This document shows, piece after piece, positions 1-64,000 of a DNA stretch of 64,000 nt. This DNA is from Perkinsus chesapeaki (Eukaryota > Perkinsozoa > Perkinsida > Perkinsidae): NCBI GenBank assembly GCA_013115145.1, contig JAAPAO010000052.1, forward strand, positions 1 to 64,000. The letters are read 5' to 3'. Each line of letters opens with the position of its first letter. Position 1 is the first letter of the stretch. Under the pieces are notes generated by a model, which did not search any database, had not been told where the DNA came from, and saw only the letters and a list, made by a program, of their open reading frames with translations. The position numbers and the translations under genes are program-made.

Positions 1-357
1 ATTAACAGCTTTAGCTCAGATTTTCCGGGATTGCTTGTAATATACTTCTTTGCTTGGGTTTGACCATCCACACGATGAATCTGACGCACGCTGGCCCCCC
101 TACTGCTTGTTGCAAGCTAGACTCCCTGCTTCATTCTATCGATGATATACATGAAATCTCTAATGTTTGGTTACTTGACCCAGTTAGTTCATCTTTCGGA
201 TTAGGGGAGAATGTCAGGTGGAAGACTCTGCTCCACAACCTACTGTCCCCAGGCTACCTAAATCAACCCCACATATCATACAGTCTAAACGTTTTGAGAG
301 GACTTGCTAGCTGAAAGAGTTTGGAGCTCTACGTAAAGGCTCGGTATTACCGCTTAC

Positions 358-377
358 TTCACAATGTGAAGTTCACA
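358..377. repeat. 14-nt inverted triplet
   Basis: TTCACA a TGTGAA g TTCACA. Perfect; direct-repeat spacing 14. Confidence 0.85.
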
Positions 378-575
378 CTAGTTACAGTTCCCCACGGGGG
401 AACGGTACATTCTTACAGTACGAGTGTGTGTACTGCCACATTACTTGCAGTTTAACTTGTCTGTGAAGCTAACGGAAGTAGCTGGTTATACTCACGGCTG
501 ATTACACATAAAAGGTTCGGCTTTTGTGCTACAACTCGGATGGAATCTACTGCTGCTTGAAATAACTTGTAAGGG

Positions 576-595
576 TGAGAAATTCTCATTGAGAA
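576..595. repeat. 14-nt inverted triplet
   Basis: TGAGAA a TTCTCA t TGAGAA. Perfect; direct-repeat spacing 14. Confidence 0.85.
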
Positions 596-815
596 TACTC
601 GTGGGGGAGACGCAATGCTGGTGCTACGCGTGGAGCAGGGGAGCTCCACGGACAGCGCGTTCTCTCGTACAAGCCAGTATGTTTATCATGAACAGGGACT
701 AGGGTGGAACATTTGAAGACTTTTTTCAGGGCCCCACCGGCCGGAGGCCGGAGGGGAGCCCGAACAGTGTGAACAGCGTGAATCGGTGGGAACACTAATA
801 GTTGCCAACTAGCGA

Positions 816-854
816 CTCGAACGGTATGGTGGATCATCCACCATATCGTTCGAG
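816..854. repeat. 39-nt palindrome, 1-nt centre
   Basis: Two 19-nt arms (left arm starts CTCGAACGG, right arm ends CGTTCGAG) flank a single C. The arms match at 18 of 19 positions. Either strand could extrude as a hairpin. Confidence 0.85.
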
Positions 855-868
855 ACTCGAACGTCGAG
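849..868. repeat. 14-nt inverted triplet, one mismatch
   Basis: TTCGAG a CTCGAA c GTCGAG. One base of the third arm differs. It abuts the larger palindrome at 816-854. Confidence 0.75.
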
Positions 869-1473
869 TCATACACGGTGGATGGTTCTGTTTCCCCAAT
901 ATGGAGGTTTATCAATCGTAAAAAAACGTTATTGGCAATTACCTCGCTACGCAGACATACGCTTCTTTTAACAGCTTACTCGGAAAAGTGACCTAGTTCG
1001 TTCAACATTGCCGGAGTAGAATCATTTCGCAACGGGCTTTATTGGAGTCTGACACAGCTGATATCATTGAGACACTGGTTTTGTCGCAGAAAATTTCCCC
1101 TGTCGTGACCCATCAGCGGCTTTCCATGGGAAGGTTTCCAAGAGGCCGAAGGTATTCAGGTCATGGACGCCACTGGGCTGGTGAGAGACAGGAAGTTCGT
1201 TCCGAGCGATGATCTGTCTCACTGGGTATTACTCGATTATAGTCCCACCAACTCTGAACTCGGCCACATTCGATTACCAGTGGGTTCCGTAACGAGTTGA
1301 GGGTCCGTTCCGTATTCAATCCACAACGCGCGATACCGGTATGGTTCTCTTGCTTGCTCGAGATCACGTCTACCTCCAGACCACTGATAGAGTCACTATG
1401 CCAGAGTGTTGGTGTCATACCGATGAGCTTCTAGGCATTGTGGATATTCCGGCTCTCGATAACCTCGAAGATG

Positions 1474-1493
1474 TCCTAGGCTAGGACTCCTAG
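1474..1493. repeat. 14-nt inverted triplet
   Basis: TCCTAG g CTAGGA c TCCTAG. Perfect; direct-repeat spacing 14. Confidence 0.85.
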
Positions 1494-1553
1494 CCATCGA
1501 AGATGCAGATGCCCCTAGAGGCGATAGGTTGTTTGATCGCGATCGAGGAGACT

Positions 1554-1573
1554 TCCTGTTGCAGGAATCCTGC
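1554..1573. repeat. 14-nt inverted triplet, one mismatch
   Basis: TCCTGT t GCAGGA a TCCTGC. The first arm has one substitution. It lies at the left edge of repeat copy 1. Confidence 0.75.
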
Positions 1574-1576
1574 ATG

Positions 1577-1860
1577 GAGGCTCTGATGTGGCGCTACGTC
1601 TGTACAAATCAGAGGACGGCGCTACTCGCGGAGTTGATCTCGCCGGCGCAGTAATCAGCGCCTCGCTGATACCGAGAACGTCTATCGCTGTGGTTCACGG
1701 CAATATCCCACACGAGTATTTCGGTTTCACTATGGTAGATATGGACCATAAGCAGGTACTGTATCCAGGGCAACCGTCATGGCTGTCTTTCTTGGTCAAG
1801 CTCTCTGTGAATGACTCTCGCTAGTTGGTCTTCCTAAGGCGTAATGGTGGGTCTGACCTG
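1577..1860 (+). repeat. Divergent repeat, copy 1
   Basis: This segment aligns base by base with 2182-2660. Shared blocks include GGAGGCTCTGATGTGGC at the start and CAAGCTCTCTGTGA near the end. A 78-codon frame (1588-1824) contains the peptide VLYPGQPSW, recurring as VLYSGQPSW in copy 2, so the unit may derive from a coding sequence. No start, domain or family can be recognised. It is useful as the reference against which the 14-nt insertions in copy 2 are seen. Confidence 0.75.
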
Positions 1861-1874
1861 CAGTGTGTCAGACC

Positions 1875-1894
1875 CACTAGCCTAGCGACACTAG
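1875..1894. repeat. 14-nt inverted triplet, one mismatch
   Basis: CACTAG c CTAGCG a CACTAG. The middle arm has one substitution. It overlaps an 11-bp stem with 9-nt loop at 1847-1877. Confidence 0.7.
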
Positions 1895-2096
1895 TGGGAG
1901 CATCTTTCACCGATCCATTCAACTTCTCAAACCTTGCAAGCTGAAGGGACACTTCCATTTGGTGAGGCTGACTCCCGCAAGCGTGTGAATGTACTGGCTG
2001 CAGAGATTGCCCGTGAACAACCTACTTATTTCTACACGCATAGTCGCGATCAGTCACCGCACTTTAAAGCACAGCCCTCCTTCAATTGTATTGCAC

Positions 2097-2116
2097 AACA
2101 TTTAATGTTGAACAAT
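2097..2116. repeat. 14-nt inverted triplet, one mismatch
   Basis: AACATT t AATGTT g AACAAT. The third arm has one substitution. Confidence 0.7.
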
Positions 2117-2276
2117 ATTGTAAGACAAACGACAACGATGTCATCAATAAATGATGATCAATTAGAATTCCAGACGAACCGGAGGCTCTGATGTGGCATT
2201 ACGTCTTCACAATTCGGGGGATGACACTACTCGCGAAGTTCCGGAGCAGTACTCGGCGCCCCGCTGACACCGATTT

Positions 2277-2296
2277 CGTCTAATAGACGTCGTCTA
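2277..2296. repeat. 14-nt inverted triplet inside repeat copy 2
   Basis: CGTCTA a TAGACG t CGTCTA. Perfect. Repeat copy 1 has a single CGTCTA at this place (1679-1684); removing 14 nt from copy 2 restores exact length agreement. Confidence 0.9.
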
Positions 2297-2519
2297 TCGC
2301 TGTGGTCCACGGCAGTATCCCGCACAACTATTATTTTGATGTCCAGGATGACCGATCGTGTAATGCGGTGTCCCAGTGGGGACAGTGCAGCTATTACAAA
2401 GCTCATTGATCTGTAGCGTAATTGTATTCGTCCCTACAGTTAGATTTATCCATTAATCTCCCTCTTGAGTTAACGAGATTTGCTACACCAACGGGCGACA
2501 ACATATTTCAGTTTCACTA

Positions 2520-2539
2520 TGGTGGTCCACCATTGGTGG
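2520..2539. repeat. 14-nt inverted triplet inside repeat copy 2
   Basis: TGGTGG t CCACCA t TGGTGG. Perfect. Copy 1 reads TATGGTAGATATGG here (near 1731-1744); removing 14 nt from copy 2 gives TATGGTGGATATGG. Confidence 0.9.
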
Positions 2540-2650
2540 ATATGGAACATAAGGAGGTACTGTATTCAGGTCAACCGTCATGGTTGTCTTCCTTGGTCAA
2601 GCTCTCTGTGAGTGACTCTCGGCAGTTGGCCTTCTTAGGGAGTGATGGTG

Positions 2651-2670
2651 GGTCAAATTGACCCGGTCAA
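2651..2670. repeat. 14-nt inverted triplet
   Basis: GGTCAA a TTGACC c GGTCAA. Perfect. It sits at the right end of repeat copy 2, where copy 1 has a different hairpin (1847-1877). Confidence 0.85.
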
Positions 2671-2709
2671 TGTATCATATATATAACGTGTTATTGCCAC
2701 TCAATTTCA

Positions 2710-2729
2710 TGATAGACTATCACTGATGG
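2710..2729. repeat. 14-nt inverted triplet, one mismatch
   Basis: TGATAG a CTATCA c TGATGG. The third arm has one substitution. Confidence 0.75.
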
Positions 2730-2942
2730 TACTACACACGATCGCAGCACCACCTTCAGTTGCCCATCTGATGGGCCCATCATAATAACAGTATCTCGAG
2801 TATCAGTGATGATTAATAATTAATCTGATTAAACTGATCAATAATTTAATCAAATTACATCTCGGTCGAATTTGAGACCTGAAATGAACATGACTTTCAC
2901 ATGAACTTCAAAGTAAAAGTCTCAGTTGCTCTCAATGAATAA

Positions 2943-2962
2943 GGTGCAGTGCACCCGGTGCA
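2943..2962. repeat. 14-nt inverted triplet
   Basis: GGTGCA g TGCACC c GGTGCA. Perfect; direct-repeat spacing 14. Confidence 0.85.
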
Positions 2963-3118
2963 CCAATGAGCTCATCGGATGCAGATACTTCAATCCAGGT
3001 ATCCTTCGGTCAGGACTTGCGGAACTCCCATGAAGACAGTAACACTGTGATTCTGACGAGTCGAGCGCTCTGTGGCAAACCCTGAAACTACAGACACGGT
3101 CAGAGAGGCATGGTGACG

Positions 3119-3155
3119 ACTCGTAGTAGGGGTCGTTACGACTCCTACTACGAGT
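3119..3155. repeat. 37-nt palindrome with 1-nt centre
   Basis: ACTCGTAGTAGG and GTCGT on the left pair with ACGAC and CCTACTACGAGT on the right, around a single central T, with one mismatched pair. It lies just beyond the stop of the transposase fragment (3164). Confidence 0.85.
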
Positions 3156-3163
3156 ACTTACTC

Positions 3164-3478
3164 CTACTTACGCACAACACGCCTTTTGTGAGCTGCAGAA
3201 AGCTTCGGCTTGGCCCCCCTTCTGTCCCGTGTATCTTTCGGGCCTTCTTTGATGATCTTACTTATCACACTTTGGCTGATTTGGAATGCGGCTGCCAAGT
3301 CTTTCTGGGTAAACTTCTTGCGCCCATCTGGGCGGGTCTTGGCGGACATGCGTTTGATCTTTTCGCGGTCCTCGGAGGAGACGTGAGTAGAGCGCCCCGT
3401 GGTGGAGAAACAATTGAGTAACTTGGAAATTTCGTTTCGTGATGCGTGTTTTTCAAAAGTATTCTATTTCAGTGAGGC
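3164..3478 (-). pseudogene. Tc1/mariner-like transposase, N-terminal fragment
   Basis: A minus-strand frame open for about 105 codons. It encodes a helix-turn-helix segment (DLAAAFQISQSVISKIIKEG) followed by a basic stretch with KPKLSAAHKRRVVRK. That order, a recognition helix and then a K-P-x-L-S linker into a second DNA-binding helix, is typical of the N-terminus of Tc1/mariner or related DDE transposases. The frame is in-frame open upstream of its first Met into a region rich in S/T, and stops at 3164. The catalytic DDE domain is absent on both sides, so this is a truncated relic. It could instead be a domesticated DNA-binding protein, but its short length and gene-poor setting argue against that. 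Confidence 0.5.
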
Positions 3479-3667
3479 AGTTCTGCGCGCGCTGATAATT
3501 TCGCGCGCCGGTATCTTTGCCCCGAGGCATGAAACGGTTGATCGATTCAGACGTGCCAACTCACTATGTGTTCTAGTACTATGATACAAAGTTTTAGACT
3601 CTTACGTTTATTAATCAACGAGAAATCGTAATAATACGGAATATTCTATTTCATTGGGGAGGGCTGT

Positions 3668-3688
3668 ACTTACGACTCAGTCGTAAGT
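3668..3688. repeat. 21-nt perfect palindrome, 1-nt centre
   Basis: ACTTACGACT, a single C, then AGTCGTAAGT. No third arm is present. Confidence 0.85.
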
Positions 3689-3689
3689 G

Positions 3690-4195
3690 CGAAAGCAACT
3701 TCATCCTCTCTCCGATCGCATTTACCTTTAGTTCCGAGTCGCAGGGTGAAGTACGTGTTCGGTACTGCGCGTGGAGCAGGATAGCTCTACAAGTGTGCTT
3801 GTATATGTAACGCCCGATATCACTCTTGCGTATCGGCTCCTTCTGAATTCCGATAATTCTTGTGTTCTAGTTGTGCGCGTGTTACTTCGAATTCCGAGTT
3901 TTGAGTTCAAACTTTGAACGCGAAGCATTCTGAAGAGCATAACGAGCCCTCTAGCTTGTATGGCCTCCAGACTAGAACAGAATAACTCAATACAATTGAA
4001 CTCATCATTAGGCCGTGGCTAACGCGAGTGATTCATCCTGTCTGCTCTGAGCAACCTGATGACAATGTAAACTACTTTATGTAATCGAATTCTCTTTAGT
4101 TGATTTCGTCTCACTTTGTTGGCTGCATAAACAGACTCCAATAGGGGCGGATCAGACACCTTGCCATCTTCTATATATCTGCAGTACCCTTATAA
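3690..4195. other. Intergenic stretch, nothing recognised
   Basis: No coding family or RNA gene seen. A degenerate copy of the hairpin at 629-650 lies at about 3769-3790. Confidence 0.4.
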
Positions 4196-4217
4196 TATGT
4201 GTATCAACGACACCGAG

Positions 4218-7200
4218 CTACTTCACGCAAGCTGCGACTATCTCATTCCTTGCCACTTCGTTATCCCACAGTAAGCCTATCGCCGTCTGAAGTTCCAGTA
4301 CTCCCCGTTGGATCATCCCTTGTTCGCAGAGAGCGCATCCATACAGCCAGTGGGCAGAACCTGCTATCGACGCAGTTAGTAAAATGCTCTGAGCATTGGG
4401 TACACGGTGAGTCACCGTGTGCCTAACCATCACCGCTAGCTTCGATCTCCAGAGCTCTCGAAGCTGCCGCTTCCGCTAGAGTTGGAATTTTGTTGGATAG
4501 CCAGGCAAATCCCAGTTCGGCCAGCAGTTTAACCTGAGGTGATGGAGCTTGCTACCATCAGTTTGATGGCATCAGAGGGTAACCACCCTACATTCACCGG
4601 TTCATTAATCATATACAGATCAAAACATCGACGGGGCTGTCTCAGACCTTCCTCGAAGGGCCCTCCACGGAGGAGAACCTAATGTAGTAGTAGAGATTGC
4701 ATGAACGAAAAAGATTGTGGTAACTTTACCAGAGACATCAAGCCCCAGCAATCAGCGTGCAACATGGGATGACTGCCGTCCAATTGGCCACTATCACTAG
4801 GGATTCTAGAAGTGTCAGCTAAAGACAATGCCATAGATATAGCCTTCTTCGCCTGAAACGGTGATATTCACTGGTGCAAATATCTTGCCTGAGTCAGCCT
4901 GACCTCCACCCATCTCTCTTGATGAACATAAGTAGTAGATATGTAAAGCCATGCCGTAGCTGTTGGCTGGGATGCCAAAACCTACACGAATTATCGAACG
5001 AAGCTCAGTAACTTCCATACATCCTTTTGACTAACCATCAGAAAGTCTCGAGCTTGGGACCATTTCTTCTTCGCTAGCAGCAATCTAGCGTATTGCAGTA
5101 TTGCCAATAGGCGAAGCTGTCTAGATTCTATCAGATGTGTCCCGTTACTAGGCGTCGAGGGTTATCTACCTGTGGTACTCTCCCTCTGCAAGCCAGGAGG
5201 GGTTGCCTTCAGTAATGCCTCACTGACTTTGCTGTCACCTGCCCCACTACGTGCTAAGCACTCGCCCAACAGGGCCCACGATGAGCAACCTGCAAATATA
5301 ATTGAGGCACCGGGAGAGTTCGTCCTTTTGTGGTGAACTGTTTACGATGAGGTTCCGTAGCAACTATTCGTTCAAGTACTTCAACAGCTCTATCCCACTG
5401 CCTATGCTGTGTAAGACTAACAGCTACCAAATGATGGAACTCACACCACTGCCTACAGATCTGGCTCAGAAATGATGTTGCCCCTGAGAGAACGAGAGTC
5501 CAGTGTCACAGAGCAACCGGGGATCAGCGGAGATCGAGATCAACGGATACATACCTATTTGCTTTCTGATGTCTCTCAATGCCAAGCCAATAAGATCAGC
5601 AAATTGATGAAAACTGTTGTCTACAACAAGCTCCTTGAGCAACGCTAGAGTAGTATGGTCAGACTGTGTCAAATGAAGCTTAGGTGTTGGGACTAAGCTA
5701 TCAATATAAGGGGGCTGCAGAGACTTCTGTGTTACTTGGTGGTAAAAGGTTCATGTATAGCCCAGCCCCAGGGCCACATGCATCTTCATTCCCACTAGTC
5801 CCGATTGATCTAGGGGAATCTTCAGAGAGTGCTTGACTATCATTTTTATTGTCTTCATCTTCATGATGGCCAGCGTCAGCACCATCGAATAGCCTGGATG
5901 TAGCCGCCAGTGGTTATTGGAATAAGCAAGCTAACCTCAGTTTGTCAAATATTTGTTGTTCTGTTTTCATTCCCCGAAAGAATGACTTTTCTCGTGTGGA
6001 TAGCCCAATGTAGCGAGCACAGCCCTCCAGATCACCCTAGGAAGTGACTACTATGAGGAGTTGCATGGAGTTTACCTGCTTATGAAGGTTGATTCCTTTG
6101 ATGAGATTAACAAGCGAATCTGTCATGCCTTCAGCTTCCGTTAACTGAGAAATATATCTTCACCGTAATTTTCACGAGAGCAACCTTTTCAAGGGCTCCA
6201 CCAGCTTCGTTGTACCTATCTCTACTAACCAAGCTACAAGCTAGATAGCACATTGCCTGACAATGGGACTATGCCGATACGGCCGCAATGCGGCCGCCGC
6301 GTTGTCACCTCGCGGTTATAGCCGAGCATGGTGGCTTCCTTCAAGGCATGCTCTGCCATTCTGTTCTGACCTCCTAACCTCCTTAAGAATGCTGAGTATC
6401 TCATCCAAGCCATTTGCCTCATTCCTATTGATGCTTTATGGCCCTCGAGAGTGACTCGATTACCCGCTAGAGACTCTTTGTCTGAAGTGTAGGTAGAGTT
6501 GATGACGATTTGGCGCTTATACTCCCAGGCCGCTGCCTCGTAACTGAGAGGGTTGTCGCGGAAACGCGCCTGGGAGGTAAGCGTACTTGTGGCATATGAA
6601 TTCAGCTTCCCAGGCCAGTCTAATGGACGTGGTGAATGCATCTTCGGAATCGCTTAGAACGAGCGGAATCTGCATAAAGAAGCGAGATGTTATGATGATA
6701 CTATCTGCCAAATCGAACCATCAGACCATAGGCGAGATGGAGTTTGCCGTTGTAATTTACATCATCGGGTGTTCTAGGCGTCCTCAATAGTGCTGATAAG
6801 TGACTAGAGAGTATGGCAAAAGCTTCGCTCTTCAACTCCTCTAGATGTTCCTGAGGGGCTGTGGCCTTTGGAGTTCAGCAGCTGGCTCTCGTACGTCACT
6901 CATGTTGTGGTAAAACTGACTTCCTTTATCCACCATCTCGGATATAACTCTGCATAAAGGAAGAAGCTCCATAGCAGTTTCTATTTAGCATTTGGTACCT
7001 TATGATAGCTGGCCTTAGCATATTCGCTTTCATATCCATCAAGATGTCCTTTATATCCTCCCCTAAGACAGGTACGTTAGAAACTGTCAAGCCATATCCT
7101 CTAACCCCCTTGTTGAAGCACATCGACTATCTGCAACACCGCAACTCTGAAAGCCTCTACAGCATCTTCCTTTTCTCTCTGCACAGGGTGCTTTTTCACG

Positions 7201-7720
7201 ACCTGAACGTCGCGTCGTTCGGCCTCCTTGCCTATCTACACCAACTCACATTCTTCTCTACAGCCATTAGGGCAGGTGTGATCGATGGCTCAACAGTGAC
7301 AGCAAGTTTGATTAACCCGGAGCTTGGTCCCTCATCTGCGCTCTGCTCCGTTTTAAGTGGAAACCGAACCGACGCCTGAAAATGGCGTCGAAAGTCATGA
7401 CGACTCCAACGGGCGGACAGTGGAATGCCGAGGTCTGTTATGGCCTTGCTTGAGGAATTGCTTCGAGTCCAGAAGGACTGTCCGAGAGCACCTAGCGTTA
7501 ATGATAATCGGCGGAATCTTCGGCAACGCACTTTTCTATCATATCTTCGACGCGCTTTGCCATTTCCTCGACTTCTATGGCACCCTTATTCCCTGTATGA
7601 GGGAGATCCAAACAGATATGACTGTAACCTGTCTCAACAGTCACCTGCCATAGCCTTCACTTCTTCCTCAAAGTCATCAGTCATCATTAGCTTTAAGAAC
7701 ACTGGTATATAACCAGTGCT
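4218..7720 (-). CDS. Intron-rich gene(s) with TPR-like helical exons (unresolved)
   Basis: Several minus-strand exon-like frames share the look of tetratricopeptide-type helical repeats. The clearest are about 7200-6930 (EKEDAVEAFRVAVLQIVDVL, joined across a roughly 44-nt GT-AG gap to EDIKDILMDMKANMLRPAII), about 6710-6590 (TSIRLAWEAEFICHKY), 6580-6310 (YEAAAWEYKRQIV, then GHKASIGMRQMAWMRY and NRMAEHALKEATMLGYN), 5672-5550 (LLKELVVDNSFHQFADLIGL) and 4433-4218 (SAHWLYGCALCEQGMIQRG). The reading phase between exons could not be fixed by eye and some junctions imply introns under 20 nt, so this may be one gene, two genes or a decaying gene. Function unknown; TPR-type scaffolds usually bind other proteins. 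The 6282-6301 triplet lies within it. Confidence 0.35.
4383..4420. repeat. Two adjacent perfect palindromes, 1-nt centres
   Basis: AATGCTC t GAGCATT (4383-4397) and ACACGGTGA g TCACCGTGT (4402-4420). Neither has a third arm. Confidence 0.8.
6282..6301. repeat. 14-nt inverted triplet, one mismatch
   Basis: GCCGCA a TGCGGC c GCCGCG. It is part of a longer palindrome at 6280-6296 and lies in or near a putative minus-strand exon, unlike the other cases. Confidence 0.7.
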
Positions 7721-7890
7721 ATCTATACTCATCAATAACCTCTTGCCTACGTGAGCAGTACTGTTTGATTGATGTTCAAAGAGCACTACGAAAGCTAGGG
7801 TCCTTAACAAGGTAAACTGTATTGTTTGGTTGCCAGATTATCTCGTGATACCTGCTGCTTGCATTGTGGCAGGTCACCGATGATAACAAG

Positions 7891-8303
7891 TTACGTCCGT
7901 GGAGCAGTCTCGGGGTTAGTATTATCGTTCTCTCTTTCTGGATTCTCCTCTTCATCATCACTAACAGTCTCCTCCTCTTCTTGGCTTTCAACAATTGTCC
8001 CATCAAACGATGTACCCAGTACTTCTACACTAAGCTTTATCTTTCCGCGTAAAGACTAAAGCGCACACTGCTCTGAAGGTGTTAAATCTAGGTCGGGCGT
8101 ACGATGAGCTCTTCGTCGGTCACTATAGCATTATTAAGTGTTATGGCAAGGCGGGTTTGCCCTTCCTTAAAAACAGGCACCACGGGCGTGCTTATATCTG
8201 AATTCAGTTTGTTGATACAACGGACAGTCTAGGAATCGCCACCTTCCATGGTAGATGGTTCAGTGAGAGCATTCTCATCGGGTATAATGTCCGCTGTCGT
8301 CAT
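7891..8303 (-). CDS. Hypothetical acidic protein, small gene
   Basis: A minus-strand frame starts at 8303 (MTTADIIPDENALTEP), continues after an unresolved junction as TVRCINKLNSDISTP and KEGQTRLAITLNNAIVTDEE, and ends with KIKLSVEVLGTSFDGTIVE then a very acidic tail (EEEETVSDDEEEN) and a stop at 7891. The composition is coding-like, and the stop-to-start order fits a short two- or three-exon gene directly downstream of the 8437-9503 gene. The two internal junctions contain in-frame stops that must lie in introns, but I could not place donors cleanly. No family recognised; the acidic tail is common in eukaryotic nuclear or chaperone-binding proteins. Confidence 0.4.
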
Positions 8304-8436
8304 CCCAGCGCTTAAGCGGGTGATCAGCTGATGGAGGTGTAAATAACCACACAACAGAGGTAGAGCACAGAAAAGGAGTTTGAGCCATTTCTTGATATCT
8401 ATTTATCCGATGAATGATAGACAATAATAATAGTAA

Positions 8437-9503
8437 TTAATCCTTCTTATCGGCTTCACCACTGGCGCTGCCATGCTGGGCCTTAGATGGCTGCTGTCCG
8501 TCCTCATCAGAGTCATCAGCATCCTCTCCACTGGTCCCCATTGACTGGAACCATATAGCAGCGGATGAAGCGCTCTACAACAGGAATGCAGACTAGTCCC
8601 GAAGAATGTCGGTTTTACCTTAGCCGCAGAGCTCATCCAAGAGTATGCGCTTTCCTTAGCCTGGGCAATCGTCGGTGACCAATCCTCCTTCATCTCTGTT
8701 GCCTTGGCCTTTGCTGCATCTAGCATCCCACCTTACTAGGCCCGCATGCCACCCTAGGCTGCCTACCTGCCGCATGAGCTGCTTGTTGACCTAGCTCACT
8801 CTGTTGTAGGCTCTCCAAGTTCTGTGTTGCACCTGTAAGATCCTTCTATGATTCCCGTGTGATGGGTACATACTTGTTCGTAGATTATTATATGTATCCG
8901 ATTCCTGGACATGCTGGATATTCTCGGATCCAATCTCCTTGGCCTATCACAGGGATAATATAACCATTCCTGTACAGGAAAGCCCAACCTTATTAAAGGC
9001 AGAGTAGAAGAAATCACCAGCCTGCTGTAGACCGTTATTAATCTTATCCATTGGTATAGCCTCTGAGATATAACACCCTATCCTTTTCGGGATAGAGTTT
9101 AACCATCTACTGATACTACCTGCTAGCTGCGTGTAAAGGTCGGGGCCGTCGTCATCCTCATCAGCTTGGGAATCCACGTCGTTAGCAGTAGTGGTTTGCT
9201 GTTGTTGCTGTTGTGTGTTCCCCGAACCCTGCGCCCAAATCCCTCATGCCAGCCAACGGTTGAGTTATGTTATTCACCTGACTTTGGGTTGACGGCCTAT
9301 TGACCATATCAGCAAAGGTAGTGTCATCATCAAAGAAGCTATCTACTCCAGAATTCCCCGCTGCCGCGGTTGTTGCCGATGCAGCCTGCATCTCAGGACT
9401 GCGATAGAATGGTGTGCTGCTGAGGCTCGGATGAGGTATTACCTTTGTCCAGATTGGTGCTGCTGATTGGTGGGTTTAGCGATTGATTGTTGATTGATAC
9501 TCA
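8437..9503 (-). CDS. Hypothetical protein, multi-exon
   Basis: The start at 9503 (MSINQQSIAKPTNQQHQ) is followed by a clean 23-nt GT-AG intron (9420-9442) and the exon FYRSPEMQAASATTAAAGN. A roughly 48-nt intron then leads to a Q-run and DVDSQADEDDDGPDLYTQLA, then SISRWLNSIPKRIG and INNGLQQAGDFFYSAFNK. After one or two further introns come LDAAKAKATEMKEDW, AQAKESAYSWMSSAAK and an acidic end (SGEDADDSDEDGQQPSK) stopping at 8437. No domain is recognised; the helices around LDAAKAKATEMKEDW look amphipathic. Frame is kept across the first three introns, so I think the gene is real. Confidence 0.5.
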
Positions 9504-9699
9504 TATGAAAAAGTCACTGCAGCGGTGGCCTTTAATAGACTTAACACTGCACATAGGTATTAGACCGTGAATTATTACTGGTCATGAAGAAGTGGCCGTG
9601 AGGGAGGAAGATAAACGTACGGCAAAATGGTAGAAGATTTTGACTAGTACATTCGGCACTAGGATAAAACATGTAGAAGGAAGTTCACTAGAGGAACAG

Positions 9700-11382
9700 A
9701 ACTGAGGTAGTAATAATGGTAAAGTCACTGCTGGCAAGTACTTCGATGGTGACTGAAGGGCTCTGGTCGTGGGCGATGGACCGCTCCAATAGAGTTGTGG
9801 AGATGTCGGCAACATGCCTCAGTGAAGGTAAGTGTTCGCCATAGTGCAGAGCTGTCTGATGCACCACTACAGCATCCAATAACAACACCTAATCCATTAT
9901 AACGGCATTAAGCACTGTTATGTACTTTACATGTAGTCGAGAGCTGCCAGACATGCCTTAGTCTTCGAGTAAGAGGGCTAAGATGATAAGGAACGTGCTT
10001 AACATCAGATCGCTGTAGAGCAGCTAGACATTGCTTCACAGCAAACATATCTATATTAACCGAATACCCTCATAGATGGTTACTACCAACATCACTACCT
10101 GCTAGTACAGTGGACTTTGGATGATCATCCGACAAGTCAGTAGTACCGGCTGTAGTTAGACATACGATGCTGAGGCAGCAACCAAATCATACAACAAGGA
10201 TACATAAGCCTACCAAAGCCGACTTAGCACCCTGCCTTCATCCTGAGTTAAATTGAACTCTATTAAGTGTTGATCAGAAAGTCTGAAAGTCTCTACTTCA
10301 TCGAAGTAGGGCACAGAAGCTTCCAGGGACGTCCATGGTGAAGACTACGATTAACAATGGTTACACCGAGCCCGATTGTTCATTCAATCCACCTCAGGTT
10401 GACGGCTACCATCACTTAGTGATGTGATGCGGTACTCGACATGCCGTCGATTGGTGCTTCTCGGAGATATAATCCCTGTAGCCCGATACCACTCCCTCGT
10501 CATGTTGGCAAGAATCTCACCTAGAGCCTGTCGACACCCAGTATGACCTTATGGCATCGCGCCAACGCCTACCGCATGCCTGCCATCCCCGTGTAGGATT
10601 ATACTGCCCGATTTACCGTTGATGAAGTCTATAGTGATACGGCGAACAGGGCTCTTAGGGCTGACGTAACTACCACTACACACTACCCTATATGTTAGCA
10701 CAGAGACATGCCCTACAGATCATCAATAGAAGCATGCCCATCCATTGTAATGCGACGACACCTTCCACCGGACAACAGGAACCTACCGACTATCTTACGT
10801 TTTGTTGTTGAGTGGAAGCCTAATGCAACAACCTAAACCAGGACAGCAGCCTGTAGGAAACGTGTCCCTTTATGAAGGCGACTGACGTTAGGTGAAGTGA
10901 TAAGAGATGTACAGTCGGTTAATGAGGAACTTTTGGTGCATAGCCAACCCTTAACAATCATTCGAGTTGAGGTGTTCTGAGCTCCTTTTAGAGCTGCATT
11001 GCGGTCAGGGAAGTACCTATTGCCATTCTACCCTACTACACGGCGGCCATTAGTGCTGCCCCACCTTATTAACCGTTCCCGACACGAGGGTACTGGATTT
11101 GTCAATGGTTGAGGTACATACAGACAGCATTCGACTGCCAGACGATGGATTAGCCAATGATAGAACTGAGGGATATAGGGATTATCAAACCCACTTCGAA
11201 TGAGATGTCATGTTTATTCGATATATGGCTGGAGTTATTACTGTCTCCTTGCTTCCAAATTCTTGACATGCTTGGGATAACCCCCGGCATGTAGATGATG
11301 CTAGAAGCACTCTAGACCTCCAATCAAGAAACACCAGAATTGAATATATAGGAATGTTATCTATCAGTGCTTTGGCAGACAT
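9700..11382 (-). CDS. F-box-like protein (exons partly resolved)
   Basis: The start at 11382 gives MSAKALIDNIPIYSILVFLD followed by WRSRVLLASSTCRGLSQAC. This matches the spacing of an F-box (L-x(6-8)-I-L-x-F-L-D, then L-x-x-A-S-x-x-C-R). F-box proteins bind SKP1 and pass substrates to SCF ubiquitin ligases. A 25-nt GT-AG intron (11166-11190) joins SHSKW in phase to FYHWLIHRLAVECC. Later minus-strand pieces, including ALKGAQNTSTRMIVKGW near 10.95 kb and HYGEHLPSLRHVADISTT near 9.8 kb, could be the substrate-binding part, but the joins were not resolved. A decaying gene is possible. Confidence 0.4.
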
Positions 11383-11430
11383 AATAAGGAACAGAAACTA
11401 AATCGATCGAATGGGCGCACGAGACTTACA

Positions 11431-11664
11431 TTATGCGCCGAATGGTCTGGGATTGAGGTGTCTCTTGATGTCCCGGGAACTTGACTTGGTTGGATTTGTG
11501 GTTTCTAGGGGTCTGCTGGACACTTTGTAGGGCAAGTAGGAAGTACTGTCCTGTGTCAGGAATAGTTGAACGCGGCTGTAGGGTCGGGGATGGTATCGGC
11601 GGTAGTGGATGCCGTAGAGTATCTTAACCGTTTCAACTAAGATACACTTCTGTAAAGGTACCAT
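11431..11664 (-). CDS. Short hypothetical ORF, doubtful
   Basis: A 77-codon minus-strand frame (starts MVPLQKCILVETVKILYGIH) lies divergent from the Pro/Gln-rich gene, its start 160 bp from that gene's. No similarity recognised. It may be a 5' exon, an independent small gene or chance. Confidence 0.2.
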   Translation of the reverse strand: MVPLQKCILVETVKILYGIHYRRYHPRPYSRVQLFLTQDSTSYLPYKVSSRPLETTNPTKSSSRDIKRHLNPRPFGA

Positions 11665-11824
11665 TTGATTGACTACGAGTAGAATGATACAGCCGACTTA
11701 AGACGGGATGGAAAGGTGGTGGTTTAGAGATGTTTTATGAGGATATGTTGTTGTAGTTTGTATAATTGTAGTGACCACCTCCGCCGTCGTCCCCTAGTCC
11801 CTCCTAAAGGCCACCGTCTACTAC

Positions 11825-13714
11825 ATGTTCGGAGAAATAGTTATAGAAGAAGGCTCATTCCAGCCGACCAAAACACGCAAACAAAAGTTATTGGATAAAC
11901 GAAAGAAGCGAGGGACTGCACCATCACCACCACCTGCTGCCGTTGCTACTACTGATGATAAATCAAAGCAACACCACCACGACAAGGAGCCAGTACGTCA
12001 GCAGCATGTTACTACTAAGGTGGAAACCGAAGCAACTGCGATACCTTCAACATCGCCTACAGCGACTAGTGGTGTTCCAGTATCAAAGCAGGATAATGTC
12101 CCTAAGGCTGCTGAGATTCCTTCTATTAACAATACCCCTGTCTCCCAGGCAAGCATGCCGCCTCCAGCGCCCCCAGGTGGCCGAGGTCCTCGTAAGGTTG
12201 TTCTACCGACTCCATGTGTTGGTGCTGGTCATACTACTAAGTGCACTGGTAAGGTTGCTCATACTGCACCATCCACTCCACCGAGGACTCATCACCGTCC
12301 AAAGCCAACTCCTCCAGTGGGTGAAGTCTGGCCTAATGTTTGGGATAATGCTCGGATTGCTCCATCTTATTATCGTCAACCTGAGAAGCAGCAGCATACC
12401 ACTCCTGTCATTAGTAAAGAGGTTGATACCCCTACTACTGGTAAGGATGTTGATGATGCTGAAAGGATAAGGGAATTATCTGAAAGTCCCAAGTACAAGC
12501 CGAAGGATGACATCAAGGATGTTCCCGAGGTTGATAAGCAAGAAAAGCATGCTGCTGCTGTTGACGACACTACGACTAAATTACCGGCTAAGAGCATACC
12601 TCCATCAACAAAGCCCGCTGCTCCTGCTCCTCCGTTGGCCATGCCTCCTCCTCCGCCACCACCACCAGTGGCACCTGCGAAGGTATCTACAGTACAGGCT
12701 GGTACAAGCCCGATGAATAGTATCTTGAAGCAGCCTCAAGCCCATCTGGTTGATGCCTCTGTGCAGACAGAGGCCCCGCGTCGGCCGGTTAGTAGAAGCA
12801 TCGAGACTCAGACGGATGCTGTAACTACGACGGAGTCTAGTACTGATATGCCTCCTACACCTCTGGTATATCAATCAGCAGCAGCAGCTGCTACCAGCAC
12901 CTCTACGATGAACCCATTCGGTGCTACTGTTGCTGCAGCAGCTCCACTGGGTATGGAGGGTTTATCGTCACTACTTCCTGATTTCCCCACGATTGCTGGC
13001 CCACCACCTGGTCTCTCTGGGCATGCTGATTCTGCTTATCCTCAGTCCGCAGCCGTCCAGCACCAGATGGGCGCCGCCGGTGGCTCATCCATTAGTGGTG
13101 CTGGTTCAGCGAATGCCAATACTGTTGGAACTGGAGGTATGGCCTACTATGATCCAATGAGGGTTTATAGTACCATGATTTCACTCCAGCAACAGCAACT
13201 ACAACAACAACAGCATACGTCATCGGTTACCCAGCAACAACAGCAACATCAGGGTAATCCAGCAGCGGCATTCTGGGCAGCAGCCAACGCCCCATCAACT
13301 ACACCTCCACTAACCTCGGTTAATATATTCGGTGGTCCTTCTTCGACTCCTAATGATCAACAACAGATGCTACTGCAGCAGCAGCAACAGCAGTCCTCCT
13401 CTGGTGATGGGTATCATGGACAACAACGTTATGAGACTAGTGGAAGCAACAGCAGCAACAACCGCCAATACCAACAATATGAACTTCACAATAGTTCTCA
13501 GCGTGATACTGGCTATGGTGGTCAGCAGCCCCGTGATGGTGGTTATGGTGGTCAGCAGCCCCGTGATGGTGGTTATGGTGGTCAGCAGTCCCGTGATGGT
13601 GGTTATGGTGGTCAGCAGTCCCGTGATGGTGGTTATGGTGTTCAGCAACAGCATTACCAGAGACATCAGAGTGGTCAGTATAGGAGTGGCAATAATAGTG
13701 GAAGAAGATATTAG
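11825..13714 (+). CDS. Pro/Gln-rich low-complexity protein with GGYGGQQ repeats
   Basis: One uninterrupted frame of 629 codons. The basic N-terminus (residues 1-35, ending KQKLLDKRKKRG) is followed by a long Pro/Thr/Ala-rich region with a polyproline run (about 275-285) and a Gln-rich region (about 455-550). Near the C-terminus is a tandem array of the decapeptide GYGGQQPRDG (30-nt unit, four full copies plus a partial one at about 13503-13640). The end is S/G/R-rich. Gly/Gln/Arg/Tyr arrays of this kind are typical of RNA-binding or condensate-forming proteins, but no folded RNA-binding domain is visible, so function is inferred only from composition. Unlike its neighbours it lacks introns in this frame. 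Upstream exons are possible; the Met at 11825 is the first in frame after the divergent promoter region. Confidence 0.75.
   Translation: MFGEIVIEEGSFQPTKTRKQKLLDKRKKRGTAPSPPPAAVATTDDKSKQHHHDKEPVRQQHVTTKVETEATAIPSTSPTATSGVPVSKQDNVPKAAEIPSINNTPVSQASMPPPAPPGGRGPRKVVLPTPCVGAGHTTKCTGKVAHTAPSTPPRTHHRPKPTPPVGEVWPNVWDNARIAPSYYRQPEKQQHTTPVISKEVDTPTTGKDVDDAERIRELSESPKYKPKDDIKDVPEVDKQEKHAAAVDDTTTKLPAKSIPPSTKPAAPAPPLAMPPPPPPPPVAPAKVSTVQAGTSPMNSILKQPQAHLVDASVQTEAPRRPVSRSIETQTDAVTTTESSTDMPPTPLVYQSAAAAATSTSTMNPFGATVAAAAPLGMEGLSSLLPDFPTIAGPPPGLSGHADSAYPQSAAVQHQMGAAGGSSISGAGSANANTVGTGGMAYYDPMRVYSTMISLQQQQLQQQQHTSSVTQQQQQHQGNPAAAFWAAANAPSTTPPLTSVNIFGGPSSTPNDQQQMLLQQQQQQSSSGDGYHGQQRYETSGSNSSNNRQYQQYELHNSSQRDTGYGGQQPRDGGYGGQQPRDGGYGGQQSRDGGYGGQQSRDGGYGVQQQHYQRHQSGQYRSGNNSGRRY
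13503..13640 (+). repeat. 30-nt tandem repeat array in coding sequence
   Basis: About four and a half copies of a 30-nt unit encoding GYGGQQ(P/S)RDG. The copies are nearly identical at the nucleotide level, including third positions, so the array expanded or was homogenised recently. Confidence 0.85.
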
Positions 13715-14277
13715 CAGAAATATTAGGAGGATGGGTTATGCTAATGAATAGAAGCTATTAGCTCCTTTGTTGTTGTTAAAGTACTATTTTTGAACCATTA
13801 AGATGATGATATAAAAGTATGGTGCTCTCTCTACTATTACTATTGATGATGTTGGTATTGTCTATCATGGCCAGTTCATCATCAAAGCTGATGTAGGTTA
13901 TCATTGATTGCCTTGCTCTGTCATTGACCGGGCTGCTGCTGCTACTGCTGCTGAGTACCCGTACTGAAGTCCGCCGACAGGTGTTATCGAGGGCTGTTAT
14001 AGTTTATGACTCGATTCATCATGACGACAGTGACTTCTGCTGCTGCATTATCACTCTCTATCTCGCTCCTGCCATATCAATAACATCTCCTCCTCTTCCT
14101 CCTGCTGCTGCTGTTTTTATTAGTCACCATTACATAGTATGATCCACTTGTAGCCATTTCGGCAACAATATCTATTTCTATCATACCATTCGATATTGTT
14201 AAGTCATCAGTCAATTAGCCATAGATACCCCAACCCAACTTAATGGCGTTCATCATTTAGGTTTAATAACTTAACAA
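13715..14277. other. Intergenic, with CTG-type runs
   Basis: Short trinucleotide runs (ctgctgctgctactgctgctg near 13931) and no recognisable gene. Confidence 0.5.
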
Positions 14278-16603
14278 TGCGTGGTGGTTATGGAGAGCCC
14301 ATGGACGGTTATGGTGACAATGACGCTGAAGATCTTCTCGAGGTTGATATGATCCCCTATAAGAATGACCGACGGAGAAGGCACCACCTGGGATGGTTGA
14401 GGTAAAGTGAATCTTGGCTTCACCAGCGCTGATAACACTGTTAGTGCCATCTACGAGGAGACAGGCTTGCACGAATTCGCCAGAACAATTCGAGATGAAA
14501 AACAGCGCAGGTTGGCAGAATCTTATAGGCCACGGTGAGCCATTAGCCGCTCCTAGAGACATTGTTGCTTAGGTAGATACCCTTGGCTTGATAGTATGGT
14601 TAAATCTATGGCATTTGAGGCGGTATTCGGTATTCTAATCATCATTAATTGTGTATACATAGGCCTTGCTGCTAACAACAACAACAGTGGTGGTTCCCCC
14701 TCAACTACTCAGTAGGCCTTTCACAGCCTTTACTGCTGGCAACTGCTGCTGCTGCTGTTTGAGGTCTGACTATTCCACTGCCGAACATTTCTTCACTGCT
14801 GTATTTTTTATTGAATGGATACTGAGAGTTACAGCTGGTGGATGGGTTTGGATGTTCGACTGTAAGCTACTACCACCACAAAGTCCTGCCTAAGTTTCCC
14901 TTTTCAGTGGCCAACTTTGCTGATTTCCTGTTGGTCTTTGTAACCGGTGTTATGGCAAATTGGTTTCTTGAGCCTCTTGGTGCAGATGTATCCCTCCTCA
15001 GAAAGCTTACTGTTCTTCGAGCCCTACGTCTGGTAAGGTTGCCATCTGAAAGTTACTGTCATCTAACTTATCCACCTCCACGGTTAGGTACGACTAGCAC
15101 GAGCTGTCAGATTGCTACCTGTCTTCAAGGAGATGTGGTTATTATTAAAAGGCCTTTTAGACAGTGTTTTATTGATGCTTTGGACCCTCATTATTGTTAC
15201 TGTGCTACTCTTTATGTTTGCTGTATGGGGGTAGGTCACTTGATTCACATCGATTGCTTGTTAATTCATTATCATTAGTGTTGAGATTATCGGCCGTAAC
15301 CCTGAGGTTGCTGCTGATCCTTTGACATCATCACTCTTTCCTACCCTCCATGAAGGCATGTTCACATTATTCCAGGTCAGCAGCACCAGCAGCAGCAGCC
15401 CTGCCTGTCACTGTTCTCTGTCCTAGGTTCTCACCCTGGACACATGGGCTGATACCGTCGCCCGACCGTTGATGGTACATTTACCCAGAATTGGTTTGTA
15501 TTTCGTGGCTTTTATAACAGTTGTGGTATTTGTAAGTCGTCCTCGCCGCCACCACCACCCAACACCTTCCCGCCACCAGTGCCCCCTCAGGTGCTCATGA
15601 ACCTTGTAACAGCAGTTGTGGTTGAGAATGCCTTTGCGATAGCTCAGACAGATGAGGAGCAGCAGGCACGAGTTAAGCAAGCCCAAAAGAGGAAGGTGCC
15701 CACGAGCTTCGCCTCCGCTGTGGACCTCAATAAAGCCTTAGGACATCCTTGACTTGAAGGATTTGTTCATGGAGCTGGATACTGACGGCAGCGGTGAACT
15801 AGACATCAAGGAGTTCAACGAGGCTCTTGGTAATCAGAAAGTAAGGAAGGTGAGGCTGTTGTGATGGGTTAGTATGACTCATTCAGATTGCTGATAAGAT
15901 AGCAAGTCTTGGTGTTGAACGGGAGGATATGCAAGATGTAGGAAGATAGTTAGCCTTCACTGGCATCTGACCTTATCAGATATGGGATCTTATGGATAAT
16001 GGTGATGGTCATCTAACCATTGAGGAGTTCACGGGAGGTCTACGTAAACTTAAAGGTGGAGCTAGACCGAAGGAGGTATGGAATATCTACTCTTACAGCT
16101 GTATGATATTCAAGTTAGGTGCTAGTACTCCTTAAAGGACTACGACAAGCTCTTGTTAATAGTACCGTACCGGTGTGTGACGACGAATATCATTATATTA
16201 GCCGTTGTCAGCTAATTCATTATCGGACCAAGTGTGGGACTTATGTGAGTCCATTGGAGATACAGTAGATGACTTGGATGATGTCCGGCATGATATCGGT
16301 GTAGCAGTGTCGGCCATTGCAGCTCTTAAGGGTCACTTCAAGGACACGTAGGCCTCACTTTGTTGTGGTTGTTACACTTGAGGTGGTGGCAACATCAGTC
16401 AGGGAATTCGTAGGAAGCAAACGACCAAGTCACCTGGCCAAGACGGTCCTTCAAACATCGAGGTGCGATTCAATCTGGACTGGATTATTCACGCTCCTCT
16501 CAGGCCTTCCCTCCGATCAACTCCCTGGCTGCGTCGTCATCATCATCATCACCTCTCAGAAGTAAGTCCGCCGTGTGCAGCACGGAGTCCTGTATTTGAT
16601 ACA
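14278..16603 (+). CDS. Single-domain voltage-gated cation channel with EF hands
   Basis: About a dozen exons separated by 40-60 nt GT-AG introns encode one six-helix channel unit. S1 is FEAVFGILIIINCVYIGL, S2 HFFTAVFFIEWILRV, S3 NFADFLLVFVTGVM. S4 has regularly spaced Arg (LRKLTVLRALRL joined to VRLARAVRLL). S5 is LLMLWTLIIVTVLLFMFAVW, the pore helix and filter MFTLFQVLTLDTWAD, and S6 ends VLMNLVTAVVVENAFA. The TLDTW filter with an acidic residue resembles CatSper, bacterial NaV and protist single-domain channels, so Ca2+ or Na+ conduction is likely, as a tetramer in a membrane. After S6 come an EF hand (DTDGSGELDIKEF), a degenerate one (MDNGDGHLTIEEF, Asp 1 replaced by Met), and a C-terminal helix (DDLDDVRHDIGVAVSAIAAL). 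The last exons to the stop at 16603 are less certain. The EF hands suggest Ca2+ feedback on gating. Confidence 0.85.
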
Positions 16604-16866
16604 GGCTCCATCAGACCGAGAGCTTCAAGTCATGCCGCGGCCAATACACCACCACTACATTTGCCTGGTCTTATTGAATCCCATACCTCCCCGTCCCTGC
16701 CCCGTCGTATGTCCTATTAGCTTTCCAGCTCTTCAGAGTTGCTAGTACCTCAATTAATATCATATCAGTTCCATAATTCATTTCTGGTGTTGCCTTGTGT
16801 GACAGCAGCAGCCAGTCGTCACCATCATCATCTCCGTCGTTCTTCGCTATCGCCCTTTCGTAACCT

Positions 16867-18931
16867 ATGTTGAGAGAATCGTCCCCAAGAACAGCCTCTA
16901 ACTCAATCCCTCCTGTTCGTACTGCTCATCGTCATCATTCCCGTGCTGCGAATGACGGAGCCCTCGCTGATGAGCTGCAGCCAATAGCAGCTCTACAACC
17001 TGCAAATTTGGCACCCACTTCGAGGCTCAATATCGAAGGACCGAGAAATTCTGTGAGCTACTCGCTGCTGCAAGCTGCAATGGTTATCACTAACTATGTG
17101 TTGCCGCTTTCAGGTGAAACTCACAATCGAGAAACCTTCGTTCTGGCCTATTATCCGCCGCGTACTCATCCTCGCCTTTGGATTCAGTTCATGTATCTTT
17201 CTGGCTGCTACTTGGTATGGCATAATATCCAACAACTCTATTAATACGTTTTATCAAATATGATAGGTTCGCAGAAGGCATAACTTGGATTTATGATGCC
17301 AATCTTGATACCTGGCCTATTGCTGAGTGCCCTGGGTTCATCATTAACACTAGGGACTCCTATGTTGATGGCCCACGGTAGCTGCTCCTGCTGTTGCCAT
17401 GTCCACCATCAACGACCGTTATCCTTCCTGCTGTTGTAGGTGCTCTACGAGTATTGCATATGCCGACAGCTTAGCTCGATATATGAAAAGTATTGGTTTG
17501 GTGCCTTCTGATGGCCGACCTGATGAGTACAAGGGTAAGTGCATTATACCTGATGACTTTGAGGATGACATTGTATGCTATAATAGAAGGCCATGTGATG
17601 CTACATGTAGTGGATACCTTACTTATCATCATAGTAAGGATGATGATATCGTTCTAGGTACAACATTTCCTGTCCCTGGAAGATGTCCAGATCCTGATAC
17701 TCTACCTTATATGGAGACGGTATCCATCTACAAACAGGTAAAGCTGCACCTGTTCACCATCGCTGATGAGCCTGTTGTTGATTTAAGGACCAATGTATGG
17801 TAATTCTTGGTGACAACCCTCTTCCTATGCCATTGTTGTTCCCGTGCAAAGAGATATCTATTGGCTCATATTGTGATTCTTCCTTCAAGATAACACCGTC
17901 CAATATGACTGCTATACGAGGTTGGACGCGCTACTGAACAAGGAAGTTCCAGTGATGAAAATGAATCTCTTCAGGCCTTATCTTGGGTGCCTGCCTTATA
18001 CTGGTAGTCTGGCTCATTGGGGAGCTCATCCTCAGAAATGTCGATATCAAGTTACGCAAGCAGCATGCCGAGGTAGACTCGCTGCTGGTTACCTGAATTT
18101 CCAGTATTATCTTATTTAGGGTATGGCAAGACAAGCCATTATACTGCCACCTAAAAGACGAGAGCTTCGAGCTATGCTGGAGGAGGGCTGGGCACTTGAA
18201 GCCAGCATCGCGGTAAGCTTATGCTTAATGTTTATATATAATCTACCGCTCCATCATTGTCAGGGTAGTGATCAAGCGAGCACTAGGGCTGGCTCTGATA
18301 CTCCTATGACTAGATAGTAAGCCTTGAGCGCTGTTTGCCTGCAACAGGTCTATTCCTTTGTCAGTAGCAGCTCAGTTTATGGTATGTATTACCCGGAGGC
18401 CTACCAGTCACCACAAATCATCGCACCACTGAGCACAGTTAATCAGCAACAACAGCAGTATATTACACCCCCACCAACTGTTGATAGAGCTCTCGGTGAA
18501 TCATATCGTTATTCGACACCATCGACTAGAATTGGATATTCCCCAAGAAGTATTTATTGCTTTATCCTTCAGCTTGGAGTTGGCTTTATCCAGGTTACTC
18601 TGTTCCAACTGGTGCTACCTCCAGCGCCTATGGAGCAGGGTATTCATCCTCTGCTTTCGGTGGGGTATCGTCATCAGCATCAAGGTTGTCTAAGAGCCAA
18701 ATGGAGTCAAGAGACCCAAGAAAGAGGCAAAGAGGCTATCGCTTGGTGTTACTATGCTACCGAAGTTCTCTTCAGATTCGAGTCCTGTGCATGGCGTCGT
18801 CGATTACGGCAATGGAAGGAACTTCAGAACCAAAAGAGATGGTCTTTTTCGAGCCGTCAGCTTATGAGAACTGTTCTCCTCAATACTTTCTACGTTGCTG
18901 TATGTCCTTTGTAACTTTGCTATATTATTAA
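16867..18931 (+). CDS. Two-TM protein with cysteine-containing luminal domain
   Basis: Starts MLRESSPRTASNSIPPVRTAH. An intron ending at about 17112 leads to VKLTIEKPSFWPIIRR and TM1 (VLILAFGFSSCIFLAATW). A domain of roughly 170 residues follows over several exons, with Cys residues (AECPGF, CSTSIAYAD, GKCIIP, CYNRRPCDATCSGY, GRCPDPDTLPYM, FPCKEISIGSYC), then TM2 (LILGACLILVVWLIGELIL) and a cytosolic tail with Q-run and Ser/Tyr-rich sequence. The Cys pairs between the TMs suggest a disulfide-bonded luminal or extracellular domain. A 23-nt intron (18550-18572) restores frame in the tail. The 3' end is ambiguous: a stop at about 18868 or 18931 depending on one last intron. No family recognised. 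Confidence 0.55.
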
Positions 18932-18978
18932 GTATATATTATCAGATTCTTGTCTGTACAATGTATCTTATTATATAT

Positions 18979-21536
18979 ATGTCACCGCAGAACAGTGCTG
19001 GAGGGGCGGATGCTCTCGAAGTGCTAGAAGGTGAGTGAAGTTGGTCTTCCTCCTCCTATCCTTCTTCATGTATTGACCAATATAATATCAGGCAATGTAT
19101 CCATCTGGGAGATCCATACTTGGCTTGATTTTATCATATTCATTGATGTTCTGTTGGATACCGGATTATTCCTCGCAGCAGCGATAACTGTCAAGTGGCC
19201 TCGTGCACCGGTATTCAGTCGCCATCTCCAGGTGAGTCCATAACACTTACCATTGATGCGTAATTATATATTAGGGCGCTCTGGAAAGTGTGGCACGTCA
19301 AGGAGTAGAGGACGGTCAGAATGGAGAGCACGGTGTAGGTGATGACTGGTCGGAAAGTAAGATACTTTCCTACCTTCCCTGTTTACACTGCTTCAAGGCT
19401 CATCTTCATCTGGCTCGCGGTTGTACTCTGACGACAGTGCTTCATCTGGCAGCAGTACTGATACTCGTAGCCTCTCCTTTGTGAGTCGCTACCGCATTGT
19501 ATTTGGATGTCAAAGCCCCTCGTTCAGGTACTCAAGCAATCCCTTACCCACGACTGTTGCCTGATGATTGCCTGCCACGAGTCTACGATGACTAAGGAAC
19601 GCTATGAACTTTTCAGTGGAACTCTCAGAGCTGCCCTTATGGTGACCATCGCTGTTTACTACTTGAATTATTTTAAAAAAGGTGTTCCCTCCATCTCATA
19701 TTTTTGTATGTGATAATGGTAACAGTCCAGCTCCTGTAGATGATACTCAGATGGCTACTAGAGAGGCCCATCCTGATATTAATTATATGTAGTCATCATA
19801 TTACTCATTGATATACGTATAACAAGGGTCATTTCAGTTACGTCCCCGAGGGTAACAAGACTTTCGCATTCTACTGGTGTAACAAGTTCTGGATACCATT
19901 CCTTGCGCGCCATTCTAAGGTGGCAGATTTCAAGTAGGATAGAACTCCAGTATGTCTAACATGCATCCTTCAACATCAGATACGCTGTTATTATTGATGA
20001 TGATGTCCCATTACCAGCAGACTTACACATTCCTCATGAGCATCTTCGTAACCATCCCGAAATCAAAGCGGTGGGTGGGCAGGATCATCACAGCAGCTAT
20101 GCGGTTTAATTGAGTGCTTAGGTCCACTTTCCCATTACAGCAGTCTCATCTCATGGTACTGGCAATATGCTAGTGAAGTGTCAAGACATTGAATACAAGC
20201 TGGCAGCGGTTCATAAGTTATTCCAGTAGCAACTATTCTTAATACCTTCTCAAATAGGACTTGTAACAGGTCATCACTTTCACGATGTCTGTCGTGCCAT
20301 GGAGCTATCGCTTTGTGGGAGCGTCGTGCCCTCGAGGCTATACTTTATGAGCATGATACAGTGTTCCATGGCGAAGACATGTAATGAATAAGCCTCATCT
20401 CGTCGTCGTCGTCGATAACCATCTTTGTTTGACCACCCGCTCAGGTATATGGGTCTATGTTTACTTCACCGCAGAGATGACTCTAGAATCATATCCTGTG
20501 CACAATCGGTGGTACCCACGTGAGTTGCTGCCCTGCTTATGTAGTTCATTGCATCCTATAAAGCTGGTTAGGTACGCCCCCGACTCGTTCCCTATGCTCT
20601 TCCGACAAAGAGTTAAGAGTTGGGAGCTAACAAGTCATCGCAAAACATTCACTTATATAAAGTGGGAGGGGGTTTATCCTCGTCATGATTTTTATATTGA
20701 AGCATGCTATCTTTAGGGAAGTCCTATCTCCAGCATCATTTTGCCATGCGGCATCATTGATTCTTAAACCTTACTTCCTGCAAGAGGTTCTTACTATATT
20801 GTTGGACTGGCTAAGAACATTCTTGCTTACTGGTAACTTCAACCACCACATATTCGAGTTTTTTTTATCTTTGTCGTACTCAGGTCTGCTTCTCCGTGAC
20901 TGGGTTGGCCTTTTGCTCATGACATCAGTGTTCACTTGTCTACTGTAAATTTTGTATTATTACGCTTTCTATACTATGTGTTCACAGATACATTCAGATA
21001 ATAATATTTCAGTTGGTCGTTCTCCGTCAAAGGAAAGAGCTTCGCAGCTCCCTACTCACTATCATACTCTTCCCTTGGTACCCCCTCACGACACTTTAGC
21101 AGAATGTTTAGTTAGTATAACTTGCAGGTACCGTCTCATGGGGCTCATGTTCCGGCTTTGCGCACTCTGTCAGAACTTACTTGTTTACAGTCACGACAGG
21201 ACTTTCCTTAAGATTGGTAGCAGCCTTATTTTGGAATTTCCGACCATCACAGTGGTTTAGGTCAACGAGAGGATGAGATCCGAGACATACCACCGTGCCC
21301 TCCTCACCCGGATGTTGATTGGTTCTCGATTTGGATTGAAGATGATCTCATCAGCTCCACTGCACTCTCAGAAAAGAAAGTGAGCCCTCGAATGAAATGC
21401 TATAGGAGCTGGACTGTTTGTAGAGCAATCGGAGACGGAGCAAACACAGAGAGACGAGGGGCTTGGGCGACTCTGTTGGGTACAAAGCAAACACCCTCCT
21501 TTCGTTCGCTTCATAGCTTTCGTCGCCTGTTTTAGG
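18979..21536 (+). CDS. Family 2 glycosyltransferase (chitin/hyaluronan synthase-like)
   Basis: A multi-exon gene for a processive-type GT2 enzyme, which would transfer sugar from a nucleotide-sugar to a growing chain at a membrane. After an N-terminal membrane segment and a Ser-rich loop come DCCLMIACHESTMTKERYEL, then VFPPSHIFVCDNGNSPAP (UDP-binding Asp), AVIIDDDVPLPADL (the D-x-D-type metal site), CHGAIALWERRALEAIL and HDTVFHGED (acceptor-side acidic motif). The Q/RxxRW-type motif appears as LFRQRVKSWEL, followed by C-terminal TM helices (LRDWVGLLLMTSVF) and an acidic tail (WFSIWIEDDL). Introns are 40-70 nt. The order of motifs matches chitin/hyaluronan synthase relatives, but the product cannot be read from sequence. 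The start Met (18979) lies only about 50 bp after the previous gene. Confidence 0.8.
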
Positions 21537-22324
21537 TCAGTGCGGATGTATAACAACTCAGCTAACCCTATCGGAGCTCGACAACAGCTTTATTTTGACT
21601 GATGACAATCGTTTCAATGGCCTCTTTATCCCTCGCCGATGACGTGTATATTCCGGCCGAGGTCATTGTTACTGCAACAGCATCATCAATTGATTATTGC
21701 CCACGAGGTCCAAAGTTATTCTTTTTAAAGGCGAATTCGCCTAACGATTGTGCATGTTTCGTAAGACGATATAGACGAATGTCGCGTTAGTAAGTCGATA
21801 CTGTTGACGGGAGCAAAAGTAAGCTGAAAAGTGGAATAAGACGCTACCACCACACTGGAGCTACCCTATCCTTCCATACTAGCTCATCTACTGTAAGCCT
21901 AGGAATCCTAAGTACCGGAACAAAACACCTGAATCATGCAACGAACATGCAAGGCGAGAATAAGCGCAAGAGTACTTGGTAGCTCGCAGATTACTGTGCT
22001 TCAGTTTCCCTTAAACTCACTAGGTTCGTTTTTGCAGTTCGCTATCTGCCTTCGTTCCTGTCCGGACTCCAGAGATCTTGCTGGATATGGGCTGTTAGGC
22101 TTCCGTGCTATCTTACGGTAGTGAATTGGAACCAGAATGTACTGTAGTTTATAAGCATTTGAATCTAAAGTAACGCATATGCTTCTAGTTAACGGTGTTA
22201 CAAGTTACATAAGGTTGAACTTATTGACACCACTAGAGAGCTCAAGGGCAATATCGTGATGAAGCGGATGCGACACCTGAATGAGAATCATACACGATAA
22301 AAAGGGTTGAAGACTTCACTAGAA

Positions 22325-22344
22325 TCACTTGAAGTGATTCACTT
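22325..22344. repeat. 14-nt inverted triplet
   Basis: TCACTT g AAGTGA t TCACTT. Perfect; flanking bases extend the palindromes to 19 and 17 nt. Confidence 0.9.
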
Positions 22345-22845
22345 CAGCAATGCTAGCCTTGCATGCGCTGCTGAGTATCCATCAGCATCACACGTAGTGC
22401 GTACATGCTTGCAAGGAAAGCTAGTGGATTAGTAAGGGAAGGAAGATATCTGAGGTCATCACAAACTTTTCTGACAAACATGATCTAGAAGTATGAAGTG
22501 TTCCACATCTCACCGTATTAGGGGCATATCCTAGGATAGGACTTTTAACATACGATATCCTATACCAGGATAAAGCTTTCTCTAAGTTTACGGCCCGGTG
22601 GGTTACCGGCCCGGCGGTCACCGGCGGTGACGCTAGACTGTGACTATCGGGGTGGAGCGGGGCCAAGGTCGCGATCTTGACCGAGAAACGTCTCAGCTTG
22701 TCGTACATCGCTTAGGATTTAGACAAAACACGCAAACACGGGAAGTGGTAATAATTGTCTGATATTGGAGCTCAAAAATGCATCCCCATACCTCTGAGAA
22801 TTGGTATCTCAACTCGAACACCACCCGTGACTCAGGGCATCCGTG

Positions 22846-22865
22846 ACCGCCGGGCGGTCACCGCC
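22846..22865. repeat. 14-nt inverted triplet upstream of secreted-protein copy 1
   Basis: ACCGCC g GGCGGT c ACCGCC. Perfect. Between the shared words CGTGAC and GAGGGG copy 1 has 43 nt and the homologous stretch upstream of copy 2 has 29 nt, a difference of exactly 14. Confidence 0.9.
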
Positions 22866-22890
22866 CTCAGGTGACTCATTCTAGGTGATC

Positions 22891-22946
22891 GAGGGGATAA
22901 TTAGATTACTTCAGCTGCCCAACTCAGTTTAAACCCTTCTTTTTAA
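22891..22946 (+). promoter_or_regulatory. Conserved 5' block, copy 1
   Basis: 56 nt immediately before the start codon, nearly identical to 26427-26482 while sequence further upstream has diverged strongly. It contains AGCTGCCCAACTCAG and a pyrimidine tract. Likely promoter/5'UTR or trans-splice acceptor region; which one cannot be told. Confidence 0.55.
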
Positions 22947-24596
22947 ATGGGTCCTGAGATGGTTTTCTTTTTCCTAGTGTTGCAGACGTCAGTGGTCGAG
23001 ACTTCACGTATCCGCTTCATTGTTAATGTAACAACGTATCTTGATCTCGGTATTAAAGACCACAGGAAGGATGCAACGCCTTGTTGGTTGTCATCGGCCA
23101 GGAATACAGAAGGCCTCACTTTACCTGGAATGGACTATAAGACGATATCAATGATTCAGGAAGTGACTGTGGAAGACGGTGCTCGTTATACTGTCACTGC
23201 AATGCCAAACTATCCATATCAATACTTTATGACTACAGAGACTTCAAATCATACCCGCCTGGAGCAGCTCTTCGGAAATGAGGCAGTTTTGGTCTCCACC
23301 GGCGGCCCTGAAGCCGACGTGGTTAATATGAAAGCCGATTGGTCCAAGGAGGCCCTGCTCGGCGATGGCTGGGTGTATGACACCAATGTAACATTTGACA
23401 ACCGCAACCTCAAGCGTTGGACCAAAACTGTTGAGGAGTTCGACAACGAGTCAAGCTTTAATCATTCTGCTTTGTGTCATTCTGGTGTTGGTCCAAATCG
23501 TTGGTATCTCCTAACCGATGAGAATGACCATCCAGTTAGGTCTGATGCAATCAACACTTGTAAAGAGCAGCTCCACCAAACGGCGGAGTTTAGCAAGTTT
23601 GAGGTCGGTGTGTCACTTGCTAGCTCTGCCTTCACCACTAAAGAAGATATCTTCTATCGCTATGATATCTCCCCGGCAAGAAAATTACGAGACTCAGCAG
23701 AGAGGTTAGCACCGCCTGTCGGTCGACTGTATTTAAACAAAGCAGTGCCACACCCAACCTCTGAGACGCATCTTGGTTATGTTAAAGGCTGGGAAGGGTC
23801 TGATTGGTTATCCAATAAGCAACTGCGTGGGGAGAAGAAAGACAGAATCAACTATTTCACAGTTGAAGAGGGCACGGCATCATACAGTTACTTCTATGCC
23901 GACCACCAGAGGCAGCTGGTTGAACTGGTCAAATTTATGTTTCCAACTACTTGCCGAGATAAGCGGACGGGTTATTCCTTTTGCTTGTACATAGAGGTGA
24001 CTGATGTTATGAGAGGGATGCGTGACTTATCAGTCAACGCTGGCTTCAGCATTGTCGATGTCACAAAACCGAATATAGAGGTTACGCTGAGGCTCTTCTT
24101 CCAGGGAACTTTTGATTCGGAGAACCACTTGTTCGACGTCATTCTTGGTCTACAGGCTCAAGGATGTGCTATTGTGTGGCAGCTCGGTGAAGGTATCGCA
24201 CTCTATGCTGCTGTTTGTATAGATGGTCGAGCCAGAGTGGAACATCCCGAATCACCGAACCGTGTGATCGACGTCCGCATAGCTATGTCATTGACTTTTG
24301 GAGTTTCCATGCCAGTAATCGGGGACTTGGCCGACATCACGTTGCAAGGTGCTCTCACCGCCACCATAGACAAGAACATATCTGCAACTGCTTCCATCAT
24401 GTTAATCAAGTCTTTGCTGGTGGCGGGTGTCGGACTGGGAATAAGTGTGACTGGAATGACTAGTAACCTTGACATGAAGACCTGGGACTGGAGTATCGGA
24501 TTCGACCTACTGTGTTGGGTGAATGTTCTTTTCTGGAAGCATACTTGGAGTAAGACCTATAAAATATTTGACACTGGTCCGATCCACATGCGATGA
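22947..24596 (+). CDS. Secreted 549-aa protein, tandem copy 1 (family unknown)
   Basis: An uninterrupted 549-codon frame. The N-terminus (MGPEMVFFFLVLQTSVVE) looks like a signal peptide. The mature part has about eight Cys and several N-glycosylation sequons (NVT, NHT, NES, NHS, NIS), so it is probably secreted or surface-exposed. The C-terminal third alternates hydrophobic and small residues (LGLQAQGCAIVWQL, MSLTFGVSMPVIGDLADITL, LLVAGVGLGISVTG), suggesting a beta-rich fold; no second membrane anchor is clear. I do not recognise a family and think it is lineage-specific. It is about 97% identical to the copy at 26483-28132, with around 16 mostly conservative differences. Both copies are intact and intronless, unlike most neighbours. 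A host-interaction role is possible but unsupported by a motif. Confidence 0.8.
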   Translation: MGPEMVFFFLVLQTSVVETSRIRFIVNVTTYLDLGIKDHRKDATPCWLSSARNTEGLTLPGMDYKTISMIQEVTVEDGARYTVTAMPNYPYQYFMTTETSNHTRLEQLFGNEAVLVSTGGPEADVVNMKADWSKEALLGDGWVYDTNVTFDNRNLKRWTKTVEEFDNESSFNHSALCHSGVGPNRWYLLTDENDHPVRSDAINTCKEQLHQTAEFSKFEVGVSLASSAFTTKEDIFYRYDISPARKLRDSAERLAPPVGRLYLNKAVPHPTSETHLGYVKGWEGSDWLSNKQLRGEKKDRINYFTVEEGTASYSYFYADHQRQLVELVKFMFPTTCRDKRTGYSFCLYIEVTDVMRGMRDLSVNAGFSIVDVTKPNIEVTLRLFFQGTFDSENHLFDVILGLQAQGCAIVWQLGEGIALYAAVCIDGRARVEHPESPNRVIDVRIAMSLTFGVSMPVIGDLADITLQGALTATIDKNISATASIMLIKSLLVAGVGLGISVTGMTSNLDMKTWDWSIGFDLLCWVNVLFWKHTWSKTYKIFDTGPIHMR

Positions 24597-24700
24597 AGAT
24601 ACTCGGTACTGAGCCGCAGCACAACATTTAGTATGAATGTACCTGGGGTAGCGGTTCCCACTTGCCACTTATCTTCCATTTTTGCCCTTCTTGGTTCCCT

Positions 24701-24738
24701 ATCTATCACACAGATGTTAGTGTGTTTCTGGCATAGAT
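24701..24738 (+). promoter_or_regulatory. 3' stem with covariation, copy 1
   Basis: About 105 nt after the stop, ATCTAT-CACAC pairs with GTGTG and ATAGAT. The equivalent in copy 2 keeps pairing through a paired change (ATCTAC with GTAGAT). It may be a 3'UTR or RNA 3'-end element. Confidence 0.45.
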
Positions 24739-26426
24739 GCATTGGCAATGAATCAAGATTTTGAACAGAGTACTACTATAATAGTTGCAGTATGACTATT
24801 CATCTATCGTAGACTCTGTAGGTCATGTCTTTACACCCGTTTACGGAGCTTTAAACTCTTCCCATTTAGTCCTGGATATTCTCAATTTATTCGAATCTCT
24901 TAAGTTCATAGTCAATGAGAGTTTGGGCCTGGGCCGGTATGCGGATCGTGATCCACGCGTGATCCTGAGAAAAAGATCATGCAAAAAGATTGACGCAATG
25001 ATTTTCTGGCGTGAACCTCATCTTTTAGCTCAGATCAATTAATTTGGGATCATGCATCGGGATCACAGATCATTCGGTTTGCAAAAGTGCTGTGAGGCTT
25101 TGGGAAGAATACACTTAACATCGGCACTGAGACGAGTATGTAGTTCATAGTCGTGGGGCCCCTACCCAAAGACCCTCCGCGGTTGTACCTGTAGTTCTGC
25201 TTCCGTGTAATGACTCGTGTTATTGGTCGTGATACTCAGGTCCGGATGGCATGATTGGCAAGCGGTAGAGGCTTGCTACAATTTCGTACCTCAACTTCGT
25301 TGTGCTTCGGCCCAGCTCCTATGGTCAGACCTGCGTATTCAACACGGATAGCAACTGTAATAATGACCAGAACAGGTCATTTTTGACTGGGCGAGAAGAG
25401 TATTGGCTGGACTGCTCTGCCCAAGAGAAAGCTGTTTCATGTGATATAACACTACTGTGGGTTCTAGATGTTGATAGCTCACCAGTGATAAGGCACCAAT
25501 AGTTAAGTCCCGCACATACGGTATATGACTCTGGTATATGATATACCCGAGTCATATGCCTCATTTGGTATACCTCATCTGTCCATACCAGAAGGGCATT
25601 TTCGACATAGATCTACCGTTCTCGGTGAGAAGTTCGAGCGTCTATGGTCTTCCGACTATATTTCAGTAGGGGCTTGTAACAAGCCGCTTGTTTCGGCATG
25701 CAAAGTGCACAACGTCATGAGGCTCTATGATTCACGGCATGGATGAGGTCTTGGGGGGCCTCGACAGCCACAAGATAATGAATCCAGAATCACAACGAAG
25801 AGCTTAAGCTTCGCTTAATCGGGAGATCGATTAATCGAATGCTCAATCAGCAGAGCTGAGGGTTATTCCGCTGTCCAGTCCTCATCCGCGTTCTCGAAGA
25901 CCGGAGCCGATTCCGTAAATGGGATTCTAGGATCAATTTCGGGCTTGAAAGTTTAGCACGGGCGCGGGGCTCGAATCGAACGGTCTACATTGTTCGTTAC
26001 CGCCGGAATGTGACTGTTGAGATGGAGCAACCTGGCTAGGCCAAGGTCGCAAGCTTGACCGGAAAAGATCCCGGGTAGTCGTAAGCTGCTTATATTTTGG
26101 GGTGGAGAAAGTAGGTGTAACGCATCGACTTGGCTATTAGGGTGCTTGAGCCAAGCACTCCCCCTCTAAGATCTCTAGCGAAGACAGATTCTCACCGTCC
26201 TCAGTTTACAGCTAAATTCGGGCTGCAGCCCGCCACGTTGTTGGATCTGTGACCTCCGCAGGGTTTGTAGCCGAAACACGCGAATAGTGTAAGCGGGGGA
26301 AGAGCCGTATGGTGTTGTAAGTCGGGTAACGCATACCTAGATCCCTCAGAATTGTTATCTGTACTCAATCGCCTACGTGCCAAGGAGCATGCGTGACTGT
26401 CTCCGGATATGTCCTTCGAGGCGAGC
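24739..26426. other. Intergenic between the secreted-protein copies
   Basis: No gene recognised. A frame at about 25302-25502 (FLTGREEYWLDCSAQEKAVS) has coding-like composition but no family and no exon partners. It contains the 41-nt palindrome at 25520-25560. Confidence 0.4.
25520..25560. repeat. 41-nt palindrome, 1-nt centre
   Basis: GGTATATGACTC, T, GGTATAT, a single G, ATATACC, C, GAGTCATATGCC. Pairing holds at all but two positions. Confidence 0.85.
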
Positions 26427-26482
26427 GAGGGGATAATTGGATTACTACAGCTGCCCAACTCAGTTTAAACCCTTCTTTTTAG
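26427..26482 (+). promoter_or_regulatory. Conserved 5' block, copy 2
   Basis: Counterpart of 22891-22946: same length and only a few substitutions, directly before the start codon. The conserved part ends abruptly upstream. Confidence 0.55.
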
Positions 26483-28132
26483 ATGGGTTCTGAAATGATT
26501 TTCTTTTTCCTAGTGTTGCAGACGTCAGTGGTCGAGAGTTCACGTATTCGCTTCATTGTTAATGTAACAACGTATCTTGATCTCGGTATTAAAGACCACA
26601 GGAAGGATGCAACGCCTTGTTGGTTGTCATCGGCCAGGAATACAGAAGGCCTCACTTTACCTGGAATGGACTATAAGACGATATCAATGATTCAGGAAGT
26701 GACTGTGGAAGACGGTGCTCGTTATACTGTCACTGCAATGCCAAACTATCCATATCAATACTTTATGACTACAGAGACTTCAAATCATACCCGCCTGGAG
26801 CAGCTCTTCGGAAACGAGGCAATTTTAGTCTCCACCGGCGGCCCTGAAGCCGACGTGGTTAATATGAAAGCCGATTGGTCCAAGGAGGCCCTGCTCGGTG
26901 ATGGCTGGGTGTATGAGACCAATGTAACATTTGACAACCGCAACCTCAAGCGTTGGACCAAAACTGTTGAGGAGTTCGACAACGAGTCAGGCTTTAATCA
27001 TTCTGCTTTATGTCATTCTGGTGTTGGTCCAAATCGTTGGTATCTCCTAACCGATGAGAATGACCATCCAGTTAGGTCTGATGCAATCAACACTTGTAAA
27101 GAGCAGCTCCACCAAACGGCGGAGTTTAGCAAGTTTGAGGTCGGCGTGTCACTTGCTAGCTCTGCCTTCACCACTAAAGAAGATATCTTCTATCGCTATG
27201 ATATCTCCCCGGCAAGAAAATTACGAGACTCAGCAGAGAGGTTAGCACCGCCTGTCGGTCGACTGTATTTAAACAAAGCAGTGCCACACCCAACCTCTGA
27301 GACGCATCTTGGTTATGTTAAAGGCTGGGAAGGGTCTGATTGGTTATCCAATAGGCAACTGCGTGGGGAGAAGAAAGACAGGATCAACTATTTCACAGTT
27401 GAAGAGGGCACGGCATCCTACAGTTACTTCTATGCCGACCACCAGAGGCAACTGGTTGAACTGGTCAAATTTATGTTTCCAACTACTTGCCGAGATAAGC
27501 CGACGGGTTATTCCTTTTGCTTGTACATAGAGGTGACTGATGTTATACGAGGAATGCGTGACTTATCAGTGAACGCTGGCTTCAGCATTGTCGATGTCGC
27601 AAAACCGAATATAGAGGTTACGCTGAGGCTCTTCTTCCAGGGAGCTTTCGACTCGGAGAACCACTTGTTCGACCTCGTTCTTGGTCTACAGGCTCAAGGA
27701 TGTGCTATTGTGTGGCAGCTCGGTGAAGGTATCGCACTCTATGCTGCTGTTTGTATAGATGGTCGGGCCAGAGTGGAACATCCCGAATCACCGAACCGTG
27801 TGATCGACGTCCGCATAGCTATGTCATTGACTGTTGGAGTTTCCATGCCAGTAATCGGGGACTTGGCCGACATCACGTTGCAAGGTGCTCTCACCGCCAC
27901 CATAGACAAGAACATATCTGCAACTGCTTCCGTCATGTTAATCAAGTCTTTGCTGGTGGCGGGTGTCGGACTGGGAATAAGTGTGACTGGAATGACTAGT
28001 AACCTTGACATGAAGACCTGGGACTGGAGTATGGGATTCGACCTACTGTGTTGGGTGAATGTTCTTTTCTGGAAGCATACTTGGAGTAAGACCTATAAAA
28101 TATTCGACACTGGTCCGATCCACATGCGATGA
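26483..28132 (+). CDS. Secreted 549-aa protein, tandem copy 2 (family unknown)
   Basis: Second copy of the 22947-24596 gene, 3536 bp downstream in the same orientation, also 549 codons with no intron or frameshift. Differences include P3S and V6I in the signal peptide, D to E after GDGWVY, R to P after TTCRDK, and V/I swaps in the C-terminal part. Coding identity (about 97%) is far higher than in the intergenic DNA, where only blocks next to the gene can be aligned. That suggests purifying selection or gene conversion over the gene body. The function is unknown. Being paired and intact, it is probably expressed as a small gene family. Confidence 0.8.
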   Translation: MGSEMIFFFLVLQTSVVESSRIRFIVNVTTYLDLGIKDHRKDATPCWLSSARNTEGLTLPGMDYKTISMIQEVTVEDGARYTVTAMPNYPYQYFMTTETSNHTRLEQLFGNEAILVSTGGPEADVVNMKADWSKEALLGDGWVYETNVTFDNRNLKRWTKTVEEFDNESGFNHSALCHSGVGPNRWYLLTDENDHPVRSDAINTCKEQLHQTAEFSKFEVGVSLASSAFTTKEDIFYRYDISPARKLRDSAERLAPPVGRLYLNKAVPHPTSETHLGYVKGWEGSDWLSNRQLRGEKKDRINYFTVEEGTASYSYFYADHQRQLVELVKFMFPTTCRDKPTGYSFCLYIEVTDVIRGMRDLSVNAGFSIVDVAKPNIEVTLRLFFQGAFDSENHLFDLVLGLQAQGCAIVWQLGEGIALYAAVCIDGRARVEHPESPNRVIDVRIAMSLTVGVSMPVIGDLADITLQGALTATIDKNISATASVMLIKSLLVAGVGLGISVTGMTSNLDMKTWDWSMGFDLLCWVNVLFWKHTWSKTYKIFDTGPIHMR

Positions 28133-28235
28133 AGATACTCGGTACTGAGCCGCAGCACAACATTTAGTAGACGATATCTCGGGTAGAGGTTTCCGCCTCA
28201 CACGAATTGTCCCTTTGTACCCTTCTTGACTCCCT

Positions 28236-28273
28236 ATCTACCACACAAGTGTCAGTGTGTTTCTGACGTAGAT
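28236..28273 (+). promoter_or_regulatory. 3' stem with covariation, copy 2
   Basis: ATCTAC-CACAC pairs with GTGTG and GTAGAT. Compared with copy 1 the last outer pair changes from T-A to C-G, preserving the stem, while the loop differs. Confidence 0.45.
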
Positions 28274-29288
28274 GTATGGTTCTTTACATAATACTACTAT
28301 AAATGTAGCCGTATGACTACTTACCGTAGATTGTTCATGTTGTTCGCATCTACAGACATCAGTATACGAAGTTTCGCCCTGTTCCCATCTGTTGGTTGTT
28401 TATCCAACGTCCAATGTATCCAAAGCCCTCGAGTTAATGTGAGTTCTGAGGGCTTGGGCCTGCTAGGCATAACAATCACGCTCTTTCATCCTGTCTTAGA
28501 AATCCGTCCGAAGACGGGGGTGTTGGATTAACTCGAGATTCGATGGACGAACCTTTGGCTTGTGCCTCCGTAGCGAAGCTTCCTACTTGATTTGCTTTAT
28601 CTTGAAGATTAGCATCAGGCATTGTTCGAGTATTCTCGGGTTCCTCGACAAGTGCAGAGTGTGCTTGCTCACACACGCGCCAACGGGTGTAGCCACTCCG
28701 TGCAGTTTGCACGACACCTCCTGTCCCTTCGACTATGATGTGTATGTACCATTGGCTGTCCGCAACCTAAAGCGGTTGTTTTTTTCTGTTTGGCATGTGG
28801 GGGAGGTCGAGTGCGAGTGTGTTTTGCTCCATGAACCCTTTAACTGTCGCGTGCAGGAGTGATAGCGGATAAGTCATGCTCACATGGGAAAAATAAAGTT
28901 CGGTTCTTTTGCTTTTCATCTCATTAGACTCGATACCTTTGACAGCACACATCTCCTTGTAAGACTTCTGATCGTAAAGTAATACTGAATCTTATGTTGT
29001 GTCAATATTAGTTTGATACCTCTGCTGTGGTGTATATCGCGAGCATGTCGACACCAAACTCAACGGCATTTCTTGTTTTTCTCCGTAATTGGGCATAGGT
29101 GTACTGGTAATTTTATCAAGTCAGTCTTTACTTGGGGACGCCATAAGATATTGTTCATGTGGTTTGACACTACAGAACCCAGAATTGCATCATCGGACTG
29201 AGACCCGTGATCAAATGGCACGTATACATATCAAAAGGAATAAACGACTAGGAAGTACTATTCTTTCTTCTCGCCACTGGGTACTAGT
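28274..29288. other. Intergenic, nothing recognised
   Basis: Several short hairpins (for example CGTGCA gtt TGCACG near 28700) but no gene or RNA that I can support. Confidence 0.4.
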
Positions 29289-30568
29289 TCACTCGTACGC
29301 ATTTGATACGTACCTGATATAAAAGGTGTTTGAAGAGGGAGGGAGGCCGAAGGAATCACCATGAAGATAGTCAAGAATACCAAGCACCCCATAGTTGCAC
29401 GTAAACCGCTCATGATGAAGATCATGCATTTCTGCGTTCATAACCTGACATGCAATTATCCAAACCCGAGCAAGTTGGTACCGAAGTGAAGCTGTAGCCT
29501 GAGTGTGATACCAACGTATTCACGTATGCAAGGCACTGCCACAACATGAAGGTGAGTATCTGTTGCAAAGTCGGGAATGAACAAAAAGAGATGGTTTCCT
29601 GTTTACATGGGACTGCATCATAATGGGCCCGGCGAGTATCGGTGTTATATTAACTAGTAGGTGTTCAACTGGATGAGCGTAAATAGCTTGAAAAGGGACA
29701 GGGGCGGTGAACCTGCTTAAGTAGTATGAAGTTGGTATTGTGTTGGATTATTTAATTGCCTATGATGCATCTTATGTATGGCCTTATAAGCCGCCTTCCA
29801 TTCATGAAACAGCCTATGTAAGTAGTAGAACAGTATCTCTTCTATTATCATAAACACAACGAAGTCTCGACATACTGTCTGGTACTCTGGTAATTTCCCC
29901 CTTATAAAACCTAAAAATGAAAAACACCATCAGTCCATCAAAAGCACACATGTTGATAGTAGCCTACTATCATCGGTTAAGTACATTAAAGTGGCGTATC
30001 TGAATAACACGGGCTGAAGAGAATAGTCAGTAATGGTGGTAGTGATGCTACGCAAATATATTTCCATAAAGCCACGCCATGATGACAACCGACATTCCGG
30101 CGAATATGGAAGGATGTCCTTTTTTAGGCTGCAACTTCCCTTGCTTCCAATGAAGAATCTAAACACCAGCAAGTAGTTAGCTCACTGGTAGTAGCGCTAG
30201 CAGTCTGATTGATTACTGTAGGTATCGATAACAGGAATCCTGTACCGAAGAACATGATATGGCTCCAAGGGCCCAGCAGAACCATGATTATAGTTGCTTT
30301 AGTCCACATGTCGTTATCCATAAACGTTTTAGTATACCATGGATAAATGTTTCTAAAACGAGTTAGATACCAATTATATCGAACTGGGGCGCCGCCGCCG
30401 CCTCACCTCTCGGCAATGTGGACAACTAGCTTTAGCGAGAATAAGAATATCGCTACATGTGATAGGTTATACCCAACCTTAGTTCGTATCTAATCGACTG
30501 GTTAAATGGGGATATATAGGACAAGTTACTAATGCTGGAGATGTATGTGTAGTGACCACGGTAGACAT
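29289..30568 (-). CDS. Fatty acid hydroxylase / sterol desaturase family, copy A
   Basis: A multi-exon minus-strand gene. Exon 1 is MSTVVTTHTSPAL (start 30568). Then come IRTKVGYNLSHVAIFLFSLK, the TM exon TIIMVLLGPWSHIMFFGTGF, and HPSIFAGMSVVIMAWLYGNI. The di-iron histidine boxes follow: HRLFH and HKMHH within FYYLHRLFHEWKAAYKAIHK and MHHR, YAHPVEHLLVNI, and [16 protein letters not shown] ending DYLHG, with a stop at 29289. These are the three boxes of the fatty acid hydroxylase superfamily (C-5 sterol desaturase, C-4 sterol methyl oxidase and relatives), ER membrane enzymes that use O2 and two irons. The substrate, sterol or fatty acid, cannot be assigned. A paralogue with the same exon plan lies just upstream. 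Confidence 0.8.
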
Positions 30569-30754
30569 GATCAAATACTATTAATACTATATTGCATCAC
30601 CCTTTGCATATGCACATATGGAAGTAACACAACTGAGCAGATGGACGTAACAGAATCAAGAAATGGCCGCTTCTATTTAGACTCGTTCTCATCATGTCTC
30701 AGACAAGTACCGTCTGCTGCTGCTGCTATAGATGATCCATCATCAAGCTTTATA

Positions 30755-32256
30755 TCATATGTTCCTAGGGAGCACCACAGTGGCTGTTGCTTCTTGGTTA
30801 AGTTGAATGATCTCACCGTGAATGTAGTCCATTAGACCTATCTCTCCATAATTGCAATTAAAGCGTTCGTGGTGTAGATCATGTAAGGCAGAGTTGAAGG
30901 ACTAAAAATACCTTACTGCAGCAAATGGCTTGGCTACAGGCATCTCCATACACAAGACGACAGCCGATATTTGGTTTCTAGATTGGGAGGCCAAGTTGGC
31001 CTCCTAATCCGGCCTAGTATAGCTGGCCTGGCCAACTTATCAAAGGCAAGTGATACTACCATCTTGAAGCACACAAGACTGGTACTTGTGGTATACTAAT
31101 ATGCTATAACTGTTCTATAGCACACAAAGGGTGGTGGCAGTAGTTACTATATGGGTTACCTGAAGATATGCATATCCAGAGTGAGCCACCAGTGTGCTAA
31201 GCAAGGCACTTTGTAACCAGAAGCCCGTTATCAGAACCTGACTATGCTACAAAACCCGAAACATATTCATTATTAACCTACGTGGCTCTTTAAGAGCAAT
31301 GGGCCTGCTATGAGAGGAAGGAGGTTCGAGAATATGTGTTCTATGGGATGAGCGTATGTTGATTGAAACGGCACTGGATTAGTATATCTAAGATGGTGAC
31401 GGTAGATTACGGTGGGGGGGACGGGCATCTGAGGTTACCTGTGATGTATCTTATGGATATGTTTATAAAGTATACCAGTATGAAACAGTCGATGGGTGTA
31501 GAAGAATGCTATCTCGGTAATTAGGATGCATATAAACATATGCCACACTAGCTCATCGGATGTTGGTAGACGTTCTACGAATCCTGACAATGTAGTAATT
31601 CAAACAAGCAGGTTGTTTCTAACCTACTCTCTCTATCCATAATCCTTGTGAAGGCAAAGTAGCTGAACGGAAGTTAAAAGCACGTACGGCTACCATTCAG
31701 TGATACCTTAACACGTTGGCCATGCCCCAATTGAGAAGGACTCTCTTGAACCCGGCAAAGATAGATGGGAATGGTTTAGTCTTTTGAAACCTTCCTTTTT
31801 GAACATGGAATACCTAGAACAACATTGGAGATAGTAAGGGGGTAGACTTACTGTAGGTAAGGATATCATAAGCCCCATTCCGAAATAGGTTATAAGAGCC
31901 CATGGAGCAAGAAGGAATAATAAACAATCATCCACACTCCAAGCCGCATCAATCACTCTTGACTGGAAGGTAGGATATAGGTAACTAGTATACTAAGGGT
32001 AGATGGTAACAAGGATACGGGTTCACATCTCTGCAAATTGCTGGACAAATCTTACACCAAATAACGCTATAATAAGGTGCGATAGATTATAACCGACCGT
32101 GGTACGGATCTGAAAAACACGCTCTTGCCGATGAATCTTGCGCTGCTGTGGAAACGATCCTGTGGTCAAAGCAATGGTTACCAGCCGATTCGAAGGCCTC
32201 TGTGTGATGTTGCTCGGAATCACCCCCATATTATAAATAAACTGAACGGATCTCAT
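30755..32256 (-). CDS. Fatty acid hydroxylase / sterol desaturase family, copy B
   Basis: Same exon order as copy [20 protein letters not shown] (start 32256) joins [20 protein letters not shown], then [20 protein letters not shown] and [20 protein letters not shown]. The histidine boxes follow: [11 protein letters not shown] with [27 protein letters not shown], and [18 protein letters not shown] ending MDYIHG, with a stop at 30755. All histidines of the three boxes are present, so the enzyme should be active. One intron (30902-31159) is 258 nt, much longer than the rest, and contains the palindrome at 30981-31009. The start is 214 bp from that of the divergent ubiquitin protease gene, so they may share a promoter region. 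Only 187 bp separates this gene from copy A. Confidence 0.8.
30981..31009. repeat. 29-nt palindrome inside an intron
   Basis: GATT, a mismatched G, GGAGGCCAA, a central G, TTGGCCTCC, T, AATC. It lies in the 258-nt intron of the copy B hydroxylase gene. Confidence 0.85.
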
Positions 32257-32469
32257 CCAGTCGTAAAGAAAAGAAGCATCTCGTTACAAAAGGTACAGTA
32301 CGCAAAGGCGAAAATAGAGGTTGGAAATGGCACAGGTTCAGACCCCGGGGCGTCTATTTTTATCAATTTTGTTATTTTCGACTTTAATTCCACTTTCGGG
32401 ACGGGACATGGCAGTATAGTATTATATATAGTTTGCTGGTGCTGCTGCTGCCGCTGCTGATCTTACTGT

Positions 32470-35461
32470 ATGGCTCCTCCTCCTCCTTTACCTGAAGAGT
32501 CGGCCCCTGTTGCTGTAGCATCATCCAATACCTCCTATGATACCTTACAAACCTCTATAGCTACCGATATGGAGCTTTTGCTTCCTAGACGGATAGACTT
32601 TGTAAGATCCAGTGAACAGGTATCAGCTAAGGTAGGATGTTTATGAGGGAAGTGTGGTATGGTCCATGGATTATGTGCTTAGGGTCTATCTGGCCTTGAT
32701 AAAAAGGATGCCGATAATGCACCACAAAGGCCTAATAAATGGGTATTTAGGGAAGGGGCGTTGAATGAATATCAAGGATGGAGGACATCTAAGTCGTAGG
32801 GATAGTAGTAACCATAGATATAATGGAAATGTATTAGTTATGGTGCTGGATTAAGGAATCAAGGGAACACTTGTTATCTCAACTCTGTATTACAATGCCT
32901 ATCTTATGTGAGCACCTTTGCTCAAGCTAGTGAGGCTAGGATACATGAGAAGACATGTGCTAGGAAGAGAGCGGTACTATATATAAATATGCATAATACA
33001 ATATAACGACGTGGCTTCATTAGGGTGTCTGGTGTGGGTTATGTAATCTAAGTAGACTAATATGTCGAATACATCAATCACATGGTGGTGGTGGATCATG
33101 CATAATCCCTACAGAGGTTATTATATAACGTATATTAACATTATAATACCCTCATCAGATATTACGTCATTTAAATATATACTTTGCTCGATTCCGTCCA
33201 GGTCGGCAAGAGGATGCCCATGATGCCTTAAGGCAGCTCATTGATACGTGTATTAGGAGTGAGGCCCTTCCACCAAAGATATCTGCCTCGGCTCAAAATA
33301 AGAAGGTGACACTTCCCCATTAATCTGTGCCTTGGAACCGCCTCTCATTAGGCTCCTTTCGTAGCACCATTGGTATCACAAACTACCATGCTAGGGCAGA
33401 TGTTTGGCTATCATACTGCTCAACGTATAACATGTGCCAATTGCGGCCACGTCTCTAGTACATTCCACTTTGATTTGGATATAAGCCTCCCTATTAATGT
33501 AAGGGTGGTGCTCTCGTATCAACCTATATTGTATCTTTCAGAGATGCCGTACACTAGATGAATGCCTCAGTCGTTATTTTGCTCCTGAAATTTTCAAAGG
33601 TAATGGCGGTGAGTGGAGTTGATGGGTAATACTATTTCGATCAGAGCAAAATGCATATAAGTGCAGTAAATGCAAACGTAACGTTACTGCTAAGAAGACT
33701 ACACGATTATATGATGCTCCTATGAATCTTACGCTTAGCTTCAAAAGATACGGATATGGTCGATTCGGTGGTCACAGGCAAAAGGTAGTTAGTAGAGATA
33801 TCGGATTAGGATTGACTGTGATGTGATAGGATGGTCATTTCGTAAAGTACGATAAAGAGCTTGACCTCACTAAGTTCATTACTAATAAAGAGGATGGCTC
33901 TAATACAGCATGTAAATATCTATTGTAAGGATGCTAATACCACCATTCGTGGGAGGGTATATAGTAGGTGGTGTTAGGTCTGGTGTACTGGTGCATTCTG
34001 GAGCTACTCCCAATCTTGGACATTATTATGCCTTTGTACGTAATCCCGCTGGCTTTTGGTACTGTTGTGATGATGAATCTGTTACACCGGTAGTAATAGT
34101 GATAAGGGTAAGGTATTAGAATGATGCTATATATAGGCAAAGGAGCATACTGTATTATCACAACAAGCTTATATACTATTTTATGAGAGAAAAAGGCAGC
34201 AACAACAACAACAGCCAACAGTAGCACCGGCTAAGGTAGCGGTGGTAGCTGAACTAATGGATAGTGGATGTTTATAGGTCTCAGTGGAGAGTGTTAAGAA
34301 TAGGAAGGCAGCAGTTCCTCCTCCTCCTCCTCCTAGTCCTTTACACCATACTTCACTCTTCTATACTACCATCACACCTGACACTCCCTCTACTACAGCA
34401 TCACGAGGTGACGTTGAGGATATGGCATCCTCCTCATCATCATCACAGGACAAGGATAAAGAGGATAAGGTGGTGATGAATTTGTGAAGTGGAGGTGGCA
34501 ATTAGTGGGCTTTCAGGACTCACCAAATAGTCGGTTAAAGCGTAGTGCATTGGAGGAGCCCGGTCATGAGGAGGAGGAGAGTAGATCACCTAAGAAGGCT
34601 AAGAAGGAGGAAGCTGGTGGAGATAAAGGTATCGGCACCGTTACATCATTATGATTATACCCAACGTGCAGTACAACGTACCCCTTGTATTGACGGTGTG
34701 CAAGAGTCTGTACTGGTCCGATTGCATCCACCTAAGTTTGAAGCTGTTGCTACTGAGGATGACTCGGATGATGATGATATGGTTGCTCCTAAGGATGACG
34801 TTATAGAGGCAGAGGAGCCCACCAAGCCCCTCAGTGAGGTAGTAATCATCATGGGTTTGGAGATTAGTTGGTGTGTAAGGTGGTGAAGCGATCGGTGATG
34901 TCGGCAAATGTTGGTATGAAAGCGAAGGAGAGAGCTAGTCTTGCTAGGAGTGTACGGTCACAGTATGGAGCTAATAAGGTGAGGGAGAGGTAGGGATGGT
35001 AGGGGTTATAGGGCCGGTGGGTTAGATATCATCATGGGATAGTGATGATGACGATGATGAGACAGAGGAGAGGAAGACTGAGAGAGAACAAGCTCGTAAC
35101 GATGCTATTATACAAGCACAGAGGAAGCTACAGCCTAAGATAGCAATGAGGGATGCACATGATAGGGAATATGACAAGGGGAAGAATAGGCATAAGGTGC
35201 ATAAGCATCAGGTTGATCGAGCTAAGGTTAGTTTTATTACCACTAATTAATATTCAAGGTGATGATGATACCCCTTTTCAGAGTAACGACTTCGCTGCTG
35301 CATACAAGCGTGCAAAGGCTAGGCTACATGGTCCAAGGAATAAACAACAGATGTTGAGAGATAGGCGAATGCAGCAAAGATGCCGACGAGGCGGCGGAGG
35401 GGGGATTGGGCATAGCCAGAAGAAGAAGACTGCTGCCGGCCCACCACCTGAGAAGAGCTGA
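32470..35461 (+). CDS. Ubiquitin-specific protease (USP36/42-like)
   Basis: About 14 exons with short introns. An N-terminal Pro-rich segment (MAPPPPLPEESAP) is followed by the Cys box GLRNQGNTCYLNSVLQCL (nucleophile Cys). Next come RFRPGRQEDAHDALRQLID, a zinc-ribbon-like pair of CxxC motifs (ITCANCGHVS and YKCSKCKRNV), the core strand MNLTLSFKRY and the His box GATPNLGHYYAFV with the Asp-containing FWYCCDDESV, then HTVLSQQAYILFYERK. All catalytic residues are present, so it should cleave ubiquitin from substrates. The C-terminal half is basic/acidic low complexity with SP-K runs and ends in a basic tail (KQQMLRDRRMQQRCRRGGGG), which suits a nucleolar protein such as USP36/Ubp10. That localisation is inferred. 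Confidence 0.88.
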
Positions 35462-35794
35462 GTTAATCTACACTGCTGCTGTTGCTGCTGCCATATCAGT
35501 AATTGAGTGCCTGTTGTGTCCACTACTATCACCATTGTCCATTATTATCATATTCCCTGCTCCGCCTCCTTCAGCTGCTGCTGCTGCTTGCTAACATAAT
35601 AACCATGTTGATAAGTTGTTGTTACTATTCCTTATTATTATTATTACCAACGTAAACCGACCCTGTCTTGTTGTATTTATCATTACCACTGCCCCCCTCC
35701 CTTCGATCCATCTACTGATAATACTACTACTACCTCTACGCTTGTGTTATATTGTCAATGCTTACGTAGTAGTTATGTCCCTTGTAATTGACTA

Positions 35795-37486
35795 ATGTCA
35801 GCCGGTTTTGTATCCTGTCTGACATGCTGCTGTTGTTGCTGTTGTTGGTAAGTACTCGAGCTATCTAATCACTTACTGAGCTTTATCTTAGCAGCCCAAC
35901 AAGACATAAGGAGGTGTTACCATGCCGTACCCCAGTCTACACTACAGCAGCCTGTATATTAACATCTAGTACTATCAAACACTTACACAACACCACCCCT
36001 ATATTAACTGCTCTATTATTAGTTGGTTTCATACTAGCCTTCACTGCCCTCTACTTGGGTGATTGGTACACTTGTATTTGGAATAGGATGGATTTGACCA
36101 CCAGCTGGGCAGGTAAGTTGATACCATTACTCTCTACTAACATCTCTAATGTAGGTGAAGTCCTTTTGAGGTTTGGCCTTACTGGTATGAAGCTAAGCCG
36201 TGATGATGGTCCATTTGTACAGTACAAGTCTATGAGCATAGTCGACGCATGTCATCATATGGTCAGCTGCAGCAGCAGCCACACCACTATTATCATCATT
36301 AGTGTATTCTTCTCGTAGGTTGCTACCCAACAAAATGGTGGTGTTGCCAAGTCAGATTGTGAGGCTGCTGATACATTGCTCGTTACCGATGCTGTAACAG
36401 GGACGGTGAGTCCCCCCCACACTCTGTTCCCCTTGTCTATCTTGCTCCTTTGCCAGTGCTTCATCATCTTTACTTCCCTTACGGCCCTATGTACAGCAGC
36501 CACCTTCTTAGTAACCGGCACCTCTCGGTTCGGGTGAGCAGCCTCCTGTACCTGTCTTATCTCAACTACCATTCAGTTACCGTAGGCGGCTGAGCGCCAT
36601 GACCGTCGAACCTAATAGAGCAGATAAAGCCATGGTTCATGTCAAACGATCCACGGCTATAGTTGCAGTCTTTATTGCATTAATCCTTGTAAGCTGCCCC
36701 CCCACAACCATTATAGTGTGTAACCTACCTTTATCAGAGCTCCATTATCTCACTGTTTCCTGCTAAAGTGTTCGGGAAGTATGTCTGCCCAGTAGCAGGG
36801 CATGTAGGATGCTCTGCCCGCCACGTACCTTATGCCGTCCTTTTGTAGGCATTACCCTTTGTAGTAAACACTAGTGCAGCTAACACTTTACCATCTGCTA
36901 CGGGAGAATCCCATCATGCTGGTGCTAGGTGAACCAGAGGCTATCTGTTGCTGTTGTTGTTTGTAATACTATAACCCTTTCAGTGCATATTTGGCCTTAG
37001 TGGCTTGCCTATTCTTCTTGTGTGCATGTGTATTTATACTATCAAGAATGGCTATAGTAGCATGGTGAGCCATGGTGATAATAGTTATTGCTATAGTCTC
37101 ATGAGTAGGTGTATGGAGCTATGTGGTGAGGTGGAGTTTGAAATGGAGTATGAAAGTGAAGATGAAGTGAATGCCTTTGATGACGGCCATAATGGTGGAA
37201 AGGTAAGCTTTAGCTATCCCTAGCTACGATAATGGTCTTATTAGAGTGATCCTTCTAAAGTTGATGGTAATGAAGGTGATGAAGGCCCTGGTGGACGTAG
37301 GGCCAGACTGGAAGGAGTTGTTGTATATGATCCTGTTGGGATGAAGTCACGTAACATCATTACCCACTTCCCCCTATTCTCCACTATATCCTTCTTTTAG
37401 ATAAGGGACGGGTATTTGATAGTGCAGCAGCTGCAGCTACAGCGGTAGATGACATAGTGGTAGACAGTGATACACAATCTGCGTGA
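35795..37486 (+). CDS. Membrane protein with N-terminal run of eight cysteines
   Basis: The ATG at 35795 reads MSAGFVSCLT followed by seven Cys codons, and the next intron splits an eighth (TG|C) before SPTRHKEVLP. TM1 follows (ILTALLLVGFILAFTALYL), then a loop with GDWYTCIW, a soluble part (LLRFGLTGMKLSRDDGPFVQ), TM2 (STAIVAVFIALIL) continued across an intron by SSIISLFPAKVFGK, and a last TM (LALVACLFFLCACVFIL). The tail is acidic (EVEFEMEYESEDEVNAFDD, then VDDIVVDSDTQSA). The Cys run at the cytosolic N-terminus looks like a multi-palmitoylation signal. The TM-W-loop-TM plan resembles tetraspan proteins, but no family is certain. Exons run in a consistent frame with 30-110 nt introns. Confidence 0.6.
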
Positions 37487-37698
37487 TGTTGGTTATTTTA
37501 ATAATACCACACTTACTTTTCATAATCATGCATTCACATGCCTTCTTCCTGGCATGCCCATCTTCTATGATAATGTTATAATTAGGAATATGTAACCCCA
37601 ATAATCTTGTTGTTACCCTATTTAACATGCTCTACCTTGTGTTGCACTAGTTACAAGGGGTTCACCTCTAGACATACCACCAGTAGCACTATACAAGT

Positions 37699-38918
37699 AT
37701 GCTCTTCCAAGCACACTATGGCCTAGCATCCTCTGATGGTATGGGTCAACCGCCTGCCAAGCCTGAAGGGAGCTATCTTTCAAACCACTGTGAGATAAAG
37801 CGGCTACTGGCAGTGACTCACTGCCAGTGAGTTGATACTGGCTTAGGCTCCTGTGCTGTACTTGCTGACTTTATTCGTGAGAGAGCACTAGATGATATTG
37901 AATTTAATATACATAGAAGAAAGGCTGATGAGAGGGTTGAATTAGGAAGGTTACATAGGTTACACGCACAACAGAAGGATATGGTAACAGATGGGGATCC
38001 CGCATATCACTTATAAGTAGCATGAGTCGAGTAGCATGATACTAATATACATAATGAGGACAGGAGTGCAATGTGTGTAGATGGCTCAGCTGGAGAGGCA
38101 GCTCGTGGTACTACGTGAAAGAAGGGAAGCTAAGAAGAATAAAAAGAAGGATACTAAAGGGCATGCCGTGGTGAGAGCTGTAGTTAAGTGGATGCTGCTG
38201 CAGATATGTACGGTAGATAGAGGGTGAAGATAATGGTGATGATGGCCCTACCAAACAGGAGATGGACTGTGAGACATCATTACAGGAATCCAAGGAGCTA
38301 ATTGCACTTATAGCAAAGGAGATTGAATGTCGAGATGAGGTAGGTTATGAATGTGTTTCGCCTGACAGGGGTACCTTAATAAGGTATTTATGTATGCTCC
38401 CCAGGCTGATAGTCGCGGGATGCATTCGACCTTATAGGACTGTGCTTGTTGAGGACTCTAGTGCGTTGGTACAATAGAGAGTTTAGTGAGGAAGGTGTTG
38501 GTGATTATGCAATTCAATGGAGGGGGGATTCCTTATCATCCCTTCACATCCTCTGTGTCTCTATCATTTCTGGTCTAGGTAATAGAGCAGCTAACACAGT
38601 ATGAGGAGAAACTGAAAACAGTTGATACAATAGAGTTAGCTCTTAATGCGCCTCCTGCTGTGGCGACCAAAGGGGGTGCTCAACAACAACAGCAGCCTAC
38701 TACCATTGATCTCTATGCCGATCCCCTTCGAGTAGCTTCCTCTGTGGTAGGCATCATCATGCCACCACATCCGCTATCTTATCAATCAGGTACCAGTCCG
38801 CAGTGAAGTGTCAGTTATTGCCAAGCCTCGTGCCGTCGACGGAGGAGGGGACCAAGGTGTACCCCAAGCCGAGCCGTTCTCATTGGTAGTGCCTCCATGG
38901 TGCAGTGCTGCTACTTGA
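37699..38918 (+). CDS. Coiled-coil hypothetical protein
   Basis: Starts MLFQAHYGLASSDGMGQP. A 57-nt intron (37790-37846) carries an inverted triplet and is followed by CSCAVLADFIRERALDDIEF, then HRRKADERVELGRLHRLHAQ, MAQLERQLVVLRERREAKKN, MDCETSLQESKELIALIAKE, and EQLTQYEEKLKTVDTIELAL. It ends with VPVRSEVSVIAKPR and a stop at 38918. Heptad-like charged helices point to a coiled coil. No family recognised. The junction between about 38350 and 38580 is uncertain. Confidence 0.5.
37811..37830. repeat. 14-nt inverted triplet inside an intron
   Basis: CAGTGA c TCACTG c CAGTGA. Perfect; it occupies a third of a 57-nt intron. The first palindrome extends to 23 nt (37806-37828). Confidence 0.9.
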
Positions 38919-39096
38919 GTGTTAGATACTACCAACTCATGATGCTGAGCGAGATGAGAAGGTTAGGATAGCTTTAAGGAGCTGTAGATAGATAGTTTGT
39001 ATGATCATGTCATCATATAAAGCTTGTTAGTCGATAAGGAATGTCTTGTGTTATCCCTTCTACTATAACAACACATTGTAGAGGTGTCCTGTTGTG

Positions 39097-42000
39097 ATGG
39101 CGTATTATAATCGGTATGGTTCTGATGATAGAAGTGAAGCCGAGACTAGACTACGAGAACGTCTCTTTGAGCCAAGTGCTGGGTCAAGGGGCCTATTAGC
39201 TGGTTGCGAGGAGGACTTTGATAACTTCTTAGACATGTATAAGCATAGGGTAATTGGAGTTCTACTACTAACTCCACTACAGAGCAGCTCTTTATATCAT
39301 CAGATAAAGACGACATCATCATCCGATCGCCATGCAGACCGTAGTAGGACAACATCATCATCAAGTTCGGCTTTTGATAGGAAGTACACCCTCAACTTCT
39401 CTATACCAGTATGAGGCACTATACCGCAATTGCGGTACATATCCTTACTCAGTTGCTACAGAGTACCCGACAACACTCCAATGAGGTGTTCCAAGATGCA
39501 GTACGGTTTTACTGTGATATGAGATTGAAACAGAGTAATCAGAAGTTGAGGAATCTTATGAGCTCCAGAGAGGCATTACCAATAGCCAAGCATCGTGATC
39601 AGATAGTAAGCAGTTTAGAGGATGTTAGTCTATCTTAGATCTCTTAGTCTTCAGTTGGATGCTCTGGAGACAAGCCGTGTCATCCTCATTGCTGGTGATA
39701 CTGGTTGCGGTAAGTCTACCCAAGTCCCTCAGTAGGATACCATTACTCTATCCGCTGTTATCGAGCTCTCCTCCAGATACTTACTAGAGGCTGACCGCGA
39801 CACCTCTATTATATGTAACCTTATTCTTATAAATATATTGTAGATGTTACGAGTGTAGGTACACAACCACGTAGATTAGCAGCAATGTCATTGTGTAGAA
39901 GAGTCCAGACGGAGCAGCTACAGGCCTGGGGTGAGTCTATCATTGACCATTGTTCAATAGCTTCATCTTATATACGGCGATTGCTTGATAAAGCTCATTC
40001 ATCTTAGATAGGTTAGTTCTTTCTGTCAGGTAGCAGAGTCGCCTATCAGATGAGATTTGATAATACCAGGACACGTCACACTAGAATACTATTTGTAACA
40101 CATGTTGACTCGACTCGACACAAGAATTGTCCCTATAGGTTACTGAAGGCTTACTATTAAGGTTGCTAGAGTCCGATGGTGAACTATCTGATTTTAATAT
40201 CCTTCTACTAGATGAAGTAGGCCTCATTCTTCTTCTTCTTCTACTCCCTCCTTTACTTTATCAATGTCCAGGTTCATGAACGGCATGCTCCAATGGATGT
40301 GATACTAACGTATATACCAGAACTGCTAAAGAAGAGGAGTGACTTGAAAATAGTAAGACGATACTTCAGAGATAAGTTGGTTGATGAGCCTTTAGATATT
40401 AATGAGTGCCACCTTCGATACAGAGCACTTCCGAGAGCTCTTCGATCTGCCAGAGTCTGCTGTTATTAGTGTTAGTGGTAGAACATATCCTGTCACTACT
40501 GAGTAAGGATGGGTACGTTTAGTGTTGTTGTTATTGCCGTATTAGGTTTATACAAATGAGAGGTGAGCCCCCACCACAGGCAGCTGCTAACATGCATAGG
40601 CATGTACCTAAGAGAAGGAGAAAAGGGGATGATAGTGAAGAAGGGAAGAATGAGAGTGCACTTGGTGAGCTGGGATAGAAGATAGCAAAATATATCTGAT
40701 GGTATTCTTTAGAGTGCGCACCGTATCTTGCGTTGCTTAAGAAGATACAGACTGAGACGCCAAAGCATCAAGCTGGTGATGCTTTAGTGTTCCTTAGTGG
40801 AGCACAGGAGATTGAATGCCTTTGTAACGCTATAAGAGATGACAATGAAGTATCTCGTACGTGGATACCTGTAACATGGAACATTGCCACACTATTCCCT
40901 ATACGACCCCTTCTCTACAGTTACCGTTACATGCCCAACTCCCTGTAGAGGAACAGGACAAGGCATTTGATATAGCACCTAGAGGTTAGTCGCTTTTGTC
41001 CTAATATCAATCTATCCTTACCTAGGTATGCGTAAATGTGTGATAGCTACCAATGTAGCAGAGACTAGTATTACTATTGATGGTATAAGGTTTGTTATTG
41101 ATAGTGGCAAAGTAAAGGAAATGAGTGTTGAAGCTGGTAGCAGTACCAGACGTTTAGCTGAACAATGGGTATCGAGGGCTAGTGCTGATCAAAGGAAGGG
41201 TAGGGCTGGTAGGACAGGCCCTGGTCAATGCTATAGGATGTAGGAATGTCTCTTTAAGAGTTATGGTATATAATCATGGCAGGTACTCTGAGAAACTATT
41301 CCAACACATGCTAGCCTACACTCTACCTGAAGTAATACCTCCCGCTGCCCCTCCTGTTATATACCATTCTGCAGATAACTCGTAATTTCCACTCACTGGT
41401 CCATAGCTTACTGCAGCTACTAGCATTGGAGGTAGATGTATCAGAGGAAGGCTTTAGGCTACCAACAGGTGGGGGTGGGTAGGTTGTTGAATATAAGGTA
41501 TTTCATTAGATATACCAGAAGAGTCAATAAGGCTAGCAAGGAAGTATCTTTGTTTAGCAAGGGCAGCTACTAAGGATAAGGATTCGGATACTTTACGCTT
41601 GACACCAACAGGAAGGGTGAGGCGCTAACCCTATGAGAGCATGCATATATGAGTTAGCAGGTTTTATCCCGTTTGCCTGTACCTATACCTGTGGGGAATA
41701 TGCTGCTCATGTCCATGGTAAGTACGATCCTTCTGAATGCTTTGGACTACGGTTGTATAGATACTAGGCTCGGCAGCAATGAGCGTGGCCACTATTATAG
41801 CTGCATCACTTAACTTCCACTCACCCTTTCGATACGGTGAGTTTAGTATAGATGACAGTTCAGAGATACTCAGTGAAAGTGGTGATCTCTTCACCTGTTA
41901 TAATGTGTAAACATCTATAGCTATACTGTCATCGCTCTGAATATTTAGTAGGTACACTGCATGGCTTAGACGACGAGTCCAGAGCAGAGATGGAGCTAGA

Positions 42001-45000
42001 AGATGGGCGAGGGAAAGGGGAGTTGATGAATCCAAAATGTAAGGGGTGTCGATGAAGCTGGGATGATATAGCTGTTATAAGGTACGAGATGAGTAAGTCG
42101 GCACAACAACTACAGAATCAGTTAAGGGAGGGAAGGGGAGGCAGAGGGGCTACTACGGGTAGGTTGTACTAATAAGATATAGCTTGATATCGATGATGCA
42201 GATAGACAAAAGAAGATGCAAGTGGATGCAATGGCTTTACTAGAGGGTCGAGGGTCAGATCCTGAGGATGGCTCAACTACTGATCCTACTGTTGACAAAG
42301 ATAAACAGGTGAGCTGTTGGCACCTCCAATTTTTCAATGGTATCTCAGAGGCTACGCTCGGAACTGGCTAAACTTAAGGCACAACAGCTGCATAGAGGTA
42401 GGAAGATCCTTGACGTTGATATGATAACTGGTGGAAGAGAGGAAATAGAAAAGGTAGAGACGTTCCACATGCAGGCTTGGGTGATTGAATTCTCAAATAC
42501 CATCGTTTGAAAGAGGTTGCTACATTATAAAATAAACTTCGCTGATGCAAAATCAGTGATAGTTAGCTTTCAGCCGGCTAGACTTAGACGGCTTCTTAAT
42601 GGCCACGTAACTCAAGCCCAGCCTTGCGAGGTGCTGACCCTCCGCTCTAAGAGGTTTGATCCCGCCAAAGTCGCGATTCACGGTAATGGCATTACTGTGA
42701 TGTCGCTTGTATAACAGTATTACAAGCGCCAGCTACTTCTGAAACGCTTTCCATGTCTCGTATGCATCGATACCAACTCGGCGTGGTACCAGTTTGGTGA
42801 GCTGCCAATGGTAATGACTTGCTATTTGCAAGTCCTAGCAGAGTTAATGCCACATGGCAGAGGACCCCTCCGAGAGGTGTGAAGAAGAAGATACGTGCCA
42901 TCACGTATTTGAATATCCCATTCAAGCAAACCCGTCGATGGAGCGGTACAAATACGTTCATGCGCTTACCGCGACCACCCAGTGATGATCACGGACCCTA
43001 CGTTGAAATACCACCAAGCAGGGGAGGTGGTTGGGGAGAAGGAGAGAAGGGGTCTACCGGCCGATACGGCAGTGGTTATCGATCTAACGAATCGATCGAA
43101 GTCATTCCACGAGATGGTTCCAGTGTGAGCACGTCAATTTGATTGGCTCAATCATCCACTGGACTACCGCGGGTGGTGCTGTCATAACGTTACATGTGAC
43201 TCAGCCACCCACGACCGCTACTGTACCTAAAACATGTGATCACCTGTGAAAATATGATGGGCGAGATATTGACGATCGATCCAGTGTAATGGATCCCCCA
43301 AGTGTGGTTCAGTAAACAGTCTTCGTGATGTGAAAAATACTCGGGACAGTGGCGAGTGTGTTACGGTATGGTAACCGTACAACTGCTTCGGCACACCCTA
43401 AAAATCCTATTGGGAGGTCAAATCTCAACTGACGGGGCTAATACTGATGGTCTTTAGTTCTCTGGTGTACAAGAAGATTCGGATGATGATGTTGATAGCG
43501 ATGATAGCTGCGGAGGAAGAAGAAGGTTTACAGGGCGTCAACCGGTATCATTTAACTTCCCTTCTTAACTTATCCCCAGTCATAGGTTAAGAAGGCTCGC
43601 AAGCTACGGGCATCAGATGTTGGAGATAGAAGCCTCAGGCTAAGACAGCTTGATATAGAGTTTGACCTACGACTGGTTAATGGCTTAGGAGGAGGGGAGA
43701 GGTCAGTCATACCGACTCAGTGTATGTCTTTTTGATAAAACTGAATGCCATGTCAGGTTGTTTACTATGGCTGATAAGCTGCCTTCCTCTAAGTTGCGCC
43801 TCCTCTCCATGTGTATAGGTAAAGCTCTCTATCCTAATATAGCATATCCATCTAAGAGTAACAGAACGGAAGGCACCGCCAAGGACTGTAGGCTATATCC
43901 CTCTGTGTAGTGTTATCTTCGTCTCTGTAGGTCTATTTACCGTACTGGCTGGCAGTCTAGTAGCTGATAGATTTGCATCCATCCACCCTCAAAGTGTCCT
44001 CTATCCCATGGCTAATGATATATCACCTGAGACGGAATGTGTTGGCTTCTCTTCCCTCCTATTAACGTATTCACTCATCATTACCTTACCTGGAGACTTC
44101 CTCTTTGTAGTTACCGTCCCTTCATAGTTCACTGCATTCGCCTGCCGCTTCTATGTACTCTACTATTTGCTGCAGCAGATGTCAATACCAATGCCCATTG
44201 TGATGCCTTAGTCATTGATCAACGCATATATATTACAACAAGGAAGTCTATAGAAAAGTTAATTAGTAAGTGAACACGCGTAGATGTACGAAACACTCCA
44301 TCCCTCCTTCAGGTATAGCTGTAGTTGTACGTAAGTGGCTGGAGGGTCGAACCGACTTGGAGATTGCGGCGCTTTTTGAGGCCTTCGACTGGGGAGATGA
44401 GAAAGAAGAACCCGCTGCTGCCGAAGCTGGCCTCGACAACTCTAGTGCCAGTCAGCGTGTACCTGAGGCTTTGCGGCGAGCTGTTGATGAAGATAGTCGG
44501 AACCCTGGAGAATTGGACGAGCTTGAAGCGCGCATGTTGGACCTGCAAGATATGTCTAGTGATGTCGAGTTTACATGGCAAATCATTAGTGAAGGGGATG
44601 CTGGCGTACTAGCCCCCCCGCCACTCTGTGATGATGGTCGAGGGAGAGGTGTGAGGCTGACACCATGGTTGACATGGGGGAATGTTGATGACACTAATAT
44701 AGATGTCACGTCAGGACAGGTCTCTGACTCATTGAGAGTAACAGTATAATGGACACCTTCTGTCTTACTATCAATCAGGTTAATTGGCGATGTCCGGACT
44801 GTGGGTTTGAGAGTAGGATGAATAGAAAGGAAATCAGCGACCATAAGCGACGAACATGCAGCAGCTGCCTCTCGACTGATGGTCATCGATTCAACATGGC
44901 CTCCGCGTTGGTGAATGGCATGTCAGGTCCATCAGCAAACAAGGCAGACGACACTACTACAGTAGCTGAGTCACGTGATGAGGTTAAGTGTGAAGATTGT

Positions 45001-45069
45001 GGTATAGACCTATCATCATTGGATGCTATAGAAGCTCTTGAACATATGAGGTCCCACGGACGAGCGTAA
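39097..45069 (+). CDS. DHX34-like DExH-box RNA helicase
   Basis: A long gene of about 25 exons. DHX34-type N-terminal helices ([24 protein letters not shown]) precede Walker A ([14 protein letters not shown]), motif Ia ([10 protein letters not shown]), Ib ([14 protein letters not shown]), the DExH box [14 protein letters not shown] ([11 protein letters not shown]), motifs V and VI ([37 protein letters not shown]), the ratchet region ([19 protein letters not shown]) and the OB-like region ([19 protein letters not shown]). The C-terminus has a Cys-rich segment (WRCPDCG...HKRRTC) and a second CxxC (KCEDCG). DHX34 acts in nonsense-mediated decay and splicing in animals; here that is inference from similarity. 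An intron (40217-40271) splits the DExH motif between DE and VH. One intron (42454-43457) is about 1 kb; the rest are 25-90 nt. Confidence 0.88.
42454..43457 (+). other. Outsized intron of the helicase gene
   Basis: The flanking exons join in frame ([10 protein letters not shown] to [15 protein letters not shown]). At about 1,004 nt the intron is more than ten times the typical size here. It has coding-like but unrecognised frames, higher GC than neighbouring introns, and a triplet at 42683-42702, so it resembles the repeat-rich DNA at 1-3 kb more than the other introns. Probably an insertion. Confidence 0.65.
42683..42702. repeat. 14-nt inverted triplet, one mismatch
   Basis: GTAATG g CATTAC t GTGATG. 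The third arm has one substitution. It lies inside the 1-kb intron. Confidence 0.75.
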
Positions 45070-45159
45070 CACTTCGTATCAGTTTGAGGTTCCTTCACTG
45101 TCCTGGTTGTTTGTGTTGTTATCCGCTAGTGTCCAAGGTATATTACATCATTCACTCAA

Positions 45160-46320
45160 ATGTCAATATCATCAACTGAGCTTCACGTGCGTCGACGTGC
45201 CAGACAGAGAGTTGTGGCAGTACTCCTTTGGATGAAGCAATCGTTACACCATGGTGAACGCTCACCATTATTAGATTGCTTGTCTATCTTGTGGGAGTTT
45301 GCCCTACCAGTAGTGGTAGCATATGAGCGTGCACCAGGCATAGACCTTGGCAGTACAACAGCTCGAGTGCTATTTGGTAAACTATCATCTGGTCGATGCC
45401 TTATGTTGAGTGATAAAGTAGGTCAGACAAACAACTACTTACTCACTGAAGTTGACCTTAATAATGGTACTCTATTCACAAGGACAATTCTTAACCCGTT
45501 GAATGGTGCCCGTGTCAGAGAATTCTGTCCTGATACCAATACTGGTAGACTTTATTTTGTCGGTTATCACTCTACTGGATCTGCTATCGATCATCATCCA
45601 GAACGTGTAGGCTACACTAATGAAAGCTGGTACGGAGACACACAAGGAGTTAGTCACTCAAACGATGTCACTATGACTGCAGTGTCAGCTCCTCTTACTG
45701 ACTGCCGATTTGATCATAGCCTATCTTATTGTTGCTGCCAAAGTGGCAATGGCTCACTGGCTGATTTGTATTGTATATCGAGCCCACTCTATCACACTGA
45801 TAAACGCTTCATCACAAGAATACATTTACAACCATCTTCAATGTTTGGTAGATCAGAAAATCTATTAGAGGTCACAGAATCCGTCCGTGAGATGAAGGTT
45901 TCTTCTCTATCGGGTGTGCTCACAATTCTGCTGCTGGCTCGTGGTGATGACCGTGACGGAAGTCCTGTTATATTATCATGGCAACCTGGTGGTGAACTTA
46001 TTAAAGTTGCTGTAATGGATAGCTTCCATGTACGCTTTGACATCGGTGGTCTTTACAATACTAGTATACCGGAGGCATTGCTCCTGCTTGATGGTCACTT
46101 CCCAGGTCGTAAGCTCCGAGCTCTCAACCCAATTACTGGTGAGTGGGTCTATGAGGTTGACGCCCCTAAAGGTTCAGACTTCTCCGCATGGTTTTTCCTT
46201 GATAGTTCAGCCTCTGGATCTGTTGTTGGTGGTAGCCGTATAAGCGTTGGGCTGCTATGGGGTACCGCTAAGCTTAGGAATTCATGCCAGCTATTGTGCT
46301 GGGCTCCCAGGCATCAGTGA
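45160..46320 (+). CDS. Intronless hypothetical protein, 386 aa
   Basis: One open frame. The N-terminus has a basic helix (HVRRRARQRVVAVLLWMKQ) and WEFALPVVV. The rest alternates short beta-type strands with turns (GRLYFVGYHSTG, LTILLLARGDDRDGSPVIL, FDIGGLYNTS, LRALNPITGEWVYEVDAPK), as in beta-propeller-like domains. No signature motif is seen and I do not recognise the family. It may belong to a lineage-specific group of intronless genes. It starts only 90 bp after the helicase stop. Confidence 0.65.
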   Translation: MSISSTELHVRRRARQRVVAVLLWMKQSLHHGERSPLLDCLSILWEFALPVVVAYERAPGIDLGSTTARVLFGKLSSGRCLMLSDKVGQTNNYLLTEVDLNNGTLFTRTILNPLNGARVREFCPDTNTGRLYFVGYHSTGSAIDHHPERVGYTNESWYGDTQGVSHSNDVTMTAVSAPLTDCRFDHSLSYCCCQSGNGSLADLYCISSPLYHTDKRFITRIHLQPSSMFGRSENLLEVTESVREMKVSSLSGVLTILLLARGDDRDGSPVILSWQPGGELIKVAVMDSFHVRFDIGGLYNTSIPEALLLLDGHFPGRKLRALNPITGEWVYEVDAPKGSDFSAWFFLDSSASGSVVGGSRISVGLLWGTAKLRNSCQLLCWAPRHQ

Positions 46321-46609
46321 GATATCCGCCGCAACTTCAGTCTGCATACTTCATTTCTGATCTTTTTTATAATAATTCATTTATGTCACAAGCAGATCAC
46401 TTCTGCTGATTCTGACCCACTAATCCCTCCGGTCTTCCGTGTCACTACTGCTCCCTACCACTACCGTTACCTCACTATTTTTATCTGCTGTTAGGGCCGC
46501 CCGTGCCGGCTCTGACACTGCGCGTGCTTTCTTGCATGTAGTCCACTGTAAAAGCTGTTGCGTACTCCCCAGTTAAAATGGCTTTACCGTTACTAGTCTG
46601 AATCTCTTA

Positions 46610-48745
46610 ATGGATGCATTCCTTCTCTTATTATTGCCAATCTTCACTCTAATTGCAGCCTGCGTATCGCTACAAGTACTGGTCTACTTCCAGATGCCAG
46701 AAGATGATGGCTTCAAGAATGGCTGGGTTTGCAAAGTATATCACACGCTTTGTACCACAGTATTATGTGCTCATCAGCTCTTCTTCATATTGTCCCTCAC
46801 GTTGTCTGGTGTCGTCACTATGTTGCTGCCGATTGATGTTAAGAATGCGGCGGAGGATGGCGGTAGTTTGCCCACCGTATCAAGAGTACAACTCTTCGCC
46901 GTTGAGCAGGCCTGAACATGAAGGGTGTATGGCCAGTAGCGTTCATCCTTATGATGATATTTGCTTTTATTATAAATCCAGTGGCGATGCTCTTTTATGA
47001 GGTAACTTACTCTCGTACGGTTATTATTATTGATTCTATTAGACTGAAGGCGATCTTGCTATTAAAGCCAGTCAAAGGCTCCGCTCTATGGTCATTCAAG
47101 GCAGTATCTTCACACTTGTCTTGGTAACTATAATTAAGTGTAGACATATACTGAGCTACCTCTCAGATCTCCATTATTGGTATAACATATCTCATGTTCT
47201 CAAAAGCGAGTGTTCCGTGCAGTGTGCTTGCTGTAAATGCCTTGCCAGACTCTTGTGTGGCTGATCCATCGGGGACAACAAGGATTAGAAGTACTTCCCA
47301 GTAGCCAACCAGCAGTCAGTTCGATGTCTGCTCTAGCGGCTTTCCATGTGTACATGATGGCAGCGCTGAGCTTCGTGGGGTGGTTCCTCTTTACAGTTTT
47401 TGGAGGTAAGTACCTCAGTGATTCCCCTCTGAGTAGTGAGTTATCTTTCAAGGATCTGGGCTTGCGGCTATGCCGTACAAGCTTATTATTGCCTATGTAC
47501 AGAGACCTCGGTCAGCGATACGAAATGTGGAGTATAAGTGACATACTCTTATTGTGAGTAGAGCTTATGTCACTCCTCAGCAACCATCGAGATATCCTGG
47601 CTAAAGCAGCTGGGAGACTTCAAGCTAGAGCTGGGGAGTTGAAGAACGAGGAAGCTGGTCTTGAAGGCTACAGTGAAATTGATCGTCAACCTGCTACCTT
47701 TAGTTACAGCTCAGGTGACTTCAGGAGGAAACGCAAGGAGGCATCCCTTAGATTGGAATTCAACAAGTTCAAAGCGGATGTGTACATGCTTGAAGAAGCG
47801 TAAGGCGAAGAAGCCCTTACGTCGTAGTCGGCCTACAGAGCCCAGGTTTCGACACGCGGGCGGCATGATGGATCAAAGCAAGAAAGAAAATAGGCAATGG
47901 CTGCTTGTTGGAAGACTAGCCCTCGGAATTGTGTGTGCTATCATATCATTCTTATGGTTCCTTCATATCATATTGTTTATGCTGGCTAGGAAGTCTGGAA
48001 CCAAGTATGAATATATGATAATAACACCGCATGCAACCGTGACTTGTTCAGCACTCCAGTGGCGCCAATGCTCAATTGGTTTCTCACAGACTTCATCAAC
48101 AACGATTCCTTCTTCATAATAACGTTCCTAATATTTGGTATATTGGTACTCTATTTGCAAGCGGCTACAATAACTGGTATCGACCTTCGAGGACTGCTCT
48201 TATCATGCACCTCATCGGTCAGGTTGCATCACCTTCGGCACGCGGTTATTCTTCATCGTGCCAGTTCACTTCCTTCATCATCGAGATACCCCATTAAACT
48301 CGCTTCTGTTCAATGCGTCACTCATACTCCTCTCCACTGCAGCGACCGTCCACTTCTCTACACTGGCCCTTGCCAACTATGCCCAGTATGCTTGTTACGG
48401 TCTGTTGCTGGCGACACAATCCATCTGTTAGGCAATCGGAGGCTTGGCACACGTTCGGAACTGAGATCCACTATTTGGACTTCTACCGATTCTTCTTCAA
48501 GCATAAGGTGAATTCATCTCTAACCAGACATGTATCCTGCTATCGAGGTGTTCCTCTATATCATGATAATATCAACAATTGCGGGCCTTATAATATTGGG
48601 GATAAACACTCGATTGACAAAGGCGGCATCCCTTTATGTAGACAAAGAGGCAGAAAAGTGAGCTGTTATGCTTTTATTTGAATGGTCTAAACTTTGATTT
48701 AGGCGCATTAGAGAGCTAGCAGCCGCGGCCACCGATGCTAAATGA
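46610..48745 (+). CDS. LMBR1-like multi-spanning membrane protein
   Basis: The first exons give TM1 (FLLLLLPIFTLIAACVSLQV) and a helix ending MLLPIDVKNA, the hallmark of the LMBR1/LIMR family. Then come MKGVWPVAFILMMIFAFIIN with MLFYEVTYS, the conserved SFVGWFLFTVFGG spliced to SGLAAMPYKLIIAYVQRPRS, a long cytosolic coiled region (DILAKAAGRLQARAGELKNE), LGIVCAIISFLWFLHIILFM, and the late segment TPLNSLLFNASLILLSTAAT with VHFSTLALANYAQY. The last exons are AIEVFLYIMIISTIAGLIIL and a basic end (RIRELAAAATDAK). Animal LMBR1/LMBRD proteins are lipocalin-receptor-like or lysosomal cobalamin proteins; the plant and protist ones are uncharacterised. Two junctions (near 46.75 and 48.41 kb) were not resolved. 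Confidence 0.75.
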
Positions 48746-49303
48746 CTCTATTATTGTAAATGATGCATGTATATCATAACAGTTGTCTCAAACTTGATGA
48801 AGTTAGTTTGTTGTTCAGTCACCGTTCGATGCACTAACTCATAACACAAAACATCTTAAACTTAAATGTTGATATCGTTAGTCACCACCCGAGGCCCCTG
48901 ACATTTGTAGTTTCATCATCTTCGATCGCCGCTCACCTGAATAACAATGGCAAAGCATAACATTACAAGCATTAGCTAACCTTCATGCTGCTGTTGCATC
49001 CGAGAATGCATCATCATATGCCTTTGTCGTTTGGCATCCTTTAATTTCATACCATGACAGCAAATGCTATTATTAAGCTGAACATCCTGGGGTTTGCAGG
49101 GGAGAGGGTGTTCAGTGGTTAAAAATGGATGCTCGAGACATTGAGGTGTCTGAATGGTACACGCTGTTGTCTACTTACATTAGTCACACTCACCCTAACC
49201 CGCTTCAATGGCTCCTTATGCAGCATTTGTAACACTAAGTCAGCTCCACCAATCGTTATGACGTTACGTAGGAGCTAATATAGGTACGCAAATGATATCA
49301 GAC
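48746..49303. other. Convergent intergenic region
   Basis: Both flanking genes end here. No RNA gene or coding frame recognised. Confidence 0.5.
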
Positions 49304-51204
49304 TTATAGCCGTACAGTGAGAAGTTTGCACTGTTGTTGATCGTCACCGGCAGATGCTCCAAGCTGCATCATACCTGGGGTGCTGGGGTCTGGTAAAGAT
49401 CGGATCTCTGGAGACGTTATCGGATCCTAGGAGAAGTGATATGAAACACTTACAAGACGGTACACTCACCAGTGGAGTTAACGTCTTAAATGCTGGATTG
49501 CCTGGGTCGCCCGTTGGCTCTGCGCTCGGGGATGTCGGGGAGTCTGGTCTAGGCGGGGCCTTACCCTGATAATAAAAATGACTAATACCCGTGTTGATCA
49601 TAACGCGTACCGTGAACTCGTTGTAGAGCGGTAAATCCTCCCAGAATGGTGGGAAAGGTTCCCCAAGATGCTCGACTATTAAGTTAAAAACCTACATTGA
49701 TGTATTATGAAATAACAACGCTATATTTGAACACCGACGCCCTTCTCTTTATCTGCTGCAAAAATGGGTTTCTGCAAGAGTAACTCAGCCAGTATGGCGC
49801 CAACTGACCATATATCCACTTCTGGGCCATACGTCGTACCTAATGATGATAGTATCAACTAATAGGTGGATAATAGGCTGTTACTTCCAAGTAGTAGCTC
49901 TGGCGGTCGATACCAGAGAGTGATGACTTTATTAGTGTAGATATGAGGTAGGCCATCTCCTGCGTTACTATCCTCACTAGAACACTGCCCTTTATCGGCC
50001 TAATCAAAAAAGGGTGAGTTCCTGTAAGAGGTGAAACACGTGTTACCTTCCGTTGGCGTTCCTCTACTCGCAAGACATCCTCCTCATCTGGGTCTGCTAC
50101 TGACATACACTCTCTTGCTAGACCAAAGTCAGCTAGTTTGAGAACTCCACTGAAGAAAGCCTATAAAGCATTGGACTCTTGGCAGCAGGGTTGCTACTTC
50201 CTATCCACTAGCAGATTGGCACACTTTAAATCTCTGTGTACTATACCATTTAGGTGGCAATAATCTAGGGCCCTCAGCGTCTGAATTATCATGCACTTTA
50301 CTTCTGGTATCTGATATACCGTAATAAAGGAAGATAACTCTACAGCTTACAGTTAGCATTCTTTTCCGTTCCTCTAGTATGCCGCTTAAATCATGTTGTG
50401 CAAACTCCTCCACCATATAGAGACTTCCTCTAAATAACAGGGCAGTCAATTAATGATAAGAAAAAATCACAAATGATATATTCCACTTCAAAGGAGCCAA
50501 CCAGTAGTACATATATACTGAGCTATATACTGTATGTGCATGATCTATTGTACGTCATCGCTGAGAATCATAATACTATGTATAGTACAGAGGCAAGGGT
50601 AATGCTCCCCCTTACCTATTCCTATTATGTGCTGTGGCTGCACTACTGCATAACCCATATAATCTAACAATATTGGGGCCATTAGCTAACTGACTTAGGA
50701 TACGTATCTCTCTCACTACCTAACAATGAGGCAGATGAATAATATACATCATAATAGTAGTAGCTTACAGATTTAGGTAGACCATCTTTACATACATCTC
50801 CTTCACCTAATCGTAACTTCTTTAAAGCAACAAGTATACCCGTTTTCTTATGGCGAGCCTTGAACACAGCACCATATGTACCTGTTAACTTTGAGTATTA
50901 ATTAATAATAAGATATCTTTACTATACCTTGACCAACTTGCTCGAGCTTCTCAAATCCAGATATACCATCCTTACATATCTCATCGGCTGTATAACCACT
51001 ACTGCCAGCGTTGGTATATGCATCCCCCCTGCATGATGTATTATCATGCTGTTGCTTATCGTGTGATGCTTACCTATTATCGTTATTCCAGTTAGTTGAT
51101 GAGGATGAAGACGAGGATTGAACGGTAAATTCCTGAGCATAGTAGGAGGTCCCAGCAGGGGGAGGCATCACTGTAGATGATGATGAAGATGAACGGCCAT
51201 ACAT
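49304..51204 (-). CDS. CDK-like protein kinase (CDK12/CTK1 type), C-lobe possibly shortened
   Basis: A minus-strand gene of about 11 short exons. Met 51204 begins a Ser-rich segment (MYGRSSSSSSTVMPPPAG). The kinase follows: glycine loop start FEKLEQVGQG, VFKARHKKTGILVALKKLRL (Lys of VALKK), ALDYCHLNGIVHRDLKCANL, KLADFGLARECMSVADPDEE, then YTNKVITLWYRPPELLLGS and YGPEVDIWSVGAILAELL with KPIF. All key residues (K, HRD, DFG, PPE) are present, and YTNKVITLWYRPPE is closest to CDK12/CTK1. After PPFWEDLPLYNEF the frame passes directly to a Pro/Ser-rich tail (GKAPPRPDSPTSPSAEP, ending CKLLTVRL). The usual helices with D-P-x-x-R are not visible, so the C-lobe may be truncated or an exon missed. A 16-residue acidic insert follows DFG. 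Confidence 0.78.
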
Positions 51205-51756
51205 TTTTAAAGAGTAGGCCGTCAAGATAACAGTCACATTGAGGTAACTCAAGTTGGGAAAGGAGAGGGAACCAGAAACGCAAGATGTAACATAGGCAAT
51301 AGTCGGTTATGATAGTTATGATAGCATAGGACAGAGGACTCCTCTGAGAGGAGGATAGCCAAACAAGAGGACTTATAGGTTACACACAGAGAGCCTCAAG
51401 CAACAATTATTAGACACAATCGAATGAGCTACAATAGATTATGGGATCTTGCTAAAGACCCATTATACTGAATCCACAAAGGTCACCCGAACACAAAGGT
51501 ATGAGCTAATAGTAGATCAGACAAAAATTCAACAGTTAGTCTGCACCACTTCCTATATACGTTATATAATGAAGTAGTAGTAGTATTATAGATAGAATAA
51601 AGGTAGTATACGAGTAGTAGGCATTATGTACACAAACTTAAATAGATTATAAGGTCAGCATCACCAACAGCAGCAGCAGCCTCAGACTAAGAAGAGGCCT
51701 AGCCTCCACTTCGTATACGTTATATAGTAATTCTTCTTCCTCTTTATTAGTAATAT

Positions 51757-54700
51757 TTACTCACAAGAGCTCATGTGTCGTCTAGCATACTGTCGTTGGT
51801 CGTTGAGGCCTCTATAAAGTCCTCGCCAACCACTATCTCCAACACCAGCATTATCCTCTGTTACATCATCTCTACGGTTACCATTCATACTACTGCTATT
51901 ATTATGATGGCTACCTCGGGACTTTGTACTTCCTCGTCGATCCCCACCACGACGAGACTTCCTTTTTATCTTTAAAGCGATAACTTCACGCGATAACCTT
52001 GTAGCCATAATAGCATGAAATTGCATAGCCGACTTTGGATGTTCATGTTCTAACCTCAATAAGCTATCTCTTGGTAATAATAATATGGTGGAATAAGAAT
52101 CAGCTACCATCGTATTCGAATGTGGGTATACACCATATACTGCACTATCACATAAGAAGTCACCAGACCCAACAACTCTTATACGATGGTTTTGACGTCT
52201 TGTTCTTGGTATATCCATAGCTGGACCAACCCTTGCTGCAGTAAGAGGGCTAAAGTCACCACCCATATGAGTATGTACCCTCACTGGCCCTGTGTATAAG
52301 CTTAATTCTCCAGAGACTATCAAATACGCTCCTTTTGCTATCTGTCCTTCTTCATATACAACATCACCAAGTGATACCTCCATACGTTGCATTTTGGATA
52401 GTAATGGTTCCACTAGGGAGTCCCCGAATATCTTTGCAACCAATCGGCGACATAAACTGTTTATCATAGTAGCTCTATCTTCTTCTGACTCATATACTGG
52501 TTGTTGCTCATACATATCATAAGATAGATTAGCAAGATCCTCATAGCTCTCTAGGCTCGGTAGACCGGAATAGTGACTGAGATTAACACTAGATAGGCCA
52601 AAGTTATCTGAGGCAAGAACTCCTTCGTGTTCATCCTCAGCACCAATCAGTGATGATGTGGATGTATGGGAGGAGCTTCTACCAGGGAGCATGCCAGACT
52701 CCAACATCTCAAACTGTGATAGTTTAGTAACAATACATTTATCTTCTACATATTCTAAAGCTGTATCAATATCATCAAACACCTTAGCTTGCTTAACAAA
52801 CTTTTTTACTTGATTCACTAAATTATCTCGGGTGAGATTTGCAATGACAAATCTAGCACCATCGGCCATGGGTAGAAGGCTAGGTATCTTATTAAGGGAG
52901 ACTAATGCACTAGAGTCGATAGAGGTTAGGGATTCAAAGTCCAAGACTAGATAACGAGTATTCTTAAAATCATTCGTATAACTAGTAAGGGCTTGAGAGA
53001 ATCTAGCACCAGAACCAAAGAATAGACTATTAATGATTGTCTTTGCGACAACTATAGTCTTATCTTGAAAGGAGTCATCAAGTATATTCATCTCTTCTAT
53101 TGTCCTAAAAGACATGTATCATAATAAGGAGAAGGAGGAAGGGTACGTGTTCATACCTAGCTTTGGTGCTCCTCACGTCAGTTTCAAATGTTACCACTGG
53201 AGCAGAGGATTCACGAAGTGTGAAATAACTAAAGATGGTATAATAAATGATAATATGTATAATGCCTCTTACATGCAGCATAAAGCTAGGCCTGCACAGA
53301 TAGCCCATACCACTCCTTTGAATAAATACGTAACCTAAGTCAGTTATGGATGCTAAGCCAATAGATATGATGTCGGCTGTTGTAAGGGGCCGGGAAAAGC
53401 ACGAGCACACCTTACTGCAATCAGTGCCACGACGAACTTCTCTGAACCATTAACTAGATGTCTGGGATCCCAAACCCCATCGAGTAGGTAACCAAAGGCT
53501 ATATGATACAGCATACCTGAATAACAGGAATGTTATTATGATATTCAACACCACCTTTAGAGCCCCCCATACCAGCAACCCATGGTTTAGGGACGAACTG
53601 GAGCAAGCTTTGACCAACAAGTAACCATACAAAACAGCTAACAGCATAAAAGAAGCCAGACCATCTTGTAGTGCCACCCCCAGCATCTTGATTAATACGG
53701 GTATTGGAATAGGACACATAAGAAGCGGAACCTGAATGGTTACTAGCAGGAAAGGTAAGGATGAATTAGCAGTTGTTGTTACCTCCCATAAGCCCACATA
53801 CAGTATTTGAGACAGCAGCACGCTCTATCTCAGACTTCATGTTTAATTCTACATGGGATGCAGCTTCCAATGGGACCTGAAAGGGAGGGGTTATAGTATT
53901 GGAGCATAGAGTGAAGACGATGATGTACTTACAACTGCACCTGCACTCATATCAACAAAGTATACAACAAACATAGAAAAGATAGCCACTGCATACTCAG
54001 AGAATAGGTAGCCGTAATCAAAGGTGAGAGGGTTACCATAGTCTTCAACAAGAGCAGTTAATGGTTGGTAAGGGAGAGAAGCAAACAACCATTTATTATC
54101 ACGTGCTTCACTAAGTGATAAACCTAGTATACCGCAGATAAGACCATAGAGTAGAAAGAGTTCAATTATGAATATACAAGGTAGTATAAGAGGGTTAGGG
54201 AACCATCGACTACCGAATCTATTCATAAGACCGCATAGACAACCAGCTATAGATTGAAGTAAAAGTGTTTCATCCGTCATAGTATGACTGAAATCAGCAA
54301 ATGTTTTAATGGTGAATCCAACAGCAGTATCATTAGATGATTTACACATAGCTAAACCAACAGCCGTGAAGAAGCCATAGATGACTGGTTGAGGGAAACC
54401 AGACTTAATAGTATTAAGATAGTCTCTACCAATAAGTACTATGACAAATAGGAATAATCCAAATGCTAGAGTAGTTGCACCAAATATTGTTAGTACTTGC
54501 GATACAGCTAATTTAGCATTGCTACCAGCAGCTTCAACATAGGCAGCTGTGATGGTGGATAGGAATGGTAAACCAACACTTGAAGGGGCTGCTATTAAAC
54601 CCTTTATCTTATGATTACAATGAAATAACTGACTAACCATAGCTGATATTAATATAGAGTTCTGGCATACACCAATCCATGGTGCAATAAGAGGATCAGA

Positions 54701-55233
54701 GAAGTATACTGAAGCCAAGGAGACGATACGAAACACAATAACCAAACCAGATATAACACCACCAGCCACAGGCTTGGCCTAAGATAACAATGTGTATTGT
54801 GGTAGTGTAATAAATCCTACCATTGCCGATAATGATATGATCCTCCTTTTCTCATTGTGTCCACCATTATTCTTATGCTCTGATGATCCATCGTCCGTCT
54901 CTAAAGGCTGCTGTTGCTGCTGAAGTTGATTGATGTTACGTTGTGGCACTAATAGGTTAGGAGCTGATGCTGTACGGGTCAACTAAAGGAGGACTATCAT
55001 GAAATGAAGGAAGTATTGCTTACTCCCACACCACCACTGGGTGAGCGATGAAGGGTTCGAGCTGGCCTGGTCGAGCTCCCTACAGTAGAGCCACTGCCAC
55101 CAGCACGACCATCTTCGAGACTTTCTTCAACTGATATAGCACGAGCAACACTGTTTGACTTAATAATATCTTCCTCCTCTTTTTTATGTGGCCTTTGATA
55201 TCCTGAGTCTGATGATAAGAGCGGTACGTCCAT
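51757..55233 (-). CDS. SulP-family anion transporter with STAS and cyclic-nucleotide-binding domains
   Basis: The start at 55233 (MDVPLLSSDSGYQRPHKKEE) opens an acidic/Ser-rich N-terminus. TM exons follow: KPVAGGVISGLVIVFRIVSL, SSVGLPFLSTITAAYVEAAG, FGLFLFVIVLIGRDYL, PVIYGFFTAVGLAMCKSS, PLILPCIFIIELFLLYGLIC and YAVAIFSMFVVYFVDMSAGA. A late TM exon (FFYAVSCFVWLLVGQ) and ADIISIGLASITDLG lead to a STAS domain (TRYLVLDFESLTSIDSSALV). Last comes a cNMP-binding-like beta-roll (VEPLLSKMQRMEVSLGDVVY, GQIAKGAYLIVSGELSLYTG) and a basic tail. Yeast YGR125W (Vsb1) has the same order. The cargo (sulfate, oxalate, bicarbonate, amino acids) cannot be inferred. The frame at 53115 reads through an intron acceptor at TIEEM, so its first Met is not the true start. 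Confidence 0.85.
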
Positions 55234-55543
55234 CTTCAAGGTTAGTAGAAGTAGGGTGGTCGGGGGTAGGAGAAGAAGGAGAAGGGGACAATAACAAACT
55301 TTACAGTGCACCAATCAAAGCTAGAAAAGAACAGCAGATATGCGTACCCTGGAATATATATAACACTGATACATCATAAAGAAACACACGAGAAGTGATG
55401 ATGACGGTAGTGGTAGTGAAGAGGTGTTGATAAGAAGAAGATGATTAATGCAAGTCTACCTCTTCTTCTTCATCATCATCACTGCTATTTAACAGATCAT
55501 CCCATTCCGAATCATCTGAAACCAAGCCATTATAATTGCATAA

Positions 55544-57717
55544 TTACAATTGTAAGGTCGGACCATCATTACCATAGCCACCAGTCTCCTCCTCCTCATA
55601 ATCATCAACATCTGTTATTATAGGTGGTTCCTGTTCATTTAATGTCTCACGTCCCTCCTTCTGCTTCCTCTTTTCATGGAACTCCTCTCGAAGTCTTTGC
55701 TTCTCATCCTTCTCATTCGATCTCTTTCCCTCTTCCCTCGTCTGGGACTTAGCCTTTGGCTGTTTAGGTGGTCGGATGGCTGTATAAGGAGGAGGAGTAT
55801 AACGATGGTAGCGGAGTAGTAGCTTACATATAGATGGTAGTTGAAGCATTTCACGCATATTAGGGGAGTTACCAGCATCACACTCACTTAAGAATGATAC
55901 TGAAATATAACATGTTACGAGTTGTTGAGGGGTCCCGCATGGGGGGGGCACTCCTTCAAGCTCTTGCTCACCTGCATCATAGTCCCTTTCTAGCTCCTTA
56001 CCCTTACTTGTTAAAGGTAATACTTCAACCATACCTAGTATAATACTATGCCTTATAATAGAGCAGAATACATACCTTTAGTTAAGCCATCTAAGTCAAC
56101 CTTCCTATCGGGTGTGTTAAGGCACATAAAGGACAGGTTCTTCTTCTTCTTATTAGACTGTTGCTGATTATCATCCCCTTCTCTTTTAGCGGCCACCACT
56201 GCTGGGTCTAGTTTCAACTGTAAGGTGGAGGATGTTAACTATGACCTAGTTGCTGCTGCTGCTGTTTAATACCCTATATTTAGCAGTATCAAGTGCCACA
56301 ACACGCATCCCTCTATGAGATTTCATAGCTTCTCTAACAACCTTTTTAACAGCATCGGGGAACTTGGATCGATACCTTTGAAGAATAAGAAGAAATAACT
56401 GTATGACTGTAAGAGGTGGTAGTGTCATCACCCTATAAGCAAGCATTTCTGTCGACTAAGGCACATACTGTCTAATTGCTTAGCGTTCTTAGCAAACCTA
56501 AAATACACCAAGATAGTAGCAAAGGTAGTCTCCATTTCACTACGCCTACCTTACAATAGGTCTTGTATTGGCTTTAGTGAACTCAACTACAGTCTGAGAG
56601 TTAGCCATAGAGTTGGCGTTCAACTGGATAGGACGATCACCATTAGCAACTACGAATGCTGGCATGAGGTTGTTAGAGAACTTATATCTATAAGGTAAAT
56701 GAGTGTAATGGTAGTAGTAGTACGGCGTAATGTAGTACTTCTGATAGATGCTTTTGCCTGTATCAGGTAAAGGCTGATGACAGTCCATAGTATAGGTTGA
56801 TGCTATACCACGAAGGTCTCTATCAGCTTCTTTTAATACCTATATCAATAATACTATCGGGATAATCGTATTATGCCGGTGGCGACTGCCAATATCTTAC
56901 AGGAGGTATCTTATTGACCTTGAGGCTTTTATCAAAACAGTAGACGAGAGCAGGCTCTCCAGATAGCAACACCTTAGTAATGTGATGCGTTGTTGAGAGT
57001 GATGTGATTAACTGCTGCCTACCTGTCTTAAGGCTGTACTATCCTGGATATCGATATGCTTGAAACCAGCAGCGAAAAAGTCGTAAATTGTGAATACCTA
57101 TTAGGTAGAATAAGTAACAGGTGGAGCAGGATGTAGTGGACTTACAGTAGATAGGGCGCCAGCACTGAACAGTGATAAAAATAGTAAGCCTATGGATGCT
57201 TTCTTCCATGTAAACTAAAAAACATTAAGTCGATATGAGTTATCCTCCTCCTCCTTCTCAGTAAGGTTAATACCCCTTCAGAATCTCTGGATCGTTTAGT
57301 AGATGCAGCCTTCTGTGCAGCAGCTAATGCCCTCTCTTGCTTCCTGATAATAAACCATACCAACGAAAATACCGTTAACAATCATACTCATCAACATTGG
57401 CATAATACACCTTCCCTCCTCCTCCTCCATTAGCTTGCTGCTGCTTACGATGGCGTGGTTGATTATGATGATGTTTGGTATCCTCGTTAGTAGCACCTTC
57501 GGCTTTGAAGGACTCGAAGAGCGCTTTCTAAAAAACGCGCGAGTCAATATTATGAATTAAGAATAGTAGTAAGAATCTTCACCACCTTATCACTTCCAAC
57601 TGCATATCTATCTACGTCATCATCCCCAAAAAGCTTAGCCATATCCTCCTTCTTAGGGGCATCACCACCGACACCATCACCGGCACCATCTGCTTTATTA
57701 CGAGATCGAGGGGCCAT
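55544..57717 (-). CDS. Type II membrane protein with thioredoxin-like luminal domain
   Basis: The start at 57717 (MAPRSRNKADGAGDGVGGDA) begins a cytosolic part ending in KQERALAAAQKAASTKRSRD. One TM helix follows (KKASIGLLFLSLFSAGALST), then VFTIYDFFAAGFKHIDIQDS. A thioredoxin-like segment comes next: VLLSGEPALVYCFDKSLKV (a CFDK in place of CxxC), LKEADRDLRGIASTYTMDC, KFSNNLMPAFVVANGDRPIQ (the cis-Pro position) and ANSQTVVEFTKANTRPIV. The redox CxxC is absent, so it is probably a non-catalytic member. The C-terminal part is highly charged (KSQTREEGKRSNEKDEKQ, DVDDYEEEETGG). A further acidic exon (DDSEWDDLLNSSDDDEEEE) just downstream near 55.46 kb may be the true end. Fold assignment is by motif spacing only. 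Confidence 0.5.
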
Positions 57718-57984
57718 ATTATAATAGACCCAAAACTAAGTATGGTAATGGTTAGATTAGGTAATAAGAATACAACAGAGCACTATGGTTGGAGAAACTC
57801 TATTTAGAAAGTCACATTAGGTAGTAGACTAGGATAAATCAAGTACTGATAAGAATCAGTGTTAATATCCTATTCATTATCATCATCATTATTACAATTA
57901 CCACATAGCAATAGTAATATGAGAGGGTACGTTATCATACAAGATGAAGAAGAAGAACAGCAGTAATAAAGAAGAGTATCATCA

Positions 57985-60900
57985 TTATACTAATAATGCA
58001 TCATGGACAAATGTACGGTATGATACTATATCGCTAAGTAAACCATCCACCTCAGCCTCAACACCAGCAGCAGCATCATCATCATCATCATCGGTTGTAT
58101 GGTAGCCCTGCTGCTCTATGGTAGAATGAGGCACTGCCGGCGAGGGCATCATCATCATCCAGCTAAGGCATTATAATATAACTGTTATTAAAGTATATCT
58201 TACCTTAAATTAAGATGCAAATAGCGTTGATGGAATCTATTAATATAATCAGATAAGGTAAGGTATTGGGATATACGCTCCTGATAATAAAATATATAGG
58301 AAAGAGTAAACAACAAAGTAGTAGCAATAATAATAATAGTACAGCATCGAAGGTTAGTATTAATGTAGCTGGATTCTTAAGTAGCAATGATACTGTATCT
58401 TGTAATGCTCTAAAATCACCTAATAATGGAGGTTTATGATAATAACGAGTGCCTAATAGAGTAACACCTTCACCCCCATCATGGTCCATATCATCAACCT
58501 TCCTTCTAACATATGATAGTATATCCAATACAGTTCCTCTAGGATCTCCTCTATTAAGACTCAGAGGTACCTACATCATCATTATTATTATTATGAGTAT
58601 AATAAGTGTTATTGTTGTTGTATCATCCCCATACCTGGCATATATGGCAGAATACTCTAGCATCACCATGATACTGGCTTGGGGTTCTAGACAAGTCATC
58701 TAAAGTGGGGCTCTTGTTATGGGGGTCATTACGGGTAATGGTACTATTATACCGTGGATGATGATGCTCTAACTGAATAAGATAATGAGTAAAATATATT
58801 ACACATGATGATGATGATGACATACGTGGAAAGGTGTATCATACATACGAACGGTGCTGGGTGGCCTCTCAGTAGCGCAAGATGTCGGCGGTGATGGTGC
58901 TCTGTTAGTAGTCGTAGGGATAGGCAATCTCCTTATCGAGTCAAGTATAGACTGAGGATCCCTAAAGTATAAGGCTGCTGCTGTTGCTGTTGCTTCTTAT
59001 GTAGCACTAAGAGTAACTCTTACCTTAATAATGGATGACATGCTGTAGTCGCTAATGGTTCTCTATAGCATGGTCGACGTCTGACCATACGAGAGAGGTA
59101 GTCCTAATAAGAAACAGAGGATAGGAGGGAGAGTGTACTAGGCAGCAGCAGCAGGCTACTAAGAATAGTGGATCAAGATGACGACCAAATAGCTGCTTGC
59201 AAGTAGTGGTGGTCTGGTGAGCATCGGCTGTTGCTGTTGCTGGATCAGGTAGCCTGTCCTCCCATTGTTTGGGGCGTACACCAGTAATAGCAAATAATAT
59301 AACAGCACCAAGTCCCCATACATCAACCTATTAGTAGGTAATAATTATATTATGATAATAAGGTATATGGTTATTATTACTAAAGACCAGTCTATATCAC
59401 TCAATAGGGATTCAATACTATGTACATCATAATCATCCTCATCACTTAACATCTGGAGTATATGCGCCACCTGAAAGGGTATAATGGTAAATGGCAGTAG
59501 GAGCAGAGTATAGGGTATTACTACCTCTGGTGGATACCACCCTTCTTTAGCATGCCCCTCTGACAGTATCTCCTTAGCTTTCTTCTTGACTATCATCCTC
59601 ATTGTGGTATCATCATATTGCCTTCCACCTCCTTGGCCTGCTGCTGTTGTAGTATGACCCTCAGTCAGCTCGCTGCTGCTTGTCGAGCATGGTCTTATTT
59701 TATTAATTATATCCAACAGCTTAACTTTACCAATCTGACACATATTAACAGGCATACCAAAGCAGCAGCAGCAGCAGCAGCAGCTCGTAGACGTACATGA
59801 TCGCCAATTCTAAAAATGACTCTAGATCCCGATGGTCGTGATCCTGATGGTAGATCGACTAATACATTATTAGCTGATAATCGGCCATGATATATATTAA
59901 AGAACTGATAACAATAATACAAGTAAGGATGTTGTTATTGACGTATAACATGAGGCGTACATGCATACGCTGTAGGCCTGCGGTCAAGTCTCTAGCTAAT
60001 ATCTGTACCATATCACCAGATAGTGCAGTACTAGATGGATCTGATAATATTAATAATAATAATATGATGAAGGGTAATGTAAGTAGTAGTACCAGTAGTA
60101 TCTATAGATGCACCAAAGCCTGCTAACATCTCATTCAATGACATATCACATTCTGTTATAGTAACCACAATCTTACCAGTCGACTAAGAGAGCAGGCGTA
60201 ATGCTATATTTGTAGTGCTAGTATTGGTGGATAATGATTAATACCTCCTCATATATATGAGATATATTAACAATATTAGTATGTGGTGATCGGGCCAATA
60301 ATGCTAATTCACGGACTATCTGTCGTATACCCCCTACTCTTGACAAACATCTATTATGGTATATCTGAAGAAGAAGAAACCTTTAAGGATGATGATGATG
60401 ACGATGCTAGTTACTGGCTCCTCGAAGGGTCCACTTGTTGAAGGTGATGATGTTGATGATGCTTTATTATTAGATAATAGTATCTATCACTATTACTTAT
60501 ATCATTATTGTTATATATTACTACTACTACCTGATCTGGGAATACTCTTTGTAGGTTATGTAGGAATGCAGTAACATCTCTCTGTTGCTCCTCCCCTTCA
60601 TCCTTTATCGGTATTATCTTAGCCAGGCATTGCTTACCCTGAGTATAACATAGTCGTACGCATAGTCAGTACATTATCATACGTCATCATCATCAATCGA
60701 CTTGTTGCCATTTGTAGACAGCCTTCCTCCTCCTCTTTTTGTTCTTGTATCCTTCTCTTTAGCTCTATGCACACCCTTCGCTCCATGGGCTATATTAGAG
60801 TATACCATCACTCTACCATCGCCCTAATACCCCATCATATTCTTTACCCAGTAGTAGTATTACCATAATATCCCATACTCCTTCTCCTTGTTGTTCCTCT

Positions 60901-63900
60901 GTCTCGCTAAGCTCCCTACTAGATACCCCACTGGCCTCATTTGTAGTACTGGCTATAGACGGTGACACCAATGCCATACCCCTCCTATCTCTAGCCGTTG
61001 CTCCTGCTACTGCCCCCGACTGCTGCTGCTGCTGCTGTCTGACCTAGAATATAATGATCTAACAAACGAGCATTGAGAATGATGGAGAGAGACCCCTATA
61101 ATAGTAGTTGAATACATCCTGTTACTGTTTCCCATTATTAACTGTTTCAGTATACACTGTAGCTGCTATGTCATCGACTATACTATTAATACTGTCATCT
61201 CCACTACTACCACCATCCTCATCATCATCATTAACAGCAAATGATGGTTCTCCTGCTACTAGCCCTCCTGATAGCTCTTGTTGATGCTGTTGTTGAGCTT
61301 GCCTATGTTGTGCACCACTACGGAGGAATGGTGCTAGACATTGACGTAGCTCATCTTGACCTAAGATAGTGTATATAATAATAGTAAGGTATATTAGTAA
61401 TACTACTTAATGGTGATGCTCTTACTTCCTCTGGGCAATGGGCAAATGGACAGTAGTATCTACTTATATACTATGTACTGTATTATTATAATAATATTAT
61501 ACCTAGTACAGCATACATCCTCACATAGGAGAGCTTTATATACCCATGGATGGAATAATACCTCCTCTTCAGAATGTGATAATCGGCAACTACGCCCAAG
61601 TGGACTGAAGGACTATAGGTATAAGGTATTGTTATATACAATAGTTTCTCACCATCTACATCTCATCCTTCTAGGCGGATGATGATGTGTAGTGTTATTA
61701 TTATCAGTTGGATCAGTATCCATCATTATATAACACAATGCTTGGGAATAATGGTCACAGAGTCTCGGCTCATAACTATCAACAACAACAATACTATAAC
61801 ACGTGCTATTATTATATAGTATATCATTATTACCGATACTTTAATGGAGACCTCCTCCTCCATTCTATATTATGACTATATTGGCATCTACCTATACCAT
61901 ACTTACTGCTATATTATATTTATTATTATTACTAGAGAATAGGCATTCCCCAGTAGCAGCAAACCTCTCACAGGTACTGGTACGGAACTTAGCAATATCA
62001 TCATTTGATAGTATCGCTGGTAAAGCCATTATTATTATAACTCTCGGTGGCGTGTTACATTATAATAATACTACTAATAACACAACACTCATACCTTTAT
62101 CATGTATACAACAACCCCAACCTCTATATCATAATCATGGTAAGATGGTGATAATAACATCAACTGCTGCTACTACCCCGAACACCACCACCACCTTGTT
62201 GTTGACCACGTAGTTGTTCTATAGCCTTCTCAGCTTTCTCCCGATATGCCTATACTACTACAGTATATTATTGTATTAGAATGTTGTTGTTACCTTTTCC
62301 TCCTTTAATGCTGTCTCTAGTGGTACTATAGCACGCTTGATCTCATCTTGTACTAACCTCTCTACATCAGCTGATGTCATGGATAAACATGATGATGGTG
62401 AACCCAATACTGATGATGACTTTGCTCTATGACTTGATGATGATGATGATAAAGTAGCAGTATAAGATGTACCCCTACTAGATGCAGTACTACTATGACA
62501 AGAATAACAACCTAATAAAAGTCATGTTAAATACAACCATGCATACCTTACTTGAGCAGATGTCTCGAGACCCAGTAAGATACGAACAAGATGATGCTAG
62601 ACTACTTGCTGATGATGGATAATTATAAGATGATGATGATGACGCTGTACTGGTATGATCGGTTACTGTATTCCCTATATATAACAACAATACTACTACA
62701 GTAATCAAATATACCAAGTATTACCTCTACGTGGAGTAGTTGTTATTGTTTTTATTGGCCTTGGTGGTGGTAATGATGATATACGTCTATTAGACGGTAT
62801 ATTCCTCTTCCTTATACCATTAGACAGCACAGCCTATTATTATATTACCATACCTTATACCTTTATTATTACCTTATCCCCTCCTTGCTGTTGTTTTCTT
62901 TTCATTGACTCTATTGCTGCAGCCACTCTTGAGGCTGCTATGGATGATCTTTTAGATGCTATCTTTTCCCATTGTATACGTTGCTGCCAGAATTGATGAT
63001 CTTCATTAGGACGTCTCATATCTATTATTACTAATAACTATTCCCACTACTACTACTATCACCACCACTCCCATCTAACCCAAGTATTAGGTATAACATG
63101 ATGAAACAGCAACAATAACAACCGTAGTACTGGATAATGCAGTAATGAAGCAGTTAATGGAGGCGATATAACACTAATAGTATTATCATCGATGTGAGCG
63201 TTGTTGCTGTTGTTGCCTTGTTGTTCTCGGTGATCCTTCCCTCGCTCCCCCTCCTTGCGGCTGCTTTCTTCTCCTACTATCTTTTCTATTACGTCTAGGT
63301 GATAATGTTGTATTATCAATATATGGCGTACCATAATAATATTCACTATCTGAGCAGTATGTAGTATCATCATCATCATGCTCTATATACCTAAGTAGCT
63401 ACAGTAATAACAACCCTACTACTTCCTATCCCCCCCTACTCTTGTGGCACTATCCATGTAACATTAGTATCCCGTTCAATAGATGGACTCCTCCTATCTG
63501 ATGATGATGATGCCCCAGACCTATTACTCTATATCACCCGCAACCAACATTATTATATATTACTACCCATAACGATAATGTCGTTGTTGTTGTTGTTGCT
63601 GTTTAGCAGGACTAGTACTATATAGATTACCATAGGTATTATCACTGTCTGGTGGTGGGGGTGGAGGGGGTGGTGGTTGCTGCTGCTGTTGGCCTGGTGT
63701 ATATATCTAATAATCCTATCTTATACCCCGTTATATTATATATTACTACTACCCCTGTACCATATCCTCCTCCTAATAGCTGTGGTTGTTGACCTATACC
63801 CATCCCTCGACCCTAACCCACCATAACAATAGTAATGATCATCCGACCTACTACTACTACCTCCCCTGGTGGTTGATGCTGTCTTCTAGGCTCAAGTAAC

Positions 63901-63953
63901 TTAGCAAAATCAGCACGTATTGATGAGTTTGCTATTCGTCTGAGATATGTCAT
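57985..63953 (-). CDS. CCCH zinc-finger protein joined to a degenerate kinase domain
   Basis: Start 63953 (MTYLRRIANSSIRADFAKLL). Low-complexity exons (Q/P runs, RRSPSIERDTNVTW, NRKDSRRRKQPQ) and a coiled coil (DVERLVQDEIKRAIVPLETA) lead to CCCH-type fingers (KFRTSTCERFAATGECLFS, then SCRLSHSEEEVLFHPWVYKA with LCEDVC). After ELRQCLAPFLRSG and a Q-run, the chain continues without a stop to a kinase fold: GKQCLAKIIPIK (beta-3 Lys), IRQIVRELALLARSPHTNIV, VVTITECDMSLNEMLAGFG, YHGRLSANNVLVDL, FRIGDHVRL, EGWYPPEV, VDVWGLGAVILFAITGVRP and REPLATTACHPLL. The HRD Asp is Arg and DFG is DHV, so catalysis is doubtful. The end is YLTLSDYINRFHQRYLHL and an Asp-run tail, stop 57985. Two adjacent genes remain possible (boundary near 61 kb). 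Confidence 0.6.
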
Positions 63954-64000
63954 TATTATGCCTAGTAATAGTAGTAGTATTACATCTTAGCTATATCATC

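What the first reader, a model, noticed from the sequence alone, without database searches (positions are those of the whole stretch)
358..2962. A recurrent 20-nt inverted triplet with fixed 14-nt period and no shared sequence
Seen directly: at 358, 576, 1474, 2277, 2520, 2651, 2943, 22325, 22846 and 37811 a 6-nt word is followed by one base, its exact reverse complement, one base, then the word again. Seven more (849, 1554, 1875, 2097, 2710, 6282, 42683) have one mismatch, and 1121-1140 looks like a more decayed one. The words all differ, yet the direct-repeat spacing is always 14. A perfect case needs 12 matched bases, so even one is unexpected by chance in 64 kb. The first spacer is a purine in 12 of 17 and the second a pyrimidine in 13 of 17, a strand-symmetric bias. 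Inference: a process inserts 14 bp copied from the target itself (word duplicated around its own complement). Options are fold-back template switching with a fixed geometry, or a footprint from hairpin-ended excision of an element with a 6-bp target duplication.
Basis: partly seen in the sequence, partly recalled or inferred. Interest (0 to 1): 0.93.

Follow-up and report, generated by a model that had tools for sequence, protein, structure and literature searches.

The report
Uniform scar of jumping-gene excision
In the genome of a Perkinsus-like parasite, many identically shaped 14-base insertions look like scars left where a jumping gene cut itself out and the cell rejoined the broken, hairpin-capped ends in one fixed way.

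Summary
An 8-bp target T becomes T(1-7) + rc(T) + T(2-8): 22 nt, a net 14-bp insertion. The "spacers" are mostly complements of the bases flanking the word. In 304.6 kb of non-redundant own DNA there are 39 perfect, 38 one-mismatch and 40 two-mismatch units; E. coli (250 kb) and five shuffles give none perfect. Target lengths 7 and 9 give 1 and 0 perfect. Eight units have a paralogue with an empty site a net 14 bp shorter. Units avoid long ORFs (1 of 77, 17 expected) and targets prefer nTnnnnAn (p=5e-7).

These numbers match hAT-type cut-and-paste transposition: 8-bp duplication, nTnnnnAn, flank hairpins offset by one nucleotide. Best explanation: an excision footprint made when both opened hairpins anneal through the inverted 8-bp duplication and are filled in. 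Unusual is that this one product stands out genome-wide. The element itself was not found: hAT remnants exist, but about 280 kb showed no convincing resident element with 8-bp duplications. Nearest proteins are from Perkinsus chesapeaki.

The parts
357..378 (.). 22-nt footprint, target CTTCACA(T/C), 1 mismatch
575..596 (.). 22-nt footprint, target (A/G)TGAGAAT, 1 mismatch
848..869 (.). 22-nt footprint, target GTTCGAGT, 1 mismatch; next to a 10-nt-arm, 1-nt-loop palindrome at 825-845
1473..1494 (.). 22-nt footprint, target GTCCTAGC, perfect
1553..1574 (.). 22-nt footprint, target TTCCTGCA, 1 mismatch
2096..2117 (.). 22-nt footprint, target CAACATTA, 1 mismatch
2142..2163 (.). probable 22-nt footprint, target CATCATTT, 2 mismatches
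2276..2297 (.). 22-nt footprint, target (A/T)CGTCTAT, 1 mismatch; paralogue at 1576-1720 lacks it (net 14 bp)
2519..2540 (.). 22-nt footprint, target ATGGTGGA, perfect; paralogue at 1717-1853 lacks 14 bp
2650..2671 (.). 22-nt footprint, target GGGTCAAT, perfect
2709..2730 (.). probable 22-nt footprint, target GTGATAGT, 2 mismatches
2942..2963 (.). 22-nt footprint, target (G/A)GGTGCAC, 1 mismatch
3898..3919 (.). possible footprint, target GTTTGAAC, 2 mismatches
4555..4576 (.). possible footprint, target CCATCAAA, 2 mismatches
6281..6302 (.). 22-nt footprint, target GGCCGCAT, 1 mismatch
22324..22345 (.). 22-nt footprint, target ATCACTTC, perfect
22845..22866 (.). 22-nt footprint, target GACCGCCC, perfect, about 80 bp upstream of the ORF at 22947; the tandem copy (26328-26552) lacks it (net 14 bp)
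25671..25692 (.). 22-nt footprint, target GGCTTGTT, perfect
37810..37831 (.). 22-nt footprint, target GCAGTGAG, perfect (the two-mismatch hit at 37803 is a shifted reading of the same place and is not listed)
51332..51353 (.). 22-nt footprint, target CAGAGGAG, perfect
58380..58401 (.). possible footprint, target AGTATCAT, 2 mismatches (61480, 1 mismatch, was left out as A/T-only target)

Best explanation
Each 22-nt unit is the excision footprint of a cut-and-paste DNA transposon of hAT type. Insertion duplicates an 8-bp target (bWa). On excision the transposase nicks one nucleotide outside each end and seals both flanks as hairpins, so the left hairpin strand reads ...bW-a'W'b'... and the right one a'W'-bWa.... 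The host opens the hairpins at or beyond the outer edge of the duplication. The two 3' tails then anneal through the inverted duplication itself (a'W'b' with bWa, 8 bp), flaps are trimmed and gaps filled. The product is bW-a'W'b'-Wa, 14 bp longer than the empty site, wherever beyond 8 nt the hairpins were opened. Shown here: the geometry, its excess in every own-DNA set scanned, the 14-bp insertion relative to empty sites, the target preference, the avoidance of long ORFs and a flat mismatch spectrum. Inferred: transposon origin, hairpins, annealing repair and hAT identity.
For: (1) Target length 8 with a 1-nt offset stands alone: perfect counts for targets 6-11 are 4, 1, 39, 0, 0, 0 (0.3 expected at 6). 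(2) Eight units have empty-site paralogues with a net 14-bp difference, one in a repeat copy 98% identical over 229 bp. (3) T at position 2 / A at position 7: 100 of 234 (0.427) against 0.277, p=5e-7; perfect units alone 34 of 78, p=0.002; T is rare at position 1 (0.13). Hermes is reported to prefer 8-bp nTnnnnAn (passages of PMC10368747, and PMC2803484). (4) Ac/Ds footprints in Candida are palindromes centred on the complement of the base next to the transposon (passages of PMC5873905), which is what the two spacers are. [quoted passage not shown] (5) In a simulation of two 1-nt-offset hairpins opened 8-20 nt away and joined by longest complementarity, 296 of 300 gave exactly this product; this tests the logic, not its rate against other outcomes. 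(6) Perfect palindromes with arms >=9 are in excess only for a 1-nt loop: 38 (some within triplets) against 0-4 for each loop of 0 and 2-7; outside triplets 22, against at most 4 for any other loop of 0-12. (7) hAT dimerisation domains and DUF4371 occur in the genome.
Against: No convincing resident element with 8-bp duplications and inverted ends was found in about 280 kb or round the four hAT hits (one weak candidate at L032:6480-8307 overlaps the hAT gene, about what chance would give by hand estimate). The hAT genes seen are few, partial and single or low copy. The T2/A7 preference is modest; A at position 7 alone was not significant in the first 29 perfect units (11 of 29, p=0.22). The usual short hAT footprints are not clearly present: for hairpins opened one nucleotide from the tip, 3 seen and 4.6 expected. 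Tandem 6-mers, the product of a direct join, are about twice expectation but without the nTnnnnAn preference (47 of 166). The 24 long 1-nt-loop palindromes outside triplets do not show that preference and remain unexplained. MULEs may also make flank hairpins (recalled, not read), and MULE genes with long open frames are present.
Confidence: 0.77

Rival explanations
1. Same hairpin and annealing route, but the element is a Mutator-like (MULE) or another 8-bp-duplication transposon rather than hAT.
For: Nine MULE domain hits, several in long open frames, against few and partial hAT genes. MULE excision with flank hairpins is recalled from the literature, not read here.
Against: Muta1 makes 8- and 9-bp duplications (21 and 39 of 60) with little or no target preference and about 90% precise excision in yeast when duplications flank it (PMC5225508 passages). 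Here target 9 gives no perfect or one-mismatch unit, and the nTnnnnAn bias is significant.
Confidence: 0.12
2. Replication-associated fold-back template switching with fixed geometry, without any transposon.
For: Long palindromes with exactly a 1-nt loop are also in excess. No convincing resident element was seen.
Against: It does not predict a fixed 8-bp length with almost none at 7 or 9, nor the symmetric nTnnnnAn preference, nor two coordinated switches each time.
Confidence: 0.07
3. Programmed or domesticated excision: a hAT-derived nuclease, like yeast Kat1, or developmental elimination of sequences cuts and rejoins the genome.
For: Kat1 makes hairpin-capped breaks (PMC4763223 passages). 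Footprints far outnumber resident elements in the sample.
Against: The mismatch spectrum is flat (39, 38, 40), which fits slow accumulation and decay of inherited scars rather than one current elimination set. No shared motif was seen at the targets beyond the weak nTnnnnAn.
Confidence: 0.03
4. Chance, composition or assembly artefact.
For: None found.
Against: E. coli 0 perfect in 250 kb and five shuffles 0 perfect; nine shifted geometries 0-1 perfect against 36; empty-site paralogues.
Confidence: 0.01

Closest known systems
Ac/Ds (hAT) excision footprints in yeasts and plants
   Same: Palindromes centred on the complement of the base bordering the transposon; hairpin opening and microhomology joining (PMC5873905 and PMC1978519 passages).
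   Different: In Candida 28 footprint types were seen in 128 excisions, with palindromic additions of at most three nucleotides; budding yeast is reported with arms up to 20 nt (same passages). Here one full-length double-palindrome product stands out and the short ones are not clearly enriched.
Hermes (hAT) transposition
   Same: 8-bp duplication and nTnnnnAn preference (PMC10368747 passages).
   Different: The preference here looks weaker than in the Hermes sites listed in PMC2803484, and no resident element or transposase has been linked to the scars.
Kat1, a domesticated hAT transposase of Kluyveromyces lactis
   Same: Hairpin-capped breaks on flanking host DNA (PMC4763223 passages).
   Different: Kat1 acts in mating-type switching; these scars are dispersed over many contigs.
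Muta1 (MULE)
   Same: 8- or 9-bp duplications (PMC5225508 passages).
   Different: Mixed 8/9 bp, little or no target preference, mostly precise excision.
Ascot-1 footprints in Ascobolus (recalled, not read)
   Same: hAT-type excision with palindromic additions likened to V(D)J joining.
   Different: Recalled as highly diverse footprints; here one form stands out.

Membership tests
hAT excision footprint | 8-bp target duplication | tested here: met
   39 perfect at target 8, against 4 at 6, 1 at 7 and 0 at 9-11.
hAT excision footprint | nTnnnnAn target preference | tested here: met
   100 of 234 against 0.277 expected, p=5e-7; a modest preference.
hAT excision footprint | palindrome centred on the complement of the base bordering the element (1-nt hairpin offset) | tested here: met
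   31 and 29 of 34 spacers; 1-nt-loop palindrome excess.
hAT excision footprint | empty site shorter by the footprint length | tested here: met
   8 footprints, net 14 bp each, out of 121 sites searched for paralogues; for the rest no usable paralogue was in hand.
hAT excision footprint | mixture of short palindromic and deletion footprints | tested here: not met
   p=q=1: 3 seen, 4.6 expected; other short combinations show only small excesses like those of control lengths 7 and 9. Precise excision and deletions cannot be seen.
hAT excision footprint | filled site: hAT element with terminal inverted repeats between two copies of the target | tested here: inconclusive
   None convincing in about 280 kb; most of the 35.4-Mb genome could not be read.
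hAT excision footprint | hAT transposase in the genome | tested here: met
   Four Dimer_Tnp_hAT and two DUF4371 hits; partial, activity unknown.
MULE footprint | 8-11 bp duplications, in Muta1 mixed 8 and 9 bp | tested here: not met
   No 9-bp class at 0 or 1 mismatch.
MULE footprint | MULE transposase present | tested here: met
   Nine hits.
Merlin (8-9 bp duplications) | DDE_Tnp_IS1595 transposase | tested here: not met
   No match at E<=0.001; six-frame search, so not proof of absence.
KDZ / P-element | transposase domain | tested here: inconclusive
   No match, but the control genomes also gave none.

The most novel reading that the evidence does not exclude
In this lineage hairpin-capped breaks are repaired almost only by annealing through the inverted 8-bp duplication. 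Transposon excision therefore leaves one countable scar, and the genome carries a fossil record of jumps (thousands of scars by extrapolation, flat age spectrum) from elements that are now rare in, or missing from, the assembled DNA.
Probability: 0.5. Interest if true: 0.82.

Novelty: new variant of a known kind. Interest (0 to 1): 0.74.

Why it matters
Excision scars are usually short, varied and hard to recognise, so past transposition is mostly counted from elements still in place (general knowledge). A uniform 22-nt scar that can be found by pattern alone, and ordered in age by its internal mismatches, would make the rate and history of transposition in a genome measurable even where the elements are gone. 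It would also expose how an early-branching alveolate repairs hairpin ends. Extrapolating 21 perfect and 62 units with <=2 mismatches in 197 kb gives roughly 3,800 and 11,000 in the 35.4-Mb assembly. This is rough: most of the stretches were taken from contigs that a trinucleotide-repeat search had listed, not at random.

Tried and rejected
Six-base word with free spacers: replaced by the 8-bp model. Other geometries (targets 5-13 with offsets 0-3; targets 9-44 with offsets 0-2): no comparable class; the three perfect target-10, offset-3 matches in the window are second readings of units at 848, 22324 and 37810. The single target-13 triplet (L036:241, 1 mismatch) and four perfect target-6 units (0.3 expected) were not pursued. 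Resident 8-bp-duplication elements: none convincing. A long-inverted-repeat element (L029:1726-4005, 202-bp repeats) was first flagged because a palindromic 8-mer mimicked a duplication. KDZ, Merlin and P-type transposases: no match. Loss of Ku-dependent joining as the reason for one product: one weak Ku match with stops, so undecided. Paralogue test for a 1-nt-loop palindrome (window 3668): homology ends at the palindrome, inconclusive. Bare tandem 6-mers: 1143 against 69 unfiltered, 221 against 74 after removing simple repeats, 133 runs against 74 when each run counts once, with no T2/A7 preference; ascribed to ordinary slippage. A product with both hairpins opened at 8 nt and joined without annealing was scanned and not seen. 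Introner elements as the source: considered only from Amoebophrya passages.

In some searches L009 lies within L032, so one perfect unit is counted twice there (L032:8448).

Not-in-print caution: ten library searches listed no paper whose title or abstract start describes this uniform 14-bp scar. Several lists were cut (for example 12 of 2,155 and 10 of 420), I read passages only, and the library lacks most subscription papers, including the key yeast study.
Full report
What is there. Extending them by one base on each side reveals the rule. With the target T = b W a (8 bp), the sequence is bW + a'W'b' + Wa, where primes mean complement read backwards. In 34 perfect 6-nt triplets the first spacer is the complement of the following base in 31 and the second the complement of the preceding base in 29; 26 fit both. 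The unit is therefore 22 nt, two overlapping odd palindromes, and an insertion of 14 bp.

Is it more than chance? In the window, target 8 with offset 1 gives 8 perfect, 17 with <=1 and 23 with <=2 mismatches; targets 7 and 9-13 give no perfect unit. In 20 other stretches of the same genome (197,411 bp) the cumulative counts are 21, 39 and 62, against 1, 8 and 62 for target 7 and 0, 0 and 3 for target 9; target 7 has two fewer matched bases, so its two-mismatch count is mostly chance. In 36 stretches (304,607 bp once an overlap is removed; some chosen for repeats) there are 39, 38, 40 and 77 units at 0, 1, 2 and 3 mismatches. E. coli 250 kb gives 0, 0, 1, 13; five Markov shuffles give 0, 0-1, 0-2 and 14-25. 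Nine controls with one or both arms displaced give 0-1 perfect against 36. From three mismatches on, much of the count is chance.

It is an insertion. The joined flanks of 121 sites (<=2 mismatches, 4 of them in the duplicate locus L051) were compared with the own DNA in hand. Of 22 rows returned, 8 were the same DNA held twice (L032/L051) and are dropped. The other 14 concern 8 footprints: window 2276, 2519, 22845; L025 2716 and 8481; L029 3658; L043 1340 and 1364. L039 and L042 overlap on contig C8, so these rows are 11 distinct comparisons. Each footprint differs from its empty site by a net 14 bp; in four of the eight the aligner splits or shifts the gap. The L029 footprint is absent from the C8 copy, 98% identical over 229 bp, so it is recent. 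L043 carries two footprints 24 bp apart and L029 one in the same short stretch, each absent from the other copies.

Where it sits. Only 1 of 77 units (<=1 mismatch) lies in a stop-free frame of 150 codons or more, which covers 22.3% of the DNA (17 expected, p=8e-8). This is expected of a 14-bp frameshifting insertion under selection. Twelve of the window's 22 hits with <=2 mismatches lie in the first 3 kb (one of the 22 is a shifted reading of another); that stretch looks like neutral, partly repeated DNA, which is an inference.

Target preference. T at position 2 or A at position 7 occurs in 100 of 234 cases against 0.277 expected (p=5e-7), and T is rare at position 1. For perfect units alone it is 34 of 78 (p=0.002); in the first 29 perfect units T2 was significant (15 of 29) and A7 alone was not (11 of 29). 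This is the hAT pattern nTnnnnAn reported for Hermes (PMC10368747 and PMC2803484, passages only).

How it most likely works. hAT enzymes leave hairpins on the flanking DNA (PMC4763223, passages), and footprints in Candida are palindromes centred on the complement of the base next to the element (PMC5873905, passages). A study in Arabidopsis places the cut at the flanking nucleotide and attributes repair to hairpin opening with microhomology joining (PMC1978519, passages). If both hairpins are opened at or beyond the edge of the 8-bp duplication, their 3' tails share that duplication in inverted form. A simulation with openings 8-20 nt from the tip, joined by the longest complementarity, gives exactly the observed product in 296 of 300 trials. 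One product from variable nicks is thus a natural result of annealing repair. The hairpins and the annealing are inferred, not seen.

Why it is unusual. The short hairpin products known elsewhere are not clearly enriched: for one nucleotide on each side 3 are seen and 4.6 expected, and other short combinations show small excesses like those of control lengths 7 and 9. Tandem 6-mers, the product of a direct join, are about twice expectation but without the T2/A7 preference (47 of 166), so they are read as slippage. The mismatch spectrum is flat from 0 to 2 mismatches, as expected if scars have formed at a steady rate and decay slowly (inference). No convincing resident element with 8-bp duplications was found in about 280 kb or round the hAT hits. 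A scar persists while an element moves on, so many scars per element are expected of an active cut-and-paste element; still, the active element is missing from the evidence.

Which element? hAT domains occur as a few partial copies. MULE domains are more numerous and lie in longer open frames, but the MULE Muta1 gives mixed 8/9-bp duplications without target preference (PMC5225508, passages), whereas no 9-bp class is seen here. hAT is therefore favoured, not proved.

Organism.

A second signal. Perfect palindromes with arms >=9 are in excess only when the loop is one nucleotide: 38, some of them within triplets, against 0-4 for each other loop; in E. coli 3 at loop 1, where loops of 4-6 lead with 7-10. 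Outside triplets there are 22 to 24, depending on the filter and the loci included, with arms up to 25 nt. They share the 1-nt hairpin geometry but not the target preference, and no empty site was found. They may be one-sided products of the same hairpins, or another process.

Noticed in passing
L013:1447-1497, L027:5615-5665, L036:1132-1178, window 825-845, 3668-3688, 4402-4420: Long perfect palindromes with exactly a 1-nt loop (arms 9-25) are in excess over all other loop sizes tested; those outside triplets lack the nTnnnnAn preference.
   Followed up: partly
L029:1726-4005 and copies on C8, C411, C320: A transposon-like repeat with 202-bp terminal inverted repeats (96% identical) and broken coding frames; its copies serve as empty-site controls, and three separate footprints fall in one short stretch of it in two copies.
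   Followed up: partly
window 22947-24596 and 26483-28132: Tandem pair of 549-aa ORFs, DNA about 95% identical; the only homologues returned were from Perkinsus chesapeaki (PF20525 listed for those proteins).
   Followed up: partly
L036:241-277: A triplet of the same form but with a 13-bp target (1 mismatch): a lone case.
   Followed up: no
36 own stretches, target length 6: Four perfect triplets with a 6-bp target where 0.3 are expected; possibly a minor class or low-complexity matches.
   Followed up: no
L032:6480-8307: Exact 8-bp direct repeat with a weak inverted match (8 of 12) around the best hAT gene; about as expected by chance, and it cuts into the gene's end.
   Followed up: no
window 51757-54769, minus strand: Two ORFs that look like parts of a sulphate-permease-type transporter with STAS and cyclic-nucleotide-binding-like regions (by eye, no search).
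   Followed up: no
G000 C21:18552-18839: Only one weak Ku-domain match (E 1.9e-5, with stops), so end-joining capacity is undecided.
   Followed up: no
L019:1-5000 (C19:50001-55000): Second hot stretch for footprints; the 10-kb locus holds 11 units of <=1 mismatch.
   Followed up: no
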